64,000 nucleotides of DNA, taken from contig VXSK01000002.1 in the NCBI GenBank assembly GCA_009838035.1, positions 248,001 through 312,000 of the forward strand, written 5' to 3'. Below the pieces are notes generated by a model. It had not been told where the DNA came from, did no database searches, and saw only the letters and a list, made by a program, of their open reading frames with translations. Source of the stretch: Gammaproteobacteria bacterium (GTDB taxonomy: Bacteria > Pseudomonadota > Gammaproteobacteria > Steroidobacterales > Foliamicaceae). Positions 1 to 64,000 of the stretch are shown here, piece by piece (the stretch's first letter is position 1; every line of letters begins with the position of its first letter). Both the position numbers and the translations under genes were made by a program.

Positions 1-431
1 CGCCCATGTTGAGCGGCGAAGATACGGGGGGCGCATTTACGGGCGCCATAGAGCATATCGAGACCGATTACTACGGTCCCGCGCATGTGCACTACACCAA
101 GTCCGAGACGATCATCATGATCGATGGGAGCACCCGGCTCCGGGTGGATGGCACCGACATTACATTGACGGAGGGTCAGTGGCTGCATATTCCGCCCGGC
201 AATGTGCACAGCTTTGATTCCACCGGCAATCCGGCCAGGTGGATCATCCTGCAGTCGCCTGCGTCGGGAGAGCCTGGCGATGCGGCGGATTCGGATGAGT
301 GCGACAGGAGCGCCTTCACGCCGGACATGATTGCCGATCCGGAAATCATGACTAGGTGGTATCACGACTGCGTGGATGACTTCTACATGGTCCCGGAAGC
401 GGGACTGCCCGGTGACGAAGCGGGGCGGTAG
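1..431 (+). CDS. Small cupin-domain protein (5' end cut by window)
   Basis: Single-domain cupin. From the first visible methionine (position 6) the protein has the usual GEDTGG segment, a first motif with HVH and a following Glu (about residues 27-34), and a second motif PPGNVHSF (about residues 62-70), which together give the 3-His/1-Glu metal site of the fold. Family members normally have another strand before GEDTGG, so the true start is probably upstream of the window. It lies 30 bases before the next gene on the same strand and may be the first visible member of the phenol-oxidation operon. Cupins in such operons can be oxygenases, isomerases or of unknown role, and nothing here identifies a substrate. 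Confidence 0.75.
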   Translation, partial: PMLSGEDTGGAFTGAIEHIETDYYGPAHVHYTKSETIIMIDGSTRLRVDGTDITLTEGQWLHIPPGNVHSFDSTGNPARWIILQSPASGEPGDAADSDECDRSAFTPDMIADPEIMTRWYHDCVDDFYMVPEAGLPGDEAGR

Positions 432-461
432 TTCGCGCGGTTACTCAATATGGGGAAACGA

Positions 462-893
462 ATGATGAATAGACGGGCGTTTGTGAAAATGGGCATCGGC
501 TCCGTGTCGGCTTCGCTGATATGGCCCGTGCTGGCGCAAGGCAAGTCCGGCGCAGAACTGCTGAACACTGTTGTGGTTTATCACGAAAATGCGCCCGACG
601 GGACGGCTTTCTTCGGGGAACTCCTGGACAGGGGTGCGGAACCATTCCCGATTGGCGGAACTCTCGATCCTGCCCGGAAGAACCAGCTGTACCGCCGCCT
701 CCAGGAACGTCCCTCGCTGGTCATGGGTCTGACTGACCAGGTGAGCGCTTTCGAATTGCAGATGGCCGCGGGAGACGCTTTTCATTTCAAGGTGCCTGAG
801 GACCAGGTGTCCATCGAAAACCGTGGGGATGGCTCATTGGTGGCCTGGGCCGTAGCCCCGATTGCTGAAATACGCAAAGGAGGTGGAGCATGA
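462..893 (+). CDS. Tat-exported small protein upstream of cresol-dehydrogenase-type flavoprotein
   Basis: Protein of about 143 residues opening with NRRAFVKMG and a hydrophobic run, which resembles a twin-arginine signal. I recognise no conserved domain in the mature part. An ATG at 462 is preferred over the in-frame ATG at 450 because a GGGGA ribosome-binding site lies 5-6 bases before it. The stop overlaps the start of the next gene (ATGA), so the two are translationally coupled. Its position directly before a 4-cresol-dehydrogenase-like flavoprotein suggests a periplasmic accessory role. The pch operons of Pseudomonas carry a small protein of unknown function, pchX, in a comparable place, but similarity to it is untested. 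Confidence 0.6.
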   Translation: MMNRRAFVKMGIGSVSASLIWPVLAQGKSGAELLNTVVVYHENAPDGTAFFGELLDRGAEPFPIGGTLDPARKNQLYRRLQERPSLVMGLTDQVSAFELQMAAGDAFHFKVPEDQVSIENRGDGSLVAWAVAPIAEIRKGGGA

Positions 894-2566
894 GAACTCC
901 GGATGGGGTAAGCGAAAGCGACTTTCGGAAGGCGCTCGAGGAATTCGCGAATATAGTCGGATCCCAGTGGGTATTCACGTCGCCGGAAGCCGTGGATCTG
1001 TATCGCGACGTTTACTCGATTTACAGGAATGAGCCGGAAGAGCCGGTGATACCGGCGGCGATCGCACCTTATACAGCCGAAGAAGTACAGGCGGTCGTGA
1101 AGGTTGCGAACCGATACAGGATCCCCCTGTATCCGATCTCCACAGGCAAGAACCTGGGTTACGGTGGCCCCTCGCCGGTGTACTCGGGCAGCCTCGTACT
1201 CGACCTGAAGCGCATGGATCGCATTCTTAACGTCGACGTTCAGAGCGCGACCGTCCTGGTTGAGCCGGGAGTCAGTTTTTACCAGCTGTATGAGTACTTC
1301 GAGGAAAACAACATCCCGCTAACCATGGATATTCCCGATCCGGCGTGGGGCAGCCTCGTCGGCCATGCACTGGACCGTGGCCTGGCGCATACCTATTCGC
1401 AATACGGCCGCGACCGCTGGAGTAGCCGGTGCGGCATGGAGGTCGTGTTGCCTACGGGTGAGTTGATCCGTACCGGAACCGGGGCTGCGGAAAACACCGC
1501 AATCTGGCAGGACCATCAATACGGCATGGGTCCTCAGATTGACGGGATCTTCGCACAGTCAAATTACGGTGTGGTGACCAAGATGGGGTTCTGGTTGCGG
1601 CCGGCGCACGAGGGGTTCCGCCGCGGCCGCGTTCACTTTGCGAATTTCGACGATATCCACAAGATGCTGGAACTGGATACCCGCCTGCAAAACATGGAAG
1701 TCTATAACGGCATGGCGAATCTGGGCACGCCGTTGTACGGAAGCATGATGCCCGGCATGCACGAGAAACCGGTCACCGATCCCGAGCACCTGCGCCTGCT
1801 TGAGATCAAGGACAGCAAGCGCCCCGACCCCGGCCCCCTGGCGCGCTATGGAAAGGAAAACAGGATTCCGTTCTGGGTGCTGGATCTCAAGTACCACGGG
1901 CCAAACTCGATTACAAAGGCGCAGTGGGAGTACACCCGGGACCTGTTTTCCCGGGAGGTGCCCGGGTGCTGGTTCACGGAGTACGAACCGCTTACGTTCC
2001 CGCTGGACAAGGCGACCATGGATACGCTGAACGAACCCGGTCGTGTCGAAAAGGTGCACCTTGGCATTCCCACGCTGGCTCGATTCGCGAGCGTCATGCG
2101 CAGCGAGCTCAACCCGAATCCCGATGTCGGCCACCTCTGGTTTGCACCCATGGTTCCGAAGAACGGGACGGAAGTCCTGAAGGCGCAGGAAGTACTGCAA
2201 CGGGAAACGGACCGTCTGGGCGTCAAACTGCCGTTCCCCTATTACGCGCAGATGCCGCTCTTCTGGTACCCGAGAGTGGGCATCTTCCTCGCCGGCTGGC
2301 AGGTCAGTCCCGACCCCAAGGTCAATCAACGAACCCGGGAACAGTACATCGAGCTTACGCAGATTTGCGCCGATCTTGGCTGGACCGAATATCGGGCGCC
2401 GGCCCCGCTGCACAAGGACATTATCGGCATGGCGAACGGCTTCAACGACTCGGCCATGATGAAGTTCCGGAACACGCTGAAGGACGCCATCGACCCGAAC
2501 GGCATTATTTCCGCGGGGCGCTATGACGTTTGGCCGAAGCATCTCAGAGAGGAGCGAGAGTCATGA
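890..2566 (+). CDS. FAD-linked oxidase, 4-cresol dehydrogenase / vanillyl-alcohol oxidase family flavoprotein
   Basis: 558-residue flavoprotein of the PCMH/VAO family. The FAD-binding domain shows the YPISTGKNLGYGG glycine-rich loop (about residues 81-93), and the C-terminus ends with the family's DPNGIISAGRY segment. Family enzymes oxidise the para side chain of phenols (4-cresol, 4-alkylphenols, eugenol, vanillyl alcohol) through a quinone methide. When a small cytochrome c gene is paired with them, as here, they act as dehydrogenases rather than oxidases. An excellent ribosome-binding site (AAGGAGGTGG) precedes the ATG, and both ends overlap neighbours by four bases. No Tat signal is visible on this subunit, so it may be exported with a partner. 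The exact phenol is unknown. Confidence 0.85.
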   Translation: MRTPDGVSESDFRKALEEFANIVGSQWVFTSPEAVDLYRDVYSIYRNEPEEPVIPAAIAPYTAEEVQAVVKVANRYRIPLYPISTGKNLGYGGPSPVYSGSLVLDLKRMDRILNVDVQSATVLVEPGVSFYQLYEYFEENNIPLTMDIPDPAWGSLVGHALDRGLAHTYSQYGRDRWSSRCGMEVVLPTGELIRTGTGAAENTAIWQDHQYGMGPQIDGIFAQSNYGVVTKMGFWLRPAHEGFRRGRVHFANFDDIHKMLELDTRLQNMEVYNGMANLGTPLYGSMMPGMHEKPVTDPEHLRLLEIKDSKRPDPGPLARYGKENRIPFWVLDLKYHGPNSITKAQWEYTRDLFSREVPGCWFTEYEPLTFPLDKATMDTLNEPGRVEKVHLGIPTLARFASVMRSELNPNPDVGHLWFAPMVPKNGTEVLKAQEVLQRETDRLGVKLPFPYYAQMPLFWYPRVGIFLAGWQVSPDPKVNQRTREQYIELTQICADLGWTEYRAPAPLHKDIIGMANGFNDSAMMKFRNTLKDAIDPNGIISAGRYDVWPKHLREERES

Positions 2567-2904
2567 AAAGGCTGATCCTTTTATCAATACTTGCAGCGTC
2601 CATTGGAGTAGCCGAGGCCGACGACGAAAAGCAGCATGCCAAAGGCAAGGCCGTCTACGACAAGTGGTGTCTGATCTGCCATGGCGAAGACAATGGCTCG
2701 TCCGGAGGCGGAACCCGGGCGCTGAAGGTCCTTTACAAGGGCGTGGTGCCCGCCAAGCTCGAAGACAGGACCGACATGACTCCCGAATTCATCAAGACGG
2801 TCGTCCGGAAAGGACAGGCCGGCATGCCGAACTTCAGATACACGGAAATCAGCCCGAAGGACCTGGAGGCCGTAATCGCCTACCTGAGGAGGAACAACAA
2901 GTAA
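2563..2904 (+). CDS. Class I cytochrome c, electron acceptor subunit of the flavoprotein
   Basis: 113-residue protein with a cleavable Sec signal (hydrophobic run ending near AEA) and one haem-binding site CLICH. The axial methionine is probably in GMPNF near residue 88. It is the expected cytochrome subunit of a 4-cresol-dehydrogenase-type complex, taking electrons from FAD in the periplasm. The ATG overlaps the flavoprotein stop (ATGA), with GAGAGGAG upstream. Its maturation needs the Ccm machinery encoded about 15 kb downstream in this window. Confidence 0.85.
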   Translation: MKRLILLSILAASIGVAEADDEKQHAKGKAVYDKWCLICHGEDNGSSGGGTRALKVLYKGVVPAKLEDRTDMTPEFIKTVVRKGQAGMPNFRYTEISPKDLEAVIAYLRRNNK

Positions 2905-4187
2905 TGAGCCTCGTCAACCGGCGCCGGTTTCTGGCGCGGATCGCGGCTTTGCCGGGCGGGATCGCCGCCGCCGGCGCCTTGTCATCGCTGCGTTCTCCCG
3001 ACGCCCGTGCGGCGCCCATGCCGGAATATCCCTATACGCTCGCGGAACGCAATCGCCGTTGGGCCAACATTCGCAAGATGATGTCCGAAGGCGGCTTTGA
3101 CTGCCTGATTCTTCCCCATCGGTCGGGCGATGACGTCAATCAGCTGATGTATGCAGACTACGTGTCGGGCGGCGGCTTCTTCGACTTCGGCGATGGAGCG
3201 GTCGTGTTTCCGCTGGAAGGCGAACCCGTTCTTGTCAATGGCTTTCTGCCGTCGGCCTGGATCGACAGGCGGGCGGACAAGGCCTACCAGGAGAATGGAG
3301 TGCAGGTTCCTTTGGGCAATCAGATTGTTGAAGTCGTTCAGGACCTTGGGCTGGCCAGAAGCAACCTGGCGGTTGTCGGCACCAGGTCGGGCGCCGAAGG
3401 TCTCAATGAATTCCTCAATGAGGGCCTAATCACGTATGCGGCGTGGTCGGCCGTCCTGGCCGGCTTGCCGGAGGCGACTTTCACGGACATCACCGAGGCC
3501 TTCTCAATGATCATGATGGTCAAGAGCCAGGAGGAGATTGCCAATATCGAAAAATCGGCGTTGCTGGGCGAGCGGCTCCACGAACTAATTCTGCAGGAAA
3601 CCGCAGTCGGCATGGACAAGAGGGAATTCCAGGCGATGGTCGAGCATTTTTTGGCCGTGAACGGCGCGCGTCCGGACGTGCGGGCGCTTGCGATGGCGCC
3701 GGGGCTCGTCAGGGAGGGCCACGTCATCAATTCCGAGTACGGGATCGTGTACGCGGGCGGGTACAGCCAGGTCACGCTCTGCGCGGTGGTCGGCAAGATG
3801 AGCGATGAAATGAAGAGGCTCGCCGATGTCGCCCACCAGCTCATGGACCTTGGCGCATCGACCCTGCGCGCGGGAAAGACCTTTGGCGATGTCATCGAGC
3901 CGATGGAGAAGCTCAGCGCCGACTCCGGCTACTGGCACATGTTCCCGCATATTCACAATATTCTGCCGATGACCCTGGTCGGCCCGGTGTATATCGGCGG
4001 TCCGGACAAGCCGGGATCCCTTTGCCTTGGAGCGCACATCGAAATCAAGGAAGGAATGGCATTCAGTTTCGAACCGGCCGCAAGAACAGGGCAATTCGCC
4101 GAAGCCAAGGTAGGCGCGACTGCCGTCGTTACCGCGGACGGGCTCAACGTAATCAATAAGATCGGAACGCGGGTTCAGCAGATCTGA
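2904..4187 (+). CDS. Tat-exported M24 (Xaa-Pro peptidase/creatinase fold) protein with degenerate metal site
   Basis: 427-residue protein with a Tat-like signal (NRRRFLARIAALPGG). The body has the creatinase-type N-terminal domain and the pita-bread C-terminal domain of M24 proteins. The five metal ligands of active M24 peptidases (D, D, H, E, E) are largely missing: the DxG...D strand reads VYAGGYSQVTL without Asp, and the final Glu-containing strand reads EAKVGATAVV. Only a His in PHIHN and a Glu in FSFEPA remain. A peptidase activity is therefore unlikely. The start (TAATG overlap with the cytochrome stop, GAGGAGGAA upstream) places it in the phenol-oxidation operon. Its role there is unknown. 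Confidence 0.7.
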   Translation: MSLVNRRRFLARIAALPGGIAAAGALSSLRSPDARAAPMPEYPYTLAERNRRWANIRKMMSEGGFDCLILPHRSGDDVNQLMYADYVSGGGFFDFGDGAVVFPLEGEPVLVNGFLPSAWIDRRADKAYQENGVQVPLGNQIVEVVQDLGLARSNLAVVGTRSGAEGLNEFLNEGLITYAAWSAVLAGLPEATFTDITEAFSMIMMVKSQEEIANIEKSALLGERLHELILQETAVGMDKREFQAMVEHFLAVNGARPDVRALAMAPGLVREGHVINSEYGIVYAGGYSQVTLCAVVGKMSDEMKRLADVAHQLMDLGASTLRAGKTFGDVIEPMEKLSADSGYWHMFPHIHNILPMTLVGPVYIGGPDKPGSLCLGAHIEIKEGMAFSFEPAARTGQFAEAKVGATAVVTADGLNVINKIGTRVQQI

Positions 4188-4194
4188 GGCTCCC

Positions 4195-5169
4195 ATGAAT
4201 ACCCGATCTGAGCAAGGGGCCGGCATGCAGGATTTGAGAAAGGAAAACTGGGTCTACGGCGGGGCCTTTATCGTCGGTCTCGCGATTGTCGCCATGCTTC
4301 AGTACCTTTTCTGGAGCCGCGCACCCGGCGATTGCTCGGTGGAATCATTTGGTGAAGATGCTGCTGCGGCGTGGAATAACCGTGAGTACCTTGCTCATTC
4401 AGCCTGTTACCAGAAGCTGTTCCGTGACCATTCCGATCTGGACCTCAGTCAACAAGCGGCCCGCGAAATGGAAGCGATACTGGCAAGGGATCACCCGCGG
4501 CGCGGTTACAAGATTGGCGGCCACGATGCCTCCATGTGGGACAGGATCGGATTGCCTGGCCCGATGTTTGGCGTGTTCTATGGCGAGGATGCGTTCTTTG
4601 ACAACGGCGCGACTGTTCCCATCCGGGGCCAGGTGATGAATTACGAACCGGACATGCTGCTCCGGATCGGCGACGAGCGCATCAACGAGGCGGAGTCCGT
4701 CGAGGAAGCCATGCGTTATGTGGACCGCATCTACGCGTTCATCGAACTGCCGGTGCTGTTGGGCGACCCGGCGGAACTGCAGGAAGGTTTTATCTTTCCT
4801 TTCCTGATGCAGGCGACGAACCTGGGAGCAAGACACGGCGTCATCGGCGAGTACCTGGATACCGCCGATGACCCCGAGATCTTCGAGAACCTGCGCAATC
4901 TGACGGTGATATCCGCCAACCCTGACGGAACCGAAAGAAGCATTTACAAAGTTGCGGAACGCGATTCGGTGCACCCGGTTATCGTCGCACTGCAGGCTGC
5001 GGAATCCCTGCGCAAACGGGGGGAGTCACTGAAAAAAGGCGACGTAATCAGCGTGGGCGCAATGATGGAGGAGTTCATTGATCCCGCAGTACCTATCGAA
5101 GGAAAGCGGCACGTGCACTACTACATTGGCGACGCGGTAATCTCCGTGTCCGCCGGATTCAGGGAGTGA
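4195..5169 (+). CDS. Membrane-anchored FAH-fold (2-keto-4-pentenoate hydratase-like) protein
   Basis: 324 residues. A single N-terminal membrane segment (about residues 20-40) follows a basic stretch, predicting an anchor with the bulk in the periplasm. The rest resembles the hydratase/decarboxylase branch of the fumarylacetoacetase fold: RGYKIGGHDASMWDRIGLPG followed by a glycine-rich strand matches the substrate-loop region of MhpD-type hydratases, and the acidic EEF and GDAV segments occur in the right order. Enzymes of this fold are normally cytosolic, so the anchor is unusual. It starts 7 bases after the M24-like gene with GAGG before the ATG. It may act on a product of the flavoprotein, but this is inference. 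Confidence 0.6.
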   Translation: MNTRSEQGAGMQDLRKENWVYGGAFIVGLAIVAMLQYLFWSRAPGDCSVESFGEDAAAAWNNREYLAHSACYQKLFRDHSDLDLSQQAAREMEAILARDHPRRGYKIGGHDASMWDRIGLPGPMFGVFYGEDAFFDNGATVPIRGQVMNYEPDMLLRIGDERINEAESVEEAMRYVDRIYAFIELPVLLGDPAELQEGFIFPFLMQATNLGARHGVIGEYLDTADDPEIFENLRNLTVISANPDGTERSIYKVAERDSVHPVIVALQAAESLRKRGESLKKGDVISVGAMMEEFIDPAVPIEGKRHVHYYIGDAVISVSAGFRE

Positions 5170-5173
5170 GGTG

Positions 5174-5566
5174 ATGGCGAACATTCTGGCGCATACAACG
5201 CTGCCGCGCATGGCGAAGAACCACTTGCTGTTCGTGCTAACGCTGCCCATGACCGTGGTCTTCCTGATGACGGCAAGCCTGAAGATCCGAGCCTACTGGA
5301 TGATGATCATGGGCTTTGACGGTTACGGCTATCCGATCGCTTTCATGTTCTTCATCGGCTATGCCGAATTGTTCGGATCGATTTCCCTGTGGCTCAGACG
5401 ATGGGCGCTGCTGGGCTCAATGGGTCTGTCGGTGATTATTCTCGGCGCTGCAGCGACCCACATCATCAACGACGATCCCATCGAGTTTTCCGGTTTGGCG
5501 TATGCGATGACGCCGGCGATGCTCCTGATCACCTTCTATCATTGGCGGGCTGCCCGTCAGGAGTAG
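5174..5566 (+). CDS. DoxX-like integral membrane protein
   Basis: 130 residues with four hydrophobic membrane segments and the FFIGYAELFG segment typical of DoxX-like proteins. Such proteins are small quinone-linked or structural inner-membrane proteins, often of unknown function. The ATG at 5174 is chosen over the adjacent GTG at 5171; GGGAGTGAGG lies just upstream. It is the last gene of the phenol-oxidation block and ends 5 bases from the end of the convergent arylsulfotransferase gene. Confidence 0.65.
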   Translation: MANILAHTTLPRMAKNHLLFVLTLPMTVVFLMTASLKIRAYWMMIMGFDGYGYPIAFMFFIGYAELFGSISLWLRRWALLGSMGLSVIILGAAATHIINDDPIEFSGLAYAMTPAMLLITFYHWRAARQE

Positions 5567-5571
5567 ACAAA

Positions 5572-6942
5572 TCAGGGCGTTAACAAGCCCTGATCGGTTA
5601 CGTCCGTCAATGCGGAGATGTGTGCGGCCGGATACTTGTACGCCTTGAATACCGGGGTAGTTCCCTTGTACTCGGCGACGATTTCGCCGTCGGAGGCCAC
5701 CTCCACCACGTGATAGTCCGTCGTGTCGGAAATCAATGTGTTGCCGTTCGGCAGGCGTCTCGCCCCGCCCTGAAAATCGGCGAAATAGTCGGGGTGCTCC
5801 CAGTACCAGGCGGTTTCGGCTTCATAGGCTGAGTTTTCACGGCGCCTGTAAGTGCCTCCATCCAAACTGGGTAACGTCAACTCGTACACATTGCTGCGGG
5901 TTTCCTCAACTTCGATTTCGCCGATATCGCGCATGTTTTCGGCGGAAGGCTGCGCAGGACGTCGCGGCCGGATAATTGTGTTGTTGTTGTGGACCAGGAT
6001 ATTGCCCGCGCCCGGTAGTCCCTCGTCGATCCAGTTCGCGTCATGTTGCTTCAGAAAAACTCTGTCGTTGGCGATTCCCATGTCGTAGGCGGCCGGATTG
6101 CCGTACCGAAAAAGGATTTCGCCGCTGCGCCCGACAATCCAGATTTCGTCGTAGATAAATGAGCTTAGCAGCACCTGGTCGAGGTCCGCGTTGTAATCGA
6201 CGGAATTGATGTGTTGCCTTACGGTGTCGAGCGGCGCATAGGACTCCGGAAAGTGCGGATCAATTCGCTCCGGATGCTCAGCAATTACGCCGTAGTTGGG
6301 AGCGTCCGGAAATCGATCCTGGATAAGGTGGTCCGCGAAACTCCATTCCCAGACAATCTCGCCTCCACCGGTTTCGAAATTGGGTGCAAGCTCCATCACT
6401 CCATCGGCCCACACTTCGTCCCGTCCGTCGGCGTCCCATCCTAGAGCCCTTGCTTCGCCGGCTGACAGACGCTTGTACGTCGTTACCAGAAAATGACCGT
6501 TCCGCATCGGCTCCATGTCGTGGTGGAACAGCGTATTTTCGAGCTGCGTCGCCAGAAACTGCCAGATGACATTACCGTGGGCATCGACCACCTGAATCGC
6601 GTCCGTCGAGGCGATCGGCCCGCCCGCGACATTCCTGCGATCAAGAATCCCGGTCCTCAGGACCCGGCCTCCGTCAAGCAGGTAGGCAGGCGTTCCGCCG
6701 CCCGTGAGGTTGGTCGGCCATGTGTGGACAAGTTTGCCGGTAGAGTCAACGAGAACACTGATGTTCTCGACATCCTGCTGCAATTCGTCGGACTGGTGCC
6801 AGAAGAGAAAGCCCGGGTCAACGCGATCAGGCTGGTGAATGTTGACCTCAATAGGCTCCAGGGAATCGCCTGCATTGGCGCAAGCGAACGCGACAAGTGC
6901 CAGGACCAGCGGCATTCGTGTGATGAGAGGTAGAGTGGTCAT
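5572..6942 (-). CDS. Arylsulfotransferase (ASST) family protein, exported
   Basis: 456 residues from the ATG at 6942, which is chosen because a Sec signal (about 20 hydrophobic residues ending in ANA) follows directly; an upstream start would prepend an unsuitable 33-residue extension. The body is a beta-propeller with the ASST-type repeats LFHHDMEPMRNGHFLV and GGARRLPNGNTLISDTT, and an HDANW segment. ASST enzymes move sulfate between phenolic sulfates and phenols in the periplasm, which would fit the neighbouring phenol-oxidising operon. Some members of this family have no proven sulfotransferase activity. It is divergent from the AraC gene, so that regulator may control it. Confidence 0.7.
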   Translation of the reverse strand: MTTLPLITRMPLVLALVAFACANAGDSLEPIEVNIHQPDRVDPGFLFWHQSDELQQDVENISVLVDSTGKLVHTWPTNLTGGGTPAYLLDGGRVLRTGILDRRNVAGGPIASTDAIQVVDAHGNVIWQFLATQLENTLFHHDMEPMRNGHFLVTTYKRLSAGEARALGWDADGRDEVWADGVMELAPNFETGGGEIVWEWSFADHLIQDRFPDAPNYGVIAEHPERIDPHFPESYAPLDTVRQHINSVDYNADLDQVLLSSFIYDEIWIVGRSGEILFRYGNPAAYDMGIANDRVFLKQHDANWIDEGLPGAGNILVHNNNTIIRPRRPAQPSAENMRDIGEIEVEETRSNVYELTLPSLDGGTYRRRENSAYEAETAWYWEHPDYFADFQGGARRLPNGNTLISDTTDYHVVEVASDGEIVAEYKGTTPVFKAYKYPAAHISALTDVTDQGLLTP

Positions 6943-7018
6943 TTGTTCACTATTGATTGCGGATCGTTCTGATGAGGCAAGGAAGTATACTGAGACGGAG
7001 ATGATGGGAGCGTGAGAC

Positions 7019-7987
7019 TTGGGGGAGCGGATTTTCGACACGAGCGTCGTGCCGGCACAAGCCCAACTGGAGTATTGGGCCGATCACGTCTGTAAGGCCT
7101 TTACGAATTTGCAGATCCGAAAGGCTTCGCATGACATCGAAGGATTTACCGGCAAGCTTGCTCAACGCGATTTTGGGCCGATATCGATTGCGTCCGCACT
7201 TGCGCAGGAGAGCGAAGTACAGCTGACAAGAAGGGAAATCTCGGAGGCAACCGAAGAAGTCCTGTTGCTGCATCTGCAATACAAGGGACGCTCAACCCTC
7301 TACCACAATGGCGCGGACACGATTCTGAGTGCGGGCGATATAGAGATATGCGACTGCACTCAACCTTACCGCCTCAACCTGTTCAGCAACCATCGGGCGC
7401 TGCATGAAATGCTGGTTGTTCGAATACCGCTGGCGCTTCTGTCGTCTCGAATACCTAATGTTCATGTCCTGGCCGGCGCGTTCGTGTCCGCAAAGAGCGA
7501 CCTTGGAAATTTGCTTTCCCGGTTCATTGTCAATGTCTGGGAAGGCCGCCACGGAATCAAGGATGAGGCGGCCATGCAACTTGGCAAGCAGATCGTCGAC
7601 CTGGTGATGCTGGCATTCAATAACGATGCCATCAAGGAGATCCCGGAGTCTTCGATTCGGACGGGGCACCTGATTCGAATGAAGCGCTTCATCGACGCAC
7701 ATTTGTCCGATGCATCCTTGGCGCCTGCAACAGTTGCGGCAGCCGCATGCATTTCACCAAGATACGCTCATCAGCTGTTCGCGACCGAGGAAGGTACCAT
7801 CTCGGGCTACATAATGGCGTGTCGATTATTGCGTTGCGAGGAGATGTTGGCAGCGCCGCAATACAGCAATCTCACGATATCGGAAATCGCTCATATGTGG
7901 GGTTTCAAAGACGCTTCGCACTTTGGCCATGTGTTTCGTCGCAAGCATGGAATGAGCCCGTCAGCCTTCAGAAACCCAAGGCCATAG
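7019..7987 (+). CDS. AraC-family transcriptional regulator
   Basis: About 322 residues. An N-terminal AraC-binding-like sensor region (residues 1-205) is followed by a double helix-turn-helix (about residues 225-320) with the family signature EIAHMWGFKDASHFGHVFRR near the C-terminus. The start is uncertain: a TTG at 7019 has GGGAG 10 bases upstream, while an in-frame GTG at 7049 is an alternative; an in-frame ATG at 7001 is followed at once by a stop. The gene is divergent from the arylsulfotransferase and upstream of the symporter and lig genes. It is a candidate activator of aromatic catabolism, with the ligand unknown. Confidence 0.85.
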   Translation: MGERIFDTSVVPAQAQLEYWADHVCKAFTNLQIRKASHDIEGFTGKLAQRDFGPISIASALAQESEVQLTRREISEATEEVLLLHLQYKGRSTLYHNGADTILSAGDIEICDCTQPYRLNLFSNHRALHEMLVVRIPLALLSSRIPNVHVLAGAFVSAKSDLGNLLSRFIVNVWEGRHGIKDEAAMQLGKQIVDLVMLAFNNDAIKEIPESSIRTGHLIRMKRFIDAHLSDASLAPATVAAAACISPRYAHQLFATEEGTISGYIMACRLLRCEEMLAAPQYSNLTISEIAHMWGFKDASHFGHVFRRKHGMSPSAFRNPRP

Positions 7988-8263
7988 TGTCCCAGGCATT
8001 CAGCTCGGCCCCGTGATGGATGACGGAACTCAGATAGCTCGGGCGTGGGAATTTTGCAGGCACCGAACCCGTATCGAATAGCCGCTCCACCACGAAGCCA
8101 AACCCAGTGCCCTGATTTGAATATAACCGGACGTGAATTCGGCACGTTTCGCTCATTGGCCGCAACTTCAGTTGCACTCAGAAGCCAGCATTTGGGCGTC
8201 CAGATACCAGACTTTTCGCTTCCGAACAACTAGATTTGTAACCGTGTTCGTCAGGAAGAACGC

Positions 8264-9718
8264 ATGAGACAAGGCATCCTGTTGGCGGTCATCGCTTATG
8301 AACTGATCACGATTGTCGGTGTCGGCGTGTGGGTAGCCCGAATCCAGGCTCGCCGAAAGCTCGCGGACCAGGAATCGTTCACTCACGCGGGCCACGGCCT
8401 TCCGGTTCCCGCAGTTGCATTGACGCTGGCGCTAACGGTTCTCGGAGCCGTGCATGTGATCGGCGTGTTCGAAATGACCTGGGATCTAGGCGCGCCCGTC
8501 CTGTGGTTCAGTTTCGCGCATGTAATCCTGTTGTCGGTAATCTGCCTGGCAACGGGCCGTTGGGTGCGGCGGCTGAAGATGTCCACGGTGCCCGAGTTTC
8601 TCGAGTCGGGCTACGGACTGCGTACGCGTCTCCTGGTGAGCAGTGCCATGATCGGCGCCATTTTCGGAATCATCACCCTGGAAGCCCAGGGGCTGGGCGT
8701 GCTCTTCTACACGATGACCGGCTGGCCGATTCAAGTCGGTTGCATCGTTGGAGGCGTACTCGGTGTCCTGTACGTGATATTGGCGGGAATGAGGGAAATC
8801 AGCTTTCTCAATATCATCAATGCGGCGGTAATGTATTTCGCCATCATCCTGTCGGTCATCTTCATTGGCTTCGCCCTGCCAGGGGACGGCTACAACACGG
8901 TCGCCGAGGTCCATCGGGCCGCAGAAAACGGCCCTTCGCTCTCTCCGATCGGCGACCTTGGAGTCATAATCGGTTTTGGCTTGCCCATCATCATTGCGAT
9001 CGCAGTCAGTCAGTCAGTAAGCCAGATGACCTTGCAGACTGCAATGTCGGCGAAGTCCGAGAAGACACTGGTGCGATCGATGTGGATCGCGGCCCCGGTT
9101 AACGGCATGTTCGCCGTTTTTGCGGTGATCCTGGCTCTTGCCGCCATGTCGTTGCCCGAGTTCGCCGATCGCGGCCCGAAGGTAGCGACCACGGCCATGC
9201 TCGTTGAACTCCTGCCGCCGTGGCTCGCTGCGGTCCTGCTGGCCGCATTTGTGGGTGTGATCCTTTCAACCTTCGCGATGACGGCATTGGCCTCGTCAAC
9301 GCTCTTTGCCAAGGACATATACAAGCGGCTCTACAGGCAGGATGCGAACGAAGCCGAAGTAACCCGCGTAACGCGGATCGGGATCGTCGTGTTCGGGTCG
9401 CTGGCCATGGTCGCGTCCATGTTCATGCCCCCTATCCTCGCCGGTGTCGCCTGGCTCCTGGCGTGGATGACACCCGTCTTCTGGGTGCTGGTCTACGGGT
9501 TGTTCTGGAAACGCAATGAGAACGTCGCGATTGCAGCCTTGCTCGCAGCCTGGATTCTCAATTCACTTTGGACTTACACGGATCTTGCGGACTGGGTAGG
9601 GCTCGCGGGCGTACACAATGCCTACGTGACTTTCAGCGCAGGATTCGTGGTGACAACGCTGGGCAACGCGATGTTTGGCGGAAAGCCCGGCCTGATGAAC
9701 AAAGCGGCGAGAGCTTGA
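8264..9718 (+). CDS. Sodium:solute symporter (SSS family)
   Basis: 484 residues with about 13 predicted membrane segments, of typical SSS length. The fourth and fifth segments contain the family's GVLYVILAGMREISFLNIIN region, and later segments keep the small-residue core FVGVILSTFAMTALASSTLFAKDIY. It is followed by two tiny membrane proteins and then by the aldehyde dehydrogenase and the lig genes on the same strand. I infer uptake of an aromatic acid or a related anion with Na+. The SSS family also covers many other substrates. Confidence 0.85.
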   Translation: MRQGILLAVIAYELITIVGVGVWVARIQARRKLADQESFTHAGHGLPVPAVALTLALTVLGAVHVIGVFEMTWDLGAPVLWFSFAHVILLSVICLATGRWVRRLKMSTVPEFLESGYGLRTRLLVSSAMIGAIFGIITLEAQGLGVLFYTMTGWPIQVGCIVGGVLGVLYVILAGMREISFLNIINAAVMYFAIILSVIFIGFALPGDGYNTVAEVHRAAENGPSLSPIGDLGVIIGFGLPIIIAIAVSQSVSQMTLQTAMSAKSEKTLVRSMWIAAPVNGMFAVFAVILALAAMSLPEFADRGPKVATTAMLVELLPPWLAAVLLAAFVGVILSTFAMTALASSTLFAKDIYKRLYRQDANEAEVTRVTRIGIVVFGSLAMVASMFMPPILAGVAWLLAWMTPVFWVLVYGLFWKRNENVAIAALLAAWILNSLWTYTDLADWVGLAGVHNAYVTFSAGFVVTTLGNAMFGGKPGLMNKAARA

Positions 9719-9729
9719 AAGGAGCAACG

Positions 9730-9846
9730 ATGGCCTGGGACATCATCTTGAAAAGCCTTGGGATCATTCTCGCAATCATGGTCGTTGCGCAGGCGATCTT
9801 CCACTTCTTCGGGGACAAGCGGGGGCCGGGGGTAAAAGATGAGTGA
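9730..9846 (+). CDS. Tiny membrane protein, likely symporter small accessory protein
   Basis: 38 residues starting with an ATG at 9730 after a good AAAGGAGC site, 11 bases past the symporter stop. It has one strong membrane helix (LGIILAIMVVAQAIFHFF) and a charged C-terminus. Short single-helix proteins are known beside SSS and NSS transporters and are thought to support assembly or activity. Its stop overlaps the start of the next small gene, which supports real translation of both. Confidence 0.6.
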   Translation: MAWDIILKSLGIILAIMVVAQAIFHFFGDKRGPGVKDE

Positions 9847-9973
9847 TGCACTGACGGAGATGCTGTGGATGGGTGGTTGCACGGCCCTAATGGTTTGTGT
9901 GGGCCTGATTGCATTCGTGGGCTACTTGCGCACGAAGCCGGCCGCGCCCCGTACGCGTCAGAGGAGCTCCTGA
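9839..9973 (+). CDS. Second tiny membrane protein after the symporter
   Basis: 44 residues, starting at an ATG that overlaps the previous stop by eight bases. One membrane helix (about residues 12-30) is followed by a basic tail rich in Arg, Lys and Pro, predicting a cytoplasmic C-terminus. It lies between the symporter and the aldehyde dehydrogenase. It may be the second half of a small-subunit pair for the symporter. The evidence is overlap, composition and position only. Confidence 0.45.
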   Translation: MSDALTEMLWMGGCTALMVCVGLIAFVGYLRTKPAAPRTRQRSS

Positions 9974-10042
9974 CCGACGAGATCTCGGTGGAGGAACAGG
10001 CCGCGATTGACCAACTTCCTGCATGCTTCGGAGGAATAATTG

Positions 10043-11503
10043 ATGGCACACAGCATGTACATTGACGGTGCCTGGTGTGCACCCGGAGACACGTTCCCCG
10101 TTATCAATCCGGCGGATGGAGCGGAGTGGACGCAAGTGGCGAATGCCGACCGGCCGGTTACGGTTCAAGCGATCGAAAGCGCTGCCGCGGCGGCCAACGG
10201 ATGGGCGAACCTACCCCATACAGAACGCGCACGCTACCTTCTGAAGGCCGCCGATATTGTCGAGGCACGCCGCGACGATCTCGTGGATTCCCTGGTCGAC
10301 GAAGCCGGCTCCTGGATTGGCAAGGCGATGTTCGAATCAGGTTATGTTCCCGGCATTTTTCGCGCAGCGGCTGCCGTCGCGTACCAGACAAGCGGAGAGA
10401 TCCTGCCGTCCGAACACGACAAGGTCAGCATGGTGCAGCGCTGCTCACTCGGCGTTGTAAGCGTTATCTCGCCATGGAACTTCCCTGCCCTGCTGTCAGC
10501 CCGCGGCTTTGCCGTCGCCCTGGCGGTGGGGAATTCCGTCGTGCTCAAGCCTTCCGAGGAAACGCCCGTGAGCGGCGGCGTCTTTTTCGCACAGGTCTTT
10601 GAAGAGGCCGGTTTGCCTCCCGGCGTACTCAATGTCGTCACCTGCTCGCGTGAGAGGGTCACCGATGTGGGCGAGGAACTCGTATCCAATCCTCATGTTC
10701 GAGGAATCAGCTTTACGGGCTCCACGGCCGTGGGGCGCGAAATCGCGTCGCGGGCCGGTTTCCTGCTCAAGAAGGCTTGCGTCGAACTGGGCGGCAAGGA
10801 TGCGCTGCTGATACTTGACGACGCCGACCTGGACCGGGCGGTCAACGCAGCAACCTTCGGCTCCTTCATGCACCAGGGACAGATCTGCATGTCGGTTGAA
10901 AGGATCATCGCTGCCGAATCGCTGGCCGAGGAATTCTCTGGACGCTTCGCCGCCAACGCGCGACGGCTCAAGAGCGGCAACCCGCGTAATTTAGGCTGCC
11001 CTATTGGCCCAATCATCAACGAGCGCCAATTGGAAAAAATCAGGACGCAGGTTGAAGACGCGCGCGACAGGGGAGCGAAAGTGCTCGCGGGTGGAACGAG
11101 TAACGGAAATTTCTACGATGCCACCGTGCTGACCGAGGTCACGGCGGACATGCAGGTGTACTCCGTGGAAACTTTCGGACCGGTAGCTGCCGTGATTACG
11201 GCTGCCGATGACGATGAAGCCATCGCAATTGCCAATGACACGGAATACGGGCTTTCGGCAGGCATCATCACCGCTGATGAAGAGCGCGGACTGGAGGTCG
11301 CACGCCGTCTGCACACCGGAATGGCGCACGTGAACGACAGCTCCGTGAACGACGAACCGCATGTTCCGTTCGGCGGAATGAAGTCCAGCGGCCTCGGCCG
11401 TCACGGAGGGCGCGCTTCCGTCGATACGTTCACCGAATTACGGTGGATCACGCTGGAGCGCGGGGGCAGACATTATCCTCCTCCCTTCCTTGAACCGAAA
11501 TAG
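10043..11503 (+). CDS. NAD(P)-dependent aldehyde dehydrogenase (benzaldehyde/vanillin dehydrogenase-like)
   Basis: 486 residues, full length for the ALDH superfamily. The oxyanion Asn is in SPWNFPALLS, the cofactor-binding segment is GISFTGSTAVGR, the general base Glu is in ELGGKDALLIL and the catalytic Cys is in GQICMS; GQICMS is common in aromatic aldehyde dehydrogenases. The ATG at 10043 is preceded by GGAGGAAT. Placed between the symporter and the lig genes, it most likely oxidises a hydroxybenzaldehyde made by the flavoprotein to the acid that enters ring cleavage. The exact aldehyde is inferred. Confidence 0.85.
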   Translation: MAHSMYIDGAWCAPGDTFPVINPADGAEWTQVANADRPVTVQAIESAAAAANGWANLPHTERARYLLKAADIVEARRDDLVDSLVDEAGSWIGKAMFESGYVPGIFRAAAAVAYQTSGEILPSEHDKVSMVQRCSLGVVSVISPWNFPALLSARGFAVALAVGNSVVLKPSEETPVSGGVFFAQVFEEAGLPPGVLNVVTCSRERVTDVGEELVSNPHVRGISFTGSTAVGREIASRAGFLLKKACVELGGKDALLILDDADLDRAVNAATFGSFMHQGQICMSVERIIAAESLAEEFSGRFAANARRLKSGNPRNLGCPIGPIINERQLEKIRTQVEDARDRGAKVLAGGTSNGNFYDATVLTEVTADMQVYSVETFGPVAAVITAADDDEAIAIANDTEYGLSAGIITADEERGLEVARRLHTGMAHVNDSSVNDEPHVPFGGMKSSGLGRHGGRASVDTFTELRWITLERGGRHYPPPFLEPK

Positions 11504-11567
11504 TTGAGCGCAGCGAACAAGATCGGCACGCAATAGGCATCCGACTTTTTTATGGAAGCAGCTTCTC

Positions 11568-12251
11568 ATGTCCATCGTCTTTACGAAGATTGACCGCTCC
11601 GCGCAGGGAATGGCGGAGGAATTCGCCGGTTTCGGCGTTGCCACCGTGCATGAGGCGCAGGGCCAGAGGGGACTGCTCGACCCGGCGTTGCGGCCGATCT
11701 ACCGGCCGGTATCCATTGCCGGCACGGCCGTAACCTGCGAGGTAGCGCCCGGCGACAACTGGATGATCCACGTTGCCGTAGAGCAATGCCGGGACGGCGA
11801 TGTGCTGGTCGTGACACCAACCCGCGCCTGCCATGACGGCTACTTCGGCGATCTTCTGGCGACCTCTCTGCAGGCCCGCGGCGTGCGTGGACTGGTCATT
11901 GATGCGGGCGTCCGCGATATCGCCACGCTTACCGAGATGCAGTTTCCGGTCTGGTCGGCCGCGGTGTGCGCCCAGGGCACGGTGAAGGAAACGCTGGCCA
12001 ACGTCAACACGACAATTGATTGCGCGGGACAGACGATCGCGCCGGGCGACCTTATCGTTGCCGACGACGACGGCGTGGTGGTCGTGCGCCAGGCCGAAGC
12101 AAAGGCCGTGCTCGTAAAGGCCAGACAGCGGGTTGCCCAGGAAAAAGAGAAGCGTGCGCGGTTCGAAGCCGGTGAACTCGGCCTGGACATGTACAACATG
12201 CGCGAAACCCTTGCAGAAAAGGGCCTGCGCTACATCGAATCGGAGGGCTGA
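11568..12251 (+). CDS. ligK: 4-carboxy-4-hydroxy-2-oxoadipate aldolase (RraA-like)
   Basis: 227 residues with the RraA/HMG-aldolase fold. It shows the DAGVRD motif (metal and substrate binding, about residues 110-115), the HDGYFGDLLA segment and a C-terminal helical extension that distinguishes LigK/ProA aldolases from RraA. The enzyme splits 4-carboxy-4-hydroxy-2-oxoadipate into pyruvate and oxaloacetate, the last step of protocatechuate 4,5-cleavage. It begins the block of seven pathway genes transcribed in one direction, 64 bases after the aldehyde dehydrogenase. Confidence 0.87.
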   Translation: MSIVFTKIDRSAQGMAEEFAGFGVATVHEAQGQRGLLDPALRPIYRPVSIAGTAVTCEVAPGDNWMIHVAVEQCRDGDVLVVTPTRACHDGYFGDLLATSLQARGVRGLVIDAGVRDIATLTEMQFPVWSAAVCAQGTVKETLANVNTTIDCAGQTIAPGDLIVADDDGVVVVRQAEAKAVLVKARQRVAQEKEKRARFEAGELGLDMYNMRETLAEKGLRYIESEG

Positions 12252-12296
12252 CGTGCCGCTTACCGGCAGGTCGAGCCGTTCACCCGCAGACTAGCG

Positions 12297-13376
12297 ATGC
12301 AAACGGCGATTCCAACTGTCGTAATGCGCGGCGGCACCTCAAAGGGGCTGTACTTCCTGAAGGACAATTTGCCGGCTGACGAGGCCGCACGCGACCGCCT
12401 GCTGCTGGCTGCGATGGGCTCGCCCGACATGCGCCAGATCGACGGAATGGGCGGCGCTCATCCTCTGACGAGCAAGGTGGCCGTGGTTTCAGGGTCGAAA
12501 AACGCGGACGCCGACGTCGACTACCTTTTTCTGCAGGTTTTTGTGGACAAGGCACTGGTGTCCGACGGCCAGAATTGCGGAAACATACTTGCCGGGGTCG
12601 GTCCGTTTGCGATCGAAAAGGGCCTGGTGGGAGCCGATCCTGCGGAAACGACGGTGCGGATACGCATGCTGAATTCGGGCGGTATCGCGGTTTCGAAAGT
12701 GAGCACGCCCGGCGGCCAGGTCAGCTACGAAGGCGCGGCGCGCATTGACGGGGTGCCCGGAACGGCAGCGCCCGTCATGATTGATTTCGCGGACGTTGCC
12801 GGATCGAACTGCGGCGCCCTGCTGCCGACGGGCAAGGCCGTCGACCGGATCGATGGAATCTCCGTGACCTGCGTGGATAACGGCATGCCGGTTGTCGTGA
12901 TGCGGGCTTCGGACTTCGGCAAGACAGGCTATGAGTCGCCCGGGGAACTGGAGCAGGATAAGGCCCTGAAATCCCGGGTCGAATCGATTCGCATTCAGGC
13001 GGGCCCGATGATGAACCTCGGAGACGTTACCGGGAAGACGGTTCCCAAGATGAGCCTCGTCGCTCCTCCGCGGCACGGCGGCGTGGTGGCCACGCGAACG
13101 TTCATCCCGCACCGCGTTCACCAGTCGATCGGCGTGCTGGGTGCGGCAGGCGTGGCCGCAGCCTGCTGCGTCTCGGAAAGCGTCGTCGAGGGCGTCACGG
13201 ACACCGCTACGGGCGGCGAAATGGACATCGAGCACCCGACCGGCCGCTTCACGGTGGACATCGGAATCTCGGAGCGGGAAGGCTGCCATGTCATCACCCG
13301 CTCCGCCCTGCTCCGCACCGCGCGCAAGCTGATGGACGGAACCGTCTATGTACCGCAGGGAGCCGCAGTATGCTGA
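12297..13376 (+). CDS. galD: 4-oxalomesaconate tautomerase (PrpF family)
   Basis: 359 residues of the PrpF/AcnD-accessory fold, opening with the family start VVMRGGTSKGLYF and containing the conserved GQNCGNILAGVGPFAIEKG segment. GalD converts the keto to the enol tautomer of 4-oxalomesaconate in gallate and protocatechuate degradation. The assignment over PrpF rests on its place between ligK and ligJ. Its last codons overlap the ligJ start by seven bases. Confidence 0.85.
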   Translation: MQTAIPTVVMRGGTSKGLYFLKDNLPADEAARDRLLLAAMGSPDMRQIDGMGGAHPLTSKVAVVSGSKNADADVDYLFLQVFVDKALVSDGQNCGNILAGVGPFAIEKGLVGADPAETTVRIRMLNSGGIAVSKVSTPGGQVSYEGAARIDGVPGTAAPVMIDFADVAGSNCGALLPTGKAVDRIDGISVTCVDNGMPVVVMRASDFGKTGYESPGELEQDKALKSRVESIRIQAGPMMNLGDVTGKTVPKMSLVAPPRHGGVVATRTFIPHRVHQSIGVLGAAGVAAACCVSESVVEGVTDTATGGEMDIEHPTGRFTVDIGISEREGCHVITRSALLRTARKLMDGTVYVPQGAAVC

Positions 13377-14395
13377 TCGTCGATTGCCACGGTCACTACA
13401 CGACCGCGCCGAAGCCCCACCAGGACTACCGCAAGGCGCAACTCGACCGGCTGACTGATCCATCCCTGCCGCCACCTGAACCGGCAAAGATCAGCGACGA
13501 CGAAATCCGTGAGAGCATCGAGCTGAATCAGCTCAAGCTGTTGCGCGAACGCGGTGCGGACCTGACGGTATTCTCGCCCAGGGCCTCAGCGATGGCGCAT
13601 CACCTGGGCGACACCGCGACATCCATGGAATGGGCGCGCGCCAACAACGACCTGATCCGCCGCGTCATCGGCCTTTATCCGCAGTACTTTGCCGGCGCCG
13701 CGCAGCTGCCTCAGGTGGCCAACGAGTCGCTGGCGGGCCCCGTGGAAGAACTGGACCGCGCCGTCAACGAGCTCGGTTTCGTAGGCTGCAACCTGAGCCT
13801 GGATCCATCCGGCGGCCACTGGACCTCACCGCCGCTTACCGACCGTTACTGGTACCCGATCTACGAGAAACTCGTGGAGCTGGACGTGCCGGCGATGATC
13901 CACGTTTCGGCGAGCTGCAACCCCTGCTTTCACGCGACGGGTGCGCACTACATCAACGCCGATACGACTGCGTTCATGCAGCTCATCCAGGGCAATCTGT
14001 TCGCCGATTTCCCCGAACTGCGCCTGATCATCCCTCACGGCGGCGGTGCGGCGCCCTACCACTGGGGCCGCTACCGGGGCCTTGCGGACATGCTCAAGCA
14101 GCCGGAACTGTCCGAGCACGTCATGAAGAACGTTTTCTTCGACACCTGCGTCTACCACCAATCCGGCATCAATCTGCTGTTCGAGGTGATCGATGTGGAG
14201 AACATCCTGTTCGCATCGGAAATGGTCGGCGCCGTGCGCGGCATCGACCCCGAAACAGGCCACTACTTTGACGACACGAAGCGCTACGTCGACGCTCTCG
14301 ATCTCGACAAGGCGGACCGCCGCAAGGTCTTCGAATTGAATGCTCGCCGGGTCTACCCAAGGCTGGATACGCATCTGAAAGTGCAGGGGCGATGA
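13370..14395 (+). CDS. ligJ: 4-oxalomesaconate hydratase (amidohydrolase family)
   Basis: 341 residues, amidohydrolase-2 fold. The N-terminal VDCHGHY holds the HxH metal pair; a later His occurs in IIPHGGGAAPYHWGRYRG and a conserved Glu in LFASEMVGAV. LigJ hydrates 4-oxalomesaconate to 4-carboxy-4-hydroxy-2-oxoadipate, the LigK substrate. It overlaps galD at its start and ligI at its end, so all three are likely translated together. Confidence 0.87.
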   Translation: MLIVDCHGHYTTAPKPHQDYRKAQLDRLTDPSLPPPEPAKISDDEIRESIELNQLKLLRERGADLTVFSPRASAMAHHLGDTATSMEWARANNDLIRRVIGLYPQYFAGAAQLPQVANESLAGPVEELDRAVNELGFVGCNLSLDPSGGHWTSPPLTDRYWYPIYEKLVELDVPAMIHVSASCNPCFHATGAHYINADTTAFMQLIQGNLFADFPELRLIIPHGGGAAPYHWGRYRGLADMLKQPELSEHVMKNVFFDTCVYHQSGINLLFEVIDVENILFASEMVGAVRGIDPETGHYFDDTKRYVDALDLDKADRRKVFELNARRVYPRLDTHLKVQGR

Positions 14396-15309
14396 ACGCA
14401 AACCGTTTCGAGATGGATGAGGGCTGGCTTGCCTTCCACCCCAATCCTTCGCGCCCGGAGTTCGCCGTCCCAGAAGGCGCGGTGGATGCGCACTGCCATG
14501 TTTTCGGTCCGGGCAACGTCTTTCCGTTTGCCCCGGAACGCAAGTACACGCCCTGCGACGCCTCCAAGGAACAGCTCTGGGGACTGCGCGACCATCTTGG
14601 CTTCAAGCGCAATGTCATCGTGCAGGCCACTTGTCATGGTGCGGACAATCGCGCGCTCCTCGATGCATTGGTCCACTCCGACGGCACGGCCCGCGGAGTC
14701 GCATCCGTCAGGCGCAGCGCGACGGATGCGGAGCTGCAGGCGCTGCATGACGCCGGAGTGCGAGGCATTCGCTTCAACTTCGTCAAGCGCCTGGTGGACG
14801 TGTTGCCCGTTGAGGCACTCCGGGAAATCGCCGAGCGCATCGAGCCGATAGGCATGCACCTGGTGATTTACCTGGAGGCGGAGGACCTGCCCGAGTTGAA
14901 ACCATTGTTTGCTTCCCTTCCCGGCACGGTCGTCTTCGACCATATGGGGAGGCCGGATGTGCGGAAAGGCGCGCACTCGGACGAGTTCGACCAGTTCATC
15001 AACCTCCTGGGCAAGAATGAGAACATGTGGGCGAAGGTGAGTTGCCCTGAACGGCTGAGTTCAATCGGACCGCCCGGCTATGACGATGTCATTCCCTTCG
15101 CCAGGCGAGTAGTCGAGGCCTTCCCCGATCGCGTGCTCTGGGGCACGGATTGGCCGCACCCGAACATGAAATCGTATATGCCCGATGACGGCAAGCTGGT
15201 CGATTACATTCCGAAAATCGCAGCAACGGAGCAACTTCAGCACAAACTGCTGGTGGTTAACCCGATGACACTCTACTGGCCCGAGGAAACAAGCCATGGC
15301 GACGGATAA
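14392..15309 (+). CDS. ligI: 2-pyrone-4,6-dicarboxylate lactonase
   Basis: 305 residues, amidohydrolase fold of the LigI branch. VDAHCHVFGPG near residue 31, TCHGADNRALLDAL, FDHMGRPD and the C-terminal LWGTDWPHPN all match the family; LigI is known to work without a bound metal. It hydrolyses 2-pyrone-4,6-dicarboxylate, made by LigC, to 4-oxalomesaconate. The start overlaps the ligJ stop (ATGA), and the end overlaps ligA. Confidence 0.88.
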   Translation: MNANRFEMDEGWLAFHPNPSRPEFAVPEGAVDAHCHVFGPGNVFPFAPERKYTPCDASKEQLWGLRDHLGFKRNVIVQATCHGADNRALLDALVHSDGTARGVASVRRSATDAELQALHDAGVRGIRFNFVKRLVDVLPVEALREIAERIEPIGMHLVIYLEAEDLPELKPLFASLPGTVVFDHMGRPDVRKGAHSDEFDQFINLLGKNENMWAKVSCPERLSSIGPPGYDDVIPFARRVVEAFPDRVLWGTDWPHPNMKSYMPDDGKLVDYIPKIAATEQLQHKLLVVNPMTLYWPEETSHGDG

Positions 15310-15682
15310 GCCCTACTCCGACATTCCGGGCACGACGATCTTCGACGCGCAGCAGGCGCGTCTGGGCTATCACCTGAACCAGTTCTGCATGTCACTGATG
15401 AACGCTGCCGATCGTGCCCGATTCGCGGCGGACGAGCGCGCCTATCTCGATGAATGGCCCATGATGGAAGAACAGAAGCAAGCCGTGCTCGATCGCGACT
15501 ACAACCGCATGATCCGCCACGGCGGCAACATCTACTTCCTTGCCAAGATCTTCCTGTCCGACGGACAGACCTTCGAACAGGCCGCGGCGTCCATGACCGG
15601 CCTGAAGCGCGAGGAATACCGGCAGATGATGCTAAGCGGAGGTCGATCCCCGCAAGGCAACCCGTACAAGGGGGAAAGTTAG
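15296..15682 (+). CDS. ligA: Protocatechuate 4,5-dioxygenase alpha subunit
   Basis: 128 residues, the usual size of the all-helical small subunit. The segments IPGTTIFDAQQARLGYHLN and FLAKIFLSDGQTFEQAAASM are characteristic of LigA. This subunit caps the active site of LigB and has no metal of its own. It overlaps the end of ligI by 14 bases, and ligB begins at the next base after its stop. Confidence 0.92.
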   Translation: MATDKPYSDIPGTTIFDAQQARLGYHLNQFCMSLMNAADRARFAADERAYLDEWPMMEEQKQAVLDRDYNRMIRHGGNIYFLAKIFLSDGQTFEQAAASMTGLKREEYRQMMLSGGRSPQGNPYKGES

Positions 15683-16525
<843 letters not shown>

Positions 16526-16536
16526 GTGGAGGAAAT

Positions 16537-17481
16537 ATGAAGGTTGTACTGGCGGGAGCTGGAGCATTCGGCAAGAAGCACCTGGACGGCATCGCAAACA
16601 TTGACGGCGTCGACTGCGTTTCGGTGGTCGGAAGAACGCTTGAGCCAACGCAGAAGATTGCCGAACAATACGGCATCGGGCACGCAACGACTCACCTTGC
16701 CGAGGCGCTCGATCTGCCCGGCGTGGATGCGGCAATCCTTTGCACGCCGACCCAGATGCACGCGGATCAGGCCATTCAATGCATGGACGCGGGCAAGCAT
16801 GTGCAGGTCGAGATACCGCTGGCGGACTCACTGGCGGACGCCGAGGCCGTGCTGGCGAAGCAAGGGGAAACCGGACTTGTCGCCATGTGCGGGCACACGC
16901 GCCGTTTCAATCCGTCTCACCAGTGGGTCCGCAACAAGATAGCGGCTGGCGAACTCAACATTCAGCAGATGGACGTGCAGACGTATTTTTTCCGGCGCAA
17001 GAACATCAACGCAGCGGGTGAGCCGCGCTCCTGGACGGACCACCTGTTGTGGCACCACGCGGCTCACACGGTCGATCTGTTCCAGTATCAGGCGGGCGAA
17101 AGGATCGTCCAGGTCAATGGTATGGAGGGACCGCATCATCCCGAACTGGGCATCGCCATGGACATGTCGATCCAGATGAAGACGGAGAGCGGCAAGATCT
17201 GCACCCTGTCCCTGTCGTTCAACAACGACGGTCCGCTCGGCACCTTCTTCCGCTACATCTGCGACAATGGTACCTACATCGCGCGCTACGACGACCTGGT
17301 CGATGGCTACGAAAACACCATCGACGTGTCGAAGGTCGATGTATCGATGAACGGTATCGAGTTGCAGGACCGGGAGTTCTTCGCGGCGATCAGGGAAGGC
17401 CGCGAACCTAACTCATCGGTCGCCCAGGTACTCGACTGCTACCGCGTGCTGCACGAAGTCGAACAGCAATACAGCTCGTAG
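16537..17481 (+). CDS. ligC: 4-carboxy-2-hydroxymuconate-6-semialdehyde dehydrogenase
   Basis: 314 residues of the Gfo/Idh/MocA type, starting at an ATG with GTGGAGGAAAT just before it. The Rossmann motif GAGAFGKKHLDGI is at the N-terminus, and CTPTQMHADQAIQCMDAGKH follows. LigC oxidises the ring-cleavage product with NAD(P)+ to 2-pyrone-4,6-dicarboxylate. It is the last gene of the lig operon and converges on ccmI across a 64-base gap. Confidence 0.88.
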   Translation: MKVVLAGAGAFGKKHLDGIANIDGVDCVSVVGRTLEPTQKIAEQYGIGHATTHLAEALDLPGVDAAILCTPTQMHADQAIQCMDAGKHVQVEIPLADSLADAEAVLAKQGETGLVAMCGHTRRFNPSHQWVRNKIAAGELNIQQMDVQTYFFRRKNINAAGEPRSWTDHLLWHHAAHTVDLFQYQAGERIVQVNGMEGPHHPELGIAMDMSIQMKTESGKICTLSLSFNNDGPLGTFFRYICDNGTYIARYDDLVDGYENTIDVSKVDVSMNGIELQDREFFAAIREGREPNSSVAQVLDCYRVLHEVEQQYSS

Positions 17482-17545
17482 CAGCCCGGAAGTTTCGCGG
17501 GCGGCAAAGCGCGGGGGTCGCGATTCCCGGGCTTCGCCGATAGCC

Positions 17546-18550
17546 TTAGGGCTGATGGATCAGGTCGAGTTCGAGGGCGCCCTGCCCTGCCTGCCAGGCG
17601 GCCTGCGCTTCGTAGTCACCGGCGCCGCGAGTGATCTGCCCGCTGGCGGATAGCCGGGCGGTAATCGCCAGTTCGGACTGGTCGGATATTCTTGCGCCAG
17701 GGAGCATCGCGTCGGCATCGCTCAACCGGACTTCCAGCGGGAAGCGCGCACCGTCCACGCGCTTTGCGGCCAGCGGCGGGCCGGCCTGCCCGGGAATGCG
17801 CGCATCGATGAACAGGACGGCGCCGGGCGGCGGGGTGGCCGGCAGCCCCAAGGTCAGGCGAAGCTCCACGCTGCCTTCGGCGGAGACGGCCCCGCCCGAC
17901 TCAACGCGCGCTCCCAGGCGATCCAGTTCGCCCTCGACGATCGCCCGCACCTCGGGCGTGACCGGACCTTCCAGCATCATCCTCCAGCGCTGCACCGCGA
18001 TGATGTCCTGGCCGGTTGCGCTGGCCCGCAGGCCGCCGTACCAGAGTCCCTTGGGATTGGCGGGGTCCGCCAGCAGCACCTGCTCGACCATTTCGCCGGC
18101 GTCCTCCAGCAGCCGCTGGGGATTGCCGAGGATCAGCGCCTCGGCCTTGCCCATGAGAGCATCCATGTCCCGGCCTCCGGTCAGGTCCAGCACCCGGTCG
18201 AAGGCCTGCGCCGCATCTGAATAACGCTCCACCTGGGCGTAGGAAGCGCCCAGCAGCATCCAGCCCCTGGGGTCGTCAGGTGACGCTTCCAGTCGCGCGC
18301 GCAACGGACCGATCAGTTCCTCCACTCTCGGAGGCGAACCGTCTTCACCCATTTCAAGTCCGGCATGGGCCCATTCGTAGTTGCTGGACTGCAGGTAGAT
18401 CAGCACGGCCAGGACCGGAATCAGCAGGCACGAAGCGGTCAACGCCGCCGTGCTTGCGGGCTTGCCGCGGTCGCGCCACAACTGGGGCGCAACGCAGGCC
18501 AGCGCCGCCAGGGCCAGAACCACGCAGATTGCAACGAAGCCGGCTAGCAT
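17546..18550 (-). CDS. ccmI: Cytochrome c maturation protein CcmI (C-terminal TPR part of the CcmH complex)
   Basis: 334 residues from the ATG at 18550. Two membrane helices lie at the N-terminus, then a periplasmic region with TPR-like repeats (GWMLLGASYAQVERYSDAAQAF) and a C-terminal domain with the ARIPGQAGPPLAAKR segment seen in CcmI/NrfG-type proteins. It chaperones apocytochrome c for haem attachment. It is the last gene of the ccm operon. Confidence 0.85.
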   Translation of the reverse strand: MLAGFVAICVVLALAALACVAPQLWRDRGKPASTAALTASCLLIPVLAVLIYLQSSNYEWAHAGLEMGEDGSPPRVEELIGPLRARLEASPDDPRGWMLLGASYAQVERYSDAAQAFDRVLDLTGGRDMDALMGKAEALILGNPQRLLEDAGEMVEQVLLADPANPKGLWYGGLRASATGQDIIAVQRWRMMLEGPVTPEVRAIVEGELDRLGARVESGGAVSAEGSVELRLTLGLPATPPPGAVLFIDARIPGQAGPPLAAKRVDGARFPLEVRLSDADAMLPGARISDQSELAITARLSASGQITRGAGDYEAQAAWQAGQGALELDLIHQP

Positions 18551-18566
18551 GTCCTGTGCCCGGGCC

Positions 18567-18974
18567 CTAGTCCTCGTCGGGTATCGGCATCTGCATGCGG
18601 CGCCGGATGACCAGCGCAATCGCGCCCAGCGCGATGACCAGGATCACGCCGGGTCCAGCCCAGAGTAGCAGCGTATTGGGCGCAAGCCGCGGTCGGTAAA
18701 GGGCGAAGTCGCCATAGCGATCGAGCAGGAACTGCTTGACATCGTCCTCGCTTGCGCCGCCCTCCACCATGCGGCGCAACTCGCGGCGCATGTCCCTGGC
18801 CAGTGGCGCGTCGGAATCGCGCAGGTTCTGGTTCTGGCAAACCATGCAGCGCACTTCCTCCAGAAGCTTGCGGTAGAGGCTCTGCTGCTCGGCAGTCGGC
18901 AGCGGCGCTTCCGTGTCCACGGCGGCGGCGCTTGCCGCCATCAGCACCAGCAGAACTGTAGCCAGGCTTTTCAT
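18567..18974 (-). CDS. ccmH: Cytochrome c maturation protein CcmH (CycL)
   Basis: 135 residues with a Sec signal, the redox motif CMVCQNQNLRDSDAPLARDM and a C-terminal membrane helix followed by RRRMQ. This thiol-disulfide protein keeps the apocytochrome CxxCH cysteines reduced. The start at 18974 is set by the signal peptide and overlaps the ccmG stop by four bases. Confidence 0.92.
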   Translation of the reverse strand: MKSLATVLLVLMAASAAAVDTEAPLPTAEQQSLYRKLLEEVRCMVCQNQNLRDSDAPLARDMRRELRRMVEGGASEDDVKQFLLDRYGDFALYRPRLAPNTLLLWAGPGVILVIALGAIALVIRRRMQMPIPDED

Positions 18975-19513
18975 TGCGATTGACCCTCGAGGACCGGTAG
19001 GAACACGTCCGCGAATACGGCGCCGTCCAGCGGCCCCACATGCCGATACCGCACGATGCCGTCGGCGTCGATCAGGAAGGTTTCCGGCGCCCCGTAAACG
19101 CCCCAGTCGATACCGGAGCGCCCGTCCACATCGACGCCGATAGCCCGGTAGGGATTGCCCCTGAGTTGCAACCATTCCATGGCGTCGGCGTGCCCGTCCT
19201 TCCAGTTGAGCCCGTAGAGCGGGGCGCCGGCGCGGCCCAGCGCCATCAGGAACTCATGTTCAACGATGCAGCCCGAGCACCAGCTTGCCCAGACGTTGAG
19301 CATCCACGGCCCCTCCTCGACGTCCTGCAAGGAAAATACAATGTTGGGGTCCAGCAGCTCCGGCAGAGAGAATTCCGGCGCCGGACGGCCGACAAGCGGC
19401 GACGGCACCAGGCTGGGGTCGCGCCCCAGGCTGACGCCGAAAAAGTACACCATCACCAGCAGCACTGCGCACGGCAGCAGCAGGACCCAGCGAATGCGCC
19501 TGCGACCGCTCAC
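18971..19513 (-). CDS. ccmG: Thiol:disulfide interchange protein CcmG/DsbE
   Basis: 180 residues with an N-terminal membrane anchor and a thioredoxin fold bearing WCSGC as the active site. It also has the GAPETFLIDADG cis-proline loop and the GIDWGVYG segment typical of CcmG. It passes reducing power to CcmH in the periplasm. It overlaps both ccmF and ccmH by four bases. Confidence 0.92.
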   Translation of the reverse strand: MSGRRRIRWVLLLPCAVLLVMVYFFGVSLGRDPSLVPSPLVGRPAPEFSLPELLDPNIVFSLQDVEEGPWMLNVWASWCSGCIVEHEFLMALGRAGAPLYGLNWKDGHADAMEWLQLRGNPYRAIGVDVDGRSGIDWGVYGAPETFLIDADGIVRYRHVGPLDGAVFADVFLPVLEGQSQ

Positions 19514-21441
19514 GATTCATCCTCTTTCGGCGCAGCCACTCGATAGCGTCGGTCCGAGAGCGCCAGCAGACCGCCCAGGCCCATGATCAGCGCACCCAGC
19601 CAGATGAAGCGCACCAGCGGCTTGACCTGCACCCGCACGCTCCAGGCCTCCTCGCCCAGCGGTTCGCCCAGCGCCACGAACAGGTCGTGCCGCCATCCGG
19701 CATCTATTCCGGCCTCGGTCATCGGACTCTGCTGCACTTCGTATACACGCTTTTGCGGATAGAGCGTCGTCACCGGTCGGCCGTCGCGCGAAACATTCAC
19801 AACGCCCTGCGCGGCCTGGTAATTCGGGCCCTGGACGTCTTCTATGCGATCGAGCTGAAATTCATATCCGGACACTTCCAGGCTTTCGCCCAGCTCAAGA
19901 CTACGGTCGGTTTCCACGCCCCAGGCGGAAACCACGACGATGCCCAATGTGGTTACGCCCAGTCCGCAGTGCGCCACCTGCATGCCCCAGGACGAACGAC
20001 TCGGTTTCGGGCCGCGCCGGAGCAGCCAGGCCATAGGGTCACGCAGTGCAGACGCAATCACCCATACGGCGATCAGGATCCCGATGCCGGTCAGGAGTCC
20101 CGCAAACCCGTAAGCCGCAACGCTCAGGACGATTCCGGCAAGGACGGCTACCGCGGCCGGCGCCCTGAGCTTTCGTCCCCAGGCGGCGGTATCGGTGGCC
20201 TTCCAGGAAGCGTGCATGCCGGCGCCCACGACCAGCAGCAGCGGCAGCATGGGAAGAATGAAGACCAGGTTGAAATACGGCGGGCCCACCGAGATCTTGC
20301 CCATGTCCAATGCGTCCAGCGCGAGCGGATAGAGCGTGCCGAATAAAACAAGCACGGTGGCCGCGCTCAGCAGGATCGTGTTGACCAGCAGCGCAGACTC
20401 ACGCGACACCAGCTTGAATCCCGTCTGGGGGTTGGTGGCCGCGTTCCGGAGCGCGTACAGCAGCAGCGCGCCCCCCATCACGACCGCCAGGAACACCAGG
20501 ATGAACAGCCCGCGCGCGGGGTCGCTGGCGAAGGCATGCACCGACACCAGCACGCCCGAGCGGACCAGGAAGGTGCCCAGCAGGCTCAAACCGAAGGCGG
20601 CAATCGCCAGCAGCAGCGTCGTGTTGCCGAAAAGCCCGCGTCGCTCCGTCACGGCCAGCGTGTGAATCAGCGCGGTGCCCGCCAGCCAGGGCATGAACGA
20701 AGCGTTCTCCACCGGGTCCCAGAACCACCATCCACCCCAGCCCAGCTCATAGTAGGCCCACCAGCTACCCAGTGCGATACCCACCGTGAGAAACATCCAG
20801 GCCGCGGTGGTCCACGGACGGGTCCAGCGCGCCCAGCGGCGGTCCAGCCGCCCGCTCAGCAGTGCCGCGATCGCGAAGGCGAAGGGCACGGCCATCCCCA
20901 CGTAGCCCATGTAGAGCAAGGGCGGGTGAATCGCCATGGCCGGGTCCTGCAGCAGCGGGTTGAGGTCGGCGCCGTCCACCGCCGCCGGAAAGAGCCTCAG
21001 GAAAGGGTTGGAGGTGAGCAGGATGAACAGCAGAAAGCCGATGCTCACCAGCCCCAGCACGCCGAGTACCCGCGCCCTGAGCACCTGCGGGAGCGTGCGG
21101 CTGGCCAGCGCCACGGCCACCGTCCAACTGCTCAGAATGAGTTGCCAGAGAACCAGCGAACCTTCGTGCGCGCCCCAGATGGCCGCGAAACGGTACATGG
21201 CCGGCAGCTTCAGGTTCGAGTGCTGGGCCACGTACATGACGCTGAAGTCGTGGCGGAAGAAGCTGACGGCCAGCATCGCGAACGCCAGCGCGACAAACGC
21301 GAGCATCCCCAGGGCGCAGGGCCGGGCCACTTCCATCCAGCGGACATTGCCCGTATGCGCCCCCGCCAGCGGGAATACGACCAGCGCAACCGCCAGGCAC
21401 AAGGCAAGCGCCAGGCTGATCTGGCCGATTTCAGGAATCAT
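19510..21441 (-). CDS. ccmF: Cytochrome c haem lyase subunit CcmF
   Basis: 643 residues with about 14 membrane segments, standard CcmF length. The haem-handling WWD motif reads WGGWWFWDPVENASFMPW, and periplasmic loops carry conserved His residues (WGAHEGSLVLW). It forms the haem ligation module with CcmH and CcmI. It overlaps the ccmG start and lies 27 bases after ccmE. Confidence 0.94.
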   Translation of the reverse strand: MIPEIGQISLALALCLAVALVVFPLAGAHTGNVRWMEVARPCALGMLAFVALAFAMLAVSFFRHDFSVMYVAQHSNLKLPAMYRFAAIWGAHEGSLVLWQLILSSWTVAVALASRTLPQVLRARVLGVLGLVSIGFLLFILLTSNPFLRLFPAAVDGADLNPLLQDPAMAIHPPLLYMGYVGMAVPFAFAIAALLSGRLDRRWARWTRPWTTAAWMFLTVGIALGSWWAYYELGWGGWWFWDPVENASFMPWLAGTALIHTLAVTERRGLFGNTTLLLAIAAFGLSLLGTFLVRSGVLVSVHAFASDPARGLFILVFLAVVMGGALLLYALRNAATNPQTGFKLVSRESALLVNTILLSAATVLVLFGTLYPLALDALDMGKISVGPPYFNLVFILPMLPLLLVVGAGMHASWKATDTAAWGRKLRAPAAVAVLAGIVLSVAAYGFAGLLTGIGILIAVWVIASALRDPMAWLLRRGPKPSRSSWGMQVAHCGLGVTTLGIVVVSAWGVETDRSLELGESLEVSGYEFQLDRIEDVQGPNYQAAQGVVNVSRDGRPVTTLYPQKRVYEVQQSPMTEAGIDAGWRHDLFVALGEPLGEEAWSVRVQVKPLVRFIWLGALIMGLGGLLALSDRRYRVAAPKEDES

Positions 21442-21468
21442 TACTTCTTGTGCCTGGTATCAGGGGCG

Positions 21469-21915
21469 TCAGCGGAGGGAAGCATCCGGGGGGTGGCCCC
21501 GTTCTTCCAGCATTTCCGCGACTTCCGGCGGCATGTAGTTCTCGTCGTGGCGCGCCAGTACCTCGTCGGCCTCGAACAGCCCGTCCGCGCCTACCAAGCC
21601 GTGGGCCACGACGCCCTGCCCCTCACGGAACAGGTCCGGCAGTACGCCGGCGTAGGCCACTGTAATCGTTTGATCGAGGTCGGTCACGTCGAACCGCACT
21701 TCCAGCGAACCGGGCGTGCGCCGTACGCTGCCCTGTTCGACCAGCCCGCCGACCCGCAGGCGCCGCCCTTCCGGCGCCTCGCCCGCGGCGATCTGCGTGG
21801 GCGTGTAGAAATACAGCATGTTCTGCTCGAAGGCGGTCAGCACCAGCGCCGTCGCCGCCACCAGGCAGACGAGCCCGCCGGTCATCGCCACCATCCGGCG
21901 CCGGCGCGGCGTCAT
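21469..21915 (-). CDS. ccmE: Haem chaperone CcmE
   Basis: 148 residues with an N-terminal membrane anchor and an OB-fold domain. The covalent haem His is in HDENYMP near the C-terminus (HxxxY motif). It carries haem from CcmC to CcmF in the periplasm. It overlaps ccmD at its start. Confidence 0.93.
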   Translation of the reverse strand: MTPRRRRMVAMTGGLVCLVAATALVLTAFEQNMLYFYTPTQIAAGEAPEGRRLRVGGLVEQGSVRRTPGSLEVRFDVTDLDQTITVAYAGVLPDLFREGQGVVAHGLVGADGLFEADEVLARHDENYMPPEVAEMLEERGHPPDASLR

Positions 21916-22091
21916 GCGCGCAACTCCCAGGCGCCCTCTTCCGGTGCGACATTCAGGTGCCTGATGCGCCGGTGAACGCCGCGCAGGCGCCGGCGGGCGG
22001 TCAGCATCAACCCCGCCAGGATCGCAAACGACAGCCCCACACAGGGCCAGACGAACGCGGCGTAGCCGCCCATGGCCAGAAACTCGCTCAT
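21912..22091 (-). CDS. ccmD: Haem exporter accessory protein CcmD
   Basis: 59 residues with a single membrane helix and a basic tail (RRRLRG). MGGYAAFVWP at the N-terminus is the standard CcmD opening. It helps release holo-CcmE from CcmC. The start at 22091 overlaps the ccmC stop by four bases. Confidence 0.85.
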   Translation of the reverse strand: MSEFLAMGGYAAFVWPCVGLSFAILAGLMLTARRRLRGVHRRIRHLNVAPEEGAWELRA

Positions 22092-22837
22092 GCGCCCACC
22101 GCCACCACGTCGCGCACCCAGCGGGCGCCGCGCTCGCGCAACAGCACTTCCGCCCGTGCCCGGGTCAGCGTGACCGCAAGGGAAAACAGCACCGCTCCCA
22201 CTATCATGACCAGCAGGGGCCAAAGCATATCCCAGGTGATTGCCGGCGCAGCCAGGCGGGAAATGGTCGGGCCCTGGTGCAGGCTGCTCCACCATTCAAC
22301 CGAGAACTTGATGATCGGCAGGTTCACGACGCCCACCACCGCGAGAATGCCGGCCGCGCGGTCCGCGGTCGAACGCTCTTCCAGCGAGGCGTGCAGCAGC
22401 ATGTAGCCCAGGTAGAGGAAGAACATCACCAGCACCGAGGTCAGCCGGGCGTCGCCCCAGCTCCAGTAGGCGCCCCACATCGGCTTGCCCCAGAGCATGC
22501 CGGTGGCCAGCGCAAGACCGGTAAACGCCAGACCCACAGGCGCCGCGGCCGCGGAGATGGCGTAGGCCAGCTTCATCCGCCAGACGAGTCCAATGGCCGA
22601 GCCGATTGCCATCAGCGCATAGAGCTGCATGGCCAGGTAGGCGGCGGGAACGTGGAAGTAGATGATGCGGTAGGCATCGCCCTGCTGGTAGTCCGGCGGC
22701 GCAAGCAGCAATCCGCCGAAAGCGCCGACCGCGATGGCCGCAAGCCCGGAGCAGAGCATCCAGGGCTCGATGCGCCCCGCGATCCGGTAGAAATGGGGCG
22801 GCGAAGCCAGCTTGTGCAGCCAGTTGGGAAGTCGCAT
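22088..22837 (-). CDS. ccmC: Haem exporter protein CcmC
   Basis: 249 residues with six membrane helices and the WWD-type motif WGAYWSWGDARLTS. Conserved His residues flank the motif (YFHVPAAYLAMQ; WWSSLHQG). CcmC loads haem on CcmE. A 143-base gap with a hairpin repeat separates it from ccmB. Confidence 0.94.
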   Translation of the reverse strand: MRLPNWLHKLASPPHFYRIAGRIEPWMLCSGLAAIAVGAFGGLLLAPPDYQQGDAYRIIYFHVPAAYLAMQLYALMAIGSAIGLVWRMKLAYAISAAAAPVGLAFTGLALATGMLWGKPMWGAYWSWGDARLTSVLVMFFLYLGYMLLHASLEERSTADRAAGILAVVGVVNLPIIKFSVEWWSSLHQGPTISRLAAPAITWDMLWPLLVMIVGAVLFSLAVTLTRARAEVLLRERGARWVRDVVAVGA

Positions 22838-22900
22838 CTTGGGCAGCCAGACGTGATCAGGAGCAGGCGAAGTTCAGCCCTTTATTTTAGCCTGTAGCGT

Positions 22901-22978
22901 GGGTGGGAGGGCGTCCCGTCCTCCACGTAGGCAGGACGCCTTCGCTCCCGGTGTGGAAGGCGGGACCCCCTCCCCCCA
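22901..22978. repeat. Imperfect inverted repeat between ccmB and ccmC
   Basis: Two 28-base arms (22901-22928 and 22951-22978) are inverted copies with about 21 matching positions, separated by a 22-base spacer. On the minus-strand transcript the hairpin would form three bases after the ccmB stop codon. It could be an attenuator, an mRNA processing or stabilising site, or a REP-like dispersed element. No T-tract follows, so it is not a standard terminator. Confidence 0.6.
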
Positions 22979-22980
22979 AT

Positions 22981-23646
22981 TCAGTTTGCCGTCGCGCGGA
23001 GCGCAGCGCCCGCGGCCCACGGCAACAGCCCCACGGCCACCAGCAGAAAGGCCCCCAGCATCATCAGAGGCGCTCCTGCCGGCAGTCCGTCCAACGCCAG
23101 CTCCGTTCCGCGCACGCCGAATAGCAGGACCGGCAATGCCAGCGGCAGGACCAGCAGCGCCAGCAGACCCACGCCGCGGCGCAGTCCCGCGGTCAGGGCG
23201 GCGGCCACGGTCGCCAGCAGAATCAGCGCCGGCGTCCCCAGCGCCAGCGTCGCCGGAAGGACCAGCAGCGCCGTTCCTTCCATGCCGTAACTGGCGGCCA
23301 GCAACGGCGAAAGAAGAACCAGCGGCAGTCCGAAAACGCACCAGTTGGCGCCCGCCTTGGCCAGCGCCAGCCAGGCCGGATCGACCGCGCTCAGGAGCAT
23401 CAGGTCCAGCGTCCCGTCGTCGCGGTCCGGCTGGAACAATAGCGGCATGGAGAGCAGCATCGAGAGAAAGGCCACCACCCAGATCACGCCGGCGCCCCAT
23501 TGCGCAAGCAGCTCCGGCTCCAGTCCCGCGACGATCGAAAAGAGAGACGTGGAGATAAGGAAAAAAGTAATATTTATAATGATATGTATCCACTTCTTGA
23601 AGTAGATCAAGAACTCATGCTGCAGCACGGTCAGCCAGATGCTCAT
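22981..23646 (-). CDS. ccmB: Haem exporter protein CcmB
   Basis: 221 residues with six membrane helices. QPDRDDGTLDLMLLSA after the second helix is the CcmB signature. It is the membrane partner of the CcmA ATPase. The ATG at 23646 overlaps the ccmA stop by four bases. The first 40 codons are noticeably AT-rich compared with the rest of the operon. Confidence 0.9.
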   Translation of the reverse strand: MSIWLTVLQHEFLIYFKKWIHIIINITFFLISTSLFSIVAGLEPELLAQWGAGVIWVVAFLSMLLSMPLLFQPDRDDGTLDLMLLSAVDPAWLALAKAGANWCVFGLPLVLLSPLLAASYGMEGTALLVLPATLALGTPALILLATVAAALTAGLRRGVGLLALLVLPLALPVLLFGVRGTELALDGLPAGAPLMMLGAFLLVAVGLLPWAAGAALRATAN

Positions 23647-24257
23647 CTGCTGACCCCAAGAAACAACTGCGCGACCGGCCCCGGGAAATCCCAATCCAGA
23701 CGGTGCCCAGCCAGCACCGCACAGCCGCCACCCTCAAGATGCGAACCGAGTTCCTGCTGCAGCCACTCCCTGCCCTGCGCATCCAGGTTGGCGTCCGGCT
23801 CGTCCAGCAACCACAGCGGCGGCCCAGCCCCGATCAGACCTGCCAGCGCCAATCGCCGGCGCTGGCCATACGACAGTTGCGAAGCAGCCCGCTCCTCCAG
23901 ACCGCTCAAACCTGCCTTTTCGAGCAGTTGGTCCTCCCTTCCCGTCGAACCAGCAAGCCTCAGCGTAAAGGCCAGGTTACGGCGCACGCTCAACTCTCCC
24001 TTGACGCCGTCCTTGTGACCCAGCCATCCCAGGCTGCTCAGATAGCGCGCGGGATCGCTCCTGAACGCGACACCGTTCAGCTCGACGGTTCCCGATTCCA
24101 GCGGCAGCAGGCCGGCCAGGGACCGCAACAGCGAGGTCTTGCCTGAACCGTTCGGTCCCTTCAGCAGCAACAGCGCACCCGGCGCCAGGCTGAAGGACAG
24201 TTCGTGGAAGAGGCGCCGTTCCCCGCGCCAGAGAGTCAGCCCCTGCGCCGCAAGCAT
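23643..24257 (-). CDS. ccmA: Haem exporter ATP-binding protein CcmA
   Basis: 204 residues, ABC ATPase. The Walker A motif is GPNGSGKTS, the signature is QLSYGQRRRLALAG and the Walker B motif is LWLLDEPDANLD, all in the CcmA-type spacing. The start at 24257 is chosen because the reading frame upstream runs through the neighbouring oxidoreductase gene in another frame. It is the first gene of the ccm operon, only 8 bases after that gene, so it may be co-transcribed with it. Confidence 0.92.
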   Translation of the reverse strand: MLAAQGLTLWRGERRLFHELSFSLAPGALLLLKGPNGSGKTSLLRSLAGLLPLESGTVELNGVAFRSDPARYLSSLGWLGHKDGVKGELSVRRNLAFTLRLAGSTGREDQLLEKAGLSGLEERAASQLSYGQRRRLALAGLIGAGPPLWLLDEPDANLDAQGREWLQQELGSHLEGGGCAVLAGHRLDWDFPGPVAQLFLGVSR

Positions 24258-24265
24258 CGTGACTT

Positions 24266-25273
24266 CTAGCCGATTCTCACCAGCAGTTTGCCGAAATGCT
24301 CGCCCCGGGTGATCGAACCGATGGCCTCCGGGCCTTCCGGCAGAGAATACTCGCGGTCGATCACGGCGGAGATGCCGTGCTTGACCAGGTGTGCGTTCAA
24401 CGCCCGGTGGTCGTCGCGGGCGCCCACCGTAATCCCGTGAATGCCGGCGCACTTTCCGATCAGGGCCATGGCGCTCAACTCGGCGCTCACGCCGCCCAGC
24501 GCGCCCAGAACCCCGATCGAGCCGCCAAGTCCCAGGGCCTGCAGCGACTGGCCCAACGTGCCCATGCCGCCGGTCTCCACCACCACGTCCACGCCGCCCC
24601 CGGCGCGCTGGAAGGCTTCCGCTCCCCATTCGGGTGTCTGCTTGTAGTTGATCGTTTCATCCGCGCCCAATTCCCTGGCCCGCTCCAGCTTCTCGTCGCT
24701 TGAAGAGGTGATGACCGCGGTCGCACCGAAGGCCTTTGCGATCTGCAGGGCAAAGATGGAAACCCCGCCGGTGCCCAGCATCAGCACCTTGGAGCCCGGC
24801 CCCACCGGGCCGCCGCAATGCAGCGCGGTCCATGCCGTAACGCCCGCGCAGGCCAGCGATGCCGCCGTTTCCATGGTCATTTCGTCGGGCACGGCCAGCA
24901 ATGCCGATTCCGGAAACACGCCCAATTCGGTGAGCGCCCCCGGCGCCTCGCATCCGGTGGTGCGGGTGCGCACACCGGGCCGCACCGGCTGGGACTCCCA
25001 GTCCTGCCAGAACACCGTCATGACACGGTCGCCCGGCTCAAACTCCATGACTTCCGAGCCGACCGACTCCACCACCCCTGCCCCGTCGGACAGCGGAATC
25101 AGCGGGTATTCCTTGCCGCCGCCGTAGATGCCGGCGCAGATCATGAAATCCCGGTAGTTGATCGCAGCCGCCTGCATCCGCACACGAACCTCGCCCGGCC
25201 CGGGCTCCGGCGCCGCGCCCGAAACGACCTCGAGGTTCTCCAGGCCGGACGCCGTCAACTGCACGCACTGCAT
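24266..25273 (-). CDS. Zinc-independent MDR-family NAD(P)-dependent oxidoreductase
   Basis: 335 residues, medium-chain dehydrogenase/reductase. The N-terminal GroES-like domain contains INYRDFMI and GVVESVGSEVMEFEPGDRV; the Rossmann motif is GTGGVSIFALQIAKAFGA. The structural four-Cys zinc site is absent and the catalytic Cys is not in its usual place, which suggests a quinone-oxidoreductase or enoyl-reductase-like member. The substrate is unknown. It precedes ccmA in the same direction. Confidence 0.75.
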   Translation of the reverse strand: MQCVQLTASGLENLEVVSGAAPEPGPGEVRVRMQAAAINYRDFMICAGIYGGGKEYPLIPLSDGAGVVESVGSEVMEFEPGDRVMTVFWQDWESQPVRPGVRTRTTGCEAPGALTELGVFPESALLAVPDEMTMETAASLACAGVTAWTALHCGGPVGPGSKVLMLGTGGVSIFALQIAKAFGATAVITSSSDEKLERARELGADETINYKQTPEWGAEAFQRAGGGVDVVVETGGMGTLGQSLQALGLGGSIGVLGALGGVSAELSAMALIGKCAGIHGITVGARDDHRALNAHLVKHGISAVIDREYSLPEGPEAIGSITRGEHFGKLLVRIG

Positions 25274-25455
25274 AAGTTTCTCCCTCGGAAAATCCCAAAT
25301 GAATCGCTGTCAGAGGGCGGATTGTGCCCTATTCCCCCCAGGAAGGGGTCTCAATCGCCTGGTCACAGCGTATCGTTTCCGCCAATTGCCAAGATCGCCG
25401 ATTCTGTATAGCCTTGCAGCATAGGGGATTCATACATTGACCGGGGACCGGGACC

Positions 25456-26580
25456 ATGCAGAAACCGACACTGAAGGACGTTTACCGCCCCACCCATGAC
25501 GAGGCGGCAAGGCACGCATTCGTCGGCGCGTTGAAGGGCTACCTGAACGGTCCGCTGGAAGCGCGCCTTGCAGGTCACTACGAGGACAACCTAAAACCCG
25601 CTTACGTCGAGGCACGCGGACGCGAACCGGAGAACCGCACGGAGGGAACCGAGGCGTTTCGCGACGATCACCTCTACCAGCTTTGGGGGAGTTCGGTGTT
25701 TACCTCCCAGGACCTGATGTGGGAGACGGTGGGCGAAACCTGCGATCGGCTGCTTCCGGACTTTGAAGCGCGGCGAGAGGAACTGGCGAACCGGGAACTG
25801 CACGGCCGTCTCGAAATCGAGGAAGGATTCGTCCCCCCGGATCCCATCCGCCGCGTGGAAATCCACCGCCAGCCGGGTGGCTATTTCGGGCAATCGGGCG
25901 ATACCAGCCTGCGCCTGGGCATGGACTACATGGGCACGGGCGAGCTCTATCGAGCCGCCAAGGGCCTGTCGGAAGGCGACGAAGTCGGCGACCCGGGGAT
26001 GGGTAAATTCCTCCTCGGCGCTCTCGGACGCCGGTTTCCCGATGCGGATCCCGGTTCCGTGCTCGACATGGGCTGCGGAGTCGGCGTCCACACGGTTGCC
26101 TACAAACAGGCATTCCCGAATGCGGAGGTATGGGGCGTGGACCTGTCCGCGCCTTTCCTCCGCTTTGCCCACGTATGGGCGGAAGACAAGGGCCTGGCCA
26201 TCAACTACCGGCAGGCCAATGCCAACGACACCGGCTTCGCCGACGGGCAGTTTGACCTGATCGTGTCGCACATTATGTTTCATGAGACCTGGCACGACAT
26301 CCTTCCCGGAATCATGGAGGAGGCCCATCGCCTGCTGGCGCCCGGCGGGATTTTCCTGAACGGGGATACGCCCTATCAGCCCGACCGCCTGTCCATGACC
26401 AAGCAGGTCACCAACCACTGGCAGGTCGTCAATAACGGAGAGCCCTTCTGGACCGGCTATGCCGACACCGATATGCGCCAGGCGCTGATCGACGGCGGCT
26501 TCGACCCGCAGCACGTCTTCGCCGAATACGACCCCCTGGGTTCGGGCGAATACTTCATATTCGGCGGAGTCAAGGCGTGA
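25456..26580 (+). CDS. Class I SAM-dependent methyltransferase
   Basis: 374 residues. The C-terminal half is a Rossmann methyltransferase: motif I is VLDMGCGVGVHTVAYKQAF (near residue 203), the acidic end of strand 2 is GVDLS and motif IV is FDLIVSHIMFHE. The N-terminal 190 residues are a family-specific domain I do not recognise. The stop overlaps the start of a small downstream gene, with which it probably works. The substrate is unknown. Confidence 0.75.
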   Translation: MQKPTLKDVYRPTHDEAARHAFVGALKGYLNGPLEARLAGHYEDNLKPAYVEARGREPENRTEGTEAFRDDHLYQLWGSSVFTSQDLMWETVGETCDRLLPDFEARREELANRELHGRLEIEEGFVPPDPIRRVEIHRQPGGYFGQSGDTSLRLGMDYMGTGELYRAAKGLSEGDEVGDPGMGKFLLGALGRRFPDADPGSVLDMGCGVGVHTVAYKQAFPNAEVWGVDLSAPFLRFAHVWAEDKGLAINYRQANANDTGFADGQFDLIVSHIMFHETWHDILPGIMEEAHRLLAPGGIFLNGDTPYQPDRLSMTKQVTNHWQVVNNGEPFWTGYADTDMRQALIDGGFDPQHVFAEYDPLGSGEYFIFGGVKA

Positions 26581-26861
26581 TGACGGCCGCCGGCGACGAT
26601 GCCGCGCGGCCCCACAAGCTGCCGCGTCCGCGCCAGATCCAGGACCTGAACCCCGATCAGCTGGTAGCCGTCATCTGGCGGCTGGCGATGGAAATCTGCG
26701 TGCTGCGCGACCGGCTCGGCACGCACGAGGCCCTGCTTGCCGGACAAAACGTGCTTTCCCGCAACGACATCGAAGCCTATTCGCCCTCGAAGGACGAAGC
26801 GGCCGCCCGTCTGAAGGCCCGCACCGAGCTGATCGAGAACATCATCAACGACCTGAGCTAG
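26580..26861 (+). CDS. Small protein of unknown function coupled to the methyltransferase
   Basis: 93 residues, largely helical and charged, with no signal or membrane segment. Its ATG overlaps the methyltransferase stop (TGATG). The central region (LNPDQLVAVIWRLAMEICVLRDRL) suggests an amphipathic dimerisation helix. I recognise no family. The tight coupling suggests a subunit or partner of the methyltransferase. Confidence 0.55.
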   Translation: MTAAGDDAARPHKLPRPRQIQDLNPDQLVAVIWRLAMEICVLRDRLGTHEALLAGQNVLSRNDIEAYSPSKDEAAARLKARTELIENIINDLS

Positions 26862-26888
26862 CCCCGAAACGGCCACGAGGAGGAAGTC

Positions 26889-27767
26889 ATGTGCGATGAC
26901 CGAACATTCAGGGAATCCCGCGAGTATCTGAACGACAGGAACGAGCTGAGCCGGCGCAGGTTCACCCAGCTTTCCGCCGGGGCCGGGCTCGCAATGCTGT
27001 TGCCGCGGGCTGCCAATGCGCAGGAAGTGACCGAACAGAATGTAGAAGTCACCACGCCCGACGGCGTCGCGGACTGCTATTACGTGCATCCCGCGTCCGG
27101 ACGCCATCCCGGTGTCCTCGTGTGGCCGGACATTCTCGGCCTTCGCCCGGCGTTCAGGCAGATGGGCCGGCGGCTAGCCGAGTCGGGCTACTCGGTCCTC
27201 GTGGTCAATCCCTTCTACCGCTCGGCGCGCGCACCGGTCGTGCCCGAAGGCGCGACCTTCCAGGACGAGTCGGTAAGGGACACGGTCTTCCCGCTCTATC
27301 GCCAGCTCAGTGCCGAAACCCACGTCACCGACGCCCGGGCCTTTGTCGATTTCCTCGACTCGCAGGCAGCCGTGGATCCGGACCGCAGGATGGGCACCAC
27401 CGGTTACTGCATGGGCGGCCCGATGACGATGCGAACCGCCTGGGCGCGCTCCGACCGCATCGGCGCCGGCGCATCGTTCCACGGCGGCGGGCTCGTGACC
27501 GACGGGCCGGACAGCCCGCACCTGCTAGTAGAGGAAATGAACGCGCACTACCTGTTCGCCGTCGCCGAGAACGACGACGACAACGATCCCGAAGCGAAGA
27601 ACGTGCTGCGCGAGACCTTCGCGGCCGCCGGTCTTCCCGCTGAAATCGAAGTCTATGAAGGTGCGCTGCACGGCTGGTGCCCGCCGGACTCTTCCGTCTA
27701 TAACGAAGCGCAGGCCGAACGCGCCTGGAGCCGGCTGCTCGTCCTGTTAGAAACCGCGCTCGCCTGA
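26889..27767 (+). CDS. Dienelactone hydrolase family protein, Tat-exported
   Basis: 292 residues. A Tat-type signal (SRRRFTQLSAGAGLAMLLP, about residues 22-40) is followed by the dienelactone hydrolase alpha/beta fold with the nucleophile Cys in GYCMGGPM and the C-terminal His in LHGWCPPD; the acid is probably an Asp in AENDDDND. Dienelactone hydrolases open lactone intermediates of aromatic degradation; exported members often have other ester substrates. AGGAGGAAGTC precedes the ATG. Confidence 0.8.
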   Translation: MCDDRTFRESREYLNDRNELSRRRFTQLSAGAGLAMLLPRAANAQEVTEQNVEVTTPDGVADCYYVHPASGRHPGVLVWPDILGLRPAFRQMGRRLAESGYSVLVVNPFYRSARAPVVPEGATFQDESVRDTVFPLYRQLSAETHVTDARAFVDFLDSQAAVDPDRRMGTTGYCMGGPMTMRTAWARSDRIGAGASFHGGGLVTDGPDSPHLLVEEMNAHYLFAVAENDDDNDPEAKNVLRETFAAAGLPAEIEVYEGALHGWCPPDSSVYNEAQAERAWSRLLVLLETALA

Positions 27768-27805
27768 CGCGGGCCCGATCCCGGCGGGCGCCGGGCGAAA
27801 AGAGG

Positions 27806-29392
27806 GTGAGCCGTTTGCCTCTGATTCTGTTCTCCGTTCTGCTGGCCCTCGGCGGTTGCGGAGAATCCCCTGACGCACCTGGCGGCGTGCCGAACTTCGA
27901 CATTCTGCTCCTCAACGGATCGGTTTATCGAGGCGGCGCGGGAGGAGCCTTCGAGTCGGTCGACGTCGGCATTCGCAACGGCAAAATCGACTACCTGGGG
28001 AACGCGGACGAAGACGGGGTAGATGCCCGGCAGCGCCTCTATGCAGCGGGTCTCATTGTGGCGCCGGGATTCATCGATCCGCACACCCACGCGCTCAGCG
28101 AACTGCGCAGCGCGACGGCCAACAGCAATCTGAACTACCTGATGCAAGGCGTTACGACGGTTTTCACAGGTAACGACGGCGAAGGCCCCGCGTCGCTCGA
28201 GGAAACGATCGAGCATCTGAATTCCAACGGCATCGGTACCAATGCGGCCTTGTACGTCGGCCACGGCAGCCTTCGCAATAGCGTGATGGGCGGCGCATAC
28301 CGGGCGCCGACAGCAGAGGAACTCGCGCAAATGAAGAGCCTCGTCGCCAAGGCCATGGAAAGCGGTGCGCTGGGCCTGTCGACGGGGCTCTATTACGTGC
28401 CGGGCTACTTCGCAGAAACGGAGGAAGTCATCGCGCTGGCGCGGGTAGCGGCCGAGTACGGCGGCATCTACGACACTCACCTGCGCGACGAGAGCACCTA
28501 CAACATCGGATTGATTGCCGCGATCGACGAGGCGCTTCGCATCGGGCGCGAAGCGCGGATTCCCGTCAACATCGCACACATCAAGGCTCTCGGCGTCGAC
28601 GTCTGGGGCGAAAGCGCCCGGGTCATCGAAAGGATTGAGCAGGCGCGGAAAGCCGGGCAACGGGTCACGGCGGACCAGTATCCATGGTCGGCGTCGGGCA
28701 CTCACCTGCGCAACACACTGCTCCCCCGGGCCGTACTGGCCGGTGCCGGAGCCGATTACTTCGAACGACTTCGGGACCCCCGGATCCTGGCGAAAATCCG
28801 CCCGGAGATGCAGGAGAACCTGCGCCGCCGGGGTGGCCCGGATTCGTTACTGATCGTAGTAGCGGACAATCCGGATTTCGTAGGCAAGACGCTGGCCGAG
28901 ATAGCAGGCGCACGCGGCGAGGACCCGATCGACACAGCCGTGGACATCATGACCGAAGGATCCACGCGCGTCGCGTCTTTCAACATGCATGCCGATGACA
29001 TCAAGGCCTTCATGCAGCAAGAATGGGTCATGACCTCATCCGACGGGACCGACGGACATCCACGCAAGTACGCGAGTTTTCCGAAGAAGTACAGGGACTA
29101 CGTGTTAGGGGAGCAACTTCTCTCGCTTGAGGACTTCCTTTATCGCAGTTCGGGACTGACCGCGGAAACTTTCGGCCTCGCAGACCGGGGGCGGATCGAG
29201 ATCGGATACGTGGCCGACATTGTCGCGTTCGATCCGGAGACATTTGCTCCTGTCGCTACGTTTGCAGCCTGGAACGAGTTGTCGGAAGGGCTCGTGTACT
29301 CCATCGTCAACGGCCGGCTCGTCGTCGATAAAGGAAATTACACGGGCATCCTGCCCGGCATGGTCCTAAGGAAGAGAAACGACCGCAGATAG
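27806..29392 (+). CDS. N-acyl-D-amino-acid deacylase family lipoprotein
   Basis: 528 residues with a GTG start and a lipoprotein signal (LLALGGCGES, cysteine near residue 19). The amidohydrolase body has the metal motif GFIDPHTHALSE, VNIAHIKALG with a metal His, and the C-terminal catalytic SSDGTDGHPRKYASFPK with the base Asp. D-aminoacylases remove acyl groups from N-acyl-D-amino acids or act on related N-acyl amides. The lipid anchor places it in the periplasm or outer membrane. The gene ends next to a hairpin repeat, convergent with the LysR gene. Confidence 0.8.
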   Translation: MSRLPLILFSVLLALGGCGESPDAPGGVPNFDILLLNGSVYRGGAGGAFESVDVGIRNGKIDYLGNADEDGVDARQRLYAAGLIVAPGFIDPHTHALSELRSATANSNLNYLMQGVTTVFTGNDGEGPASLEETIEHLNSNGIGTNAALYVGHGSLRNSVMGGAYRAPTAEELAQMKSLVAKAMESGALGLSTGLYYVPGYFAETEEVIALARVAAEYGGIYDTHLRDESTYNIGLIAAIDEALRIGREARIPVNIAHIKALGVDVWGESARVIERIEQARKAGQRVTADQYPWSASGTHLRNTLLPRAVLAGAGADYFERLRDPRILAKIRPEMQENLRRRGGPDSLLIVVADNPDFVGKTLAEIAGARGEDPIDTAVDIMTEGSTRVASFNMHADDIKAFMQQEWVMTSSDGTDGHPRKYASFPKKYRDYVLGEQLLSLEDFLYRSSGLTAETFGLADRGRIEIGYVADIVAFDPETFAPVATFAAWNELSEGLVYSIVNGRLVVDKGNYTGILPGMVLRKRNDRR

Positions 29393-29429
29393 CGTGCCAT
29401 TCGTGCTTCCTCCGCTTTCGTGCTTTCCC

Positions 29430-29529
29430 GCCTTTCGTTCATCCCCCTCCTCGTAGGAGACGCCATCCTGGCTCAATTCTCGCTGTCCCTGCTCCAACGC
29501 TCCCACGAGGAGGGGGATGAACGAAAGGC
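29430..29529. repeat. Hairpin repeat, copy 1 (conserved 50-base loop, perfect 25-base stem)
   Basis: A perfect 25-base inverted repeat (29430-29454 and 29505-29529) encloses a 50-base centre (29455-29504). The centre matches, in reverse orientation, the centre of the second copy at 33802-33899 at about 46 of 50 positions, whereas the stems differ in sequence. The element sits between two convergent gene ends. The flank CGTGCTTCCTC also occurs beside copy 2. Apparent reading frames in it are a by-product of the repeat. Confidence 0.85.
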
Positions 29530-29579
29530 TTCAGCTGGAGGCGCATGGTGTGAACCGCATGCGGCTGAGGCGCATGGCC

Positions 29580-30473
29580 TCAGTGATCCAGGAACTCCCG
29601 CGTTCTGATCTGCAGGTGTTCGACGAACTGACGGGCCATCATGGACAGCGGCCGGGAGTCTGCATGGATGACCGAAATCGGAAACTGAATCGTGGGGGCC
29701 AGGCGCCAGATCTTGATATCGTCATGGCCGGCCGACAATGCCGTGATCTCGTCAATGATCGTAATCCCGGTTCCTTCGGCCACCAGCGATTTGGCGACAT
29801 GGTAGGTATCGCAGGTAACGATTGTCTTGAATTCCGCGCTGCGGTCTTCCAGCCGCCTGGTCAGCACCTGCCCGAGAGGGCTCCTGCCGCTGAGTTTGAT
29901 GAATGGAAGAGTGCCCAGGTCCCGGATGTTCACGACCGCTTTGTCGGATATTTTCAAATGGACCGGAGCCAGCACCACGAACTCGGCAGTTGCGATTTCA
30001 TCGATCCCCAGGCCCGGTTTCGACGGCGGGTCGAACGCCAGACCGATGTCGATGCGCTGTTCCTCCAGGGCCAGCGCCATCTCCTCATAGTGCAGCGTTT
30101 CAATTCCAAACGCCGTTTTCCCGTGAGCGAGCAGGAAAGAAGCGATTGTGGATGGAAGCAACTGGAGGCCGAACGCAGGCGTGGCAGCGACCCGAATCCG
30201 GGATTCGTCGGAGGACTGGAGGTTTCGCGCCAGACGTCGAAGCTGCTCCATATTCTGGTACACGGTCGATACGCTCTTGAACAAGCGATGCGCTTCGGGC
30301 GTGGGTATCAGCGCGCCCCGAACGCGCTCGAACAGTGCGTATCCCAGAACCTGTTCAGCGTGCGCCAGTACTTTGCTGACGGACGGCTGCGTGACATTGA
30401 GGACCTTGGCGGCGGCCGTTATGGAACCGCTTGAGTAGACAGCGTGAAACACTTCGGCGTGGCGCAATCTCAT
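29580..30473 (-). CDS. LysR-family transcriptional regulator
   Basis: 297 residues. The N-terminal winged helix-turn-helix reads MRLRHAEVFHAVYSSGSITA with AAKVLNVTQPSVSKVL following; the periplasmic-binding-like sensor domain fills the rest. It is divergent from a TonB-dependent receptor across 258 bases, so it probably controls that receptor and perhaps the gamma-glutamyltransferase region. The ligand is unknown. Confidence 0.9.
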   Translation of the reverse strand: MRLRHAEVFHAVYSSGSITAAAKVLNVTQPSVSKVLAHAEQVLGYALFERVRGALIPTPEAHRLFKSVSTVYQNMEQLRRLARNLQSSDESRIRVAATPAFGLQLLPSTIASFLLAHGKTAFGIETLHYEEMALALEEQRIDIGLAFDPPSKPGLGIDEIATAEFVVLAPVHLKISDKAVVNIRDLGTLPFIKLSGRSPLGQVLTRRLEDRSAEFKTIVTCDTYHVAKSLVAEGTGITIIDEITALSAGHDDIKIWRLAPTIQFPISVIHADSRPLSMMARQFVEHLQIRTREFLDH

Positions 30474-30731
30474 GGCAACCCGGTATCGAGCGTGGATTCC
30501 CGAAGGTTATACACGGCCTATTCGGCGTCTGCAAATGCCGGACGCTTCGTCTTGACCAGCCAACCCATCCCGACAATGCAACAGTCTGGCGCATTACCGG
30601 CGGTTATAGCCTGACGCTCGATTGGAATTTGCCAACCCCATACCTCGGGTTGATACTTGAGTGGCGCGATTTCGCATCAAATGAGCCCGAGTGCGTAATC
30701 GTTCGAAAGCTGGAAACGCAGGGGAATACCG

Positions 30732-33700
30732 ATGTTGTTTTTGTTATCGAAACACTCCACAAAGGCAGTCCGTCTCATCGGGGCGCTGCTGATGTTCGGC
30801 CTCACGGCCTTGGCGCTCCAAACGGCCAGTGCGCAGGAGGAAGAAACCACCGATACGGCCCTCGAAGAGATCGTTGTGACCGGGACGCACATCGAGGGCG
30901 CCGATGTGGGAGGGCTATTGCCGGTAACGGTGATGGACTTTGAAGACATCCGGGCGACCGGCGCCGAAATTGGCGATGAGCTTCTCAGAGCGATCCCGCA
31001 GTTCGGCTCAGTCGGCATGACGCATGTCCGGGGCGGCATCACGGGCGTCAACGCGGCCCGGGGTGACGTCGCATCGTTCAATCTGAGAAGCCTCGGCGAA
31101 GGCAATACGCTCGTTCTGATTAACGGCAGGCGGATGGTCCTGCACCCCATTACGCAGACCAGTACCGCTTTCGGCGTGCCCGTCGCATCGCCAAACGCCA
31201 ACACACTGCCGATCGCGGGTCTCAATCGGGTGGAGGTGCTTCGCGATGGTGCGAGCTCTTTGTACGGCGCCGACGCTGTTGCGGGTGTCGTCAACTACGT
31301 CCTCGACGACACGTTCGACGGCGCGGAGGTGTCGATTCGCTACGGCGCCGAGAACGGCACCGGTCGGGACGACTTGTCGGTAAACGGCGCGATCGGCTTC
31401 GAACTGGGCGGCGGCGATACCCACCTGTTGCTTTCCGGAAGCTACATGACCAGCACCGGCGTGATGGCCTCGGAGAAATCGTATTCGGTCACGCAGGACA
31501 ATCGCTCGCGAGCGCCGGAAGAGTTCAGATCGGACGTGAGTCTCGACGGGCGTTCCAGCCTGGAGCCCCATTCTCTTGTGAGTTTCACGGGACTGGGCTC
31601 GTTCCACGTGCGGCCTGCGAACATGTTGAGGGACAACGGCGGCATGCTCGGAGTAGCCGATTGCGGTGGCCGGGGACTTGCCGGCGCGGACCTCGTCTAT
31701 AACGACGGCGTACAGGACTTGTGCCTCGACTCGAGCGGCCAGGACCGTGCCTTGCGTCCCAATCGCAATGAAGTCAAATCGCTGACGCCGGATGTTGATC
31801 GAGTCAATCTTTATGCCCGCCTGAACCACGACCTGGACAACGGTTGGGAACTCTATGGCGAGGGGGGCTACTACCAATCGAAAGTAAATCGCGTCTGGGA
31901 GCAGGCGGCGATCCTGAGCAATGGGCGGTTCTTCGTGCCGGCGCACTATTACTGGAACCCCTTTGGCCCGGTGACGTTCGCCGACGGCCGTCCGAACCCG
32001 AACCGTCTGCCCGGCCTGGACACGTCCATCGTCCCGGCGGAGGGCCTGGGCTTTCGGCTCGTCGGTCATCGGCCGGTCGATCTGGGCCCCAGACGTGTCG
32101 AGGTGGAGAGCTCCAGCTATCGGATGTTGGCGGGTCTGCAGGGGAATCTTGGAGACTGGGATATCGATACCGCGGTCTGGCACAGCGAGGCGCGCGTTGA
32201 CGACACCGCCAGCAATCGCATCAGCACGCCGCTCTTTCAGGCGCAGATGATGCTGGACACCCCGGCCGCCTATAACATTTTTACCGGCGTCAATCCGAAC
32301 GATACGACCAGCACCATCGACGCCACCCCGAATCCGCAGTCCAGTATCGACCCTTTCCTCGTCAGCGCATCACGGGACGTTACGACAACGCTTACGGCCA
32401 TCGACTTTCGGGCTTCCAGACCGGACCTGTTTTCGTTGTGGGCCGGTGAGGTCGGTATCGCGGTGGGCGCCGAGTTTCGGCAGGAGGACCTCGACGAGGA
32501 CAACAGTTCGATCTTCGACGGCTCCATGCCCTACATCGATCCGCTGAATCCGAGCCTCGGGCCCGGCGAGGTGACCAATCTCAGCAGCCTCGAGGGCAGC
32601 AGCGTCCGGCCGGATGTTGCTGCGGACCGGGACGTTTCATCCTTGTACGCGGAACTCCTGATTCCGCTCCTGGCGAACAGTAGTGGAGTGCCGATCGTTG
32701 AAACCCAGGTAGCCGCTCGATACGAGAACTTCAGCGACGTCGGCAGCATAACCCGCCCGAAGATCGCGCTCTCGTGGAATCCGGTTGAGTGGATGAAGGT
32801 GCGAGGCTCCTACTCGGAGGGCTTTCGGGCGCCGAACCTGATCCAGCTGAATTCGCCGGGAACGTCCATCACGACCTCGATACAGGATTTTGCCGAGGGC
32901 ATACTGCTCGGCACCGGCAACCTTGACCGTGGCCCGGCCAACGGCAACTACATTCTGGAAACCTCGGGCAACTCGGCGTTGAGGCCGGAGGAGAGCGAGC
33001 AGACGAGTATCGGCATCGTGTTGACGCCGACGGACGGCCTGACAGTGACCTTGGACTGGTGGGAGATCGAATCGACCGGCGCCGTGGGCGTGTTCACCGA
33101 CGAGAATGAGTCCCGTCTCGACGCCGTGCTGCGCGCCGAAGGCAGCTCTAACCCTTCCGTGTTTCGCGATGTGCCGGACGCGGACAATCCTCTCGGCGAA
33201 ATCCTGAGAGTTGTGCGTCGCTACGAAAACCTCAATACCAGAAAGGTGAACGGCTACGATGTTCAGGTCATTGTGGGACTGGAATCGCCAGTCGGCGCCT
33301 TTGATTTCAGGCTGAACTGGGCCGAACTGAAGGACTTTGACCAGGAAGCCGGCGGAAACGCGGCGCGGCTGGTGGAAGCAGGCGCAAACCCGAGCGTGCT
33401 CGGGGCCACTGTCGGGTCTCTGATTCGACGGGAGTTCTTCCCCGAGCGGCGGGCCACATTCAGTGCACGCTGGAGCAGCAACAATTCACTTTGGGAAGCC
33501 GGAGCGTTCGCTTCCTACGTAAGCGACGTGTTCGAACCATCGGTAACGAATGCGAATGGCGACTTCATGACGGTCGAATCGATGACCGTCGTAAACGTGC
33601 ATGCGGCGCGTTACGACCTGCTTGGGGCGGGAAGCGCTATCCGTATCGGAATCACCAATGTTTTCGACGAGGATCCCCCGCTTGCGTCGGAGTCGTTCGG

Positions 33701-33770
33701 ATTCGAAGGCGAATTGCACACCAACCGCGCGCAATATGTCTACCTGAGCTTCAGCAGGCGATTTCAGTAA
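30732..33770 (+). CDS. TonB-dependent outer membrane receptor
   Basis: 1012 residues. A Sec signal ends near QTASAQ; a TonB-box-like EEIVVTGTHI comes next, then the plug domain (about residues 50-170, with GEGNTLVLINGRRM and VEVLRDGASSLYGADAVAG) and a long beta-barrel ending in an aromatic residue, as outer membrane proteins do. No STN domain precedes the plug, so it should not signal to a FecR-type protein. The substrate is unknown; neighbouring amide and gamma-glutamyl hydrolases suggest a peptide-like or amide ligand. Confidence 0.92.
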   Translation: MLFLLSKHSTKAVRLIGALLMFGLTALALQTASAQEEETTDTALEEIVVTGTHIEGADVGGLLPVTVMDFEDIRATGAEIGDELLRAIPQFGSVGMTHVRGGITGVNAARGDVASFNLRSLGEGNTLVLINGRRMVLHPITQTSTAFGVPVASPNANTLPIAGLNRVEVLRDGASSLYGADAVAGVVNYVLDDTFDGAEVSIRYGAENGTGRDDLSVNGAIGFELGGGDTHLLLSGSYMTSTGVMASEKSYSVTQDNRSRAPEEFRSDVSLDGRSSLEPHSLVSFTGLGSFHVRPANMLRDNGGMLGVADCGGRGLAGADLVYNDGVQDLCLDSSGQDRALRPNRNEVKSLTPDVDRVNLYARLNHDLDNGWELYGEGGYYQSKVNRVWEQAAILSNGRFFVPAHYYWNPFGPVTFADGRPNPNRLPGLDTSIVPAEGLGFRLVGHRPVDLGPRRVEVESSSYRMLAGLQGNLGDWDIDTAVWHSEARVDDTASNRISTPLFQAQMMLDTPAAYNIFTGVNPNDTTSTIDATPNPQSSIDPFLVSASRDVTTTLTAIDFRASRPDLFSLWAGEVGIAVGAEFRQEDLDEDNSSIFDGSMPYIDPLNPSLGPGEVTNLSSLEGSSVRPDVAADRDVSSLYAELLIPLLANSSGVPIVETQVAARYENFSDVGSITRPKIALSWNPVEWMKVRGSYSEGFRAPNLIQLNSPGTSITTSIQDFAEGILLGTGNLDRGPANGNYILETSGNSALRPEESEQTSIGIVLTPTDGLTVTLDWWEIESTGAVGVFTDENESRLDAVLRAEGSSNPSVFRDVPDADNPLGEILRVVRRYENLNTRKVNGYDVQVIVGLESPVGAFDFRLNWAELKDFDQEAGGNAARLVEAGANPSVLGATVGSLIRREFFPERRATFSARWSSNNSLWEAGAFASYVSDVFEPSVTNANGDFMTVESMTVVNVHAARYDLLGAGSAIRIGITNVFDEDPPLASESFGFEGELHTNRAQYVYLSFSRRFQ

Positions 33771-33801
33771 AACCCGCCCGCTCGAGGTAACGCCAGCCAA
33801 A

Positions 33802-33899
33802 GCCCTTCCTTCGCCTCCTCCTCGCGGGAGCGTTGGAGCAAGGACAGCGAGAATCGAGCCAGGATGGCGCCTCCAGCGAGGAGGAGGCGAAGGAAGGGC
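33802..33899. repeat. Hairpin repeat, copy 2 (conserved loop, perfect 24-base stem)
   Basis: A perfect 24-base inverted repeat (33802-33825 and 33876-33899) encloses a 50-base centre (33826-33875) that is the reverse complement of the copy 1 centre with about four differences. The stem is related to that of copy 1 but changed at several places, and each change is matched in the opposite arm. Like copy 1, it lies between two convergent gene ends. Confidence 0.85.
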
Positions 33900-33938
33900 G
33901 AGGAAGCACGAAAAGAGTCAGGGCCGGTTGGCGCCATC

Positions 33939-35717
33939 TCACTCGGTTCCCAATGTAAGCGCGTTCGGCCGGCGGGGATCGGATGCTCCGAACAGGTAGT
34001 GAGCACCTACTTGAATGGACTGGGTGCTTCCCATGTTGAAGGACTGTTCAACCTTGTGCCCACGCGATTCGAGAAGCGAGAGCGTATCCAGATTGAACCC
34101 GGGTTCGACCTCCAGGATGTCCGGAATCCACTGATGATGAATTCGGCGCTGATTGGTGGCTTCGGCTACGTTCATCCGGAAGTCGATAACGTTCACGATC
34201 ATCTGGATGACGGCCGTGATGATGCGGCTCCCATCGGGGCTGCCCACGACAAGAAACACCTTGCCGTCCTTCATTACGATGGTCGGGGATTGTGAACTGA
34301 CCGGCCGCTTGCCCTCCTCTACCCTGTTTGCCTGGCTTGCGATGAATCCTTCGGCGCCTTCGATGCCGGCCCTGACGGAAAACGTATGAATCTGGTTGTT
34401 CAGGAGAATGCCGGTGTCCGATATCGTCAGCCCCGCACCGAAAGAGGACGACAGGGTGTAGGTATTCGACACCGCAGTACCGTTCGCGTCAACAATCGAA
34501 TAGTGCGTTGTCGAATAGCCTTCGTCGAAGGGCGCCAGCCCACCATCGATCACCGCCGATGGCGTGGCGCGGTCCAGGCGAATGAGCGAGGCCCTCCTGG
34601 CCGCGTAGGCCTTGTCCGTCAGCTCGCTTGCGGGCACGTCGAAAAAGGCGGGGTCCGCCATGTAGTTGCCGCGGTCCGCAAATGTGAGTCTCATGGCCTC
34701 GGCCATGACGTGTACGGACTGCGCCGAGTAGCCCCAACCCTGCAGCGGAAAATTTTCCAGAATATTGAGCGCTTCCACGATGGCGATGCCACCCGAACTC
34801 GGGGGCGGCATGGAGACGATCTCATGGCCGCGATAATTGCCTCGTATCGGGCGACGGACGATTGCTTCGTATTCCGCCAGGTCGCGCCGGTCGATATGGC
34901 CCCCAAAGCGTTCCATGTCCGAGACGATTTGCTCGGCGACCTCACCGCGATAGAACACGTCCGGTCCCTTCTCGGCGATCAGGCGCAGGGTGCGGGCGAG
35001 CGCCGGCCGCCGCATGACGTCACCGGCCGCGTAAGGCTCGCCTCCAGCCTGGTACAGCGAGTCTGCGGTCGCCTGGTTTTGCGTCAACCACTCCTTCTTG
35101 GAGGCAAGCAACTCCGCCAGGTCGTGATTGACCGTAAAACCCTCCTCGGCAAGACGGATGGCCGGGGCCAGCAAGTCGCTCCAGGCCAGCGAGCCTCCCT
35201 TTTGCCAGGCTTTGTGCAGGCCGGCCACCGTGCCGGGGACGCCGACGGCAGGCCACTCGAATCGGGAGCTGTCCAGCTTTTCGCCCTGCTCGTCGAGGAA
35301 ATCGCCGGCGGTGACCCCGGAGGGCGCCGTCTCCCGGTAGTCGATGGTGTAGGACTCGTTGGTCGCGGCATCGTGCACGACCATAAAGCCACCGCCGCCG
35401 ATGTTGCCCGCACGGGGAAGCGTTACTGCCAGGGCGAAGCCCACGGCCACCGAAGCGTCGATGGCGTTACCCTCCCGATTCAGGATATCGATGCCGACCC
35501 GCGTGGCGAAGTCGCTTTGCGTCGAGACCATCGCGCCCGACGATACGACCGGCAGGAACACGTCGTTGTATCGAACGATGTACGCGTCCCTGGCGATGTT
35601 GTAGGGGCCTTCCTTGTCCTCGGCCAATGCGAATTTTTGCGAGAAAAGCGCGAGAGCGGCCAGCGAAACAAGCCCGGCCCGGTCGCGATAAAATCCGGTT
35701 CTCATCAGATACTCCAT
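33939..35717 (-). CDS. ggt: Gamma-glutamyltransferase
   Basis: 592-residue Ntn-hydrolase precursor with a Sec signal (ends near KFALA). The nucleophile Thr that follows the autocleavage site is in YSTTHYSIVDANG, and the small subunit carries SSSFGAGLTI, SSQSPTIV and GSPDGSRIIT, all as in E. coli GGT. It transfers or hydrolyses gamma-glutamyl groups in the periplasm. The GGT family also includes acylases acting on other amides. Its start is divergent from the next gene. Confidence 0.88.
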   Translation of the reverse strand: MEYLMRTGFYRDRAGLVSLAALALFSQKFALAEDKEGPYNIARDAYIVRYNDVFLPVVSSGAMVSTQSDFATRVGIDILNREGNAIDASVAVGFALAVTLPRAGNIGGGGFMVVHDAATNESYTIDYRETAPSGVTAGDFLDEQGEKLDSSRFEWPAVGVPGTVAGLHKAWQKGGSLAWSDLLAPAIRLAEEGFTVNHDLAELLASKKEWLTQNQATADSLYQAGGEPYAAGDVMRRPALARTLRLIAEKGPDVFYRGEVAEQIVSDMERFGGHIDRRDLAEYEAIVRRPIRGNYRGHEIVSMPPPSSGGIAIVEALNILENFPLQGWGYSAQSVHVMAEAMRLTFADRGNYMADPAFFDVPASELTDKAYAARRASLIRLDRATPSAVIDGGLAPFDEGYSTTHYSIVDANGTAVSNTYTLSSSFGAGLTISDTGILLNNQIHTFSVRAGIEGAEGFIASQANRVEEGKRPVSSQSPTIVMKDGKVFLVVGSPDGSRIITAVIQMIVNVIDFRMNVAEATNQRRIHHQWIPDILEVEPGFNLDTLSLLESRGHKVEQSFNMGSTQSIQVGAHYLFGASDPRRPNALTLGTE

Positions 35718-35876
35718 GCGTCAAGTCGGTCGATTGCAACACGCGTGCGACATGGAATTCTACGAGCCGCCGGCGCCGGCCAATACCGCCGTCTATACGC
35801 GGGCGAACATTTGGAATTGGCTAACCATAGCGCTAACAGGCATTCTTACGTTCTCAATGCAAATAGAGCTCACTCC

Positions 35877-36872
35877 ATGATTGAACGCATCAAGGCCGTA
35901 CAGCTGGGCTGCGGACCGATCGGCCGCAGCATCGCAAGGCTGGCGGCATCGAGATCCAGCATTGAAATCGTCGGCGCTGTAGACCCGGCCTTTTCGGGCC
36001 ATGACATCGGTGAGATCGTGGACGATCGAAATCTGAACGGAATGAAGATCTCCGACGATGCGCGGAGGACGATTGAGCAAACAAATCCCGACATCGTTTT
36101 GCACGCTACGGGGTCGTCGCTGGAACAGGTGATGCCTCAATTCGAGCAGATACTGGACTTCGGCGTAGACATCGTTTCCACCTGCGAGGAGATGTCATAT
36201 CCTTTTTTCCATCACCCGAAACTGTCACGGAAGCTCGACGACCTTGCCATGCAGCACGATGCAACGGTACTCGCCAATGGAGTGAACCCCGGCTTTCTTA
36301 TGGATGTCTGGCCGGTCTTCATGACCGGCATCCTGCAGGATGTCAAATCGGTGGTCTGCATCCGGGTGCAGGACGCAGCTCATCGCCGCCTGCCGTTTCA
36401 GAAGAAGATCGGCGCCGGGCTCGGCGTCGATGAATTTCAGCAACGCGTCGCCGATGGGCGTATACGGCACGTAGGGCTGCCGGAATCGGTGGCCATGATC
36501 GCGGCCGGCCTCGGCTTGCATCTGGACGATGTCGTCGAGACGATTGAGCCGGTCGTCGCCGATCGCGAAGTGAGCAGCAAGGACTTGTCGGTCGCCGCGG
36601 GACAGGTGTCAGGCGTGAGGCAGGTGGCGAACGGTCTTATTGCCGGCGCCGAAATCATTCGTCTCGAATTCAACGCGTACATTGGGGCGGAAGGACCTCT
36701 TGACGCCGTCTATATCAAGGGACTGCCGGACCTGGATGTCGTCATTAAGGGGGGCGTGCACGGCGACCTGGCGACCGCGTCGGCGGTAGTGAACGTGGTT
36801 CCCCGCGCCATCAGTGCGCCGCCCGGTCTGAAGACAATGATCGACATCCCGCCTGTTGCAGCATTCCGATAG
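35877..36872 (+). CDS. 2,4-diaminopentanoate dehydrogenase-like NAD(P)-binding protein
   Basis: 331 residues from an ATG at 35877; the open frame continues upstream across the opposite-strand GGT gene but that part is a shadow. The Rossmann motif is QLGCGPIGRSIARLAASR, followed by an acidic residue at the end of strand 2 (GAVDPAF). The centre (CEEMSYPF, GVNPGFLMDV) matches the dihydrodipicolinate-reductase-like family that includes 2,4-diaminopentanoate dehydrogenase of ornithine fermentation. The true substrate is likely an amino or imino acid but is not determined. Confidence 0.7.
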   Translation: MIERIKAVQLGCGPIGRSIARLAASRSSIEIVGAVDPAFSGHDIGEIVDDRNLNGMKISDDARRTIEQTNPDIVLHATGSSLEQVMPQFEQILDFGVDIVSTCEEMSYPFFHHPKLSRKLDDLAMQHDATVLANGVNPGFLMDVWPVFMTGILQDVKSVVCIRVQDAAHRRLPFQKKIGAGLGVDEFQQRVADGRIRHVGLPESVAMIAAGLGLHLDDVVETIEPVVADREVSSKDLSVAAGQVSGVRQVANGLIAGAEIIRLEFNAYIGAEGPLDAVYIKGLPDLDVVIKGGVHGDLATASAVVNVVPRAISAPPGLKTMIDIPPVAAFR

Positions 36873-36906
36873 TGCGGAATGGCGCGCTCGCCTGACGCGG
36901 GCGCGG

Positions 36907-38085
36907 CTACAGGTTCGCGACGAACCGGGCGATGCGATCCATGCCTTCGTCGATGCGGGGCTGATCAAGCGCGAATGAAATCCTGACGAATCCCCCTCCG
37001 GCCACGCCGAAACTCGTTCCGTCGATCAGCGCAACGCCTTCTTCCTCAAGGAGGCGGTCCTGAAAGGCGCGTCCCGACAGTCCCGTATTCGTGATATTCG
37101 GAAAAACGTAAAACGCGCCGCCGGGTGTCTGGCAAGAGAACGAAGAAAGCGCTTTCAGCCGACCGACCACGCGTGATCGCCGCGACGCAAATTCCGACAC
37201 CATTGCGGATACGGTGTCCTGTGGCCCCTCCAGCGCCGCAAGACCGCCCAACTGAGCAGCCGTATTCACACAGGAATGACAGTTGATGGCAAGCCGCAAG
37301 ACCTTGTCCGTGAGTTGCCGTGGCCATACCGAGTATCCGAGGCGCCATCCCGTCATCGCGTAGGTCTTGCTCCAACCGTTCAACACGATCAGCCGGTCGC
37401 TAATCCCGTGGTATTCGAGAAGGCTGGGTGGGCGGCGTTCGTCAAAGTAGATCCGGTCATAGATCTCGTCGGACAGAATCGCGACCCGGGGATGCTCCAT
37501 CAGCCCCTCGACCAGGCGGTCCATGTCCTGTCTGGCGGTAACGCCGCCGGTTGGATTGGAGGGTGAATTGAGAATGATGAGTCGCGTGCGCTCGGTGACC
37601 CGTGAAAGCACCGATTCCGGATCGAGAGAAAGACCGCGTGATTCTTTCAGCCGATACGGTACCGCCGCGGCGCCGGAAAAATCGATCATCGAGCGATAGA
37701 TCGGAAACCCGGGGTCCGGATACAGGATTTCCGCCCCGGACTCGCCGAACAGGAGCATCGCAAAAAACATGACCGGTTTTGCGCCGGGCGTGATGAAGAC
37801 CCGGTCGGACGCGACGTCGACGCCGAGCCGCCGGTTCAGATCGGCCGCTACCGCTTCCCGCAGAACGGGCAGGCCCGGCGGATCGGTATAGCCATGACTG
37901 CCGTCCCGCAGCGCCTTGCGCGCGGCCTCGATCGCCGTCTCCGGCGGTTTGGCGTCAGGCTGTCCTATTCCAAGGTTGATGACATCGCGACCCTCCTTCG
38001 CCATCCGGTTCGCGCGCATGAGTACGTCGAATGCGCTTTCCGTGCCCAGACGATCCACTCGCGCGGCCAGAGTCAATTCGTTCAT
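36907..38085 (-). CDS. PLP-dependent class I/II aminotransferase
   Basis: 392 residues from the ATG at 38085. Fold type I motifs are present: NSPSNPTGGV, SDEIYDRIYF and the PLP lysine in NGWSKTYAMTGWRLGY; the C-terminal Arg that binds the substrate carboxylate is in GFVRISFA. It resembles aspartate/aromatic aminotransferases of subgroup I-gamma. With the neighbouring dehydrogenase and TRAP genes it suggests amino-acid catabolism. Confidence 0.87.
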   Translation of the reverse strand: MNELTLAARVDRLGTESAFDVLMRANRMAKEGRDVINLGIGQPDAKPPETAIEAARKALRDGSHGYTDPPGLPVLREAVAADLNRRLGVDVASDRVFITPGAKPVMFFAMLLFGESGAEILYPDPGFPIYRSMIDFSGAAAVPYRLKESRGLSLDPESVLSRVTERTRLIILNSPSNPTGGVTARQDMDRLVEGLMEHPRVAILSDEIYDRIYFDERRPPSLLEYHGISDRLIVLNGWSKTYAMTGWRLGYSVWPRQLTDKVLRLAINCHSCVNTAAQLGGLAALEGPQDTVSAMVSEFASRRSRVVGRLKALSSFSCQTPGGAFYVFPNITNTGLSGRAFQDRLLEEEGVALIDGTSFGVAGGGFVRISFALDQPRIDEGMDRIARFVANL

Positions 38086-38119
38086 ATCGCCCGCCCCCAC
38101 GGCGTGCCGCAAAGGAACA

Positions 38120-39436
38120 CTACAGAAGCCCCGGCAGCCACAGGCAAAGGGCCGGAATGGACAGGATGAGCGCGAGGACGACGAGTCCGCTCAGCAGGCA
38201 CGGGACGACGCCCCGGAATGATTCCCCGAGCGGTGTTTCGCGGTCCAGCGAGTTGATCACATAGACGTTGAGGCCGATGGGCGGAGTAATCAGGCCAATC
38301 TCGACCGTGAATAGGGCCAGAACTCCAAACCAGACGGCGATCTGCTCCTCCGTATAGCCGAAGTCCAGCCCGATCAGCAGCGGGAAGAAGACCGGGACCG
38401 TCAGCAGGATCATGGCCAGACTGTCCATGACGCAGCCAAGCACCAGGTAGGCCAGCAGGATGCCGACCAGGATCAGGACCGGCGACAGTCCGGACCCCGT
38501 CAATACGTCGGCCAGCTCGGTCGTGACCTGCGAGAGCGCCAGAAAGCTGTTCAGTATCTGCGCCGATATCAGGATGAGGAAGATCATCGCGGTGGTCTTC
38601 GCCGTTTCGAGCAGACACGACGCGAAAGCCGCCCAACTGAGCCGGCCCGACGCGAGCGCTACCAGGCCGGTGGCCGCGGCGCCGATGGCGGCGCCCTCCG
38701 TAGGCGTGAACAGGCCGAAATAGATGCCGCCGACGACCGACATGAAGATGAGCGCTACCGGCCACACCATGCCCAGGCTGCGGATGCGTTCGCGTATCGG
38801 CAGCGCTTCAACCACGGGGCCGGCACCGGGCTTGAACCGCACGTAGACCGCGATCGCAATCGTGTAACCAATCGTCGCGATCAGTCCCGGTACCACTGCA
38901 GCCAGAAACAGCTTGCCGATCGACTGTTCGGTGATGACCGCGTAGATCACCAGGATCACCGACGGGGGGATCAGGATGCCGAGCGTTCCACCGGCCGCCA
39001 GGGCGCCTGTAGCCAGGCCGCCGGAATAGTTGTGGCGCTTCATCTCGGGCAAGGCCACGGAGGCCATCGTCGCGCCGGTGGCGATCGAGGAGCCGCAGAC
39101 GGAGCCGAAGGCGGCGCTGCCGACGATGGTCGACATCGCCAGCCCGCCCCGGTAGTGGCCCGTCCAGGCGCGTGCCGAGTCGAACAGCCGGCGGCCGAGC
39201 CCCGCCCGGGTCGCGAACTGGCCCATAAGCAGGAACAGCGGCAGGACCGACAGCGTATAGCTGGACACGCGCCCGAAAGGCACGGTATTGAGCAGATTGA
39301 GGAATGCCGACCAGCCCGCGAGCGAGGCGAAACCGAAGCCGCCGGTCACGAACATGGCTATCGCGACCGGCATCCTCAGCGCGATAAGCAGCAGGCAGAC
39401 GCCGAACATCAGGGCGCCGAACTCGACGCTGGTCAT
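38120..39436 (-). CDS. dctM: TRAP transporter large permease subunit (DctM type)
   Basis: 438 residues with about 12 membrane helices and typical DctM segments (SSIATGATMASVALPEM; GALAAGGTLGILIPPSVILVIYA; FTPTEGAAIGA). It is the main Na+-driven membrane subunit. It overlaps the small subunit gene by four bases. Confidence 0.92.
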   Translation of the reverse strand: MTSVEFGALMFGVCLLLIALRMPVAIAMFVTGGFGFASLAGWSAFLNLLNTVPFGRVSSYTLSVLPLFLLMGQFATRAGLGRRLFDSARAWTGHYRGGLAMSTIVGSAAFGSVCGSSIATGATMASVALPEMKRHNYSGGLATGALAAGGTLGILIPPSVILVIYAVITEQSIGKLFLAAVVPGLIATIGYTIAIAVYVRFKPGAGPVVEALPIRERIRSLGMVWPVALIFMSVVGGIYFGLFTPTEGAAIGAAATGLVALASGRLSWAAFASCLLETAKTTAMIFLILISAQILNSFLALSQVTTELADVLTGSGLSPVLILVGILLAYLVLGCVMDSLAMILLTVPVFFPLLIGLDFGYTEEQIAVWFGVLALFTVEIGLITPPIGLNVYVINSLDRETPLGESFRGVVPCLLSGLVVLALILSIPALCLWLPGLL

Positions 39437-39915
39437 CTAGCCGAAGTCTTCAGATGGCGAAAGAGCAGCAGAACGCAGACCACGGTCAGCAGTCCCGCCC
39501 CAAGCACGCCTGAGAAATACGCCCAATGGACCGGAATGCCCAGAAACACGGTCGTCTCGCCGTCGTCGAGCTTGTGCATCGCGCCGACGAACAGGCGCCA
39601 GGTGATCAGGCCCGCGACAATCGCGAACGTGACGTTGTGCACCGCGTCCAGCGTCGCCCTGAATCGCGGAGGCGTTTTCCCGGTAAACAACTCCACGACG
39701 ATATTGGCATTGGTGATATGGCAGTACGGGAAAAAGGCAAACACCGCGATCCCGATCGCAAGTTCGGTGATTTCATAATCGCCGGGGACGGGAGCATTGA
39801 ACAGATAGCGTCCGAGGACGCTGACCACCGTCATCCCCATCACCCCGACCAGCAGCAGGCCTCCCGCCAGAGCGAGTGCCCGCGCCAGCCGCTTGACCCG
39901 GCCGTCAGGGCTCAC
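39433..39915 (-). CDS. dctQ: TRAP transporter small permease subunit (DctQ type)
   Basis: 160 residues from a GTG at 39915 that overlaps the solute-binding protein stop by 11 bases; a longer start would extend 29 residues into that gene. Four membrane helices and the conserved NANIVVELF segment identify DctQ. It pairs with the large permease. Confidence 0.85.
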   Translation of the reverse strand: MSPDGRVKRLARALALAGGLLLVGVMGMTVVSVLGRYLFNAPVPGDYEITELAIGIAVFAFFPYCHITNANIVVELFTGKTPPRFRATLDAVHNVTFAIVAGLITWRLFVGAMHKLDDGETTVFLGIPVHWAYFSGVLGAGLLTVVCVLLLFRHLKTSAR

Positions 39916-40975
39916 TGCCGTATTTCGCCACCAGGCGCCTGGCATCCGCGAGCATGGCGTCGCCGTCGTGTCCCATGGCGCCCACTCTATCCAACCAGGC
40001 ATCGATCACCGGCCTGGTGGCCGTTATCCAACGCTCGCGCTCCGATTCCGAGAGCGGAAACAGCGCATGGCCGCGTTGCACGGCGAAATTGCGGCCCGGC
40101 TCTTCATCGTCCTGCCACAGCCGGCCCAGCCGTTTGGCGAGCGCCATTCCGGTGGATCCGTCGATCGCGTTCCTGATCTCCTCCGGCAAGCCCACGTAGC
40201 GGGCCTTGTTCATGGCCATCACGAACAGCACACAAGCCAGGGAAGCCTCGGTATGGTTTCGAGTCACCTCATGGAGGCGGAAGGGCTGCATGATGGACCA
40301 GGCTACCCATACGCCGCCCACGACCCCGCGCGACAGCGCCTCATAAACGTCCGAAACCGGCATGCCCACCGGAACGGCGCCCAGAGCCTCGATCGTGGCG
40401 GCGCTGGCGTGCGAAGGGACTCGAATCTTCACACCCGAAAGGTCCTCGAGCCTGCGTATCGGCCGATTGGTGGTGTGGATGTGGGCGGGCGCGGTGGTAT
40501 GAAACACCAGGGGAACGGTATCCGGGTACTCATCCTGCATCCATTTGCGATAGAACTCCATCATGGCCTGGCTGGTCGCTTCCGCGCCGCTGCATACGAA
40601 CGGCAGTTCGAACACCTCCGTCAATGGAAATCGTCCCGGCGAGTAGCCCGGCGAGGTCCAGACGATGTCCACAACGCCATCGCGAGCCTGTCCATAGAGG
40701 TCCGATAACTTGCCGCCCAACTGCATCGCCGGAAACACCTGAACCCGCACCTTCCCGCCGGAGCGCTCCTCGAGTTCCCTGGCCCATGGAACAAGAAACG
40801 AACGCACGGAAAGGGCATTGGGAGAATTGAAGGTATGCAGCCGAAGCGTGATCGGTTCGGCGTCTGCAGCACTCGGCAACGCGCACAGCATTAGCGCGGC
40901 AGCCAAGCCGATCGACAAACGGCCAAGCCCGTGATCGCGGCAGGAAATCGTTTGCGAAGGTTGTGCGCTTGCCAT
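39905..40975 (-). CDS. dctP: TRAP transporter substrate-binding protein (DctP type)
   Basis: 356 residues with a Sec signal ending near ADA. The DctP fold is shown by GGKVRVQVFPAMQLGG, ELPFVCSG, the conserved Arg segment LSGVKIRVPSHASA and VYEALSRGVVGGV. It captures an organic acid or amino acid in the periplasm for the DctQM permease; the ligand is not deducible. It is the first gene of the operon and is divergent from the first NCS2 permease. Confidence 0.9.
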   Translation of the reverse strand: MASAQPSQTISCRDHGLGRLSIGLAAALMLCALPSAADAEPITLRLHTFNSPNALSVRSFLVPWARELEERSGGKVRVQVFPAMQLGGKLSDLYGQARDGVVDIVWTSPGYSPGRFPLTEVFELPFVCSGAEATSQAMMEFYRKWMQDEYPDTVPLVFHTTAPAHIHTTNRPIRRLEDLSGVKIRVPSHASAATIEALGAVPVGMPVSDVYEALSRGVVGGVWVAWSIMQPFRLHEVTRNHTEASLACVLFVMAMNKARYVGLPEEIRNAIDGSTGMALAKRLGRLWQDDEEPGRNFAVQRGHALFPLSESERERWITATRPVIDAWLDRVGAMGHDGDAMLADARRLVAKYGSEP

Positions 40976-41105
40976 TGAGAATCACTAGCCCTGCGTGTGC
41001 GAAAATGCCTCGACGAGCAGCGGGGGGTCTCGCCAGGTACCCCGGCGGCCAACATACAGTACCCGATTATTCGCCGCTGCGCTCCTCAGGAACAGGAATC
41101 AGGAC

Positions 41106-42869
41106 ATGGGACCCGACGAATCCGGCACGCGCTCCCGGAACCGCCTCCATCCGGACGCGAAGATCCCGTTTCCGCTCAGCATGGGGCTCGCCCTGCAGAT
41201 TACCTGCCTGGTACTGCCCGGCGCGGTGATGATCCCGACGGTCGTGTTCCGGGCCGCCGGCCAGCCCGAGGAGGTCCTGCTTTGGGCCGTGTTCGCCTCC
41301 GTTGCGATCTGCGGCGTTACCGCGATAGTCCAGGCCCGGCGGATCGGCCGGTTCGGCGCAGGCTACATCCTCGCAATCGGAACATCCGGGGCCGCCATCG
41401 CCGTCAGCATCGCCGCTCTCGCTGCCGGCGGCCCCGCATTGCTCGGTACCCTGGTCGTCATTCTCGCCCTGGTCCAGTTCGCGTTCGCCGCACGCCTATC
41501 GCTGTTCCGGCGCATCCTCACGCCTACCGTAACGGGGACGGTGCTGATGCTGACGCCCGTCACGGTCATGCCGATCATGTTCGACCAGCTGGCCAATGTG
41601 CCGAGCGGCACGCCACCGCTGGGTGCGCCGCTCAGCGCGTTGACGACCCTGGTCGTCATTGTCGGCATCACACTCACGGCAAAGGGCCGGGCTCGGCTGT
41701 GGGCGCCGATCATCGGAATCGTCGCGGGCTCGACCGTCGCCGGGACATTCGGTCTGTATGATTTTGAGCGCGTCTCTCTGGCTCCCTGGATCGGCACTCC
41801 AAGTCCCGCATGGGCGGCCCTGGACCTGCGTTTCACTCCCGACTTCTGGGCTCTGCTTCCTGCATTCGTGTTCGTCGCCCTGGTCTGCACGATGCAAACC
41901 ATCGGCGGGGCCGTTGCGATCCAGCGCGTGTCCTGGCCCGAGAGTCGCGCTGTGGATTTTCGCTCGGTACAGGGTGCCGTGGCTGCCGACGGGGTGGGCA
42001 ACCTGCTGTCGGGCCTGGCGGGCACGATGCCGCTTGGGTTCCGGCCTACAGGCGCGTCCATGGTCGAGATTACCGGAGTCAGCTCTCGCCGCATCGGCCT
42101 TGCCCTCGGGGCGACACTGATCGTTCTGGCATTCGTTCCCAAGGCTCTGGCCGTGATTCTTGCCCTGCCGGGTCCGGTCATCACGGCCTTTATCACCGTC
42201 ACCATGGCGACGATCTTCATTATCGGCATGAGGGTGATCATTCAGGACGGAATCGATTTTCGGAAAAGCCTGATTGCCGGCGTCTCGTTCTGGATCGGCG
42301 TGGCTTTTCAGAGCGACGCAATCACTCTCGAGCAGGTCTCGGAATTTGCGGCCGCTCTATTGAAAAACGGGATGCTGACCGGAGGCATGGTTGCGGTCGT
42401 CATGACCACTTTCCTTGAGCTGACGAAACCGCGCCGCCGCCGGATGGAAGTGGAACTCGATCCCTCCGTACTTCGTGAAATCCGGAAGTTCATCGGTACA
42501 TTCGCATCGCGAAGAGGTTGGAACACGCAGATGAGGGATCGCCTTGATGCCGTCTGCGAAGAAACACTGCTGACTCTCCAGCAACAGGAGGAGCCCGGTG
42601 CAACCAGCGGGCGGCGGCTCCTCCTCACGGCGCGTATTGAAGACGGCGGAGCGGTGCTGGAGTTCGTTGCCTCGAAAGGGGAACAGAACATTCAGGATCG
42701 GATAGCGCTGCTGGGCGAGGCCAACGCAGCAGCAATGATCGAACAGGACGTCTCGCTGCGGCTGTTGCGGCACCTCGCCTCCTCGGTCCGCCATCAGCAG
42801 TACCATGACACGGATATCGTGACCGTTCGTGTGGAACCCCCCGGAGGGCGGATGGCCCGTGGGATGTAG
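41106..42869 (+). CDS. NCS2 (uracil/xanthine) permease fused to a GHKL/RsbW-like ATPase domain, copy 1
   Basis: 587 residues from an ATG preceded by AGGAACAGGAATCAGGAC. Residues about 20-440 form an NCS2 permease with 12-14 helices, including FWALLPAFVFVALVCTMQT and the QRVSWPESRAVDFRSVQGA loop. Residues about 450-587 are soluble and resemble the anti-sigma/histidine-kinase ATPase fold, with DRLDAVCEETLLTL at the N-box position and a conserved C-terminus (LRLLRHLASSVRHQQYH). The N-box Asn is not present, so ATP binding is uncertain. NCS2 proteins normally end after the permease. The second copy lies at 45277-47040, on the other side of the Rieske genes. Confidence 0.75.
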   Translation: MGPDESGTRSRNRLHPDAKIPFPLSMGLALQITCLVLPGAVMIPTVVFRAAGQPEEVLLWAVFASVAICGVTAIVQARRIGRFGAGYILAIGTSGAAIAVSIAALAAGGPALLGTLVVILALVQFAFAARLSLFRRILTPTVTGTVLMLTPVTVMPIMFDQLANVPSGTPPLGAPLSALTTLVVIVGITLTAKGRARLWAPIIGIVAGSTVAGTFGLYDFERVSLAPWIGTPSPAWAALDLRFTPDFWALLPAFVFVALVCTMQTIGGAVAIQRVSWPESRAVDFRSVQGAVAADGVGNLLSGLAGTMPLGFRPTGASMVEITGVSSRRIGLALGATLIVLAFVPKALAVILALPGPVITAFITVTMATIFIIGMRVIIQDGIDFRKSLIAGVSFWIGVAFQSDAITLEQVSEFAAALLKNGMLTGGMVAVVMTTFLELTKPRRRRMEVELDPSVLREIRKFIGTFASRRGWNTQMRDRLDAVCEETLLTLQQQEEPGATSGRRLLLTARIEDGGAVLEFVASKGEQNIQDRIALLGEANAAAMIEQDVSLRLLRHLASSVRHQQYHDTDIVTVRVEPPGGRMARGM

Positions 42870-42946
42870 CGGGACGGTCGATTGACAGACAGGAATGAGT
42901 TGGCCTATTGTCATCGCGACACGTTATCCAGTGCGGGGGAATTCTT

Positions 42947-43246
42947 ATGCACGTCGTCGCTTTCGTCACTCACAAGCCGGGACTGGTACAGGAAGGCAGC
43001 GAAATTCAGGGCGCTTATACCGACTATCTGCGTGATCATCCTGAACACCCGGAAATTACCGTTCTCCACGCCGGACCGACCCTGGCCGACGACGCTGAGA
43101 CCATCGTGGGCTTGCTATTGGTTGTCGAAGCGCCCTCATTGGAGGCGGCGCGTGCGTTTCTGGCTGACAGCCCCTACGGCAAGGCGGATGTCTTTGCAGA
43201 AACCCGGATCCAGCCCTGGAACTGGAAAACGGGCAGCCCGGGATAG
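42947..43246 (+). CDS. YciI-like protein
   Basis: 99 residues from an ATG with GGGGGAAT upstream. It has the small ferredoxin-like YciI fold with the conserved His-Asp pair region (DYLRDHPEHPE) and the C-terminal DPYGK-like element (ADSPYGKADVF). YciI-like proteins include chloromuconolactone-dehalogenase-like enzymes and many of unknown function. It lies just upstream of the Rieske oxygenase genes and may act on their product. Confidence 0.7.
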   Translation: MHVVAFVTHKPGLVQEGSEIQGAYTDYLRDHPEHPEITVLHAGPTLADDAETIVGLLLVVEAPSLEAARAFLADSPYGKADVFAETRIQPWNWKTGSPG

Positions 43247-43398
43247 TGACCTGTCCCTGCTGATGGGGCCATTTATTCGCTAGTGGCCTGACTCGGAAAA
43301 GCAGGCTAAAGACACTGTGTCTGAGGCGGTTGCAACTCCGTCGCCTCCAGAACTCCTTATCCGGTTGTGAATCGGCATTCCGGGACGCGCGCGAACTT

Positions 43399-44754
43399 AT
43401 GGACATCCAGGACCTGATCATCGACGACCGAAAACGCGGGTTTTTTCGGGTCCATCGATCATGCATGACCTCCCACGATCTGTTCCGCCGGGAACGGGAA
43501 TTGATCTTCGACCGGTGCTGGATCTACCTCGGACACGAATCGGAAGTGGAGAACCCCGGAGATTACCGCCAGCGCACGGTGGCCGGCCGGCCGCTGTTTT
43601 TCATCCGAAGCAAAGACGGCCGTGTACGGGTGTTCCTCAATTCCTGCCCGCACCGCGGTGCATTGATCTGCCGCCGCAACGCCGGGAATGCCAAAGTTCT
43701 GCAATGCTTCTATCACGCCTGGTCTTTCAACACCAGCGGTGAGCTGATCGGCGTTCCCGGACAGGACGCCTACGGCCCCCACTTCCAAAGAAGTGAACAC
43801 GGGCTGAAGGAGCCGCCCAGGGTCGAAAGCTACCGGGGTTTTTACTTTGTGAGTTTCAATCCAGACGTCGAAGACCTCGTGACCTACCTGGCGGGGGCGA
43901 GAGATTATCTTGACCTGGTCGTCGACCAGGCCGAGGAAGGAATGCGGGTGATTTCCGGCTCCAACAAGTACGCGATAAATGCCAACTGGAAGCTGCTGGC
44001 CGAGAACAGCCTTGACGGATACCACCTGATCCCGACGCACCGGACTTACGTGGATTACATGTCCGGCCTTGGAACGGACGACAGCGGCGACACGCTGGCC
44101 ACCCGCCCGCCCGGCGCGGGGCTGGCACTGGGCAATGGCCACTGCGTGTCGGAGAACATATCCCGGAACGGCCGCCCCATCGCCCGCTGGCATCCGGTAT
44201 TCGGCGAGGAGGCCAAGCCGCGGATAGCGCGGATCCGCCGCCGCCTGGTGCAGAAGTACGGAGAAGAGCGCGCCTACCGGATGGCCGACACCTCCCGCAA
44301 TCTGCTCATCTATCCGAACCTGTTGATTATGGATTTCGTGGCCATCAGCATCCGGTATATCGAACCTCTGGCTCCGGACAGAATGGAGGTGACAGCCTGG
44401 CATCTTGTGCCCAGGGAGGAGTCAGGCGACACGCTGGCCACCCGGCTCGACAGCTATCTGACCTTCCTCGGACCCGGTGGCTTTGCCACACCGGACGACG
44501 TGGAAGTCCTGGAATCATGTCAGATAGGATTCCGGGCCTCCGGTACCGAGTGGTCCGACATCTCAAGGGGTATGCTCAAGCCCAACCCGGGAACGGCGGA
44601 TGAGCTCCAGATGAGGGGATTCTGGCGGCAGTGGCACGCCAATATGCAGGGCCTGAGTCAAGCCAACGTGCAGGACGGACAACCTGTGGAATCGCAAGCC
44701 GCAACGGCTTCGGAAACCGGCCACCGTGACCGTAGCCGGACCAGTGGACGATGA
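43399..44754 (+). CDS. Aromatic-ring-hydroxylating dioxygenase, Rieske alpha subunit
   Basis: 451 residues from the ATG at 43399. The Rieske cluster ligands are CPH and CFYH with the usual 17-residue gap (about residues 82-103), and the mononuclear iron site is NWKLLAENSLDGYHLIPTH with the two His and the bridging Asp. The alpha and beta genes overlap by four bases. No ferredoxin or reductase is nearby, so electrons must come from elsewhere. The flanking NCS2 permeases hint at a nitrogen-heterocycle or similar substrate, but a benzoate-like acid is as likely from sequence. Confidence 0.9.
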   Translation: MDIQDLIIDDRKRGFFRVHRSCMTSHDLFRRERELIFDRCWIYLGHESEVENPGDYRQRTVAGRPLFFIRSKDGRVRVFLNSCPHRGALICRRNAGNAKVLQCFYHAWSFNTSGELIGVPGQDAYGPHFQRSEHGLKEPPRVESYRGFYFVSFNPDVEDLVTYLAGARDYLDLVVDQAEEGMRVISGSNKYAINANWKLLAENSLDGYHLIPTHRTYVDYMSGLGTDDSGDTLATRPPGAGLALGNGHCVSENISRNGRPIARWHPVFGEEAKPRIARIRRRLVQKYGEERAYRMADTSRNLLIYPNLLIMDFVAISIRYIEPLAPDRMEVTAWHLVPREESGDTLATRLDSYLTFLGPGGFATPDDVEVLESCQIGFRASGTEWSDISRGMLKPNPGTADELQMRGFWRQWHANMQGLSQANVQDGQPVESQAATASETGHRDRSRTSGR

Positions 44755-45245
44755 CAGCCAACAGCAACCCCGCGTTGCGAGCAAGCGTAGAGGAATTCCT
44801 TTTCCGGGAAGCGGCTCTTCTGGATGAATGGAGACTGGCAGAGTGGGTCCATCTGTTTACGGACGACGCCCGCTACGTGGTTCCCTCCACGGATTTGCCG
44901 GAAGGCGACCCCGCGCGCGACCTGGTGTTCATCGACGACGACATCGTCCGTCTGCGCGCCCGCGCGGCGCGGCTGAATAGCCGGCATTCTCATCGCGAGA
45001 ATCCGCGGTCGCGAACCCGCCGGTTTGTTTCAAACGTGCGGGTAGAAGAAACCGACGACGGACAACTCTCCGTTTTCGCGAACGTCCTGGTTTACCGTTT
45101 CCGCAGCGGCGAAGGAGCGCCCTACGTCGGCACCATCGAATACATCCTGCGCAGAGACGGCAGCGATTTGAGAATTGCGTACCGCCGCGCAGTGCTGGAT
45201 CTGGAAGACCTCTCCTGGCACGGTGCGGTCAGCATCATATTTTGA
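44751..45245 (+). CDS. Aromatic-ring-hydroxylating dioxygenase beta subunit
   Basis: 164 residues of the NTF2-like beta-subunit family, with FLFREAALLDEWRLAEWVHLF at the N-terminus, RTRRFVSNV in the middle and YRRAVLDLEDL near the end, all typical. It supports the alpha3beta3 assembly and is not catalytic. The start overlaps the alpha stop. Confidence 0.9.
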   Translation: MTANSNPALRASVEEFLFREAALLDEWRLAEWVHLFTDDARYVVPSTDLPEGDPARDLVFIDDDIVRLRARAARLNSRHSHRENPRSRTRRFVSNVRVEETDDGQLSVFANVLVYRFRSGEGAPYVGTIEYILRRDGSDLRIAYRRAVLDLEDLSWHGAVSIIF

Positions 45246-45276
45246 ATGACAGGTGATCCGGGCTTCCGGGATTTCA

Positions 45277-47040
45277 ATGACTGAATCGAGCATCGATAAA
45301 GGGCTGCGTTTTGAAGCGAACGACCGGCCTTCCCTGCCCCTCACTATCGGCCTGGGGTTGCAGAACACGGCGCTGACGCTGGCCGGCGTCGTGCTGACTC
45401 CCACAATCCTCATCACAACCGCCGGCGCGGGCGATGCCTATCTCCGTTGGGCCCTGTTCGCCGCGCTGGTGGTCAGCGGCATGGCCACGTTCATTCAGGC
45501 CGTGCGATTCGGCCGCATCGGCGCCGGTTACATCCTGGTGATGGGCAGCACCACGGCTTATCTGGCGGTCGGCATAAGCGCCGTGCGCAGCGGAGGTCCC
45601 GAGCTGATGGCCACGCTGATTGTCGTGGCTGCCTTCACGCAGTTCATTCTCGGCTCGAGGATGGCCATGTTGCGGCGCGTGTTTACGCCGACGGTTGCCG
45701 GCACGGTGCTCATGCTGATACCCGTGAGCATCGCCCCGATCATTTACGGCAAGCTGATCAATGTACCGGCAGGCGTCGCACCCGCTGCGGCGCCGGTAAC
45801 TGCGCTGGTGACGCTTGCCGCCTCCGTTCTACTGGCGCTCAGATTGTCCGGCATCTGGCGGCTCTGGGCTCCCGCGATCGGCCTGGTATCCGGGAGCCTC
45901 GCGGGCGCGTGGTTCGGAATCTACGACACCGCGCGCGTTGCGGCCGCGCCCTGGATGGGGCTGCCGGATTTCAGTGCCTATCCGGGGCTTGACCTCAGCT
46001 TCGACGCCACTTTCTGGGCGCTGCTTCCGGGTTTCATCCTGGTCACGCTGGTCGGCGCCCTTGACACGCTGGGCGACGCGATCGCGATCCAGCGCGTGTC
46101 ATGGCGCAAGCCGCGCGCAACCGACTTCCGCTCGATCCAGGGCGCAATCTATGCCGATGGGGTCGGCAACCTCCTGTCCGGATTGGGCGGGACGGTACCG
46201 AACACCACTTACGGCAATTGCATCGCAGTTGTGGAAATCACCGGAGTGGCCGCCCGCCGTGTCGGCGTCTGCGTCGGGGCTGTTTTCGCTGTCCTGGCTT
46301 TCCTGCCGAAAATCGTCGCCGTGGTTGTCGCAATACCGGGACCGGTCGTGGGGGCTTACCTGGCCGTAATCATGGCGCTCATTTTCGTTCTTGGACTGCG
46401 AATCGTGATTGCCGATGGATTCGATTACCGCAAGCGCCTGATCGTCGGATTCGCTGTCGTTGTGGGCATATTGTTCCAGTTCGACCTGGTCTATCCGGCT
46501 CTTCAGGAAGGAGCGTGGGGTGAGATTCTCGGTCAGGGCATGACGGTCGGAGGCATCACCGTCATTCTTCTCTCGGCCTTCGTGGATCTGACCCGGTCCA
46601 GACCGCTGCGCCTGCGGACCACGCTTTCCGTCGCGGCGGTTCCGGCAATCGATGCGTTCCTGCACGATTTCGCCCAACGGGCGCGTCTGGATGAACGGAC
46701 CACGTTCCGGCTTCGCGCGGTCGGCGAAGAAGTCCTGCATATCCTGCTGGACGACCGGGTGGAGGAGGCCGAGCGCGACCTGTTGCTGATTGCGCGGGCG
46801 GACGGTCTGGCCACGGACCTGGAATTCATCGCCGGCGGCTCGGAATTCAATCTGGAAGACCAGCTCGCGATGCTGAGCGAGGGAGGCGCCGACCTCCCCA
46901 ACGAGTCCGAGGTGCCGCTGCGCCTGCTGCGCCATTACGCCACTTCGGTCCGACACCAGCAATATCACGGAACGGACATCGCCACGATCCGCATCGAACC
47001 GGAGGGGGCCCCCAGCGGCGAAACGCGGGCTAGTTCCTGA
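45277..47040 (+). CDS. NCS2 permease fused to a GHKL/RsbW-like ATPase domain, copy 2
   Basis: 587 residues from the ATG at 45277 (CGGGA upstream; a GTG at 45253 is possible). It is a clear paralogue of the protein at 41106: same permease segments (QRVSWRKPRATDFRSIQGA, ADGVGNLLSGLGGT) and same C-terminal extension, with FRLRAVGEEVLHILL at the N-box position and LRLLRHYATSVRHQQYH near the end. As in copy 1 the catalytic Asn of GHKL ATPases is not visible. Its stop overlaps by 11 bases the convergent end of the next operon. Confidence 0.75.
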   Translation: MTESSIDKGLRFEANDRPSLPLTIGLGLQNTALTLAGVVLTPTILITTAGAGDAYLRWALFAALVVSGMATFIQAVRFGRIGAGYILVMGSTTAYLAVGISAVRSGGPELMATLIVVAAFTQFILGSRMAMLRRVFTPTVAGTVLMLIPVSIAPIIYGKLINVPAGVAPAAAPVTALVTLAASVLLALRLSGIWRLWAPAIGLVSGSLAGAWFGIYDTARVAAAPWMGLPDFSAYPGLDLSFDATFWALLPGFILVTLVGALDTLGDAIAIQRVSWRKPRATDFRSIQGAIYADGVGNLLSGLGGTVPNTTYGNCIAVVEITGVAARRVGVCVGAVFAVLAFLPKIVAVVVAIPGPVVGAYLAVIMALIFVLGLRIVIADGFDYRKRLIVGFAVVVGILFQFDLVYPALQEGAWGEILGQGMTVGGITVILLSAFVDLTRSRPLRLRTTLSVAAVPAIDAFLHDFAQRARLDERTTFRLRAVGEEVLHILLDDRVEEAERDLLLIARADGLATDLEFIAGGSEFNLEDQLAMLSEGGADLPNESEVPLRLLRHYATSVRHQQYHGTDIATIRIEPEGAPSGETRASS

Positions 47041-47737
47041 CGAAATGGCCCAGGTAATGGCGGCTTTCCGCTCGAGTGCCGCCTTCGCTTACGCAAGCAT
47101 CGTGAACCAAGCGCTCGGAACAGCAGACGTACGCGACATTCGCCGACTGCAGCATCCGCAAACAGGGAGCCTGTCGGGTATTCCGGATATAAGCGTCGGC
47201 CACTTCGCCGGGATGGAGGCGTTCCGGTGAAGCCACGGACTCCGCCATTTCTTCGATGGGTACCGGCACCAGATAGACATACCGGTCCGCGGGGCCCCTG
47301 TTCACGACGATCCGGTTCCGGCTTTTCCATCGTGAGGACACTTCGAGCCCGTCCCACGAGTCGAGGTGCAAGCCCAACCTCAACCCCGATACCCGATCCA
47401 CCGTAATCGAAGGATGATTCGCGTCGTCGATGGACGGGTCGAGCGCGGCGACAGGCGACAGGCTGAGAAATGGCGAGAAGTCCAGCGCTCGCTCGGATTT
47501 CAGGTCGCAGGGAAAGATTGCGACAAAGTCCAGTGCGGCCTCGATTGACAGTTCGTCAAGAGAAGCGGTGAACTTGTTGATTTCGACTTTATTCATCCTT
47601 CGAAAGTCGACCGGCAATCTTGCGTCAGGCCGATAGTCAACGGCATTCGGGTAATACTCCTGCGCGCAGACCAGCGTTTCGCTGACCGAAATCAGGTCGT
47701 GTGCATCGCCCAGCCTGCGGTCAATGTAGATTTTCAT
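47030..47737 (-). CDS. Putative Fe(II)/2-oxoglutarate-dependent oxygenase, RiPP tailoring enzyme
   Basis: 235 residues from the ATG at 47737; a TTG at 47782 would add 15 residues. The C-terminal half fits the 2-oxoglutarate oxygenase core: HLDSWD gives the HxD pair (His124, Asp126), NRIVVNRGPADRYVYLVPV is the typical strand pair after it, SERLVHDACV supplies the distal His (His212), and Arg226 in SRHYLGHF could bind 2-oxoglutarate. The N-terminal half is unfamiliar. It lies 46 bases after the radical SAM gene in the same direction, so I infer hydroxylation of the modified peptide. The family call is by motif only. Confidence 0.6.
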   Translation of the reverse strand: MKIYIDRRLGDAHDLISVSETLVCAQEYYPNAVDYRPDARLPVDFRRMNKVEINKFTASLDELSIEAALDFVAIFPCDLKSERALDFSPFLSLSPVAALDPSIDDANHPSITVDRVSGLRLGLHLDSWDGLEVSSRWKSRNRIVVNRGPADRYVYLVPVPIEEMAESVASPERLHPGEVADAYIRNTRQAPCLRMLQSANVAYVCCSERLVHDACVSEGGTRAESRHYLGHFVRN

Positions 47738-47783
47738 TGAAGATTTGGCGGCGCCGGCGCGATAGCGCAGCGACCCCGCCAAC

Positions 47784-48959
47784 TCAGACCAGGTCTGCGC
47801 CGACCTTTTCCAGCGGTTCGCCGTGCAGGGCCAAGTGCCTCACGACGTGGGTATAGAACTTGTCCAGCCCTTCGCAATAGACCGTGGGGTTGTCGAACCC
47901 ATTGCCGCTGGCATACCGGTGCACCGGCTGGCCGCCGCCGCAGACGTCACGCCAACAGCAGTCGGAACATTCAGGCGCCGGCGTCTTCTTGAAGTGCTCG
48001 AATTCGTGAAACAGCGGGTCCGCGATGATTTCCCCAATGCTGGCGCTCTTCAGGTCCCGGTAGTCATACCCGTTCCAGTACTTCGTGGATCTCAGCGTGT
48101 CGTCCGGCCCGACTCCCCCGTCGGACGACACGGTAATCAGCAGATGGTCCGGGGCATCCCTCCCGTCGCCGAACAGGAAGTTGCCCTGCCCGTAGAGCCG
48201 CGCCAGAAAATGATCGATGAACCGAACGCCCACCGACTCCTCGTCATTCGCCATCCTGTCGAAAACCTCGATCAGGAAATTGCCGTAGGCTTCCGCGTTG
48301 CCGGAAAAATTGTCGTGATTCAGATCAGGCAGCAGGAAGTCGAGCTGACGCACGTTCAGGTCATGCCGGAAGTGATCGTAGATTTCCCCGGGATCGAATT
48401 CCGCCCCGATGACGGCCAGGACTGCCGGAGGTTGATTCAGGTGTTCCTGACACAGTGCCAGACCGCGAACGGTCGCCTGGTAAGACGACCTTCCGTTGTG
48501 GTCGAGGCGATGGGCGTCGTTGTGCGCCTTTGCCCCGTCCAGGCTGACACCCACCTGAATGCGATGCTTGTTGAAAATCTCTATCCACTCGAGATCAACC
48601 AGCATTCCATTGGTCTGGATTGTCATCGACACATCAACGATGGGATCCAGATTTGACCTGATTTCTTCGCAGATCCGGTCGAGCCGGGCTTTCGGCATCA
48701 GAAGCGGTTCGCCGCCATGCAGGTGAATCGCTATTCGCTGAAGTTCGTACTCCTCGGCGAATTCCCTGAGCCTTTGCACCAGCAGCGCAACCGTGTCATT
48801 CGCTATGAGCGCCGAGTGGCCCTTGTAGCTGTCGTCTCCTGCATTGAAGAAATAGCAGTAATCGCAATTCAGATTGCATCGCTCGGTAATCTTCAGTATC
48901 ACTTCCAGCGTATTCAACTCGCGGAAGTTCACTGTTCTTCCTTCAGTAGCCACAGGCAC
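47784..48959 (-). CDS. Radical SAM/SPASM peptide maturase (FxsB/cyclophane-synthase-like)
   Basis: 391 residues with a GTG start. The radical SAM cluster motif is CNLNCDYC (Cys28, Cys32, Cys35), followed by HLHGGEPLL and the TIQTNGMLV and VGVSLDG strands. The C-terminal SPASM-type region has Cys331, Cys334, Cys335, Cys340 and Cys362 in CSDCCWRDVCGGG and VYCEGL, for auxiliary Fe-S clusters. This architecture is that of enzymes that crosslink side chains in RiPP precursors (FxsB, XyeB, GrrM types). The precursor with three FVS motifs lies directly upstream. No separate PqqD-like recognition domain is seen. Confidence 0.88.
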   Translation of the reverse strand: MPVATEGRTVNFRELNTLEVILKITERCNLNCDYCYFFNAGDDSYKGHSALIANDTVALLVQRLREFAEEYELQRIAIHLHGGEPLLMPKARLDRICEEIRSNLDPIVDVSMTIQTNGMLVDLEWIEIFNKHRIQVGVSLDGAKAHNDAHRLDHNGRSSYQATVRGLALCQEHLNQPPAVLAVIGAEFDPGEIYDHFRHDLNVRQLDFLLPDLNHDNFSGNAEAYGNFLIEVFDRMANDEESVGVRFIDHFLARLYGQGNFLFGDGRDAPDHLLITVSSDGGVGPDDTLRSTKYWNGYDYRDLKSASIGEIIADPLFHEFEHFKKTPAPECSDCCWRDVCGGGQPVHRYASGNGFDNPTVYCEGLDKFYTHVVRHLALHGEPLEKVGADLV

Positions 48960-48972
48960 GCTCGCTTTTACT

Positions 48973-48997
48973 CCCTGAAGCTTCTCCAGCTTCAGGG
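48973..48997 (-). promoter_or_regulatory. Intercistronic hairpin overlapping the maturase ribosome-binding site
   Basis: A perfect 9-base inverted repeat (48973-48981 and 48989-48997, sequence CCCTGAAGC / GCTTCAGGG) has a 7-base loop. On the minus-strand mRNA its 3' arm ends in CAGGG and is followed by AG, which together form the best Shine-Dalgarno match before the GTG start of the radical SAM gene. Folding would hide that site and could lower maturase translation relative to precursor. No T-tract follows, so it is not an intrinsic terminator. Confidence 0.6.
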
Positions 48998-49034
48998 CCA
49001 GGCAACAGGCTCAGGACAGTCGGGTTTCTGCTAC

Positions 49035-49334
49035 TTAAGCATCCGGCGCAGGTGGCGCCGAAACAAAATTGCCGCCTGCCACTGCCTGACGTCCCGCCGC
49101 GACAGCATCGTCCACGGGCGGAGCGGAGACAAAATTGCCGCCTGCTACCGCACGGCTTCCCGTCGCCACGGCATCGTCCATGGGTGGCGCAGAAACGAAA
49201 TTGCCGCCTGCTCCCGAATAGCTCGAGATCTTCGTCCGCAGATTCGGACCGATTGCCTTGCCCGCTGCTTCCTTCTGGTCATTGGCGGAGATTCCCAGCT
49301 TCTCCCGGAGCTTTCGCACCTTCATGTCTTCCAT
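49035..49334 (-). CDS. RiPP precursor peptide with three AGGNFVSAPP repeats
   Basis: 99 residues with a strong ribosome-binding site (GAGGGG, 6 bases before the ATG). Residues 1-41 form a charged, helical leader (KVRKLREKLGIS). Three identical decapeptides AGGNFVSAPP follow at residues 42-51, 64-73 and 86-95, spaced by 22 residues, with linkers rich in Asp, Ala and Val. Each repeat holds Phe-Val-Ser, the FxS pattern used by FxsB-type radical SAM enzymes to make three-residue cyclophanes, at Phe46, Phe68 and Phe90. Position just before the radical SAM gene and after two peptidase genes supports the call. A non-peptide-product role is unlikely given the repeats. Confidence 0.8.
   Translation of the reverse strand: MEDMKVRKLREKLGISANDQKEAAGKAIGPNLRTKISSYSGAGGNFVSAPPMDDAVATGSRAVAGGNFVSAPPVDDAVAAGRQAVAGGNFVSAPPAPDA
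49056..49211 (-). repeat. Three 66-base tandem units in the precursor gene
   Basis: The segment AAATTGCCGCCTGC (plus-strand reading) recurs at about 49066, 49132 and 49198, exactly 66 bases apart, and encodes the GGNF part of each core. The units differ at third positions and in the linkers, so the decapeptide is kept at protein level while the DNA diverges. This favours selection on the core over recent duplication. Confidence 0.8.
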
Positions 49335-49378
49335 AGTTCCCCTCGCTTATTTGCCAAAAGTGATTTCATTCTACATGC

Positions 49379-51610
49379 TCACGACGTCCCCGGAGCAGAC
49401 ACTTTGGCGGTCCCGTTCTGGAGCTCACGGAGCTTTCGCCAGCGATTGTATTGATTCGCTCTCGCCGGATCGTTGTTTTCTTCATCCTTCAGCCAAAAAG
49501 CGAACCAGTCAACGGCCCCTTGCTGCGACTCCAGGCGCTCCCAGGGGCGCTCGGGGTTGTGACTCGCCTCAGGCAGTACGATCATCTCCACCGGTCGGCC
49601 GAGCTTGCGCAGGAGAATATAGGTGTCCCAATACGAAGGGATCTGGTGCGATTCGATACGGAGCGGCGTGATCATTTCCTCAAGGTTGAACACGGGGTTC
49701 CGCTCAATCCAACTCGTGACCCCATCACCGACCGGAGCACCGTCCAACATCCGCTCATAGTCCCGCTGAAAGCCGCCGAAACCATAGCCGGTCATGTACA
49801 TCCACCAGCCGAAATCGCTCACATCGGCAACAACGGCGGCCGCGAACTCGAAGTCCCCCATCGTCAGCGCGTGCTGCACGTAAAAACCGGTCCGGCTGAA
49901 ACCCGTAATGCCAACCCGTTCCGGATCGATGAGCCCCATTCCGTCCAACACGCGAACGGCGTCGATATAGGAGGCGGACACCTCCTCGGCCTCCTTGGGA
50001 AGCTGCAGCGATTCGCGCGGGCCGTCGGGCACCTGTAGCACCACGAAGCCCTCGTTGGCAAGCGCCCGCGCAGCCATGGCGGCCGACATGCCGCGCGGCC
50101 CGTCCACGAGGAATTCCCACTCATGAAAGCCATGGGTCTGGACCACCAGCGGATACCGCCGACCCTCTTCGAAGCCTATGGGACGGAGCAGTCCCCCCAT
50201 CCAGGTCCGGCCTCCCGACTCCCAGTCAAAGGACTCCACGACGCCGATTGCAAGATCCCGCAACTGTGGATTGAAATCGGTGATTTTCCGGCTCTTCCCG
50301 CTAGGGCTGTGCGTGGCCACGATCTCGGGCGGCTCATTCAGCTCCAGAGCCAGCGAGAAACTCAATCGCGGGCCGTCGTCTTCATCCTGTTCGCCACCTT
50401 CGATTGGCGTCCATCCCGACTCCCCTCTGAAGACCGTTACCGGCGGACCAAAGCGTGACCCGAGCGTTACGGTGGTCAGTGCGCTGTCGGCGTCGAGCGA
50501 GTTGTGCTCGCCCAGCGCAACGATTTCCAGGCTGCCGGACTCAACTTCAATTTCGATCGTCGCGTGCTTGCCCCCGGTTTCCGCGTCGCCGGCCGAGAAT
50601 GGCACGAATTGATCGGACACCACGACACGCCGCGAGTCGGGCGACCATCGGATGACGGACGTCAGGCCATTGGGCGAATCAAGCAGCGGACGCGTTTCGC
50701 CGGTCTGCATGTCCACCAGCATCAACTGCGTCATCCAGAGAATGGTCACGCCCTCTTCGCGCATGCCGGCGATCATGTCGGACAGCAAACCCCAGTCGAG
50801 TTCATACCAGTGGTCCGGTATGACCGGCATTCGCCTGGGAACGATCGCCCATTGTCCCGACGGCGATACCGACATAACCGGGTTGACGAGCGTCTGCGGG
50901 GCAAGGTCCACGGTGACCGTTTCGCCACCACCAGTGCGGGCCACGAACACCCCGTGAGGATAGATGTCGCTGATGATGTCGCGCCCCTCATTCATCAGGG
51001 TCCAGACCGGCTCGAAGTCGTGGACATAACCGTACTTCTGCCGCCGGAGCCGTTCCGCTTCGTCATCCGCCGGCACGAGAACGAGCAAGCCGCCTTCGCC
51101 AGCGCCCGCGGCAAAGTCGATCACGCCTTCGGGATCGTCAGTCCATTGCCGCATTTCGCCGAACCCGGGATCGACGCTGAACACCTGCGGTTGCCCACTC
51201 GGGTTCTCGGCCACGAACATCAGCGTTGGACCGTCCGCGAGCCACCTGACTTTCTGGATCGCGGGCCGGTTCGTGGAAGAAGAAAAACGGGCGATAACGC
51301 GACCCGGCCAGGCGCTTCTGCCGTCGCCGATCACAAAGGCTTCGACTTCGTGGAGCGGAAACAGCCAAAGCGAGTAATCGACGGTTTCGTTGTCGATATT
51401 GCCTTTCTTGGTGACGGCGGTGAGGTATTCGCCTCCGGGCGAAACATTGAACTCCAGGGCCAGGTAGCCGTAGGCCTGCAAGTTCGGCTCGGCCAGCCGG
51501 GTCATCTCGATGGAATCCCTGACCGTGAACGGCTCCCTGGCCGTGCAGACCGCCGAAACCGCCAACGCTACCGGGAGCAGGAACGCGCCTGCCAGTCGTG
51601 GTTTCCGCAT
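49379..51610 (-). CDS. Exported S9 (prolyl oligopeptidase-like) peptidase A
   Basis: 743 residues with a Sec signal ending near VCTA. A beta-propeller region (about residues 40-430) precedes an alpha/beta-hydrolase domain with the nucleophile Ser572 in GFSRTG and a candidate His684 in PEASHNPERP. The usual catalytic Asp segment is replaced by RIESHQIPS, so the acid is missing or moved. This layout and the C-terminal SQQGAVDWFAFWL remind me of the lasso-peptide isopeptidases (AtxE type) found beside FecI/FecR and TonB receptors, but I cannot confirm this. The start abuts the stop of peptidase B (TGAATG). I infer cleavage or recycling of the RiPP. Confidence 0.75.
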   Translation of the reverse strand: MRKPRLAGAFLLPVALAVSAVCTAREPFTVRDSIEMTRLAEPNLQAYGYLALEFNVSPGGEYLTAVTKKGNIDNETVDYSLWLFPLHEVEAFVIGDGRSAWPGRVIARFSSSTNRPAIQKVRWLADGPTLMFVAENPSGQPQVFSVDPGFGEMRQWTDDPEGVIDFAAGAGEGGLLVLVPADDEAERLRRQKYGYVHDFEPVWTLMNEGRDIISDIYPHGVFVARTGGGETVTVDLAPQTLVNPVMSVSPSGQWAIVPRRMPVIPDHWYELDWGLLSDMIAGMREEGVTILWMTQLMLVDMQTGETRPLLDSPNGLTSVIRWSPDSRRVVVSDQFVPFSAGDAETGGKHATIEIEVESGSLEIVALGEHNSLDADSALTTVTLGSRFGPPVTVFRGESGWTPIEGGEQDEDDGPRLSFSLALELNEPPEIVATHSPSGKSRKITDFNPQLRDLAIGVVESFDWESGGRTWMGGLLRPIGFEEGRRYPLVVQTHGFHEWEFLVDGPRGMSAAMAARALANEGFVVLQVPDGPRESLQLPKEAEEVSASYIDAVRVLDGMGLIDPERVGITGFSRTGFYVQHALTMGDFEFAAAVVADVSDFGWWMYMTGYGFGGFQRDYERMLDGAPVGDGVTSWIERNPVFNLEEMITPLRIESHQIPSYWDTYILLRKLGRPVEMIVLPEASHNPERPWERLESQQGAVDWFAFWLKDEENNDPARANQYNRWRKLRELQNGTAKVSAPGTS

Positions 51611-54064
51611 TCAGCGCTCCTCGCTATCGGCGCCCAGGTACCGGCCGTACCAGTCGAAAATCCGCGACCACATGTCGCGGATATTCGCCGGCGAGTTGTA
51701 GACATGGCCTTCGCCCCAGTAACGCACGAACAGGGCGTCCTTGTTCTCACGCAGCAGGGCCGTAAACATCTGCTCGCCCTCCGTCATAGACACGTAATCG
51801 CGGTCGCCCTGCATGATCATCACCGGCGTCTCGATATCGGGCGCGGTGAACAGAGGGCTGTTCCTGAGGTAACGCTCCGGATCGTCCCATGGCGGCGCAC
51901 CCATGCCGCCCTGACTGGTTTCCGACCAGCTCGCGCCGAAAAGGCGCGGCCCGTTCAACTCCGCGGCTTCACGCAGGCGCACATCAAAAACGCCGTACAT
52001 GCTGATCAGATTGGCGGGCCCGGCAAGCGCGACCGCCGCCTTGAAACGGTCGGTCTGGGCAATCGCGCCCAGCGTCGCGTAGCCGCCGTAACTCTGTCCC
52101 TGGATCGCCAGTCTGTCCCCATTCGAATAGCCAGCCTCGATGGCGAGGTCGACCACCTCAAGGATTCGGTCCGCCAGTCCCTTGAGCGGGTCCCGCGGCA
52201 CCTCGTGGTAGGCCTCCGGGAGACTGGGGAAGAGGACCGCATAACCCCGTGCGGCCAGCAGGTGCCAGTTCAGCGCATGCATGTCCCAAGGGTCGAACCG
52301 GTGCCATTCGTTGCGATATACCCCACCGGGATAGACATCGACGATCGTGGGCAGACTTGCGCCCTCGCGATAGCCGGGCGGCATGAGGATCCAGGAATAG
52401 AGCTGCCGCCCGTCCGCACCCTCGTGATCGATGCGAACGGGAGTGCCGGCCGCAACGCCCTCAAGATGCCGGTTAATTCTCATCAGCTCGCGGCATTCGC
52501 CACCACGCGCGCATGCACTCAATACGCCAACGTTTCCCGCAACGTCTCGGTACAGCACGCGTCCAGCGGTGAAAGACGCGGCTATGGGCGTTGCGCGCTC
52601 CGATGGCGCAACCACGCTGCGGACGGTTCCGTCCGCCGCATCCAGAAATACAATTTCGCCGTTGTCTCCCTGCAATACAAGCTGCGGATCGTAGCCTGCA
52701 GCAAACGGAGATGGCGGCCCGAAGCCGTCATGCGCCTGCCAGGTCTTGAGCGGGAAATCGATATCCACCGTCAGCAGGGTGCGTCGGCCATCGGAACCGA
52801 TCGACCACACATCGCCGTCTGCGAGCGCGATGAGACGGTTACCGAGCACCGCTATGAGGTGAATAGGAGAGTCGCCGAACTCGCCGCTCAGCTTTCGCGC
52901 CTCTCCGGCCGGGGAAACAATGAACCACTCAGGCCTCGCCTCCCCTTCCGGGTCCGAAGCGAACACGGCCAGGCTGTCTCCGAACCAAGCGGTCTGCGGC
53001 GCCAACAGTAATTGCAGAGGTCCGGCGCGGGTGACGAGCTTCAGTCCCCCCAGTTTTACCGGCTCGGCCCCGTCGGAGTGCGCGTCGAAGCGCCAAAGCC
53101 TCCCGGTGCTCCAGGCCTCGCCGAGCAGGCGTGCAAAAAACACCAGGGACTGGCCATCCGGCGACCACTTTGCGGTACCCATCGCTATATCGCAGTCGGG
53201 GCAAGGCAGAACGGGGGCGCTTCCTTCTCCCGTTTCGATCACCAGCAGGTCTCTGTGCACTCCGCCGAGGGCCGCGTGCTCCAGAGGCAGTGTCGGGTCA
53301 GGCGCCAACGGCCGGGTGCGTACCGCTGCGAACCGGCGCCGATCAGGCGAAAGTTCCCAGGACTCGAAATTGCCGTCCGCCATTGTTGTGGTGGCTCCGG
53401 TCTGTGCATCAGCCAGCACCAGTTTTCCCTGTACTTTCCGGGATTCGGTAAGCAGGTACTCGCCGCTCCCGATCTCGCTTGACGTCGCCATCCTTCCCCT
53501 TCTCGCCTTTTGCCACTCGGCATACAGCTCGTCGCGCGATTCGGCGTGCAGGTAAACACCCAAGGGCAATGATCCCTCCCGGGTCGTGGCAAATCCCAGC
53601 GTCGAGTCCGATATCCAGACAGGCCCCACGTAGAGAACGCTTGCTTCCGGTATGGCCTTGAGGGCCACGGAGCCGCCCTTCACAAAGTCGTGGATTCCCG
53701 TCACGAAATGGCTGCTGCCCACACGGAAGTACTGGAGTCGGCTGCCGCCCGGCGAAAGGGTTCCGATCCTGTAACCGTCGCCCGGTACCTGCGGGAAAGC
53801 GGACCTCGGGACCGCGTCTCCTTCCAGATCGGCAACAAGGATCCTGGAACGCTGCTGCCCGCGCACGAAGACGCGGCTGAAATCCTGCATGTCTTCGTAG
53901 GCGGGAAAATGCTCGAAATACACGTGGCGGCCGGTGGGGCCGAACACCGCATGGCCGAAGTCCTCGTTGCGGAGCATGTGGTCCACCGTAAAGACCTCGG
54001 CCGCCGTGGCCGCTCCGACGGAGAGCAATGCACCGCAGACGAACGCGTGGGTAATATTCTTCAT
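51611..54064 (-). CDS. Exported S9 (prolyl oligopeptidase/DPP-like) peptidase B
   Basis: 817 residues from the ATG at 54064, with a Sec signal ending near ATAA. The N-terminal propeller is followed by a complete catalytic domain: Ser658 in GQSYGG, Asp756 in QGDRDYVS and His787 in GEGHVYNS. S9 enzymes favour short peptides, often cutting after proline; the core repeats end in Ala-Pro-Pro. It follows the TonB receptor by 109 bases and abuts peptidase A, so both are likely made together in the periplasm. Confidence 0.85.
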   Translation of the reverse strand: MKNITHAFVCGALLSVGAATAAEVFTVDHMLRNEDFGHAVFGPTGRHVYFEHFPAYEDMQDFSRVFVRGQQRSRILVADLEGDAVPRSAFPQVPGDGYRIGTLSPGGSRLQYFRVGSSHFVTGIHDFVKGGSVALKAIPEASVLYVGPVWISDSTLGFATTREGSLPLGVYLHAESRDELYAEWQKARRGRMATSSEIGSGEYLLTESRKVQGKLVLADAQTGATTTMADGNFESWELSPDRRRFAAVRTRPLAPDPTLPLEHAALGGVHRDLLVIETGEGSAPVLPCPDCDIAMGTAKWSPDGQSLVFFARLLGEAWSTGRLWRFDAHSDGAEPVKLGGLKLVTRAGPLQLLLAPQTAWFGDSLAVFASDPEGEARPEWFIVSPAGEARKLSGEFGDSPIHLIAVLGNRLIALADGDVWSIGSDGRRTLLTVDIDFPLKTWQAHDGFGPPSPFAAGYDPQLVLQGDNGEIVFLDAADGTVRSVVAPSERATPIAASFTAGRVLYRDVAGNVGVLSACARGGECRELMRINRHLEGVAAGTPVRIDHEGADGRQLYSWILMPPGYREGASLPTIVDVYPGGVYRNEWHRFDPWDMHALNWHLLAARGYAVLFPSLPEAYHEVPRDPLKGLADRILEVVDLAIEAGYSNGDRLAIQGQSYGGYATLGAIAQTDRFKAAVALAGPANLISMYGVFDVRLREAAELNGPRLFGASWSETSQGGMGAPPWDDPERYLRNSPLFTAPDIETPVMIMQGDRDYVSMTEGEQMFTALLRENKDALFVRYWGEGHVYNSPANIRDMWSRIFDWYGRYLGADSEER

Positions 54065-54173
54065 GTGTGGAGTCTCAATTGGCCGGCGCCGCTCGCGAAG
54101 CACAGATCTCCATGTGCAGATCAGCAACCTGCGCGAGAGATTTCCGGCAGCGATCCGCCGGAAAGCAGAGCCT

Positions 54174-56960
54174 TTACCAGCGATTCACCAGACGCAATGA
54201 GACATAGCGGCCCATCGCGTTCGCGTTTGTTGCATCATAAAGAAGACCCGTCGAATTACCCGCCACCTTGGGTGGGCTTCGGTCAAACAGGTTGGTAACG
54301 CTGAAGGTCGCGGAAAAACCACCCAATACCGGCATTGAAGCCAGTTCGGCGCCATCGAGCCGAAGGCTCAGATCCACGGTAGTGTGGGATCTGATCGCCT
54401 GCTCCGGATTAATCAAGACATCCACATAGTTGTCCGTGTAGTTAACATACACATTGCCGCTCAACAGGCCTCGGTCGAGTCCGGCCCGGGCACGGAATTG
54501 CATGTTTACCGGCCGGCCCGCACGATCGAGTTCGGATCGGAACGGAGAAACCACGGTAACCGCGCGATCAAACTCGAAATAGTACGAAGCGTTGAATCCG
54601 ACGGAAAGTACACCGAAGCTGGTGGAACGCTGTGAATTGACGGATAGATCCAGCCCCCTGATTCTTTCGAGTCCTATGTTCTGCCGCTGATTGTTGAACA
54701 GCACGAGCCCAGGCAAAGCGACAAGCGGATCGTCCACTCCGTGCGCGTAGGGAAGACCGCTCTGGTTGAAGAAGCGAAAGGCTTCCGGCAGGGACGTATT
54801 TGCCAGGGCAACGTCGACTAACGCGTTTACCTGCTCGCGGGTCGGCATCCGCGTGATGACGGGAGCATAGATTGCTTCGTTGTTCAGGGAAGCGAAGGCG
54901 TCGTTGATGCCCGTGGGTTCGTCGATCCGGTTCTCGTAATCGATATCGAAATAAGAGAGGGTAAGGGTGGTGTTGTCGAGGAATTCGGGTTCATAATCGA
55001 GCGAGAGCGTAAACGTTTCCGCTTCTTCCGGCGTCAGGTCGGACGAAGCGCCCGCCAAAACCAGAATCGGCGCAAATCCTCCGGGCGCCATCGGATCGGG
55101 GCCCATTCTCAGGATGGCTTGCGCGGAATCCGGCGCAAAATCGAACAGGAACAACGACGGCGCGCGAAAGGACGTGCCCCAGGTGCCGCGCAGGGTCACT
55201 TGTTCGCCCGGCGCGTAAATCACCCCTACCTGCGGCTCCGTCGTATCGCCGATGTCGCTGTAATCGTCGTAACGGACTGCTGCATTGATCTCGAAACGGC
55301 GCAGTCCGGGCTGATCACCGTCAGTTATGAATGGAAGGCGTAGCTCGCCGTACCCCGAAGATACGTCGCGGTCGATGTCGGTGGTCACCCCGCGGCCATC
55401 GAACCTTAGTTCCCTGAACACCTCAGTCCGGTGTTCAATCCCGAGCGCAAACAGAACGTCAGTGGTCCCCATCGTAAGGGCCGTGCCATCGAGATCCAGG
55501 CTCAATTGAGTGCTTCGCACGGACTCTTCGCCGGCCGTCTCCCGGTCGCCGAATGAGCCGCCGCTGATTGCCTTGAACCACGAATCACGCTCTCCGTAAG
55601 TGCCCGTGAACTGCAGGTTCCAGTCGCCTCTGAAGCCGACCGTCAGACCGGCGGTGCCCCGGAACGAGTCGCCCCGAGTTTCAGTTGCATTGAGAAGCGT
55701 GAAGGGGCCCACCGTCCGATTGGACTCGGAGTAACTCTCTTCTTCGGTAAAGATGATGTCGCCCTGCAAACGGATGTTGTCGGCAAGATCGTAATGACCC
55801 GCAACAAAAGCGGTTTGGCGATCCCGTTCCGGCAGGAGGTCCCACTCGTCGGCAGTGGGCAGCGACGAGCCAAACGGGAACGGTACGCCTTCGCCTGCGA
55901 CACCCGCGGCGGTCGCGTCCAGACGGGAGTTGTTCTGATAATCGTAGGCAAGGACAAAACCCGCGTTTTCGAATTCCATGCCTCCAACCACGCTGGCCTG
56001 CCGCCGGTCGCCGCCATCGCGACCAAAACCACCATAGACTTGCGCTTCCAGGCCGTCATAGGACTTGCGTGTAACGAGATTCACTACGCCCGCTACGGCG
56101 TCGGAGCCGTAAATCGCCGAGGCGCCGCCGGTGAGGACATCGACACGTTCAATCACGGACAAGGGGATGGCGCCCACGTCGAACACCCTGCCGTTGATTG
56201 CAGCGGGATAACGGCGCCCGTTTAGCAAGCTTAGAGTGGATTCTGGGCCGAGCCCCCTGAGCGAGATCGCCGTGGTGCCGTCAACATTGGAGTTCGCGAT
56301 TCGCGAAACACCCGCGGCGTACCTTCCGGATGCGGATATTTCCCCAAGGTTCTGCGGCAGCGCCTCGAGGAAGTCCTCGACGCTGTTCATTCCGGAGTCA
56401 TAAAACTCGTCGCGAGTGAACGAAACCGAAGGGCTCAGGGTTTCTATTCCGCGGATGCGCGTGCCCGTGACCACGATTTCTTCCAGGGCCAGGGCATCAC
56501 GATCAACCTCGGGTTCTGCAGTTTCGGCGGTAACCGGCTGAGCCTGCGCCAACCGTGCCGGTTCGACGGTCTGCGCCCCCGCCAGCCGAGGTGATTCGGG
56601 CCGAGGATTGTTGCTACCGATCGAAGCTTCCATAATGTCGGCGCTGCGCCCCTTTATCGTTACTGCTTCGCCCACGGTGCTGAATTTCAGGCCGGTGCCG
56701 TCGAGCAAGGCCACAAGAACCTTTTCCGCCGTTCCCTCGCCGGTGAAGCCCGAAGTCTCGACCCCTTCAAGCGACCGGGCCGCGACGACAAGTTGCAGTT
56801 TTGCCTGTACCGAGAATTCGAGGAGCGCAACGTCCAGAGGCTGCGGATCAATGTCGAATTGCCTGCTCTCGGCGGGTTCGGCCTGCAGGAGCGGAACGGC
56901 GCCGAAAACCAGCGATACTGCCAAGGCGACACGAATTAAACAGGATTCACTTTGGCGCAT
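54174..56960 (-). CDS. TonB-dependent transducer/receptor with STN domain
   Basis: 928 residues from the ATG at 56960 (GAGGAGAACA upstream). A Sec signal (ends near LLQA) is followed by a secretin/TonB N-terminal STN domain (about residues 33-105, FDIDPQPLDVALLEFSVQA to GEAVTIKG), a Pro/Ala-rich linker, EEIVVTGTRI, the plug (GLGPESTLSLLNGRRYPAAI, VLTGGASAIYGSDAVAG) and a 22-strand-type barrel ending VSLRLVNRW. The STN domain lets such receptors signal through FecR to an ECF sigma factor, both encoded just upstream. I infer uptake or sensing of the RiPP or its metal or ligand complex. Confidence 0.92.
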   Translation of the reverse strand: MRQSESCLIRVALAVSLVFGAVPLLQAEPAESRQFDIDPQPLDVALLEFSVQAKLQLVVAARSLEGVETSGFTGEGTAEKVLVALLDGTGLKFSTVGEAVTIKGRSADIMEASIGSNNPRPESPRLAGAQTVEPARLAQAQPVTAETAEPEVDRDALALEEIVVTGTRIRGIETLSPSVSFTRDEFYDSGMNSVEDFLEALPQNLGEISASGRYAAGVSRIANSNVDGTTAISLRGLGPESTLSLLNGRRYPAAINGRVFDVGAIPLSVIERVDVLTGGASAIYGSDAVAGVVNLVTRKSYDGLEAQVYGGFGRDGGDRRQASVVGGMEFENAGFVLAYDYQNNSRLDATAAGVAGEGVPFPFGSSLPTADEWDLLPERDRQTAFVAGHYDLADNIRLQGDIIFTEEESYSESNRTVGPFTLLNATETRGDSFRGTAGLTVGFRGDWNLQFTGTYGERDSWFKAISGGSFGDRETAGEESVRSTQLSLDLDGTALTMGTTDVLFALGIEHRTEVFRELRFDGRGVTTDIDRDVSSGYGELRLPFITDGDQPGLRRFEINAAVRYDDYSDIGDTTEPQVGVIYAPGEQVTLRGTWGTSFRAPSLFLFDFAPDSAQAILRMGPDPMAPGGFAPILVLAGASSDLTPEEAETFTLSLDYEPEFLDNTTLTLSYFDIDYENRIDEPTGINDAFASLNNEAIYAPVITRMPTREQVNALVDVALANTSLPEAFRFFNQSGLPYAHGVDDPLVALPGLVLFNNQRQNIGLERIRGLDLSVNSQRSTSFGVLSVGFNASYYFEFDRAVTVVSPFRSELDRAGRPVNMQFRARAGLDRGLLSGNVYVNYTDNYVDVLINPEQAIRSHTTVDLSLRLDGAELASMPVLGGFSATFSVTNLFDRSPPKVAGNSTGLLYDATNANAMGRYVSLRLVNRW

Positions 56961-56988
56961 GTTGTTCTCCTCACTAAGGTCTGCCGCA

Positions 56989-58101
56989 TCACTGCCCGGC
57001 TTCGCGTGGCCGTTTGCGGATAACGACTTTGTTTTCGTCCACCAGCTGCACCTCAAGATCAAATACGTCCTCAAGGGCCTGCAGCCAGTCGCCGGTCTGG
57101 TCCTGAAACACCGATCCGGTAAAGAGCATTTCTTCAATCTCGGCGTCAAGAATCATGATTTCCTTGCCGGAATAGCGGCTCACACCCTCCATGACGTACT
57201 GGAGGGGTTCCGCCCGATAGCGCAGAAGCCCGGCCTGCCACTGCGTTGCCTCGGTGGGATCGTTCAGTTCGACCACACTCAGTTCCGTTGGGCCGACCAC
57301 GGCCTGGGCGCCGACCCCAATCCGCGCGGCCGTCTGTTGACGGTATGACGGCGCGTCTCGCGCACCGGCATGGGCCCCGTCAACCGTGCGCCTGACCTCA
57401 ACACTCCCCTCGGTCACGGTCACGACGACCCGATTGGCATCGCGGCGCACGTTGAATACCGTCCCCAGCGCCGTAATGGTCCCGGCGCCCGCCATGACGA
57501 TGAAGGGACGGCCTGCATCTTCCACTACACGGAAAAGGGCCTCGCCGGTTTCCAGCATGACGACGCGCTGCTCAGCGGAAAAGTTCACGGAAAGCGACGA
57601 CCTGGCCCCCATCGCAATGGCGGACCCGTCGGGCAGCGTGATGCTTTGATGTTCCGCGACCTCGGTCTGGTGGGCCTGAATGGATTCATCCGCCTGCGGC
57701 GGCAGCACGTAGAAACGGACCAGCAATACGCCAGCGGCCATCACGGCGGCGGCGACTGCCGCTGTCGCGGAGCGGCGAACCCAGGGAGGCATTGCTGCCC
57801 AACGGCCCCATAAGTCGAGCGCCGCGATGCCCGCCGCCGCCCCCGCCTTCCCGGAAGAATCCGCGGCTGCCGGTGCAGGACGAACGCGCTCACGCCCGGG
57901 ATGTGACGGCACCGGAATGTCCTTCAGATCATCGGCGTAATCCTCCACTCGGCGCGAAAGCCGCTCCACCTCGGCAAACGCCTGTCTGTTGCGCGCGTCT
58001 CGGTTGATCCACGCCTCCCATCGAAGCAGTTCGCCAGCGGAAATATCCGGCTCCTGCAATTTCATCAGCCATGCGGCCGCTTGTTCCCGTCTGTTGCTCA
58101 T
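56989..58101 (-). CDS. FecR-family anti-sigma/signal transducer
   Basis: 370 residues from the ATG at 58101, overlapping the sigma-factor stop by four bases. The cytoplasmic N-terminal DUF4880-like part (EQAAAWLMKLQEPDIS, LLRWEAWINRDARNRQAFAEVERL) is followed by one membrane helix (about residues 110-130) and the periplasmic FecR domain (HQSITLPDGSAIAMGARSSL, GTVFNVRRDANRVVVTVTEG). The C-terminus has an STN-like fold. It links receptor occupancy to the sigma factor. Confidence 0.92.
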   Translation of the reverse strand: MSNRREQAAAWLMKLQEPDISAGELLRWEAWINRDARNRQAFAEVERLSRRVEDYADDLKDIPVPSHPGRERVRPAPAAADSSGKAGAAAGIAALDLWGRWAAMPPWVRRSATAAVAAAVMAAGVLLVRFYVLPPQADESIQAHQTEVAEHQSITLPDGSAIAMGARSSLSVNFSAEQRVVMLETGEALFRVVEDAGRPFIVMAGAGTITALGTVFNVRRDANRVVVTVTEGSVEVRRTVDGAHAGARDAPSYRQQTAARIGVGAQAVVGPTELSVVELNDPTEATQWQAGLLRYRAEPLQYVMEGVSRYSGKEIMILDAEIEEMLFTGSVFQDQTGDWLQALEDVFDLEVQLVDENKVVIRKRPREAGQ

Positions 58102-58715
58102 GGTTCCTTGTGGGTATCGAAGACCTGGGCTAGGTTCGGATCCGGTGCCGCGGATTCCAGCCTTTCCGCGCAGTGGGCCAGCGCGCGCGCAACGTATAGC
58201 CGCACCATGCGCACCGACAGCTCCATCCTCGTTGCTGTCTCCGCAATCGAGAGCTGATGGACCTTGTATAAGAGAAAGGCGGTTCTGCACCGGGGCGGCA
58301 ACTCCGCGAGCGCCTCCCGGACTATCGCAAGTTCCTGCGCTGCAAGCACCGCCTTTTCCGGGGAGGGGCTGGACTCCTCGGCGCCGACAAACGCGGTCTT
58401 GCGCAGTGAGGCGCGACGCTTGCGCTGCTTCAGCCGGTCATTGGCAAGATTGGCCGCCACGCGAAAGAGATAGGCCCGGAAGTGATTGACCGCGTCCGGC
58501 TCATTCAGCCCCAGGAGCCTGACGTAGGCCTCCTGAGCTATTTCCCGCGCTTCCTCGTCGGAATGAAGCCGGGCAGCAAGGAACCGCACCAGGGCGGCAT
58601 TGTGCTCCTCAAAGAGCGAGACTACGCGTTCCCTGGGATCTTTCGTTCCGCGCCCTGATGCCGCCCGAGTAGAGGTCGGGTCATCGACTCGCTCGCTCTG
58701 GTTGTTCTTTCGCAC
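58098..58715 (-). CDS. ECF sigma factor (FecI type)
   Basis: 205 residues with a GTG start. Region 2 reads EEAREIAQEAYVRLLGL with HFRAYLFRVAANLANDRLK, and region 4 reads LAELPPRCRTAFLLYKVHQL with a helix-turn-helix after it. It is the first gene of the RiPP operon and overlaps fecR. It should direct RNA polymerase to its own or the receptor promoter when FecR releases it. Confidence 0.92.
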   Translation of the reverse strand: MRKNNQSERVDDPTSTRAASGRGTKDPRERVVSLFEEHNAALVRFLAARLHSDEEAREIAQEAYVRLLGLNEPDAVNHFRAYLFRVAANLANDRLKQRKRRASLRKTAFVGAEESSPSPEKAVLAAQELAIVREALAELPPRCRTAFLLYKVHQLSIAETATRMELSVRMVRLYVARALAHCAERLESAAPDPNLAQVFDTHKEP

Positions 58716-58952
58716 GCTCTGACCCTAGTCCCCTTAATACTAAGACGACCGAGCAGCCAATTGGTGCAATGCACAATGCGATGCTATCGAAGCCCCGACA
58801 GCCAAAAGCAGACGTCTGGTTCGGACAGGATGAGCGCGACGGCAACTCCGCTCGCGACGGCAATCCCGCGCGCGCCGGGGCGCCTGTGTTTCACGCTTGC
58901 CGCTGTGGAACGCTGGTTCACGCGACCCTGCCCGTCTGACTGAAACCGGCGC

Positions 58953-59264
58953 TCAGCCGTCCTCTTCGGTCTCGGGCGCCATGTTCGCCTGAGCCCCTGC
59001 GTCCGCGCGTAGCGCAAGTTGGCCCTCTATTCTTGCGGCCCTTTCGCGCAGACTCACAAGGTCACCGCTGATGTTCTCGAGACGGACGTTGACCTCCGCA
59101 AAGCGGCCATTGACTTCCGCAAAGCCGCTGCGAAGTTCGGCCCTGACATCGGCCATATCGCTGCGCTGCTGTGCCTGTCCCTGAAAAACCGCGCCCAACA
59201 GAAGGGCTACCGCGGCAATCGCCGCGGACACCTTTCCAGCGCTGATCCATGCGCTCTTGCTCAC
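58953..59264 (-). CDS. Small membrane-anchored coiled-coil protein of unknown function
   Basis: 103 residues with a GTG start at 59264. One membrane helix (about residues 10-28) is followed by a heptad-like region (RSDMADVRAELRSGFAEVNG and on) predicting a coiled coil, and a Glu-rich end. A second, truncated copy of its first third lies at 60162-60316 beyond the fitAB-like module. I recognise no function. Confidence 0.55.
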   Translation of the reverse strand: MSKSAWISAGKVSAAIAAVALLLGAVFQGQAQQRSDMADVRAELRSGFAEVNGRFAEVNVRLENISGDLVSLRERAARIEGQLALRADAGAQANMAPETEEDG

Positions 59265-59405
59265 TGCACTACCCTTACGGCGGACAAACAATACGTTTGA
59301 CAATATCACAGCAGCGCCACAAGGTCGCGTTGAAATACTCGACAAATCATTCAATAAGGCGCACGCCGCCGTGTTTGTCTTGGTATCCACTATACTTCCC
59401 GACTT

Positions 59406-59420
59406 GATTGCATTGCAATC
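59406..59420. promoter_or_regulatory. Perfect 15-base palindrome upstream of the fitAB-like module
   Basis: GATTGCATTGCAATC is a perfect palindrome with 7-base arms, 37 bases before the antitoxin start. A TATACT hexamer at 59391-59396 could be the -10 box, placing the palindrome at the transcription start, where FitA/VapB-type antitoxin complexes autorepress. No convincing -35 box is seen. Confidence 0.5.
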
Positions 59421-59456
59421 ATCACGTAAATTTGGATTGCCGGACTGTCGGAGCGC

Positions 59457-59705
59457 ATGACCATGGCAAGCATCACGATCCGAAATCTCGACGACAGAGT
59501 GAAGACGCAGTTGCGCGTGCGGGCGGCGGGCAACGGGCGTTCCATGGAAGAGGAAGCGCGGTTGATCCTGCGCGAGGCCGTCGGGCGCAAGCCGAGTTCC
59601 AAAAACCTTGCGAGTATCGCCCGCTCGTACTTTGGCCCGGACAATGGTGTGGATCTGGAACTGCCTCCGCGCGGTCCGATGCGCGAGCCGCCATCCTTCG
59701 ATTGA
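59457..59705 (+). CDS. fitA: FitA-type (VapB-like) antitoxin
   Basis: 82 residues (or 80 from the second ATG). The N-terminus MASITIRNLDDRVKTQLRVR is a ribbon-helix-helix DNA-binding domain of the FitA type, and GRSMEEEARLILREAV follows. The C-terminal tail would wrap the PIN toxin. It precedes the toxin by nine bases. Confidence 0.85.
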   Translation: MTMASITIRNLDDRVKTQLRVRAAGNGRSMEEEARLILREAVGRKPSSKNLASIARSYFGPDNGVDLELPPRGPMREPPSFD

Positions 59706-59714
59706 GCGTCGCTC

Positions 59715-60140
59715 GTGTCTGTGCTGTTGGACACCAACGTCGTGTCCGAGTTGATTCGCAAGTCGCCCCACCCTGCCGTCAATGCGTGGGCCGCCGGCCA
59801 TCCGCTCGAAGATCTGTTCTTCTCGGCGGTCGGCGAAGCGGAGCTACGCTACGGCGCAGCGATTCTGACCGCCGGCCGGCGCCGGGAAACGCTGATTGCG
59901 AATATCGAACGGATGCTGCGCGAGGCCTTCGATGGCCGGGTGCTGCCGTTCGACAGCGATGCGGCGCGTGATTATGCGGAAATTGCCGCCGCGCGCCGCT
60001 CGGCCGGGCGCCCTATTACGCCGGCGGACTGCCAGATCGCGGCGATCGCCCGCTCTCGCGGCATGACCGTAGCGACGCGCAACGTCCGGGACTTCGAGAA
60101 TCTCGGCGTCGAGATCATGGATCCCTGGTCGCCCCCATGA
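59715..60140 (+). CDS. fitB: PIN-domain toxin (FitB/VapC family)
   Basis: 141 residues with a GTG start. The PIN acidic site is present: Asp6 in LLDTNVVSE, Glu43 in EAELRYG, Asp105 in TPADCQIA and Asp126 in NVRDFENLGV. FitB/VapC toxins are Mg2+-dependent RNases. The module appears intact. The partial repeat of the upstream small gene begins 21 bases after its stop. Confidence 0.88.
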   Translation: MSVLLDTNVVSELIRKSPHPAVNAWAAGHPLEDLFFSAVGEAELRYGAAILTAGRRRETLIANIERMLREAFDGRVLPFDSDAARDYAEIAAARRSAGRPITPADCQIAAIARSRGMTVATRNVRDFENLGVEIMDPWSPP

Positions 60141-60161
60141 CCGGTAGCACCGAAGCGTCCG

Positions 60162-60316
60162 TTGACTTCCGCAAAGCCGTTGCGAAGCTCGGCCCTGACA
60201 TCGGCCATATCGCTACGCTGTTGGGCCTGTCCCTGAAAAACCGCGCCCAGCAAAAGAGCGACCGAGGCGGTCGCCGCAGACACCTTCCCGGCGCTGATCC
60301 ATGCGCTCTTGCTCAC
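60162..60316 (-). pseudogene. Truncated copy of the small coiled-coil gene
   Basis: A 166-base segment (60162-60327) is about 88% identical to 59110-59275 and in the same orientation. It keeps the GTG start and the first 55 residues (MSKSAWISAGKVSAA to NGRF) and then runs into the antisense of the toxin gene, so the rest is lost. The two copies bracket fitAB, as left by a duplication or insertion event. Confidence 0.75.
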
Positions 60317-60358
60317 TGCACTACCCTGGAGGGAACGGTCATCATTACTGCAACTCCA

Positions 60359-60632
60359 TTAGTTTTGAAAAAGGTCCGCGTGTGTTCCGGTGCGGCGAAG
60401 AATCAAAAGGGTCTTCGCTAATCTCGTAAATCAGTATCCAGTCTCCAGCCAGATGAAGATCCCAGGCTTCTTTGAAGTTGCCTGACAACTTGTGAGGCCG
60501 GGCCTTGGGTGGTAGTGGCTGGCCCCTCGCCAGGGAATCAACGATGGCTTCAAGCCTTCGGACGTCCCAGCCTCGTTTCTTGAATCTTTTGTAGTCTTGG
60601 CGAAATCTCTTCGTGTAGGCAATTTCTCTCAT
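60359..60632 (-). pseudogene. yafQ: YafQ-type mRNA interferase toxin, frameshifted
   Basis: The frame from the ATG at 60632 matches YafQ toxins (YTKRFRQDYKRFKKRGWDV, KARPHKLSG, LHLAGDWILIYEI). At 60405-60411 a run reading CCCTTTT on the coding strand carries one extra base. After it the open frame gives an unrelated tail, while the shifted frame gives LLILRRTGTHADLFQN and then a stop at 60359, exactly the expected family end with its catalytic His. The active C-terminus is therefore out of frame unless this is a sequencing error. Confidence 0.75.
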
Positions 60633-60867
60633 CGGTCCTCTTGATCGGCGTCGCTGGCCGCTTCAAGGTCAGAGAAGACCGCGCGTGCGGACGGGAATCG
60701 TTTCAGTTTCTCCGCAGGTTCCGCCAGTGCGTCAATCGTGCCGGCGTTTGGGATTCGCGCGTCAAAGGGCAAGCCCTTGCGCATCACGAGTTGTCGCAAG
60801 GACATGCGAATGAATTCGGTGGGTTTCAAACTGCCTCAACCCTGATTGATGCGGAAATGTCATTCAT
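60629..60867 (-). pseudogene. dinJ: DinJ/RelB-type antitoxin remnant with internal deletion
   Basis: From 60867 the sequence reads MNDISASIRVEAV and then a stop, which resembles the DinJ N-terminus. In another frame from 60829 (TTG) it continues as LKPTEFIRMSLRQLVMRKGL and PFDARIPN, the DinJ C-terminal half. About 15 residues of the usual ribbon-helix-helix helix are missing at the junction near 60830-60833, and the frame changes there. The gene overlaps the toxin start by four bases and the end of the upstream exported-protein gene. Confidence 0.65.
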
Positions 60868-61363
60868 CCGGCACGTCCTCGATGATAACGACAGGCTCGC
60901 CACGGTTCCTCTCACTGGCAAGCGGAGAAAGCGTCACATCCACCAAGCGGTAGCCCCCGCCGATGGACACAAGAAGCGAAAGCTCCGGCGACTCGCAGTA
61001 GAACTCGATGCGTTGCCGCAAACGAGCATCGTCCACCCACCGGCGAACATCAAGCGGCCTGTCGCCCGGCTCCCATCCCACAGCCTCAGCCATGAACTCC
61101 GCCCTGTTCTCATCATCCGCAAGAACACGACCCAACCGCTCGGTGTATCGCGCGCAATCCGCCTCCCTGGCAGACAAATCAGACGGCTTCTCCTTTTCAG
61201 GAATCTCGCCCTCCATGACGTTGACGTTCATGCAATCCGCTATCGAACCGCCCTTGGCAATGCAATCCTGAATAGCCTTCGCACGCGCGTCTGCGTCTTC
61301 GTCCGCCAACCCCGCATTCGCCAGCAGCGCGACGGCGAACAAGGTCAGCGTCAGTCTCCTCAT
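60860..61363 (-). CDS. Exported small protein of unknown function
   Basis: 167 residues with a Sec signal (MRRLTLTLFAVALLANAGLA). Mature cysteines occur in QDCIAKGG, ADCMNVN, EADCARYT and FYCESPE, which could form two disulfides. The charged, helical N-terminal half and beta-rich C-terminal half (LSLLVSIGGGYRLVDVTL) fit no family I recognise. It is followed by the broken antitoxin. Confidence 0.6.
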   Translation of the reverse strand: MRRLTLTLFAVALLANAGLADEDADARAKAIQDCIAKGGSIADCMNVNVMEGEIPEKEKPSDLSAREADCARYTERLGRVLADDENRAEFMAEAVGWEPGDRPLDVRRWVDDARLRQRIEFYCESPELSLLVSIGGGYRLVDVTLSPLASERNRGEPVVIIEDVPDE

Positions 61364-61383
61364 GGCTCTCTCTCCTCGAAAAA

Positions 61384-61700
61384 TGCCCGGGGCCGGACTC
61401 GAACCGGCACGGGGTTTCCCCCGGGGGATTTTCTTACCCGCTACGGCTTTCGCCGCGGGACGCGCGTCGCAACGCGCTCCCTTTGGGGTCTGGACTTTCC
61501 CTCTGCCCTATCGCCGTTCCGCGACGTAGGCCGGAGCCGTCAAGTCTCTACACTTTCCCCGTGAAACCGGGGCTTAGCTCGGGATTGCCACCACCTTGCG
61601 TGCTGAGGTTTCCCCGAATTTGACTCCTGGTGCATCGGGCGGTTTCCCGACCGGCGCTCAATATCAAGTCCCCTGCGTATACCCATTTCGCCACCCGGGC
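61384..61700 (-). tRNA. trnL(UAA): tRNA-Leu(UAA) interrupted by a group I intron
   Basis: Exon 1 (61666-61700) gives the acceptor 5' strand GCCCGGG, the D arm and the anticodon stem GGGGA with CTT. Exon 2 (61384-61432) begins AAAA, completes stem TCCCC, and supplies a long variable arm (CGGGGGAAACCCCGT), the T arm with TTCGAGT and the acceptor 3' strand CCCGGGC plus discriminator A. Joined, the loop is CTTAAAA with anticodon UAA in an 84-nucleotide class II tRNA. CCA is not encoded. The 233-base intervening sequence splits the anticodon after its first base. Confidence 0.9.
61433..61665 (-). ncRNA. Group I self-splicing intron in tRNA-Leu(UAA)
   Basis: 233 bases without an open frame. The 5' splice site follows a U, the intron ends in G, and an internal guide GAGTC (61622-61626) pairs with the exon end GACTT, giving the required U-G wobble at the splice site. 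Core elements GGCAATCCCGAGC (61577-61589) and GACTTGACGGC (61536-61546) match conserved P4-P7 segments of the tRNA introns of subgroup IC3. This is the same host tRNA and site as the cyanobacterial and plastid introns. Confidence 0.88.
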
Positions 61701-61728
61701 ACAGGCGGCGAAGTTTAGCAAAGTCCCG

Positions 61729-63093
61729 TCAGCCGGCTGGCAGAACGTCGCGCAGCAGCCCCCAGAGCACGATCAGGATCAGGATGGGCGCCAGCCACAG
61801 GAGGGCGCGCCAGATCGTGAGAAGCGAACCGCTCAAGGACGTTTCCACGCGTGCGGAACCCAGCGACCAAAAATAGCCCAGGAACACGGCCAGCAGCAGG
61901 GCGTTGACCGGGAGCAGCAGGTTGGCGACCAGGAAATCGACGAGCTGGAAAAGGCCCATCTCGCTGAAAATGCCGCCCAGCGGCTTCACGTCGGCCCATA
62001 CGTTGAAAGAGAGCACGAAGACCATGCCGACCGGCCAGGTCAGGCATCCCATCAGCAGCGTTGCCAGCGGACGCGAGAGGAACGTGTCCCGCGACAGCCA
62101 GGCCACGGCCGGCTCGATCATGCCGAATCCGGTCGTGATCGCGGCCAGGCTCAGCATCACGAAGAACAGAGTCCCCAGGAGCACGCCGCCGGGCATGCCC
62201 GCGAACGCGACCGGCAGAGTCTCGAAGATCAGCCCGGGACCGCTGTTGGCTTCCAGGCCCACGGCGAAAACGATGGGGAAGATCGCCATTCCCGCGAGCA
62301 GGGCCACCAGCGAGTCGGCGCCGGCAATGATCGCGCCGGCCCGCGGCAGCGACACGCGTTGCGGCACGTAGGCCCCGTAGGTGATGAGCATGCCCACGCC
62401 GATCGCCAGCGAAAAGAGCGCCTGCCCGAGCGCCATCAGCACGCCGTCCAGCGTAAGGGCCGAGAAGTCGGCGCTGAACAGGAACGCCATGCCGTTGCCG
62501 AAGTCGCCGGCGACCGCGGCCCAGCCCACCAGCAACAGCAGCAGCGCGAAAAGGCCCGGCATCATCAACTTGCTGGCCCGTTCCAGCCCCTTTCGGACCC
62601 CGCCGGCGATGACCGCCACGACGATGGCGATGAACAGCCCGTGCCAGAACATGAGACGCCAGGGATCGCTCAGCAGTTCTCCGAAAAGCGCCTGTGAGCC
62701 CTCGGCGCTGATGCCCCGGAACGTGCCCTGCGCCGCCAGCAGCGTGTAGTTCAGCGACCAGCCGGCGACGATGCTGTAGTAGGTGATGCCCACCAGGGGA
62801 ACGAGGATCGACAACCAGCCGATAAGCACCCAGGCGCCGCTTCGCCCTTCGCGCGAGGCCACTTCGCGCATCGTGTGCACAGCATTGCGACCGCCGCGCC
62901 GCCCCAGGGCGAGTTCGCCGATCACCAGCGGCAGGCCCAGCAGCAACACCCAGCCGACATACACCAGGACGAAAGCGCTGCCGCCATTGCTGCCGGCAAT
63001 GTAGGGGAAGCGCCACAGGTTGCCGAGACCGACCGCGGCCCCCACCGAGGCCAGGATAAAGCCCCGCGTCGAGGACCAGGTTTCCGTCTTCAT
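61729..63093 (-). CDS. Neurotransmitter:sodium symporter (NSS/SNF) family transporter
   Basis: 454 residues with about 12 helices. The first helix has ASVGAAVGLGNLWRFPYIAGSNGGSAF, the sodium and substrate site of LeuT-type proteins; ALGQALFSLAIGVGMLITYGAY is the helix 6 region. Such transporters take up amino acids with Na+. The start overlaps the carboxylesterase stop by four bases. Confidence 0.9.
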   Translation of the reverse strand: MKTETWSSTRGFILASVGAAVGLGNLWRFPYIAGSNGGSAFVLVYVGWVLLLGLPLVIGELALGRRGGRNAVHTMREVASREGRSGAWVLIGWLSILVPLVGITYYSIVAGWSLNYTLLAAQGTFRGISAEGSQALFGELLSDPWRLMFWHGLFIAIVVAVIAGGVRKGLERASKLMMPGLFALLLLLVGWAAVAGDFGNGMAFLFSADFSALTLDGVLMALGQALFSLAIGVGMLITYGAYVPQRVSLPRAGAIIAGADSLVALLAGMAIFPIVFAVGLEANSGPGLIFETLPVAFAGMPGGVLLGTLFFVMLSLAAITTGFGMIEPAVAWLSRDTFLSRPLATLLMGCLTWPVGMVFVLSFNVWADVKPLGGIFSEMGLFQLVDFLVANLLLPVNALLLAVFLGYFWSLGSARVETSLSGSLLTIWRALLWLAPILILIVLWGLLRDVLPAG

Positions 63094-64000
63094 GGCGAAC
63101 GGCGGTCAGCGGCGCGCTGCGCTCGCTGCCGGTACCGCGCTTCGATGAAATCGAGGCGCTCCCTGGAGACGCCCCGGCGAACGCTGTCCTCAATGCCGAA
63201 CACGAGCCAGCGGTCGTCTTCCTGTCGGTATTCCGGCCATTGCAGGCGGCTGCCCCCGTTCGGATTGCCGTTGCGCGCGAAGTCGAGCCAATAGCCGAAC
63301 AGGCGGCCCGCCAGCGCCTGCTGCCTGGCATCGGGCAGATCCGCGCCGGAAAAGAGCAGCCTGCGGTCGTAACCGTGCGGCGCGCCCGGCGAGTCGTTCG
63401 GGGGCCCGGCGACGGGCACATCCAGGTAGTAGATCCAGGCCGGGGAGTTCCTGCGCGCCGTCCCCAGCGCCAGAGTCCGCGCGGCAAACAGATAGCGATT
63501 GTCGCCGAACAGGCGCTTTATGCCGATATCCGGAGACTTGTCGAAGTCTTCCCGGTAAAGCGCCCGCGCGGCCGGATAGTCCGCGCCCCAGATGCGTTTG
63601 TACGCTTCCGTCGATATCCCCGAAACCGGCATGATGATGCCTTCGTAGCTGGTTCCGCCGGTCATGACGGGCACATCGTGCTGTTGGCCGGCCAGGAACA
63701 GGATGCCGGGTTCTTCACGCAGCGTGACGCCATCGACCAGCGGCAGGTGAAATCCCTCCACGGCTCTCATCAGCGCCATGGCGTCCAGGGCCCGCAACTC
63801 TTCGGCCGTGTCGGCATCGGGAGCAACGTGTTCGATCAGCTCCCGGGCCAGCGATTCCGCTCTCTGCGCCGGATCCAGGTCCATGCCCAGCGGGGCGGGC
63901 GTGGGAGCGTTTCCGGTACGCGGAAGGGCCCAGGTTCCATAACCGCTCTGCGCAATGGCGCCGTGGAACAGCCCTCGCGCCGCGTCGTTCGCCAGCAGCA
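63090..64000 (-). CDS. Type B carboxylesterase/para-nitrobenzyl esterase, partial
   Basis: The gene runs off the window; the ATG at 63884 is internal, since the frame stays open to the edge and encodes LFHGAIAQSGYGTW, the segment just after the esterase nucleophile. The C-terminal part has the expected acid region (GGTSYEGI) and the His region (PNDSPGAPHGYDRRLLFSG). The nucleophile elbow itself lies outside the window. It hydrolyses carboxylic esters, and the partner gene is the NSS transporter. Confidence 0.8.
   Translation of the reverse strand, partial: LLANDAARGLFHGAIAQSGYGTWALPRTGNAPTPAPLGMDLDPAQRAESLARELIEHVAPDADTAEELRALDAMALMRAVEGFHLPLVDGVTLREEPGILFLAGQQHDVPVMTGGTSYEGIIMPVSGISTEAYKRIWGADYPAARALYREDFDKSPDIGIKRLFGDNRYLFAARTLALGTARRNSPAWIYYLDVPVAGPPNDSPGAPHGYDRRLLFSGADLPDARQQALAGRLFGYWLDFARNGNPNGGSRLQWPEYRQEDDRWLVFGIEDSVRRGVSRERLDFIEARYRQRAQRAADRRSP

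Follow-up and report, generated by a model that had tools for sequence, protein, structure and literature searches.

A candidate multi-core cyclophane RiPP trio juxtaposed with a lasso-type uptake cassette in a gammaproteobacterial genome

The window, by which we mean the whole 64,000-nucleotide stretch of DNA analysed here, holds a close-packed block of eight open reading frames, all on the minus strand (58715-47030), which probably comprises two juxtaposed modules: a trio of genes for a cyclophane RiPP (precursor, radical SAM enzyme and oxygenase; 47030-49334) and a lasso-type uptake cassette (sigma factor, FecR, receptor and the S9 peptidases S9B and S9A; 49379-58715) that may act on the cyclophane peptide. 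Module 1 would make a multi-core product from a leader bearing GGNF[VIL]S units, which number from one to at least four; a three-residue cyclophane is probably formed by the radical SAM enzyme between the Phe and the Ser of every F-x-S, and subsequent hydroxylation or another oxidation of the core is probably the work of the 2OG enzyme. This module is the conserved unit and appears to move horizontally, mostly beside a Rieske/NCS2 gene cluster, among sponge-symbiont-like bacteria. In module 2, the STN receptor, FecR and FecI would sense and import a ligand that the two exported-looking S9 peptidases would digest; where present, the cassette would most likely recapture and digest the cyclophane peptide, the cell's own or that of neighbouring symbionts. 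Both the multi-core cyclophane RiPP family with its lineage-specific lasso-type uptake cassette and the juxtaposition itself appear, judging by sequence, to be new, and a literature search found no paper describing this gene combination.

Gene content and family assignments

The tight, single-strand packing described in the sequence-only reading was borne out once starts were refined (Table 1). The sigma factor and FecR genes overlap by 4 bases, followed by gaps of 28 (FecR-receptor), 109 (receptor-S9B), 0 (S9B-S9A), 44 (S9A-precursor), 75 (precursor-radical SAM) and 46 bases (radical SAM-oxygenase, although the alternative oxygenase start at TTG 47782 would abut the radical SAM gene). No terminator-like sites were found between the eight genes on the coding strand, a program scan for sigma-70-like promoters gave no match and an Rfam search returned nothing informative. 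Coding sequences of the window genome (G000) and a second species (G080) are under purifying selection (dN/dS 0.07-0.24), and the block is thus not a product of chance. The gene identities previously assigned also held, with Pfam and NCBIfam models recovering an ECF sigma factor, FecR, a TonB receptor, two Peptidase_S9 proteins and a radical SAM enzyme, and the precursor being recognised by its repeats; as had likewise been claimed, lasso B (Transglut_core3) and lasso C (Asn_synthase) domains are absent among the eight genes by Pfam, and none of the eight encodes an exporter.

Table 1. Features of the eight-gene block and the neighbouring Rieske/NCS2 cluster
Feature	Coordinates	Strand	Remarks
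ECF sigma factor, FecI-like	58098..58715	-	Pfam/NCBIfam
FecR-type anti-sigma/transducer (DUF4880 + FecR)	56989..58101	-	Pfam; refined start
TonB-dependent receptor, FecA-like STN signalling domain	54174..56960	-	listed ORF opens at TTG 57149
S9 peptidase B, N-terminus signal-peptide-like	51611..54064	-	listed ORF opens at TTG 54127
S9 peptidase A, N-terminus signal-peptide-like, AtxE2-like hydrolase domain	49379..51610	-	
Precursor 5' region (TGTAGAAT..., RBS GAGG)	49335..49378	-	shared by cassette-free species; cassette stops just upstream
Precursor peptide, 99 aa, leader + three GGNFVSAPP core units	49035..49334	-	
Radical SAM/SPASM peptide maturase, XyeB/YhhB/FxsB clade	47784..48959	-	
2OG/Fe(II)-oxygenase-like protein	47030..47737	-	ORF opens at TTG 47782
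NCS2 (xanthine/uracil-type) permease	45253..47040	+	recurrent trio neighbour; Pfam/NCBIfam
Ring-hydroxylating dioxygenase beta subunit	44751..45245	+	
Rieske ring-hydroxylating dioxygenase alpha subunit	43330..44754	+	recurrent trio neighbour
Putative YciI-like small protein, 112 aa	42908..43246	+	family name is a reading; frame conserved
Second NCS2 permease	40995..42869	+	

The window precursor combines a leader of the pattern KVRKLREKLGIS..DQ..AAGKAI.PNL..KIS with three AGGNFVSAPP units spaced at 66 nt. Across the 12 trio loci described below, precursors carry from one to at least four units, these counts being lower limits for two precursors whose repeats are masked as N (L041:3811-3913 and L042:2760-2860), and GGNF[VIL]S is invariant in each unit read. 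All core units of the 12 precursors accordingly contain the aromatic-x-x motif expected of three-residue cyclophane substrates, as F-[VIL]-S; FxsB-type cyclophane enzymes target F-x-S, as the names FxsA and FxsB imply. The radical SAM enzyme scores 293 bits against XyeB, 292 against YhhB and 271 against FxsB, in each case under the curated equivalog cut-off (450, 445 and 370, respectively). Pfam places Radical_SAM above and SPASM just under cut-off, the cysteines of the CxxxCxxC motif (28, 32, 35) and of the SPASM region (331, 334, 340, 362) are invariant in the alignment, and a profile search of the PDB matched the radical SAM domain of ChlB (E 2e-68). These family scores and the repeated cores support the earlier proposal of a cyclophane-type radical SAM enzyme with a multi-core precursor, and the enzyme is best classed as a cyclophane-type maturase outside the named XyeB, YhhB and FxsB families. 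As it scores below all equivalog cut-offs, family membership does not fix the exact crosslink, for which we infer a Phe-Ser linkage.

Assignment of the last gene as 2OG-oxygenase-like was upheld despite the fact that no Pfam or NCBIfam family model matched it. A profile of 12 oxygenase homologues matches the aKG-dependent oxygenase MicC (PDB 9vkm) over residues 9-232 with an E-value of 5.6e-15 (only 0.006 for the single window sequence), and the HxD and H motifs align between the two proteins, which are nonetheless distant. The facial triad H124, D126 and H212 is invariant in 12/12 sequences, including a distant Caulobacter homologue (L098), and the distal R226 is nearly invariant, its L098 counterpart having been assigned by eye; the HxD..H facial triad and distal Arg of 2OG-Fe(II) oxygenases are therefore both present. 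The AlphaFold model is poor (pLDDT 61), and of the Foldseek matches listed for it, the best and nearly all others are 2OG/JmjC proteins, with weak E-values. The YhhC model (NF041706), against which a true YhhC scores 253 bits, gave no match to the third gene of the window trio, and our literature search found no paper on MicC.

Upstream of the trio, the ECF sigma factor, FecR and STN receptor that together characterize FecI/FecR cell-surface signalling are all present. Residues 74-170 of the receptor match the signalling-domain end of the FecA model NF041676, which covers the STN domain, the Pfam STN model itself being silent. Residues 426-742 of S9A, corresponding to the hydrolase domain only, match the lasso isopeptidase AtxE2 (5txc, E 1.6e-23), and S9A scores 157 bits against a cut-off of 400 in the presence of the sigma/FecR/TonB context. 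Its relatives in another proteobacterial family (L132, L133, L135 and L136) lie in sets of FecR, STN receptor and S9 genes, which in most cases include a sigma factor; both lasso domains, B and C, occur next to the set in two of them (L132 and L136). These four loci support the contention that such an arrangement is a lasso isopeptidase context, as does a review of the sigma-FecR-STN receptor-S9 layout, in which no function is established (PMC9266682). The nearest S9A relative (L131, 37%) accompanies other S9 peptidases and an STN receptor, with no RiPP enzyme recognised in its neighbourhood; a search of plasmids with S9A gave two distant lasso-type matches and nothing else.

Distribution of trio, cassette and neighbouring genes

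To place the block in a wider context, 84,980 species genomes were scanned and further searches made within the window's own group. Precursor and radical SAM genes were found together in 12 loci (72-94% radical SAM identity, the next relatives being at 41% or less), 11 of them with the oxygenase. In the twelfth, from a Binatota MAG (L046:4075-5774), no oxygenase gene follows the pair. Five of the 12 belong to the genus of the window, which alone represents its family in the data used, and the remaining seven to MAGs whose labels read Gammaproteobacteria, Alphaproteobacteria, Rhodospirillales and Binatota. Compared with the window, the Binatota MAG shows identities of 73% for the radical SAM enzyme and 79% for the Rieske alpha subunit, but 58% for RpoB, and the Rhodospirillales MAG 79%, 81% and 57%, respectively. 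Because the trio/Rieske island is more conserved between phyla than RpoB, the comparison suggests that the island has been transferred horizontally, although binning errors are possible on short contigs. MAG binning and habitat were taken from the record names, of which COS, RHO, CO36 and SB06 resemble those of coral-reef sponge MAGs; as a study of the sponges Rhopaloeides odorabile and Coscinoderma matthewsi exists (PMC8163846), the carriers are, going by these names, probably marine sponge symbionts.

The cassette, by contrast with the trio, precedes the precursor in only two of the 12 loci, those of the window genome and G080. S9A was found in these two of nine genomes of the genus and is absent from the other seven, the same query recovering G000 and G080 as positive controls; it is also absent from the seven carrier genomes outside the genus, and thus from all ten cassette-free carriers. 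Cassette-free carriers include G026, sister to the window genome by rpoB (99.4% nucleotide identity). The co-occurrence of the radical SAM gene with FecI, FecR and S9 genes that the sequence-only reading had put forward as its check therefore proved largely contrary to it, and its view of the eight genes as one system found no support. One conserved eight-gene operon, as a candidate in its own right, was rejected on this genome comparison. In both bearers, the cassette adjoins the trio and is found nowhere else. At the module boundary in G060, G026 and G086, the 44-bp block upstream of the precursor continues into the region upstream of another TonB gene, which is read divergently, and the cassette-free species of the genus have one junction type in common. 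In five loci, a TTGACA read by eye precedes the precursor's -10-like element by ~17 bp; this sigma-70-like distance suggests that the trio is normally driven from its own promoter.

Divergence between the two cassette species is uneven. Synonymous divergence (dS) amounts to 0.35-0.43 for the sigma, FecR, precursor, radical SAM and oxygenase genes but to 0.035, 0.10 and 0.22 for the receptor, S9A and S9B, respectively, so that sigma and FecR have diverged as much as the flanks whereas receptor and S9A are nearly identical; over window positions 53600-57000, identity to G080 reaches 99% across the receptor gene compared to 82-90% in the flanks. This pattern indicates recent between-species recombination over the receptor and a mosaic of identity across the block, and the genes of the cassette seem to be functional and to undergo recombination. 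The same mosaic blurs gain versus loss of the cassette within the genus, and neither direction is favoured.

A stronger recurrent partner of the trio, missed by the earlier reading, is the Rieske/NCS2 cluster downstream (window 40995-47040), an island common to alpha- and gammaproteobacterial and Binatota MAGs beside the trio. In nine of 12 loci the trio has the Rieske alpha gene next to it, and in eight of 12 an NCS2 permease, with varying gene orders and strands; in L040, L041 and L046, the Rieske genes are co-directional and lead into the precursor, and G026, L043 and L044 hold the trio with no Rieske alpha nearby. Among genomes of the genus, 4/5 with the trio and 0/4 without it have Rieske alpha (P = 0.04, one-sided Fisher test by hand, uncorrected for phylogeny). 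Adjacent to this island, window positions 36907-40975 encode a class I aminotransferase together with a TRAP transporter (DctP, DctQ, DctM). Both recur close to the trio of L038 and L039, and a DctP/DctQ pair lies near the trio in L045; for the aminotransferase, the best models are those for aspartate transaminase and a GntC-like protein, and no model reaches its cut-off.

Alternative readings of the juxtaposition

The adjacency of cassette and trio in both bearers, with no detectable terminator, is the main point against separating the block into two modules, as it could mean that the genes form one operon there. Under that alternative, a peptide would be exported, sensed through the STN receptor, FecR and FecI, re-imported and degraded by the S9 peptidases, serving as a carrier or signal; the tight one-strand spacing and the AtxE2-like S9A, as found in lasso loci (PMC9266682), would fit. 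It is also consistent with a locus of Parvularcula (L099), in which a sigma factor, FecR and an STN receptor stand beside two small precursors, a YhhB/XyeB-like radical SAM enzyme and a C39-type ABC exporter, and which is, on gene content, one independent parallel to the linkage of such a cassette with cyclophane genes. FecR or a TonB-dependent receptor was, however, found near only one of the 69 distant radical SAM loci, the block has no exporter, and the cassette is missing from ten of 12 carriers along with S9A from their genomes, and we regard a single operon as rather unlikely. That the cassette is instead an unrelated lasso-type or peptide-scavenging island with another ligand, which arrived upstream of the precursor by chance, would agree with its patchy presence and its absence from G026, with the S9A, S9B and receptor homologues found apart from any recognised RiPP enzyme in L131, and with the mosaic exchange of receptor and S9A between lineages. 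Chance arrival sits poorly with its position beside the trio, and nowhere else, in both carriers and with purifying selection on all of its genes, and is to our mind unlikely, though less than strongly so.

The trio might alternatively serve the Rieske/NCS2 cluster, its peptide binding or delivering an aromatic or purine-like substrate or acting as a pathway ligand. Here, the recurrence of Rieske alpha and NCS2 genes in several orders and strands, the three co-directional loci and the distribution of Rieske alpha within the genus would argue in favour, as would Sphingomonas BPH, in which a lasso B2 transposon mutant lost phenanthrene use (PMC11006600); the absence of Rieske alpha near three of 12 loci, a point that also weighs on our two-module reading, and the prospect that the linkage partly reflects co-transfer of one island make this service distinctly improbable. 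Returning to the two-module reading, the position of the cassette beside the trio in both bearers and the Parvularcula analogue leave a functional link open, and sensing, re-import and degradation of the cell's own peptide is possible. That the cyclophane peptide is the ligand sensed, imported and digested in the two cassette species is a serious but somewhat doubtful proposal. Since the peptide seems to be produced by many symbionts in one habitat, the cassette may harvest a shared pool rather than only its own product. Under a further reading, which is very unlikely, the peptide would be secreted in sponges to carry an aromatic or nucleobase-like nutrient: producers across phyla would share it, cassette species would sense its loaded form, import it through the STN receptor and cut it open with the S9 peptidases, and the cargo would be used by the Rieske/NCS2 proteins. 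Set apart from the lasso-type uptake cassette, the trio represents a compact RiPP family amenable to testing, defined by a radical SAM enzyme, an oxygenase and a precursor whose leader is followed by GGNFVSA repeats, and apparently common to unrelated sponge bacteria; a second peptide class beside an isopeptidase/TonB-type cassette provides ways to test such peptides as carriers, signals or food, and the recurrent Rieske dioxygenase neighbour offers a further handle on the role of the peptide.

Relation to known systems

In its order of precursor, cyclophane radical SAM/SPASM enzyme and 2OG-Fe(II) oxygenase, the trio resembles YhhABC (NF041707 for YhhB, NF041706 for YhhC; L027), from which it differs in a radical SAM enzyme that is 31% identical and far from the YhhB cut-off, an oxygenase outside the YhhC model and a multi-core precursor with F-x-S. 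The three-residue cyclophane maturases XyeB and FxsB share the enzyme clade and the F-x-S target, whereas the window enzyme falls below their cut-offs, is accompanied by an extra oxygenase and has cores that are internal tandem GGNFVSA repeats rather than a C-terminal motif. Astexin (AtxE2) and sphingopyxin lasso clusters have in common with the cassette the ECF sigma factor, FecR, STN receptor, an S9 peptidase resembling AtxE2 in its hydrolase domain and the lack of an ABC exporter (PMC9266682); unlike these isopeptidase clusters, the window replaces lasso B and C with a radical SAM route, and has two S9 peptidases, a same-strand layout and an S9A below the 400-bit cut-off.

Several distant loci show further combinations of such genes. 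The Parvularcula region (L099:2511-15000) also encodes an HExxH protein, and its precursors carry a GGGYSR motif. In a Caulobacter sp. MAG (L098:7213-15140), a radical SAM cluster lies with a divergent TonB-type receptor gene, a methyltransferase-like gene, a C39-type ABC transporter and the distant homologue of the window oxygenase. Nitrospirillum iridis (L053:9676-16705) has a multi-core precursor with repeated FDL[ST], a radical SAM enzyme and an S9 peptidase with a signal-like N-terminus in a row, and a C39-type ABC transporter in the same region.

Follow-up and report, generated by a model that had tools for sequence, protein, structure and literature searches.

A three-gene cassette in the window (the whole 64,000-nucleotide stretch of DNA that was analysed) would, with a probability of about 70%, direct the synthesis of a triceptide-like RiPP: a multi-core precursor (A), a cyclophane-forming radical SAM/SPASM enzyme (B) and an Fe(II)/2-oxoglutarate oxygenase (C), giving one Phe-Val-Ser cyclophane per repeat, plus oxidation. 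The leader followed by repeats, the constant order A-B-C, and the family relationships of B and C were shown at the sequence level; the chemistry is predicted from them. The features of the cassette and of its surroundings are summarized in Table 1.

Table 1. Location of the cassette genes, precursor segments and neighbouring genes in the window.
Feature	Position	Strand	Remarks
Probable Fe(II)/2-oxoglutarate oxygenase C	47030-47782	-	250 aa if started at TTG 47782, 235 aa if at ATG 47737
Radical SAM/SPASM peptide maturase B	47784-48959	-	391 aa; CNLNCDYC cluster motif and SPASM cysteines
A-B intergenic stretch	48960-49034	-	10-bp hairpin (CCCUGAAGCU/AGCUUCAGGG) without U-run; found in 8/8 loci
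Precursor gene A	49035-49334	-	ATG start; 99 aa: 41-aa leader, three AGGNFVSAPP units, tail APDA
Core copy 3, AGGNFVSAPP	49050-49079	-	aa 86-95
Core copy 2, AGGNFVSAPP	49116-49145	-	aa 64-73
Core copy 1, AGGNFVSAPP	49182-49211	-	aa 42-51
Leader of A	49212-49334	-	aa 1-41, MEDMKVRKLREKLGIS..GPNLRTKISSYSG; length equal in 8/8 genomes
S9-family peptidase, weakly AtxE2-like	49379-51610	-	Non-constant context; lies 44 bp upstream of A; AtxE2 score 156.6 bits vs. cut-off 400
Second S9 prolyl-oligopeptidase family protein	51611-54127	-	Non-constant context
TonB-dependent receptor, weak STN match	54174-56960	-	Non-constant context; start from homologue L025
FecR-type anti-sigma regulator	56989-58290	-	Context
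ECF sigma factor, FecI-like	58098-58715	-	Context

The repeated unit and its conservation

The three identical cores described in a sequence-only reading of this DNA were confirmed, exact at the residues listed in Table 1. The 22-residue spacing given there was correct as a period (start to start) but not as a linker length, which is 12 residues. The longest word present three times had 10 residues, versus 5 or fewer in 2000 residue shuffles of the A protein, and no further copy of the unit was found in the window's genome. Pairwise, the three core copies showed 3-5 synonymous and no replacement differences in their DNA and, differing only synonymously, are not a fresh DNA duplication.

The precursor was carried by five of the nine genomes of the genus, and further loci (L027, L028 and L029 among them), all from gammaproteobacterial MAGs, were obtained by scanning a public genome collection with the enzyme neighbouring A. 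Seven homologues of A, with 2-3 copies each, were available from other gammaproteobacterial MAGs, and the motif-bearing homologues all belonged to one clade of MAGs. A sponge origin of these MAGs is suspected, going by the isolate names only; a literature search for such an origin found nothing.

The consensus [AVI]GGNF[VI]S[AS]PP fitted all 23 copies from the eight genomes: G, G, N, F, S, P and P were unchanging, and the middle residue of F-x-S was V or I (V to I in two copies). P-P and G-G were the only constant features at the unit borders. Repeat number did vary on comparison of homologues, with two copies in G003 and three in the other seven genomes, whereas the leader had 41 residues throughout and the first core began at residue 42 in 8/8 genomes. 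The linker was reduced to 1 residue in L027, L028 and L029, had six in G005, and reached up to 12. Homologues retaining the enzyme but lacking the FVS motif, which the earlier reading had named as contrary evidence, were looked for and none was seen within the clade.

The description of a constant decapeptide among variable linkers and codons held inside the gene, and linkers and codons also varied between genomes. Between the window and G007 and G004, core codons showed 7-8 synonymous and no replacement changes, versus 2-5 synonymous and 4-7 replacement changes for linkers and tail. Selection thus acts on the unit, and purifying selection on the repeats was shown at the codon level.

The probable maturation enzymes and the proposed pathway

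The order precursor, radical SAM/SPASM enzyme, protein C was constant in 8/8 genomes, with B and then C directly downstream of A at every locus, and the constant cassette of these eight loci was without a dedicated protease or exporter. The hairpin between A and B is not a plain terminator, since the U-run is missing; it was 100% paired in eight sequences, but 65 of 500 shuffles reached its covariation score, which makes the support weak. It is a possible mRNA processing or attenuation element and, as a guess, might help to keep the precursor mRNA abundant.

The three best NCBIfam models for B were XyeB (TIGR04496, 293.1 bits), YhhB (NF041707, 292 bits) and FxsB (TIGR04269, 270.6 bits), the next kind of model scoring 157. 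All three are cyclophane-forming families, in line with the earlier proposal that a RiPP precursor adjoins a cyclophane-type radical SAM enzyme. The enzymes of L027 and L028 scored like B (263 bits for the FxsB model). None of the curated cut-offs (450, 445 and 370, respectively) was passed, so the cross-link made by B is not readable from family membership. In a tree of 23 enzymes, B and its orthologues formed a separate clade (support 100/100) that grouped with the XyeB-type enzymes (94/96), apart from the FxsB row. Best models and tree position place B in the cyclophane-forming class and in no named family; the FxsB-type membership first suggested was not upheld, as B had 271 bits vs. a cut-off of 370 and was separated from FxsB in the tree. 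The closest solved relative was the radical SAM domain of ChlB (9gm3, 1e-52), a multiple cyclophane synthase according to a title cited in PMC12636437.

The FxS pattern noticed in the cores was present as F-V/I-S in 23/23 copies and matches the link motif of MscB, which forms a C4(Phe)-Cbeta(Ser) link at F-x-S (PMC11002830). This motif, together with the kinship of B, suggests one Phe-Ser ring per repeat.

In Pseudoalteromonas and two other genomes, ORFs that look like precursors and repeat aromatic motifs lie near enzymes related to B. An ORF beside a XyeB-like enzyme on a Pseudoalteromonas plasmid (L048, 2695-2934) has repeated, glycine-rich Y-x-Q motifs (GGNYAQ, GGSYDQ, GSGYTQ, SGSYSQ) and is a candidate multi-core precursor. 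An ORF beside a YhhB-like enzyme (L043, 5132-5395; a similar ORF in L042, 6450-6722) has repeated FRR and glycine-aromatic motifs. A small ORF ending in TFGGLGLFCKACWGQCEPN (L021, 10347-10631) has as neighbours a radical SAM enzyme of 38% identity and a gene resembling ABC transporters, and its SPAMREKIG before G-G resembles GPNLRTKIS of the window's leader. A Rhizobium YhhB gene (L050, 3498-5648) was about twice as long as usual; its C-terminal half contains an HEHRH motif and recalls enzymes in which radical SAM and aKG-HExxH parts are fused.

The third gene, C, was omitted from the sequence-only account. Its alternative ATG start corresponds to the start in homologue L026, and the protein has roughly 235-250 residues across the eight genomes. 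Searches with C gave no family matches in NCBIfam (E<=10) or Pfam (E<=0.1), no distant homologues beyond the window's own in 369 genomes of the class, and no homologues in a viral collection. An eight-homologue profile gave a weak direct match (E 2.5e-4) to the solved oxygenase MicC (PDB 9vkm), H139-x-D141 and H227 of C aligning on the His-x-Asp and distal His of MicC. A plasmid search returned two relatives only, from Nostoc and Streptomyces, both adjoining grrM (GrrM/OscB cyclophane maturases). The Nostoc relative (L044, 3539-4387; annotated as hypothetical) is about 25% identical to C and matches MicC at 1.3e-28, and the catalytic residues were kept in all five aligned proteins. The AlphaFold model of C from eight close sequences was poor (pLDDT 37), and the fold was therefore judged from sequence. 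C probably belongs to a cyclophane-associated family of Fe(II)/2OG oxygenases, and with an oxygenase present, the loss of 2 Da per core expected in the earlier reading may be only part of the mass change.

In the proposed pathway, B would bind the leader of A and join the Phe ring to Cbeta of Ser in each F-V-S (i to i+2, -2 Da per repeat). C would then add oxygen near each ring, a hydroxylation suggested by its kinship; the invariant Asn before Phe, or Pro-Pro, are guessed as the sites. A protease would remove the leader, plausibly at the G-G before each N-F-V-S, and the product could be a single chain bearing two or three rings, or else a set of small separate peptides.

Variable neighbours and alternative explanations

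The S9, TonB and FecIR genes upstream of A were present in only 2/8 loci. G005 has the TonB receptor and both S9 genes in the window's order, and the distance to A was 43-44 bp in G000 and G005. Homologues of the adjacent S9 gene were found in two of the five same-genus carriers and not in G003, G004 and G007 (one of these genomes is only 66% complete), where a different TonB receptor gene lies divergently at that place; nor was this gene seen in the loci read from other lineages. The nearest S9 gene, missing from G003, G004 and G007, is thus an optional neighbour, and S9 cutting after Ala-Pro-Pro, as had been put forward, does not stand as a general step. The AtxE2 scores obtained, 156.6 and 69.7 bits, both fell short of the cut-off of 400. 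C39 peptidases were also considered as cassette proteases and rejected: all nine genomes of the genus have 2-3 of them, with or without the cassette, which makes them uninformative, and those of the window's genome lie on other contigs than the cassette.

Further along the window (58953-60316), two related minus-strand ORFs (58953-59801 and 59972-60316) have SAWISAGKVSAA...QGQAQQRSDMADVRAELR in common and flank two plus-strand ORFs (59457-59705 and 59715-60140) that look like a toxin-antitoxin pair.

Four other explanations were weighed. B might modify the repeats other than by a Phe-Ser cyclophane, for example by a link on Asn or a change on Val, and here Asn is just as invariant as Phe and Ser, B lies outside every named family cut-off, and the Tvg system combines a repeat precursor with a radical SAM enzyme and an oxygenase in quite different chemistry (PMC9062424). 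This is nevertheless unlikely: V is exchanged for I in two copies, the Phe-x-Ser spacing is that of a known i to i+2 link (PMC11002830), and B is nearest to the cyclophane-forming families. A cyclopropane on Val was considered and placed second to the Phe-Ser cyclophane. A part in the pathway for the two S9 peptidases, the TonB receptor, FecR and the sigma factor (Pro-Pro cutting, or import and degradation of the product) is likewise doubtful. These genes lie just upstream of A on the same strand, at 43-44 bp in both G000 and G005, and one S9 protein shows a distant resemblance to the lasso peptide isopeptidase AtxE2; however, three other carriers in the genus (the 66% complete genome included) have no homologue of the adjacent S9 gene, the loci of the other lineages lack this gene as well, and the cassette is constant without it. 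Less probable again is a further reading for the two genomes that have the sigma/FecR/TonB/S9 block: the repeated cyclophane peptide produced by A-B-C would serve its own maker as a signal or be scavenged as a ligand, with the TonB receptor and FecIR sensing it at the cell surface and the S9 peptidases breaking it down. Such a locus would be the cyclophane equivalent of the lasso peptide loci of proteobacteria.

For the fate of the product, one long peptide staying whole with two or three rings was rated at somewhat under even odds. The missing conserved residue after P-P at the repeat borders, linkers as short as one residue, and the want of a protease constant among loci are in its favour, whereas linker variation is unconstrained, as it would be for spacers that are thrown away, and every unit has its own G-G and P-P borders. 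A chance or low-complexity coding artefact without function has a negligible probability: such repeats can come from slippage, but eight genomes with synonymous drift and no replacement in the cores, the constant neighbours and the shuffle result all oppose it, and the homologues had already refuted it.

Comparison with known systems

The cassette would add a cyclophane RiPP clade without a name in current NCBIfam models, and provides a natural within-precursor experiment in which one enzyme would meet two or three near-identical substrates at spacings of 1 to 12 residues. Its freshest part is the unannotated oxygenase C, from a MicC-related family that apparently works alongside cyclophane maturases from two distinct groups.

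The Yhh system (YhhA/YhhB/YhhC), which resembles “Cluster 41” of PMC9062424, has the same order of precursor, cyclophane radical SAM enzyme and 2OG-Fe(II) oxygenase, and like the window's cassette several crosslink motifs per precursor. It differs in the Tyr/His-based motifs of YhhA, unlike the Phe-x-Ser unit, in YhhC, which matches Pfam 2OG-FeII_Oxy_3 (PF13640) while C does not, and in the score of B (292 bits vs. 445 for YhhB). The XyeA/XyeB triceptides have the enzymes nearest to B in the tree, and XyeA shares with A the G-G at the leader-core border; in contrast, B is well below the XyeB cut-off (293 vs. 450 bits), the motifs of Xenorhabdus xyeA are of the Trp/Phe kind and do not form perfect repeats, and the cluster around it encodes an ABC transporter with a peptidase domain and nothing recognised as an oxygenase. 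FxsA/FxsB (MscB) has the Phe-x-Ser crosslink motif in common with A (PMC11002830), but in the window the motif lies inside the precursor and recurs.

MicC, an alpha-ketoglutarate-dependent non-heme iron oxygenase, shares the catalytic His-x-Asp and distal His with C, and the relatives intermediate between them adjoin GrrM/OscB; a literature search did not turn up the pathway to which MicC itself belongs. Tvg (TvgA/TvgB/TvgC) has, like the window, short perfect repeats, a radical SAM enzyme and a putative 2OG oxygenase, but its TvgB turns the Val of TVGG repeats into cyclopropylglycine, and transporter/peptidase genes (TvgD/E) are present (PMC9062424). Repeat precursors with a radical SAM enzyme and an oxygenase thus have precedent in Tvg and “Cluster 41” (PMC9062424), and as the unit is kept while its number and spacing change among relatives, the cassette looks like a new variety within a known class of modified peptide.
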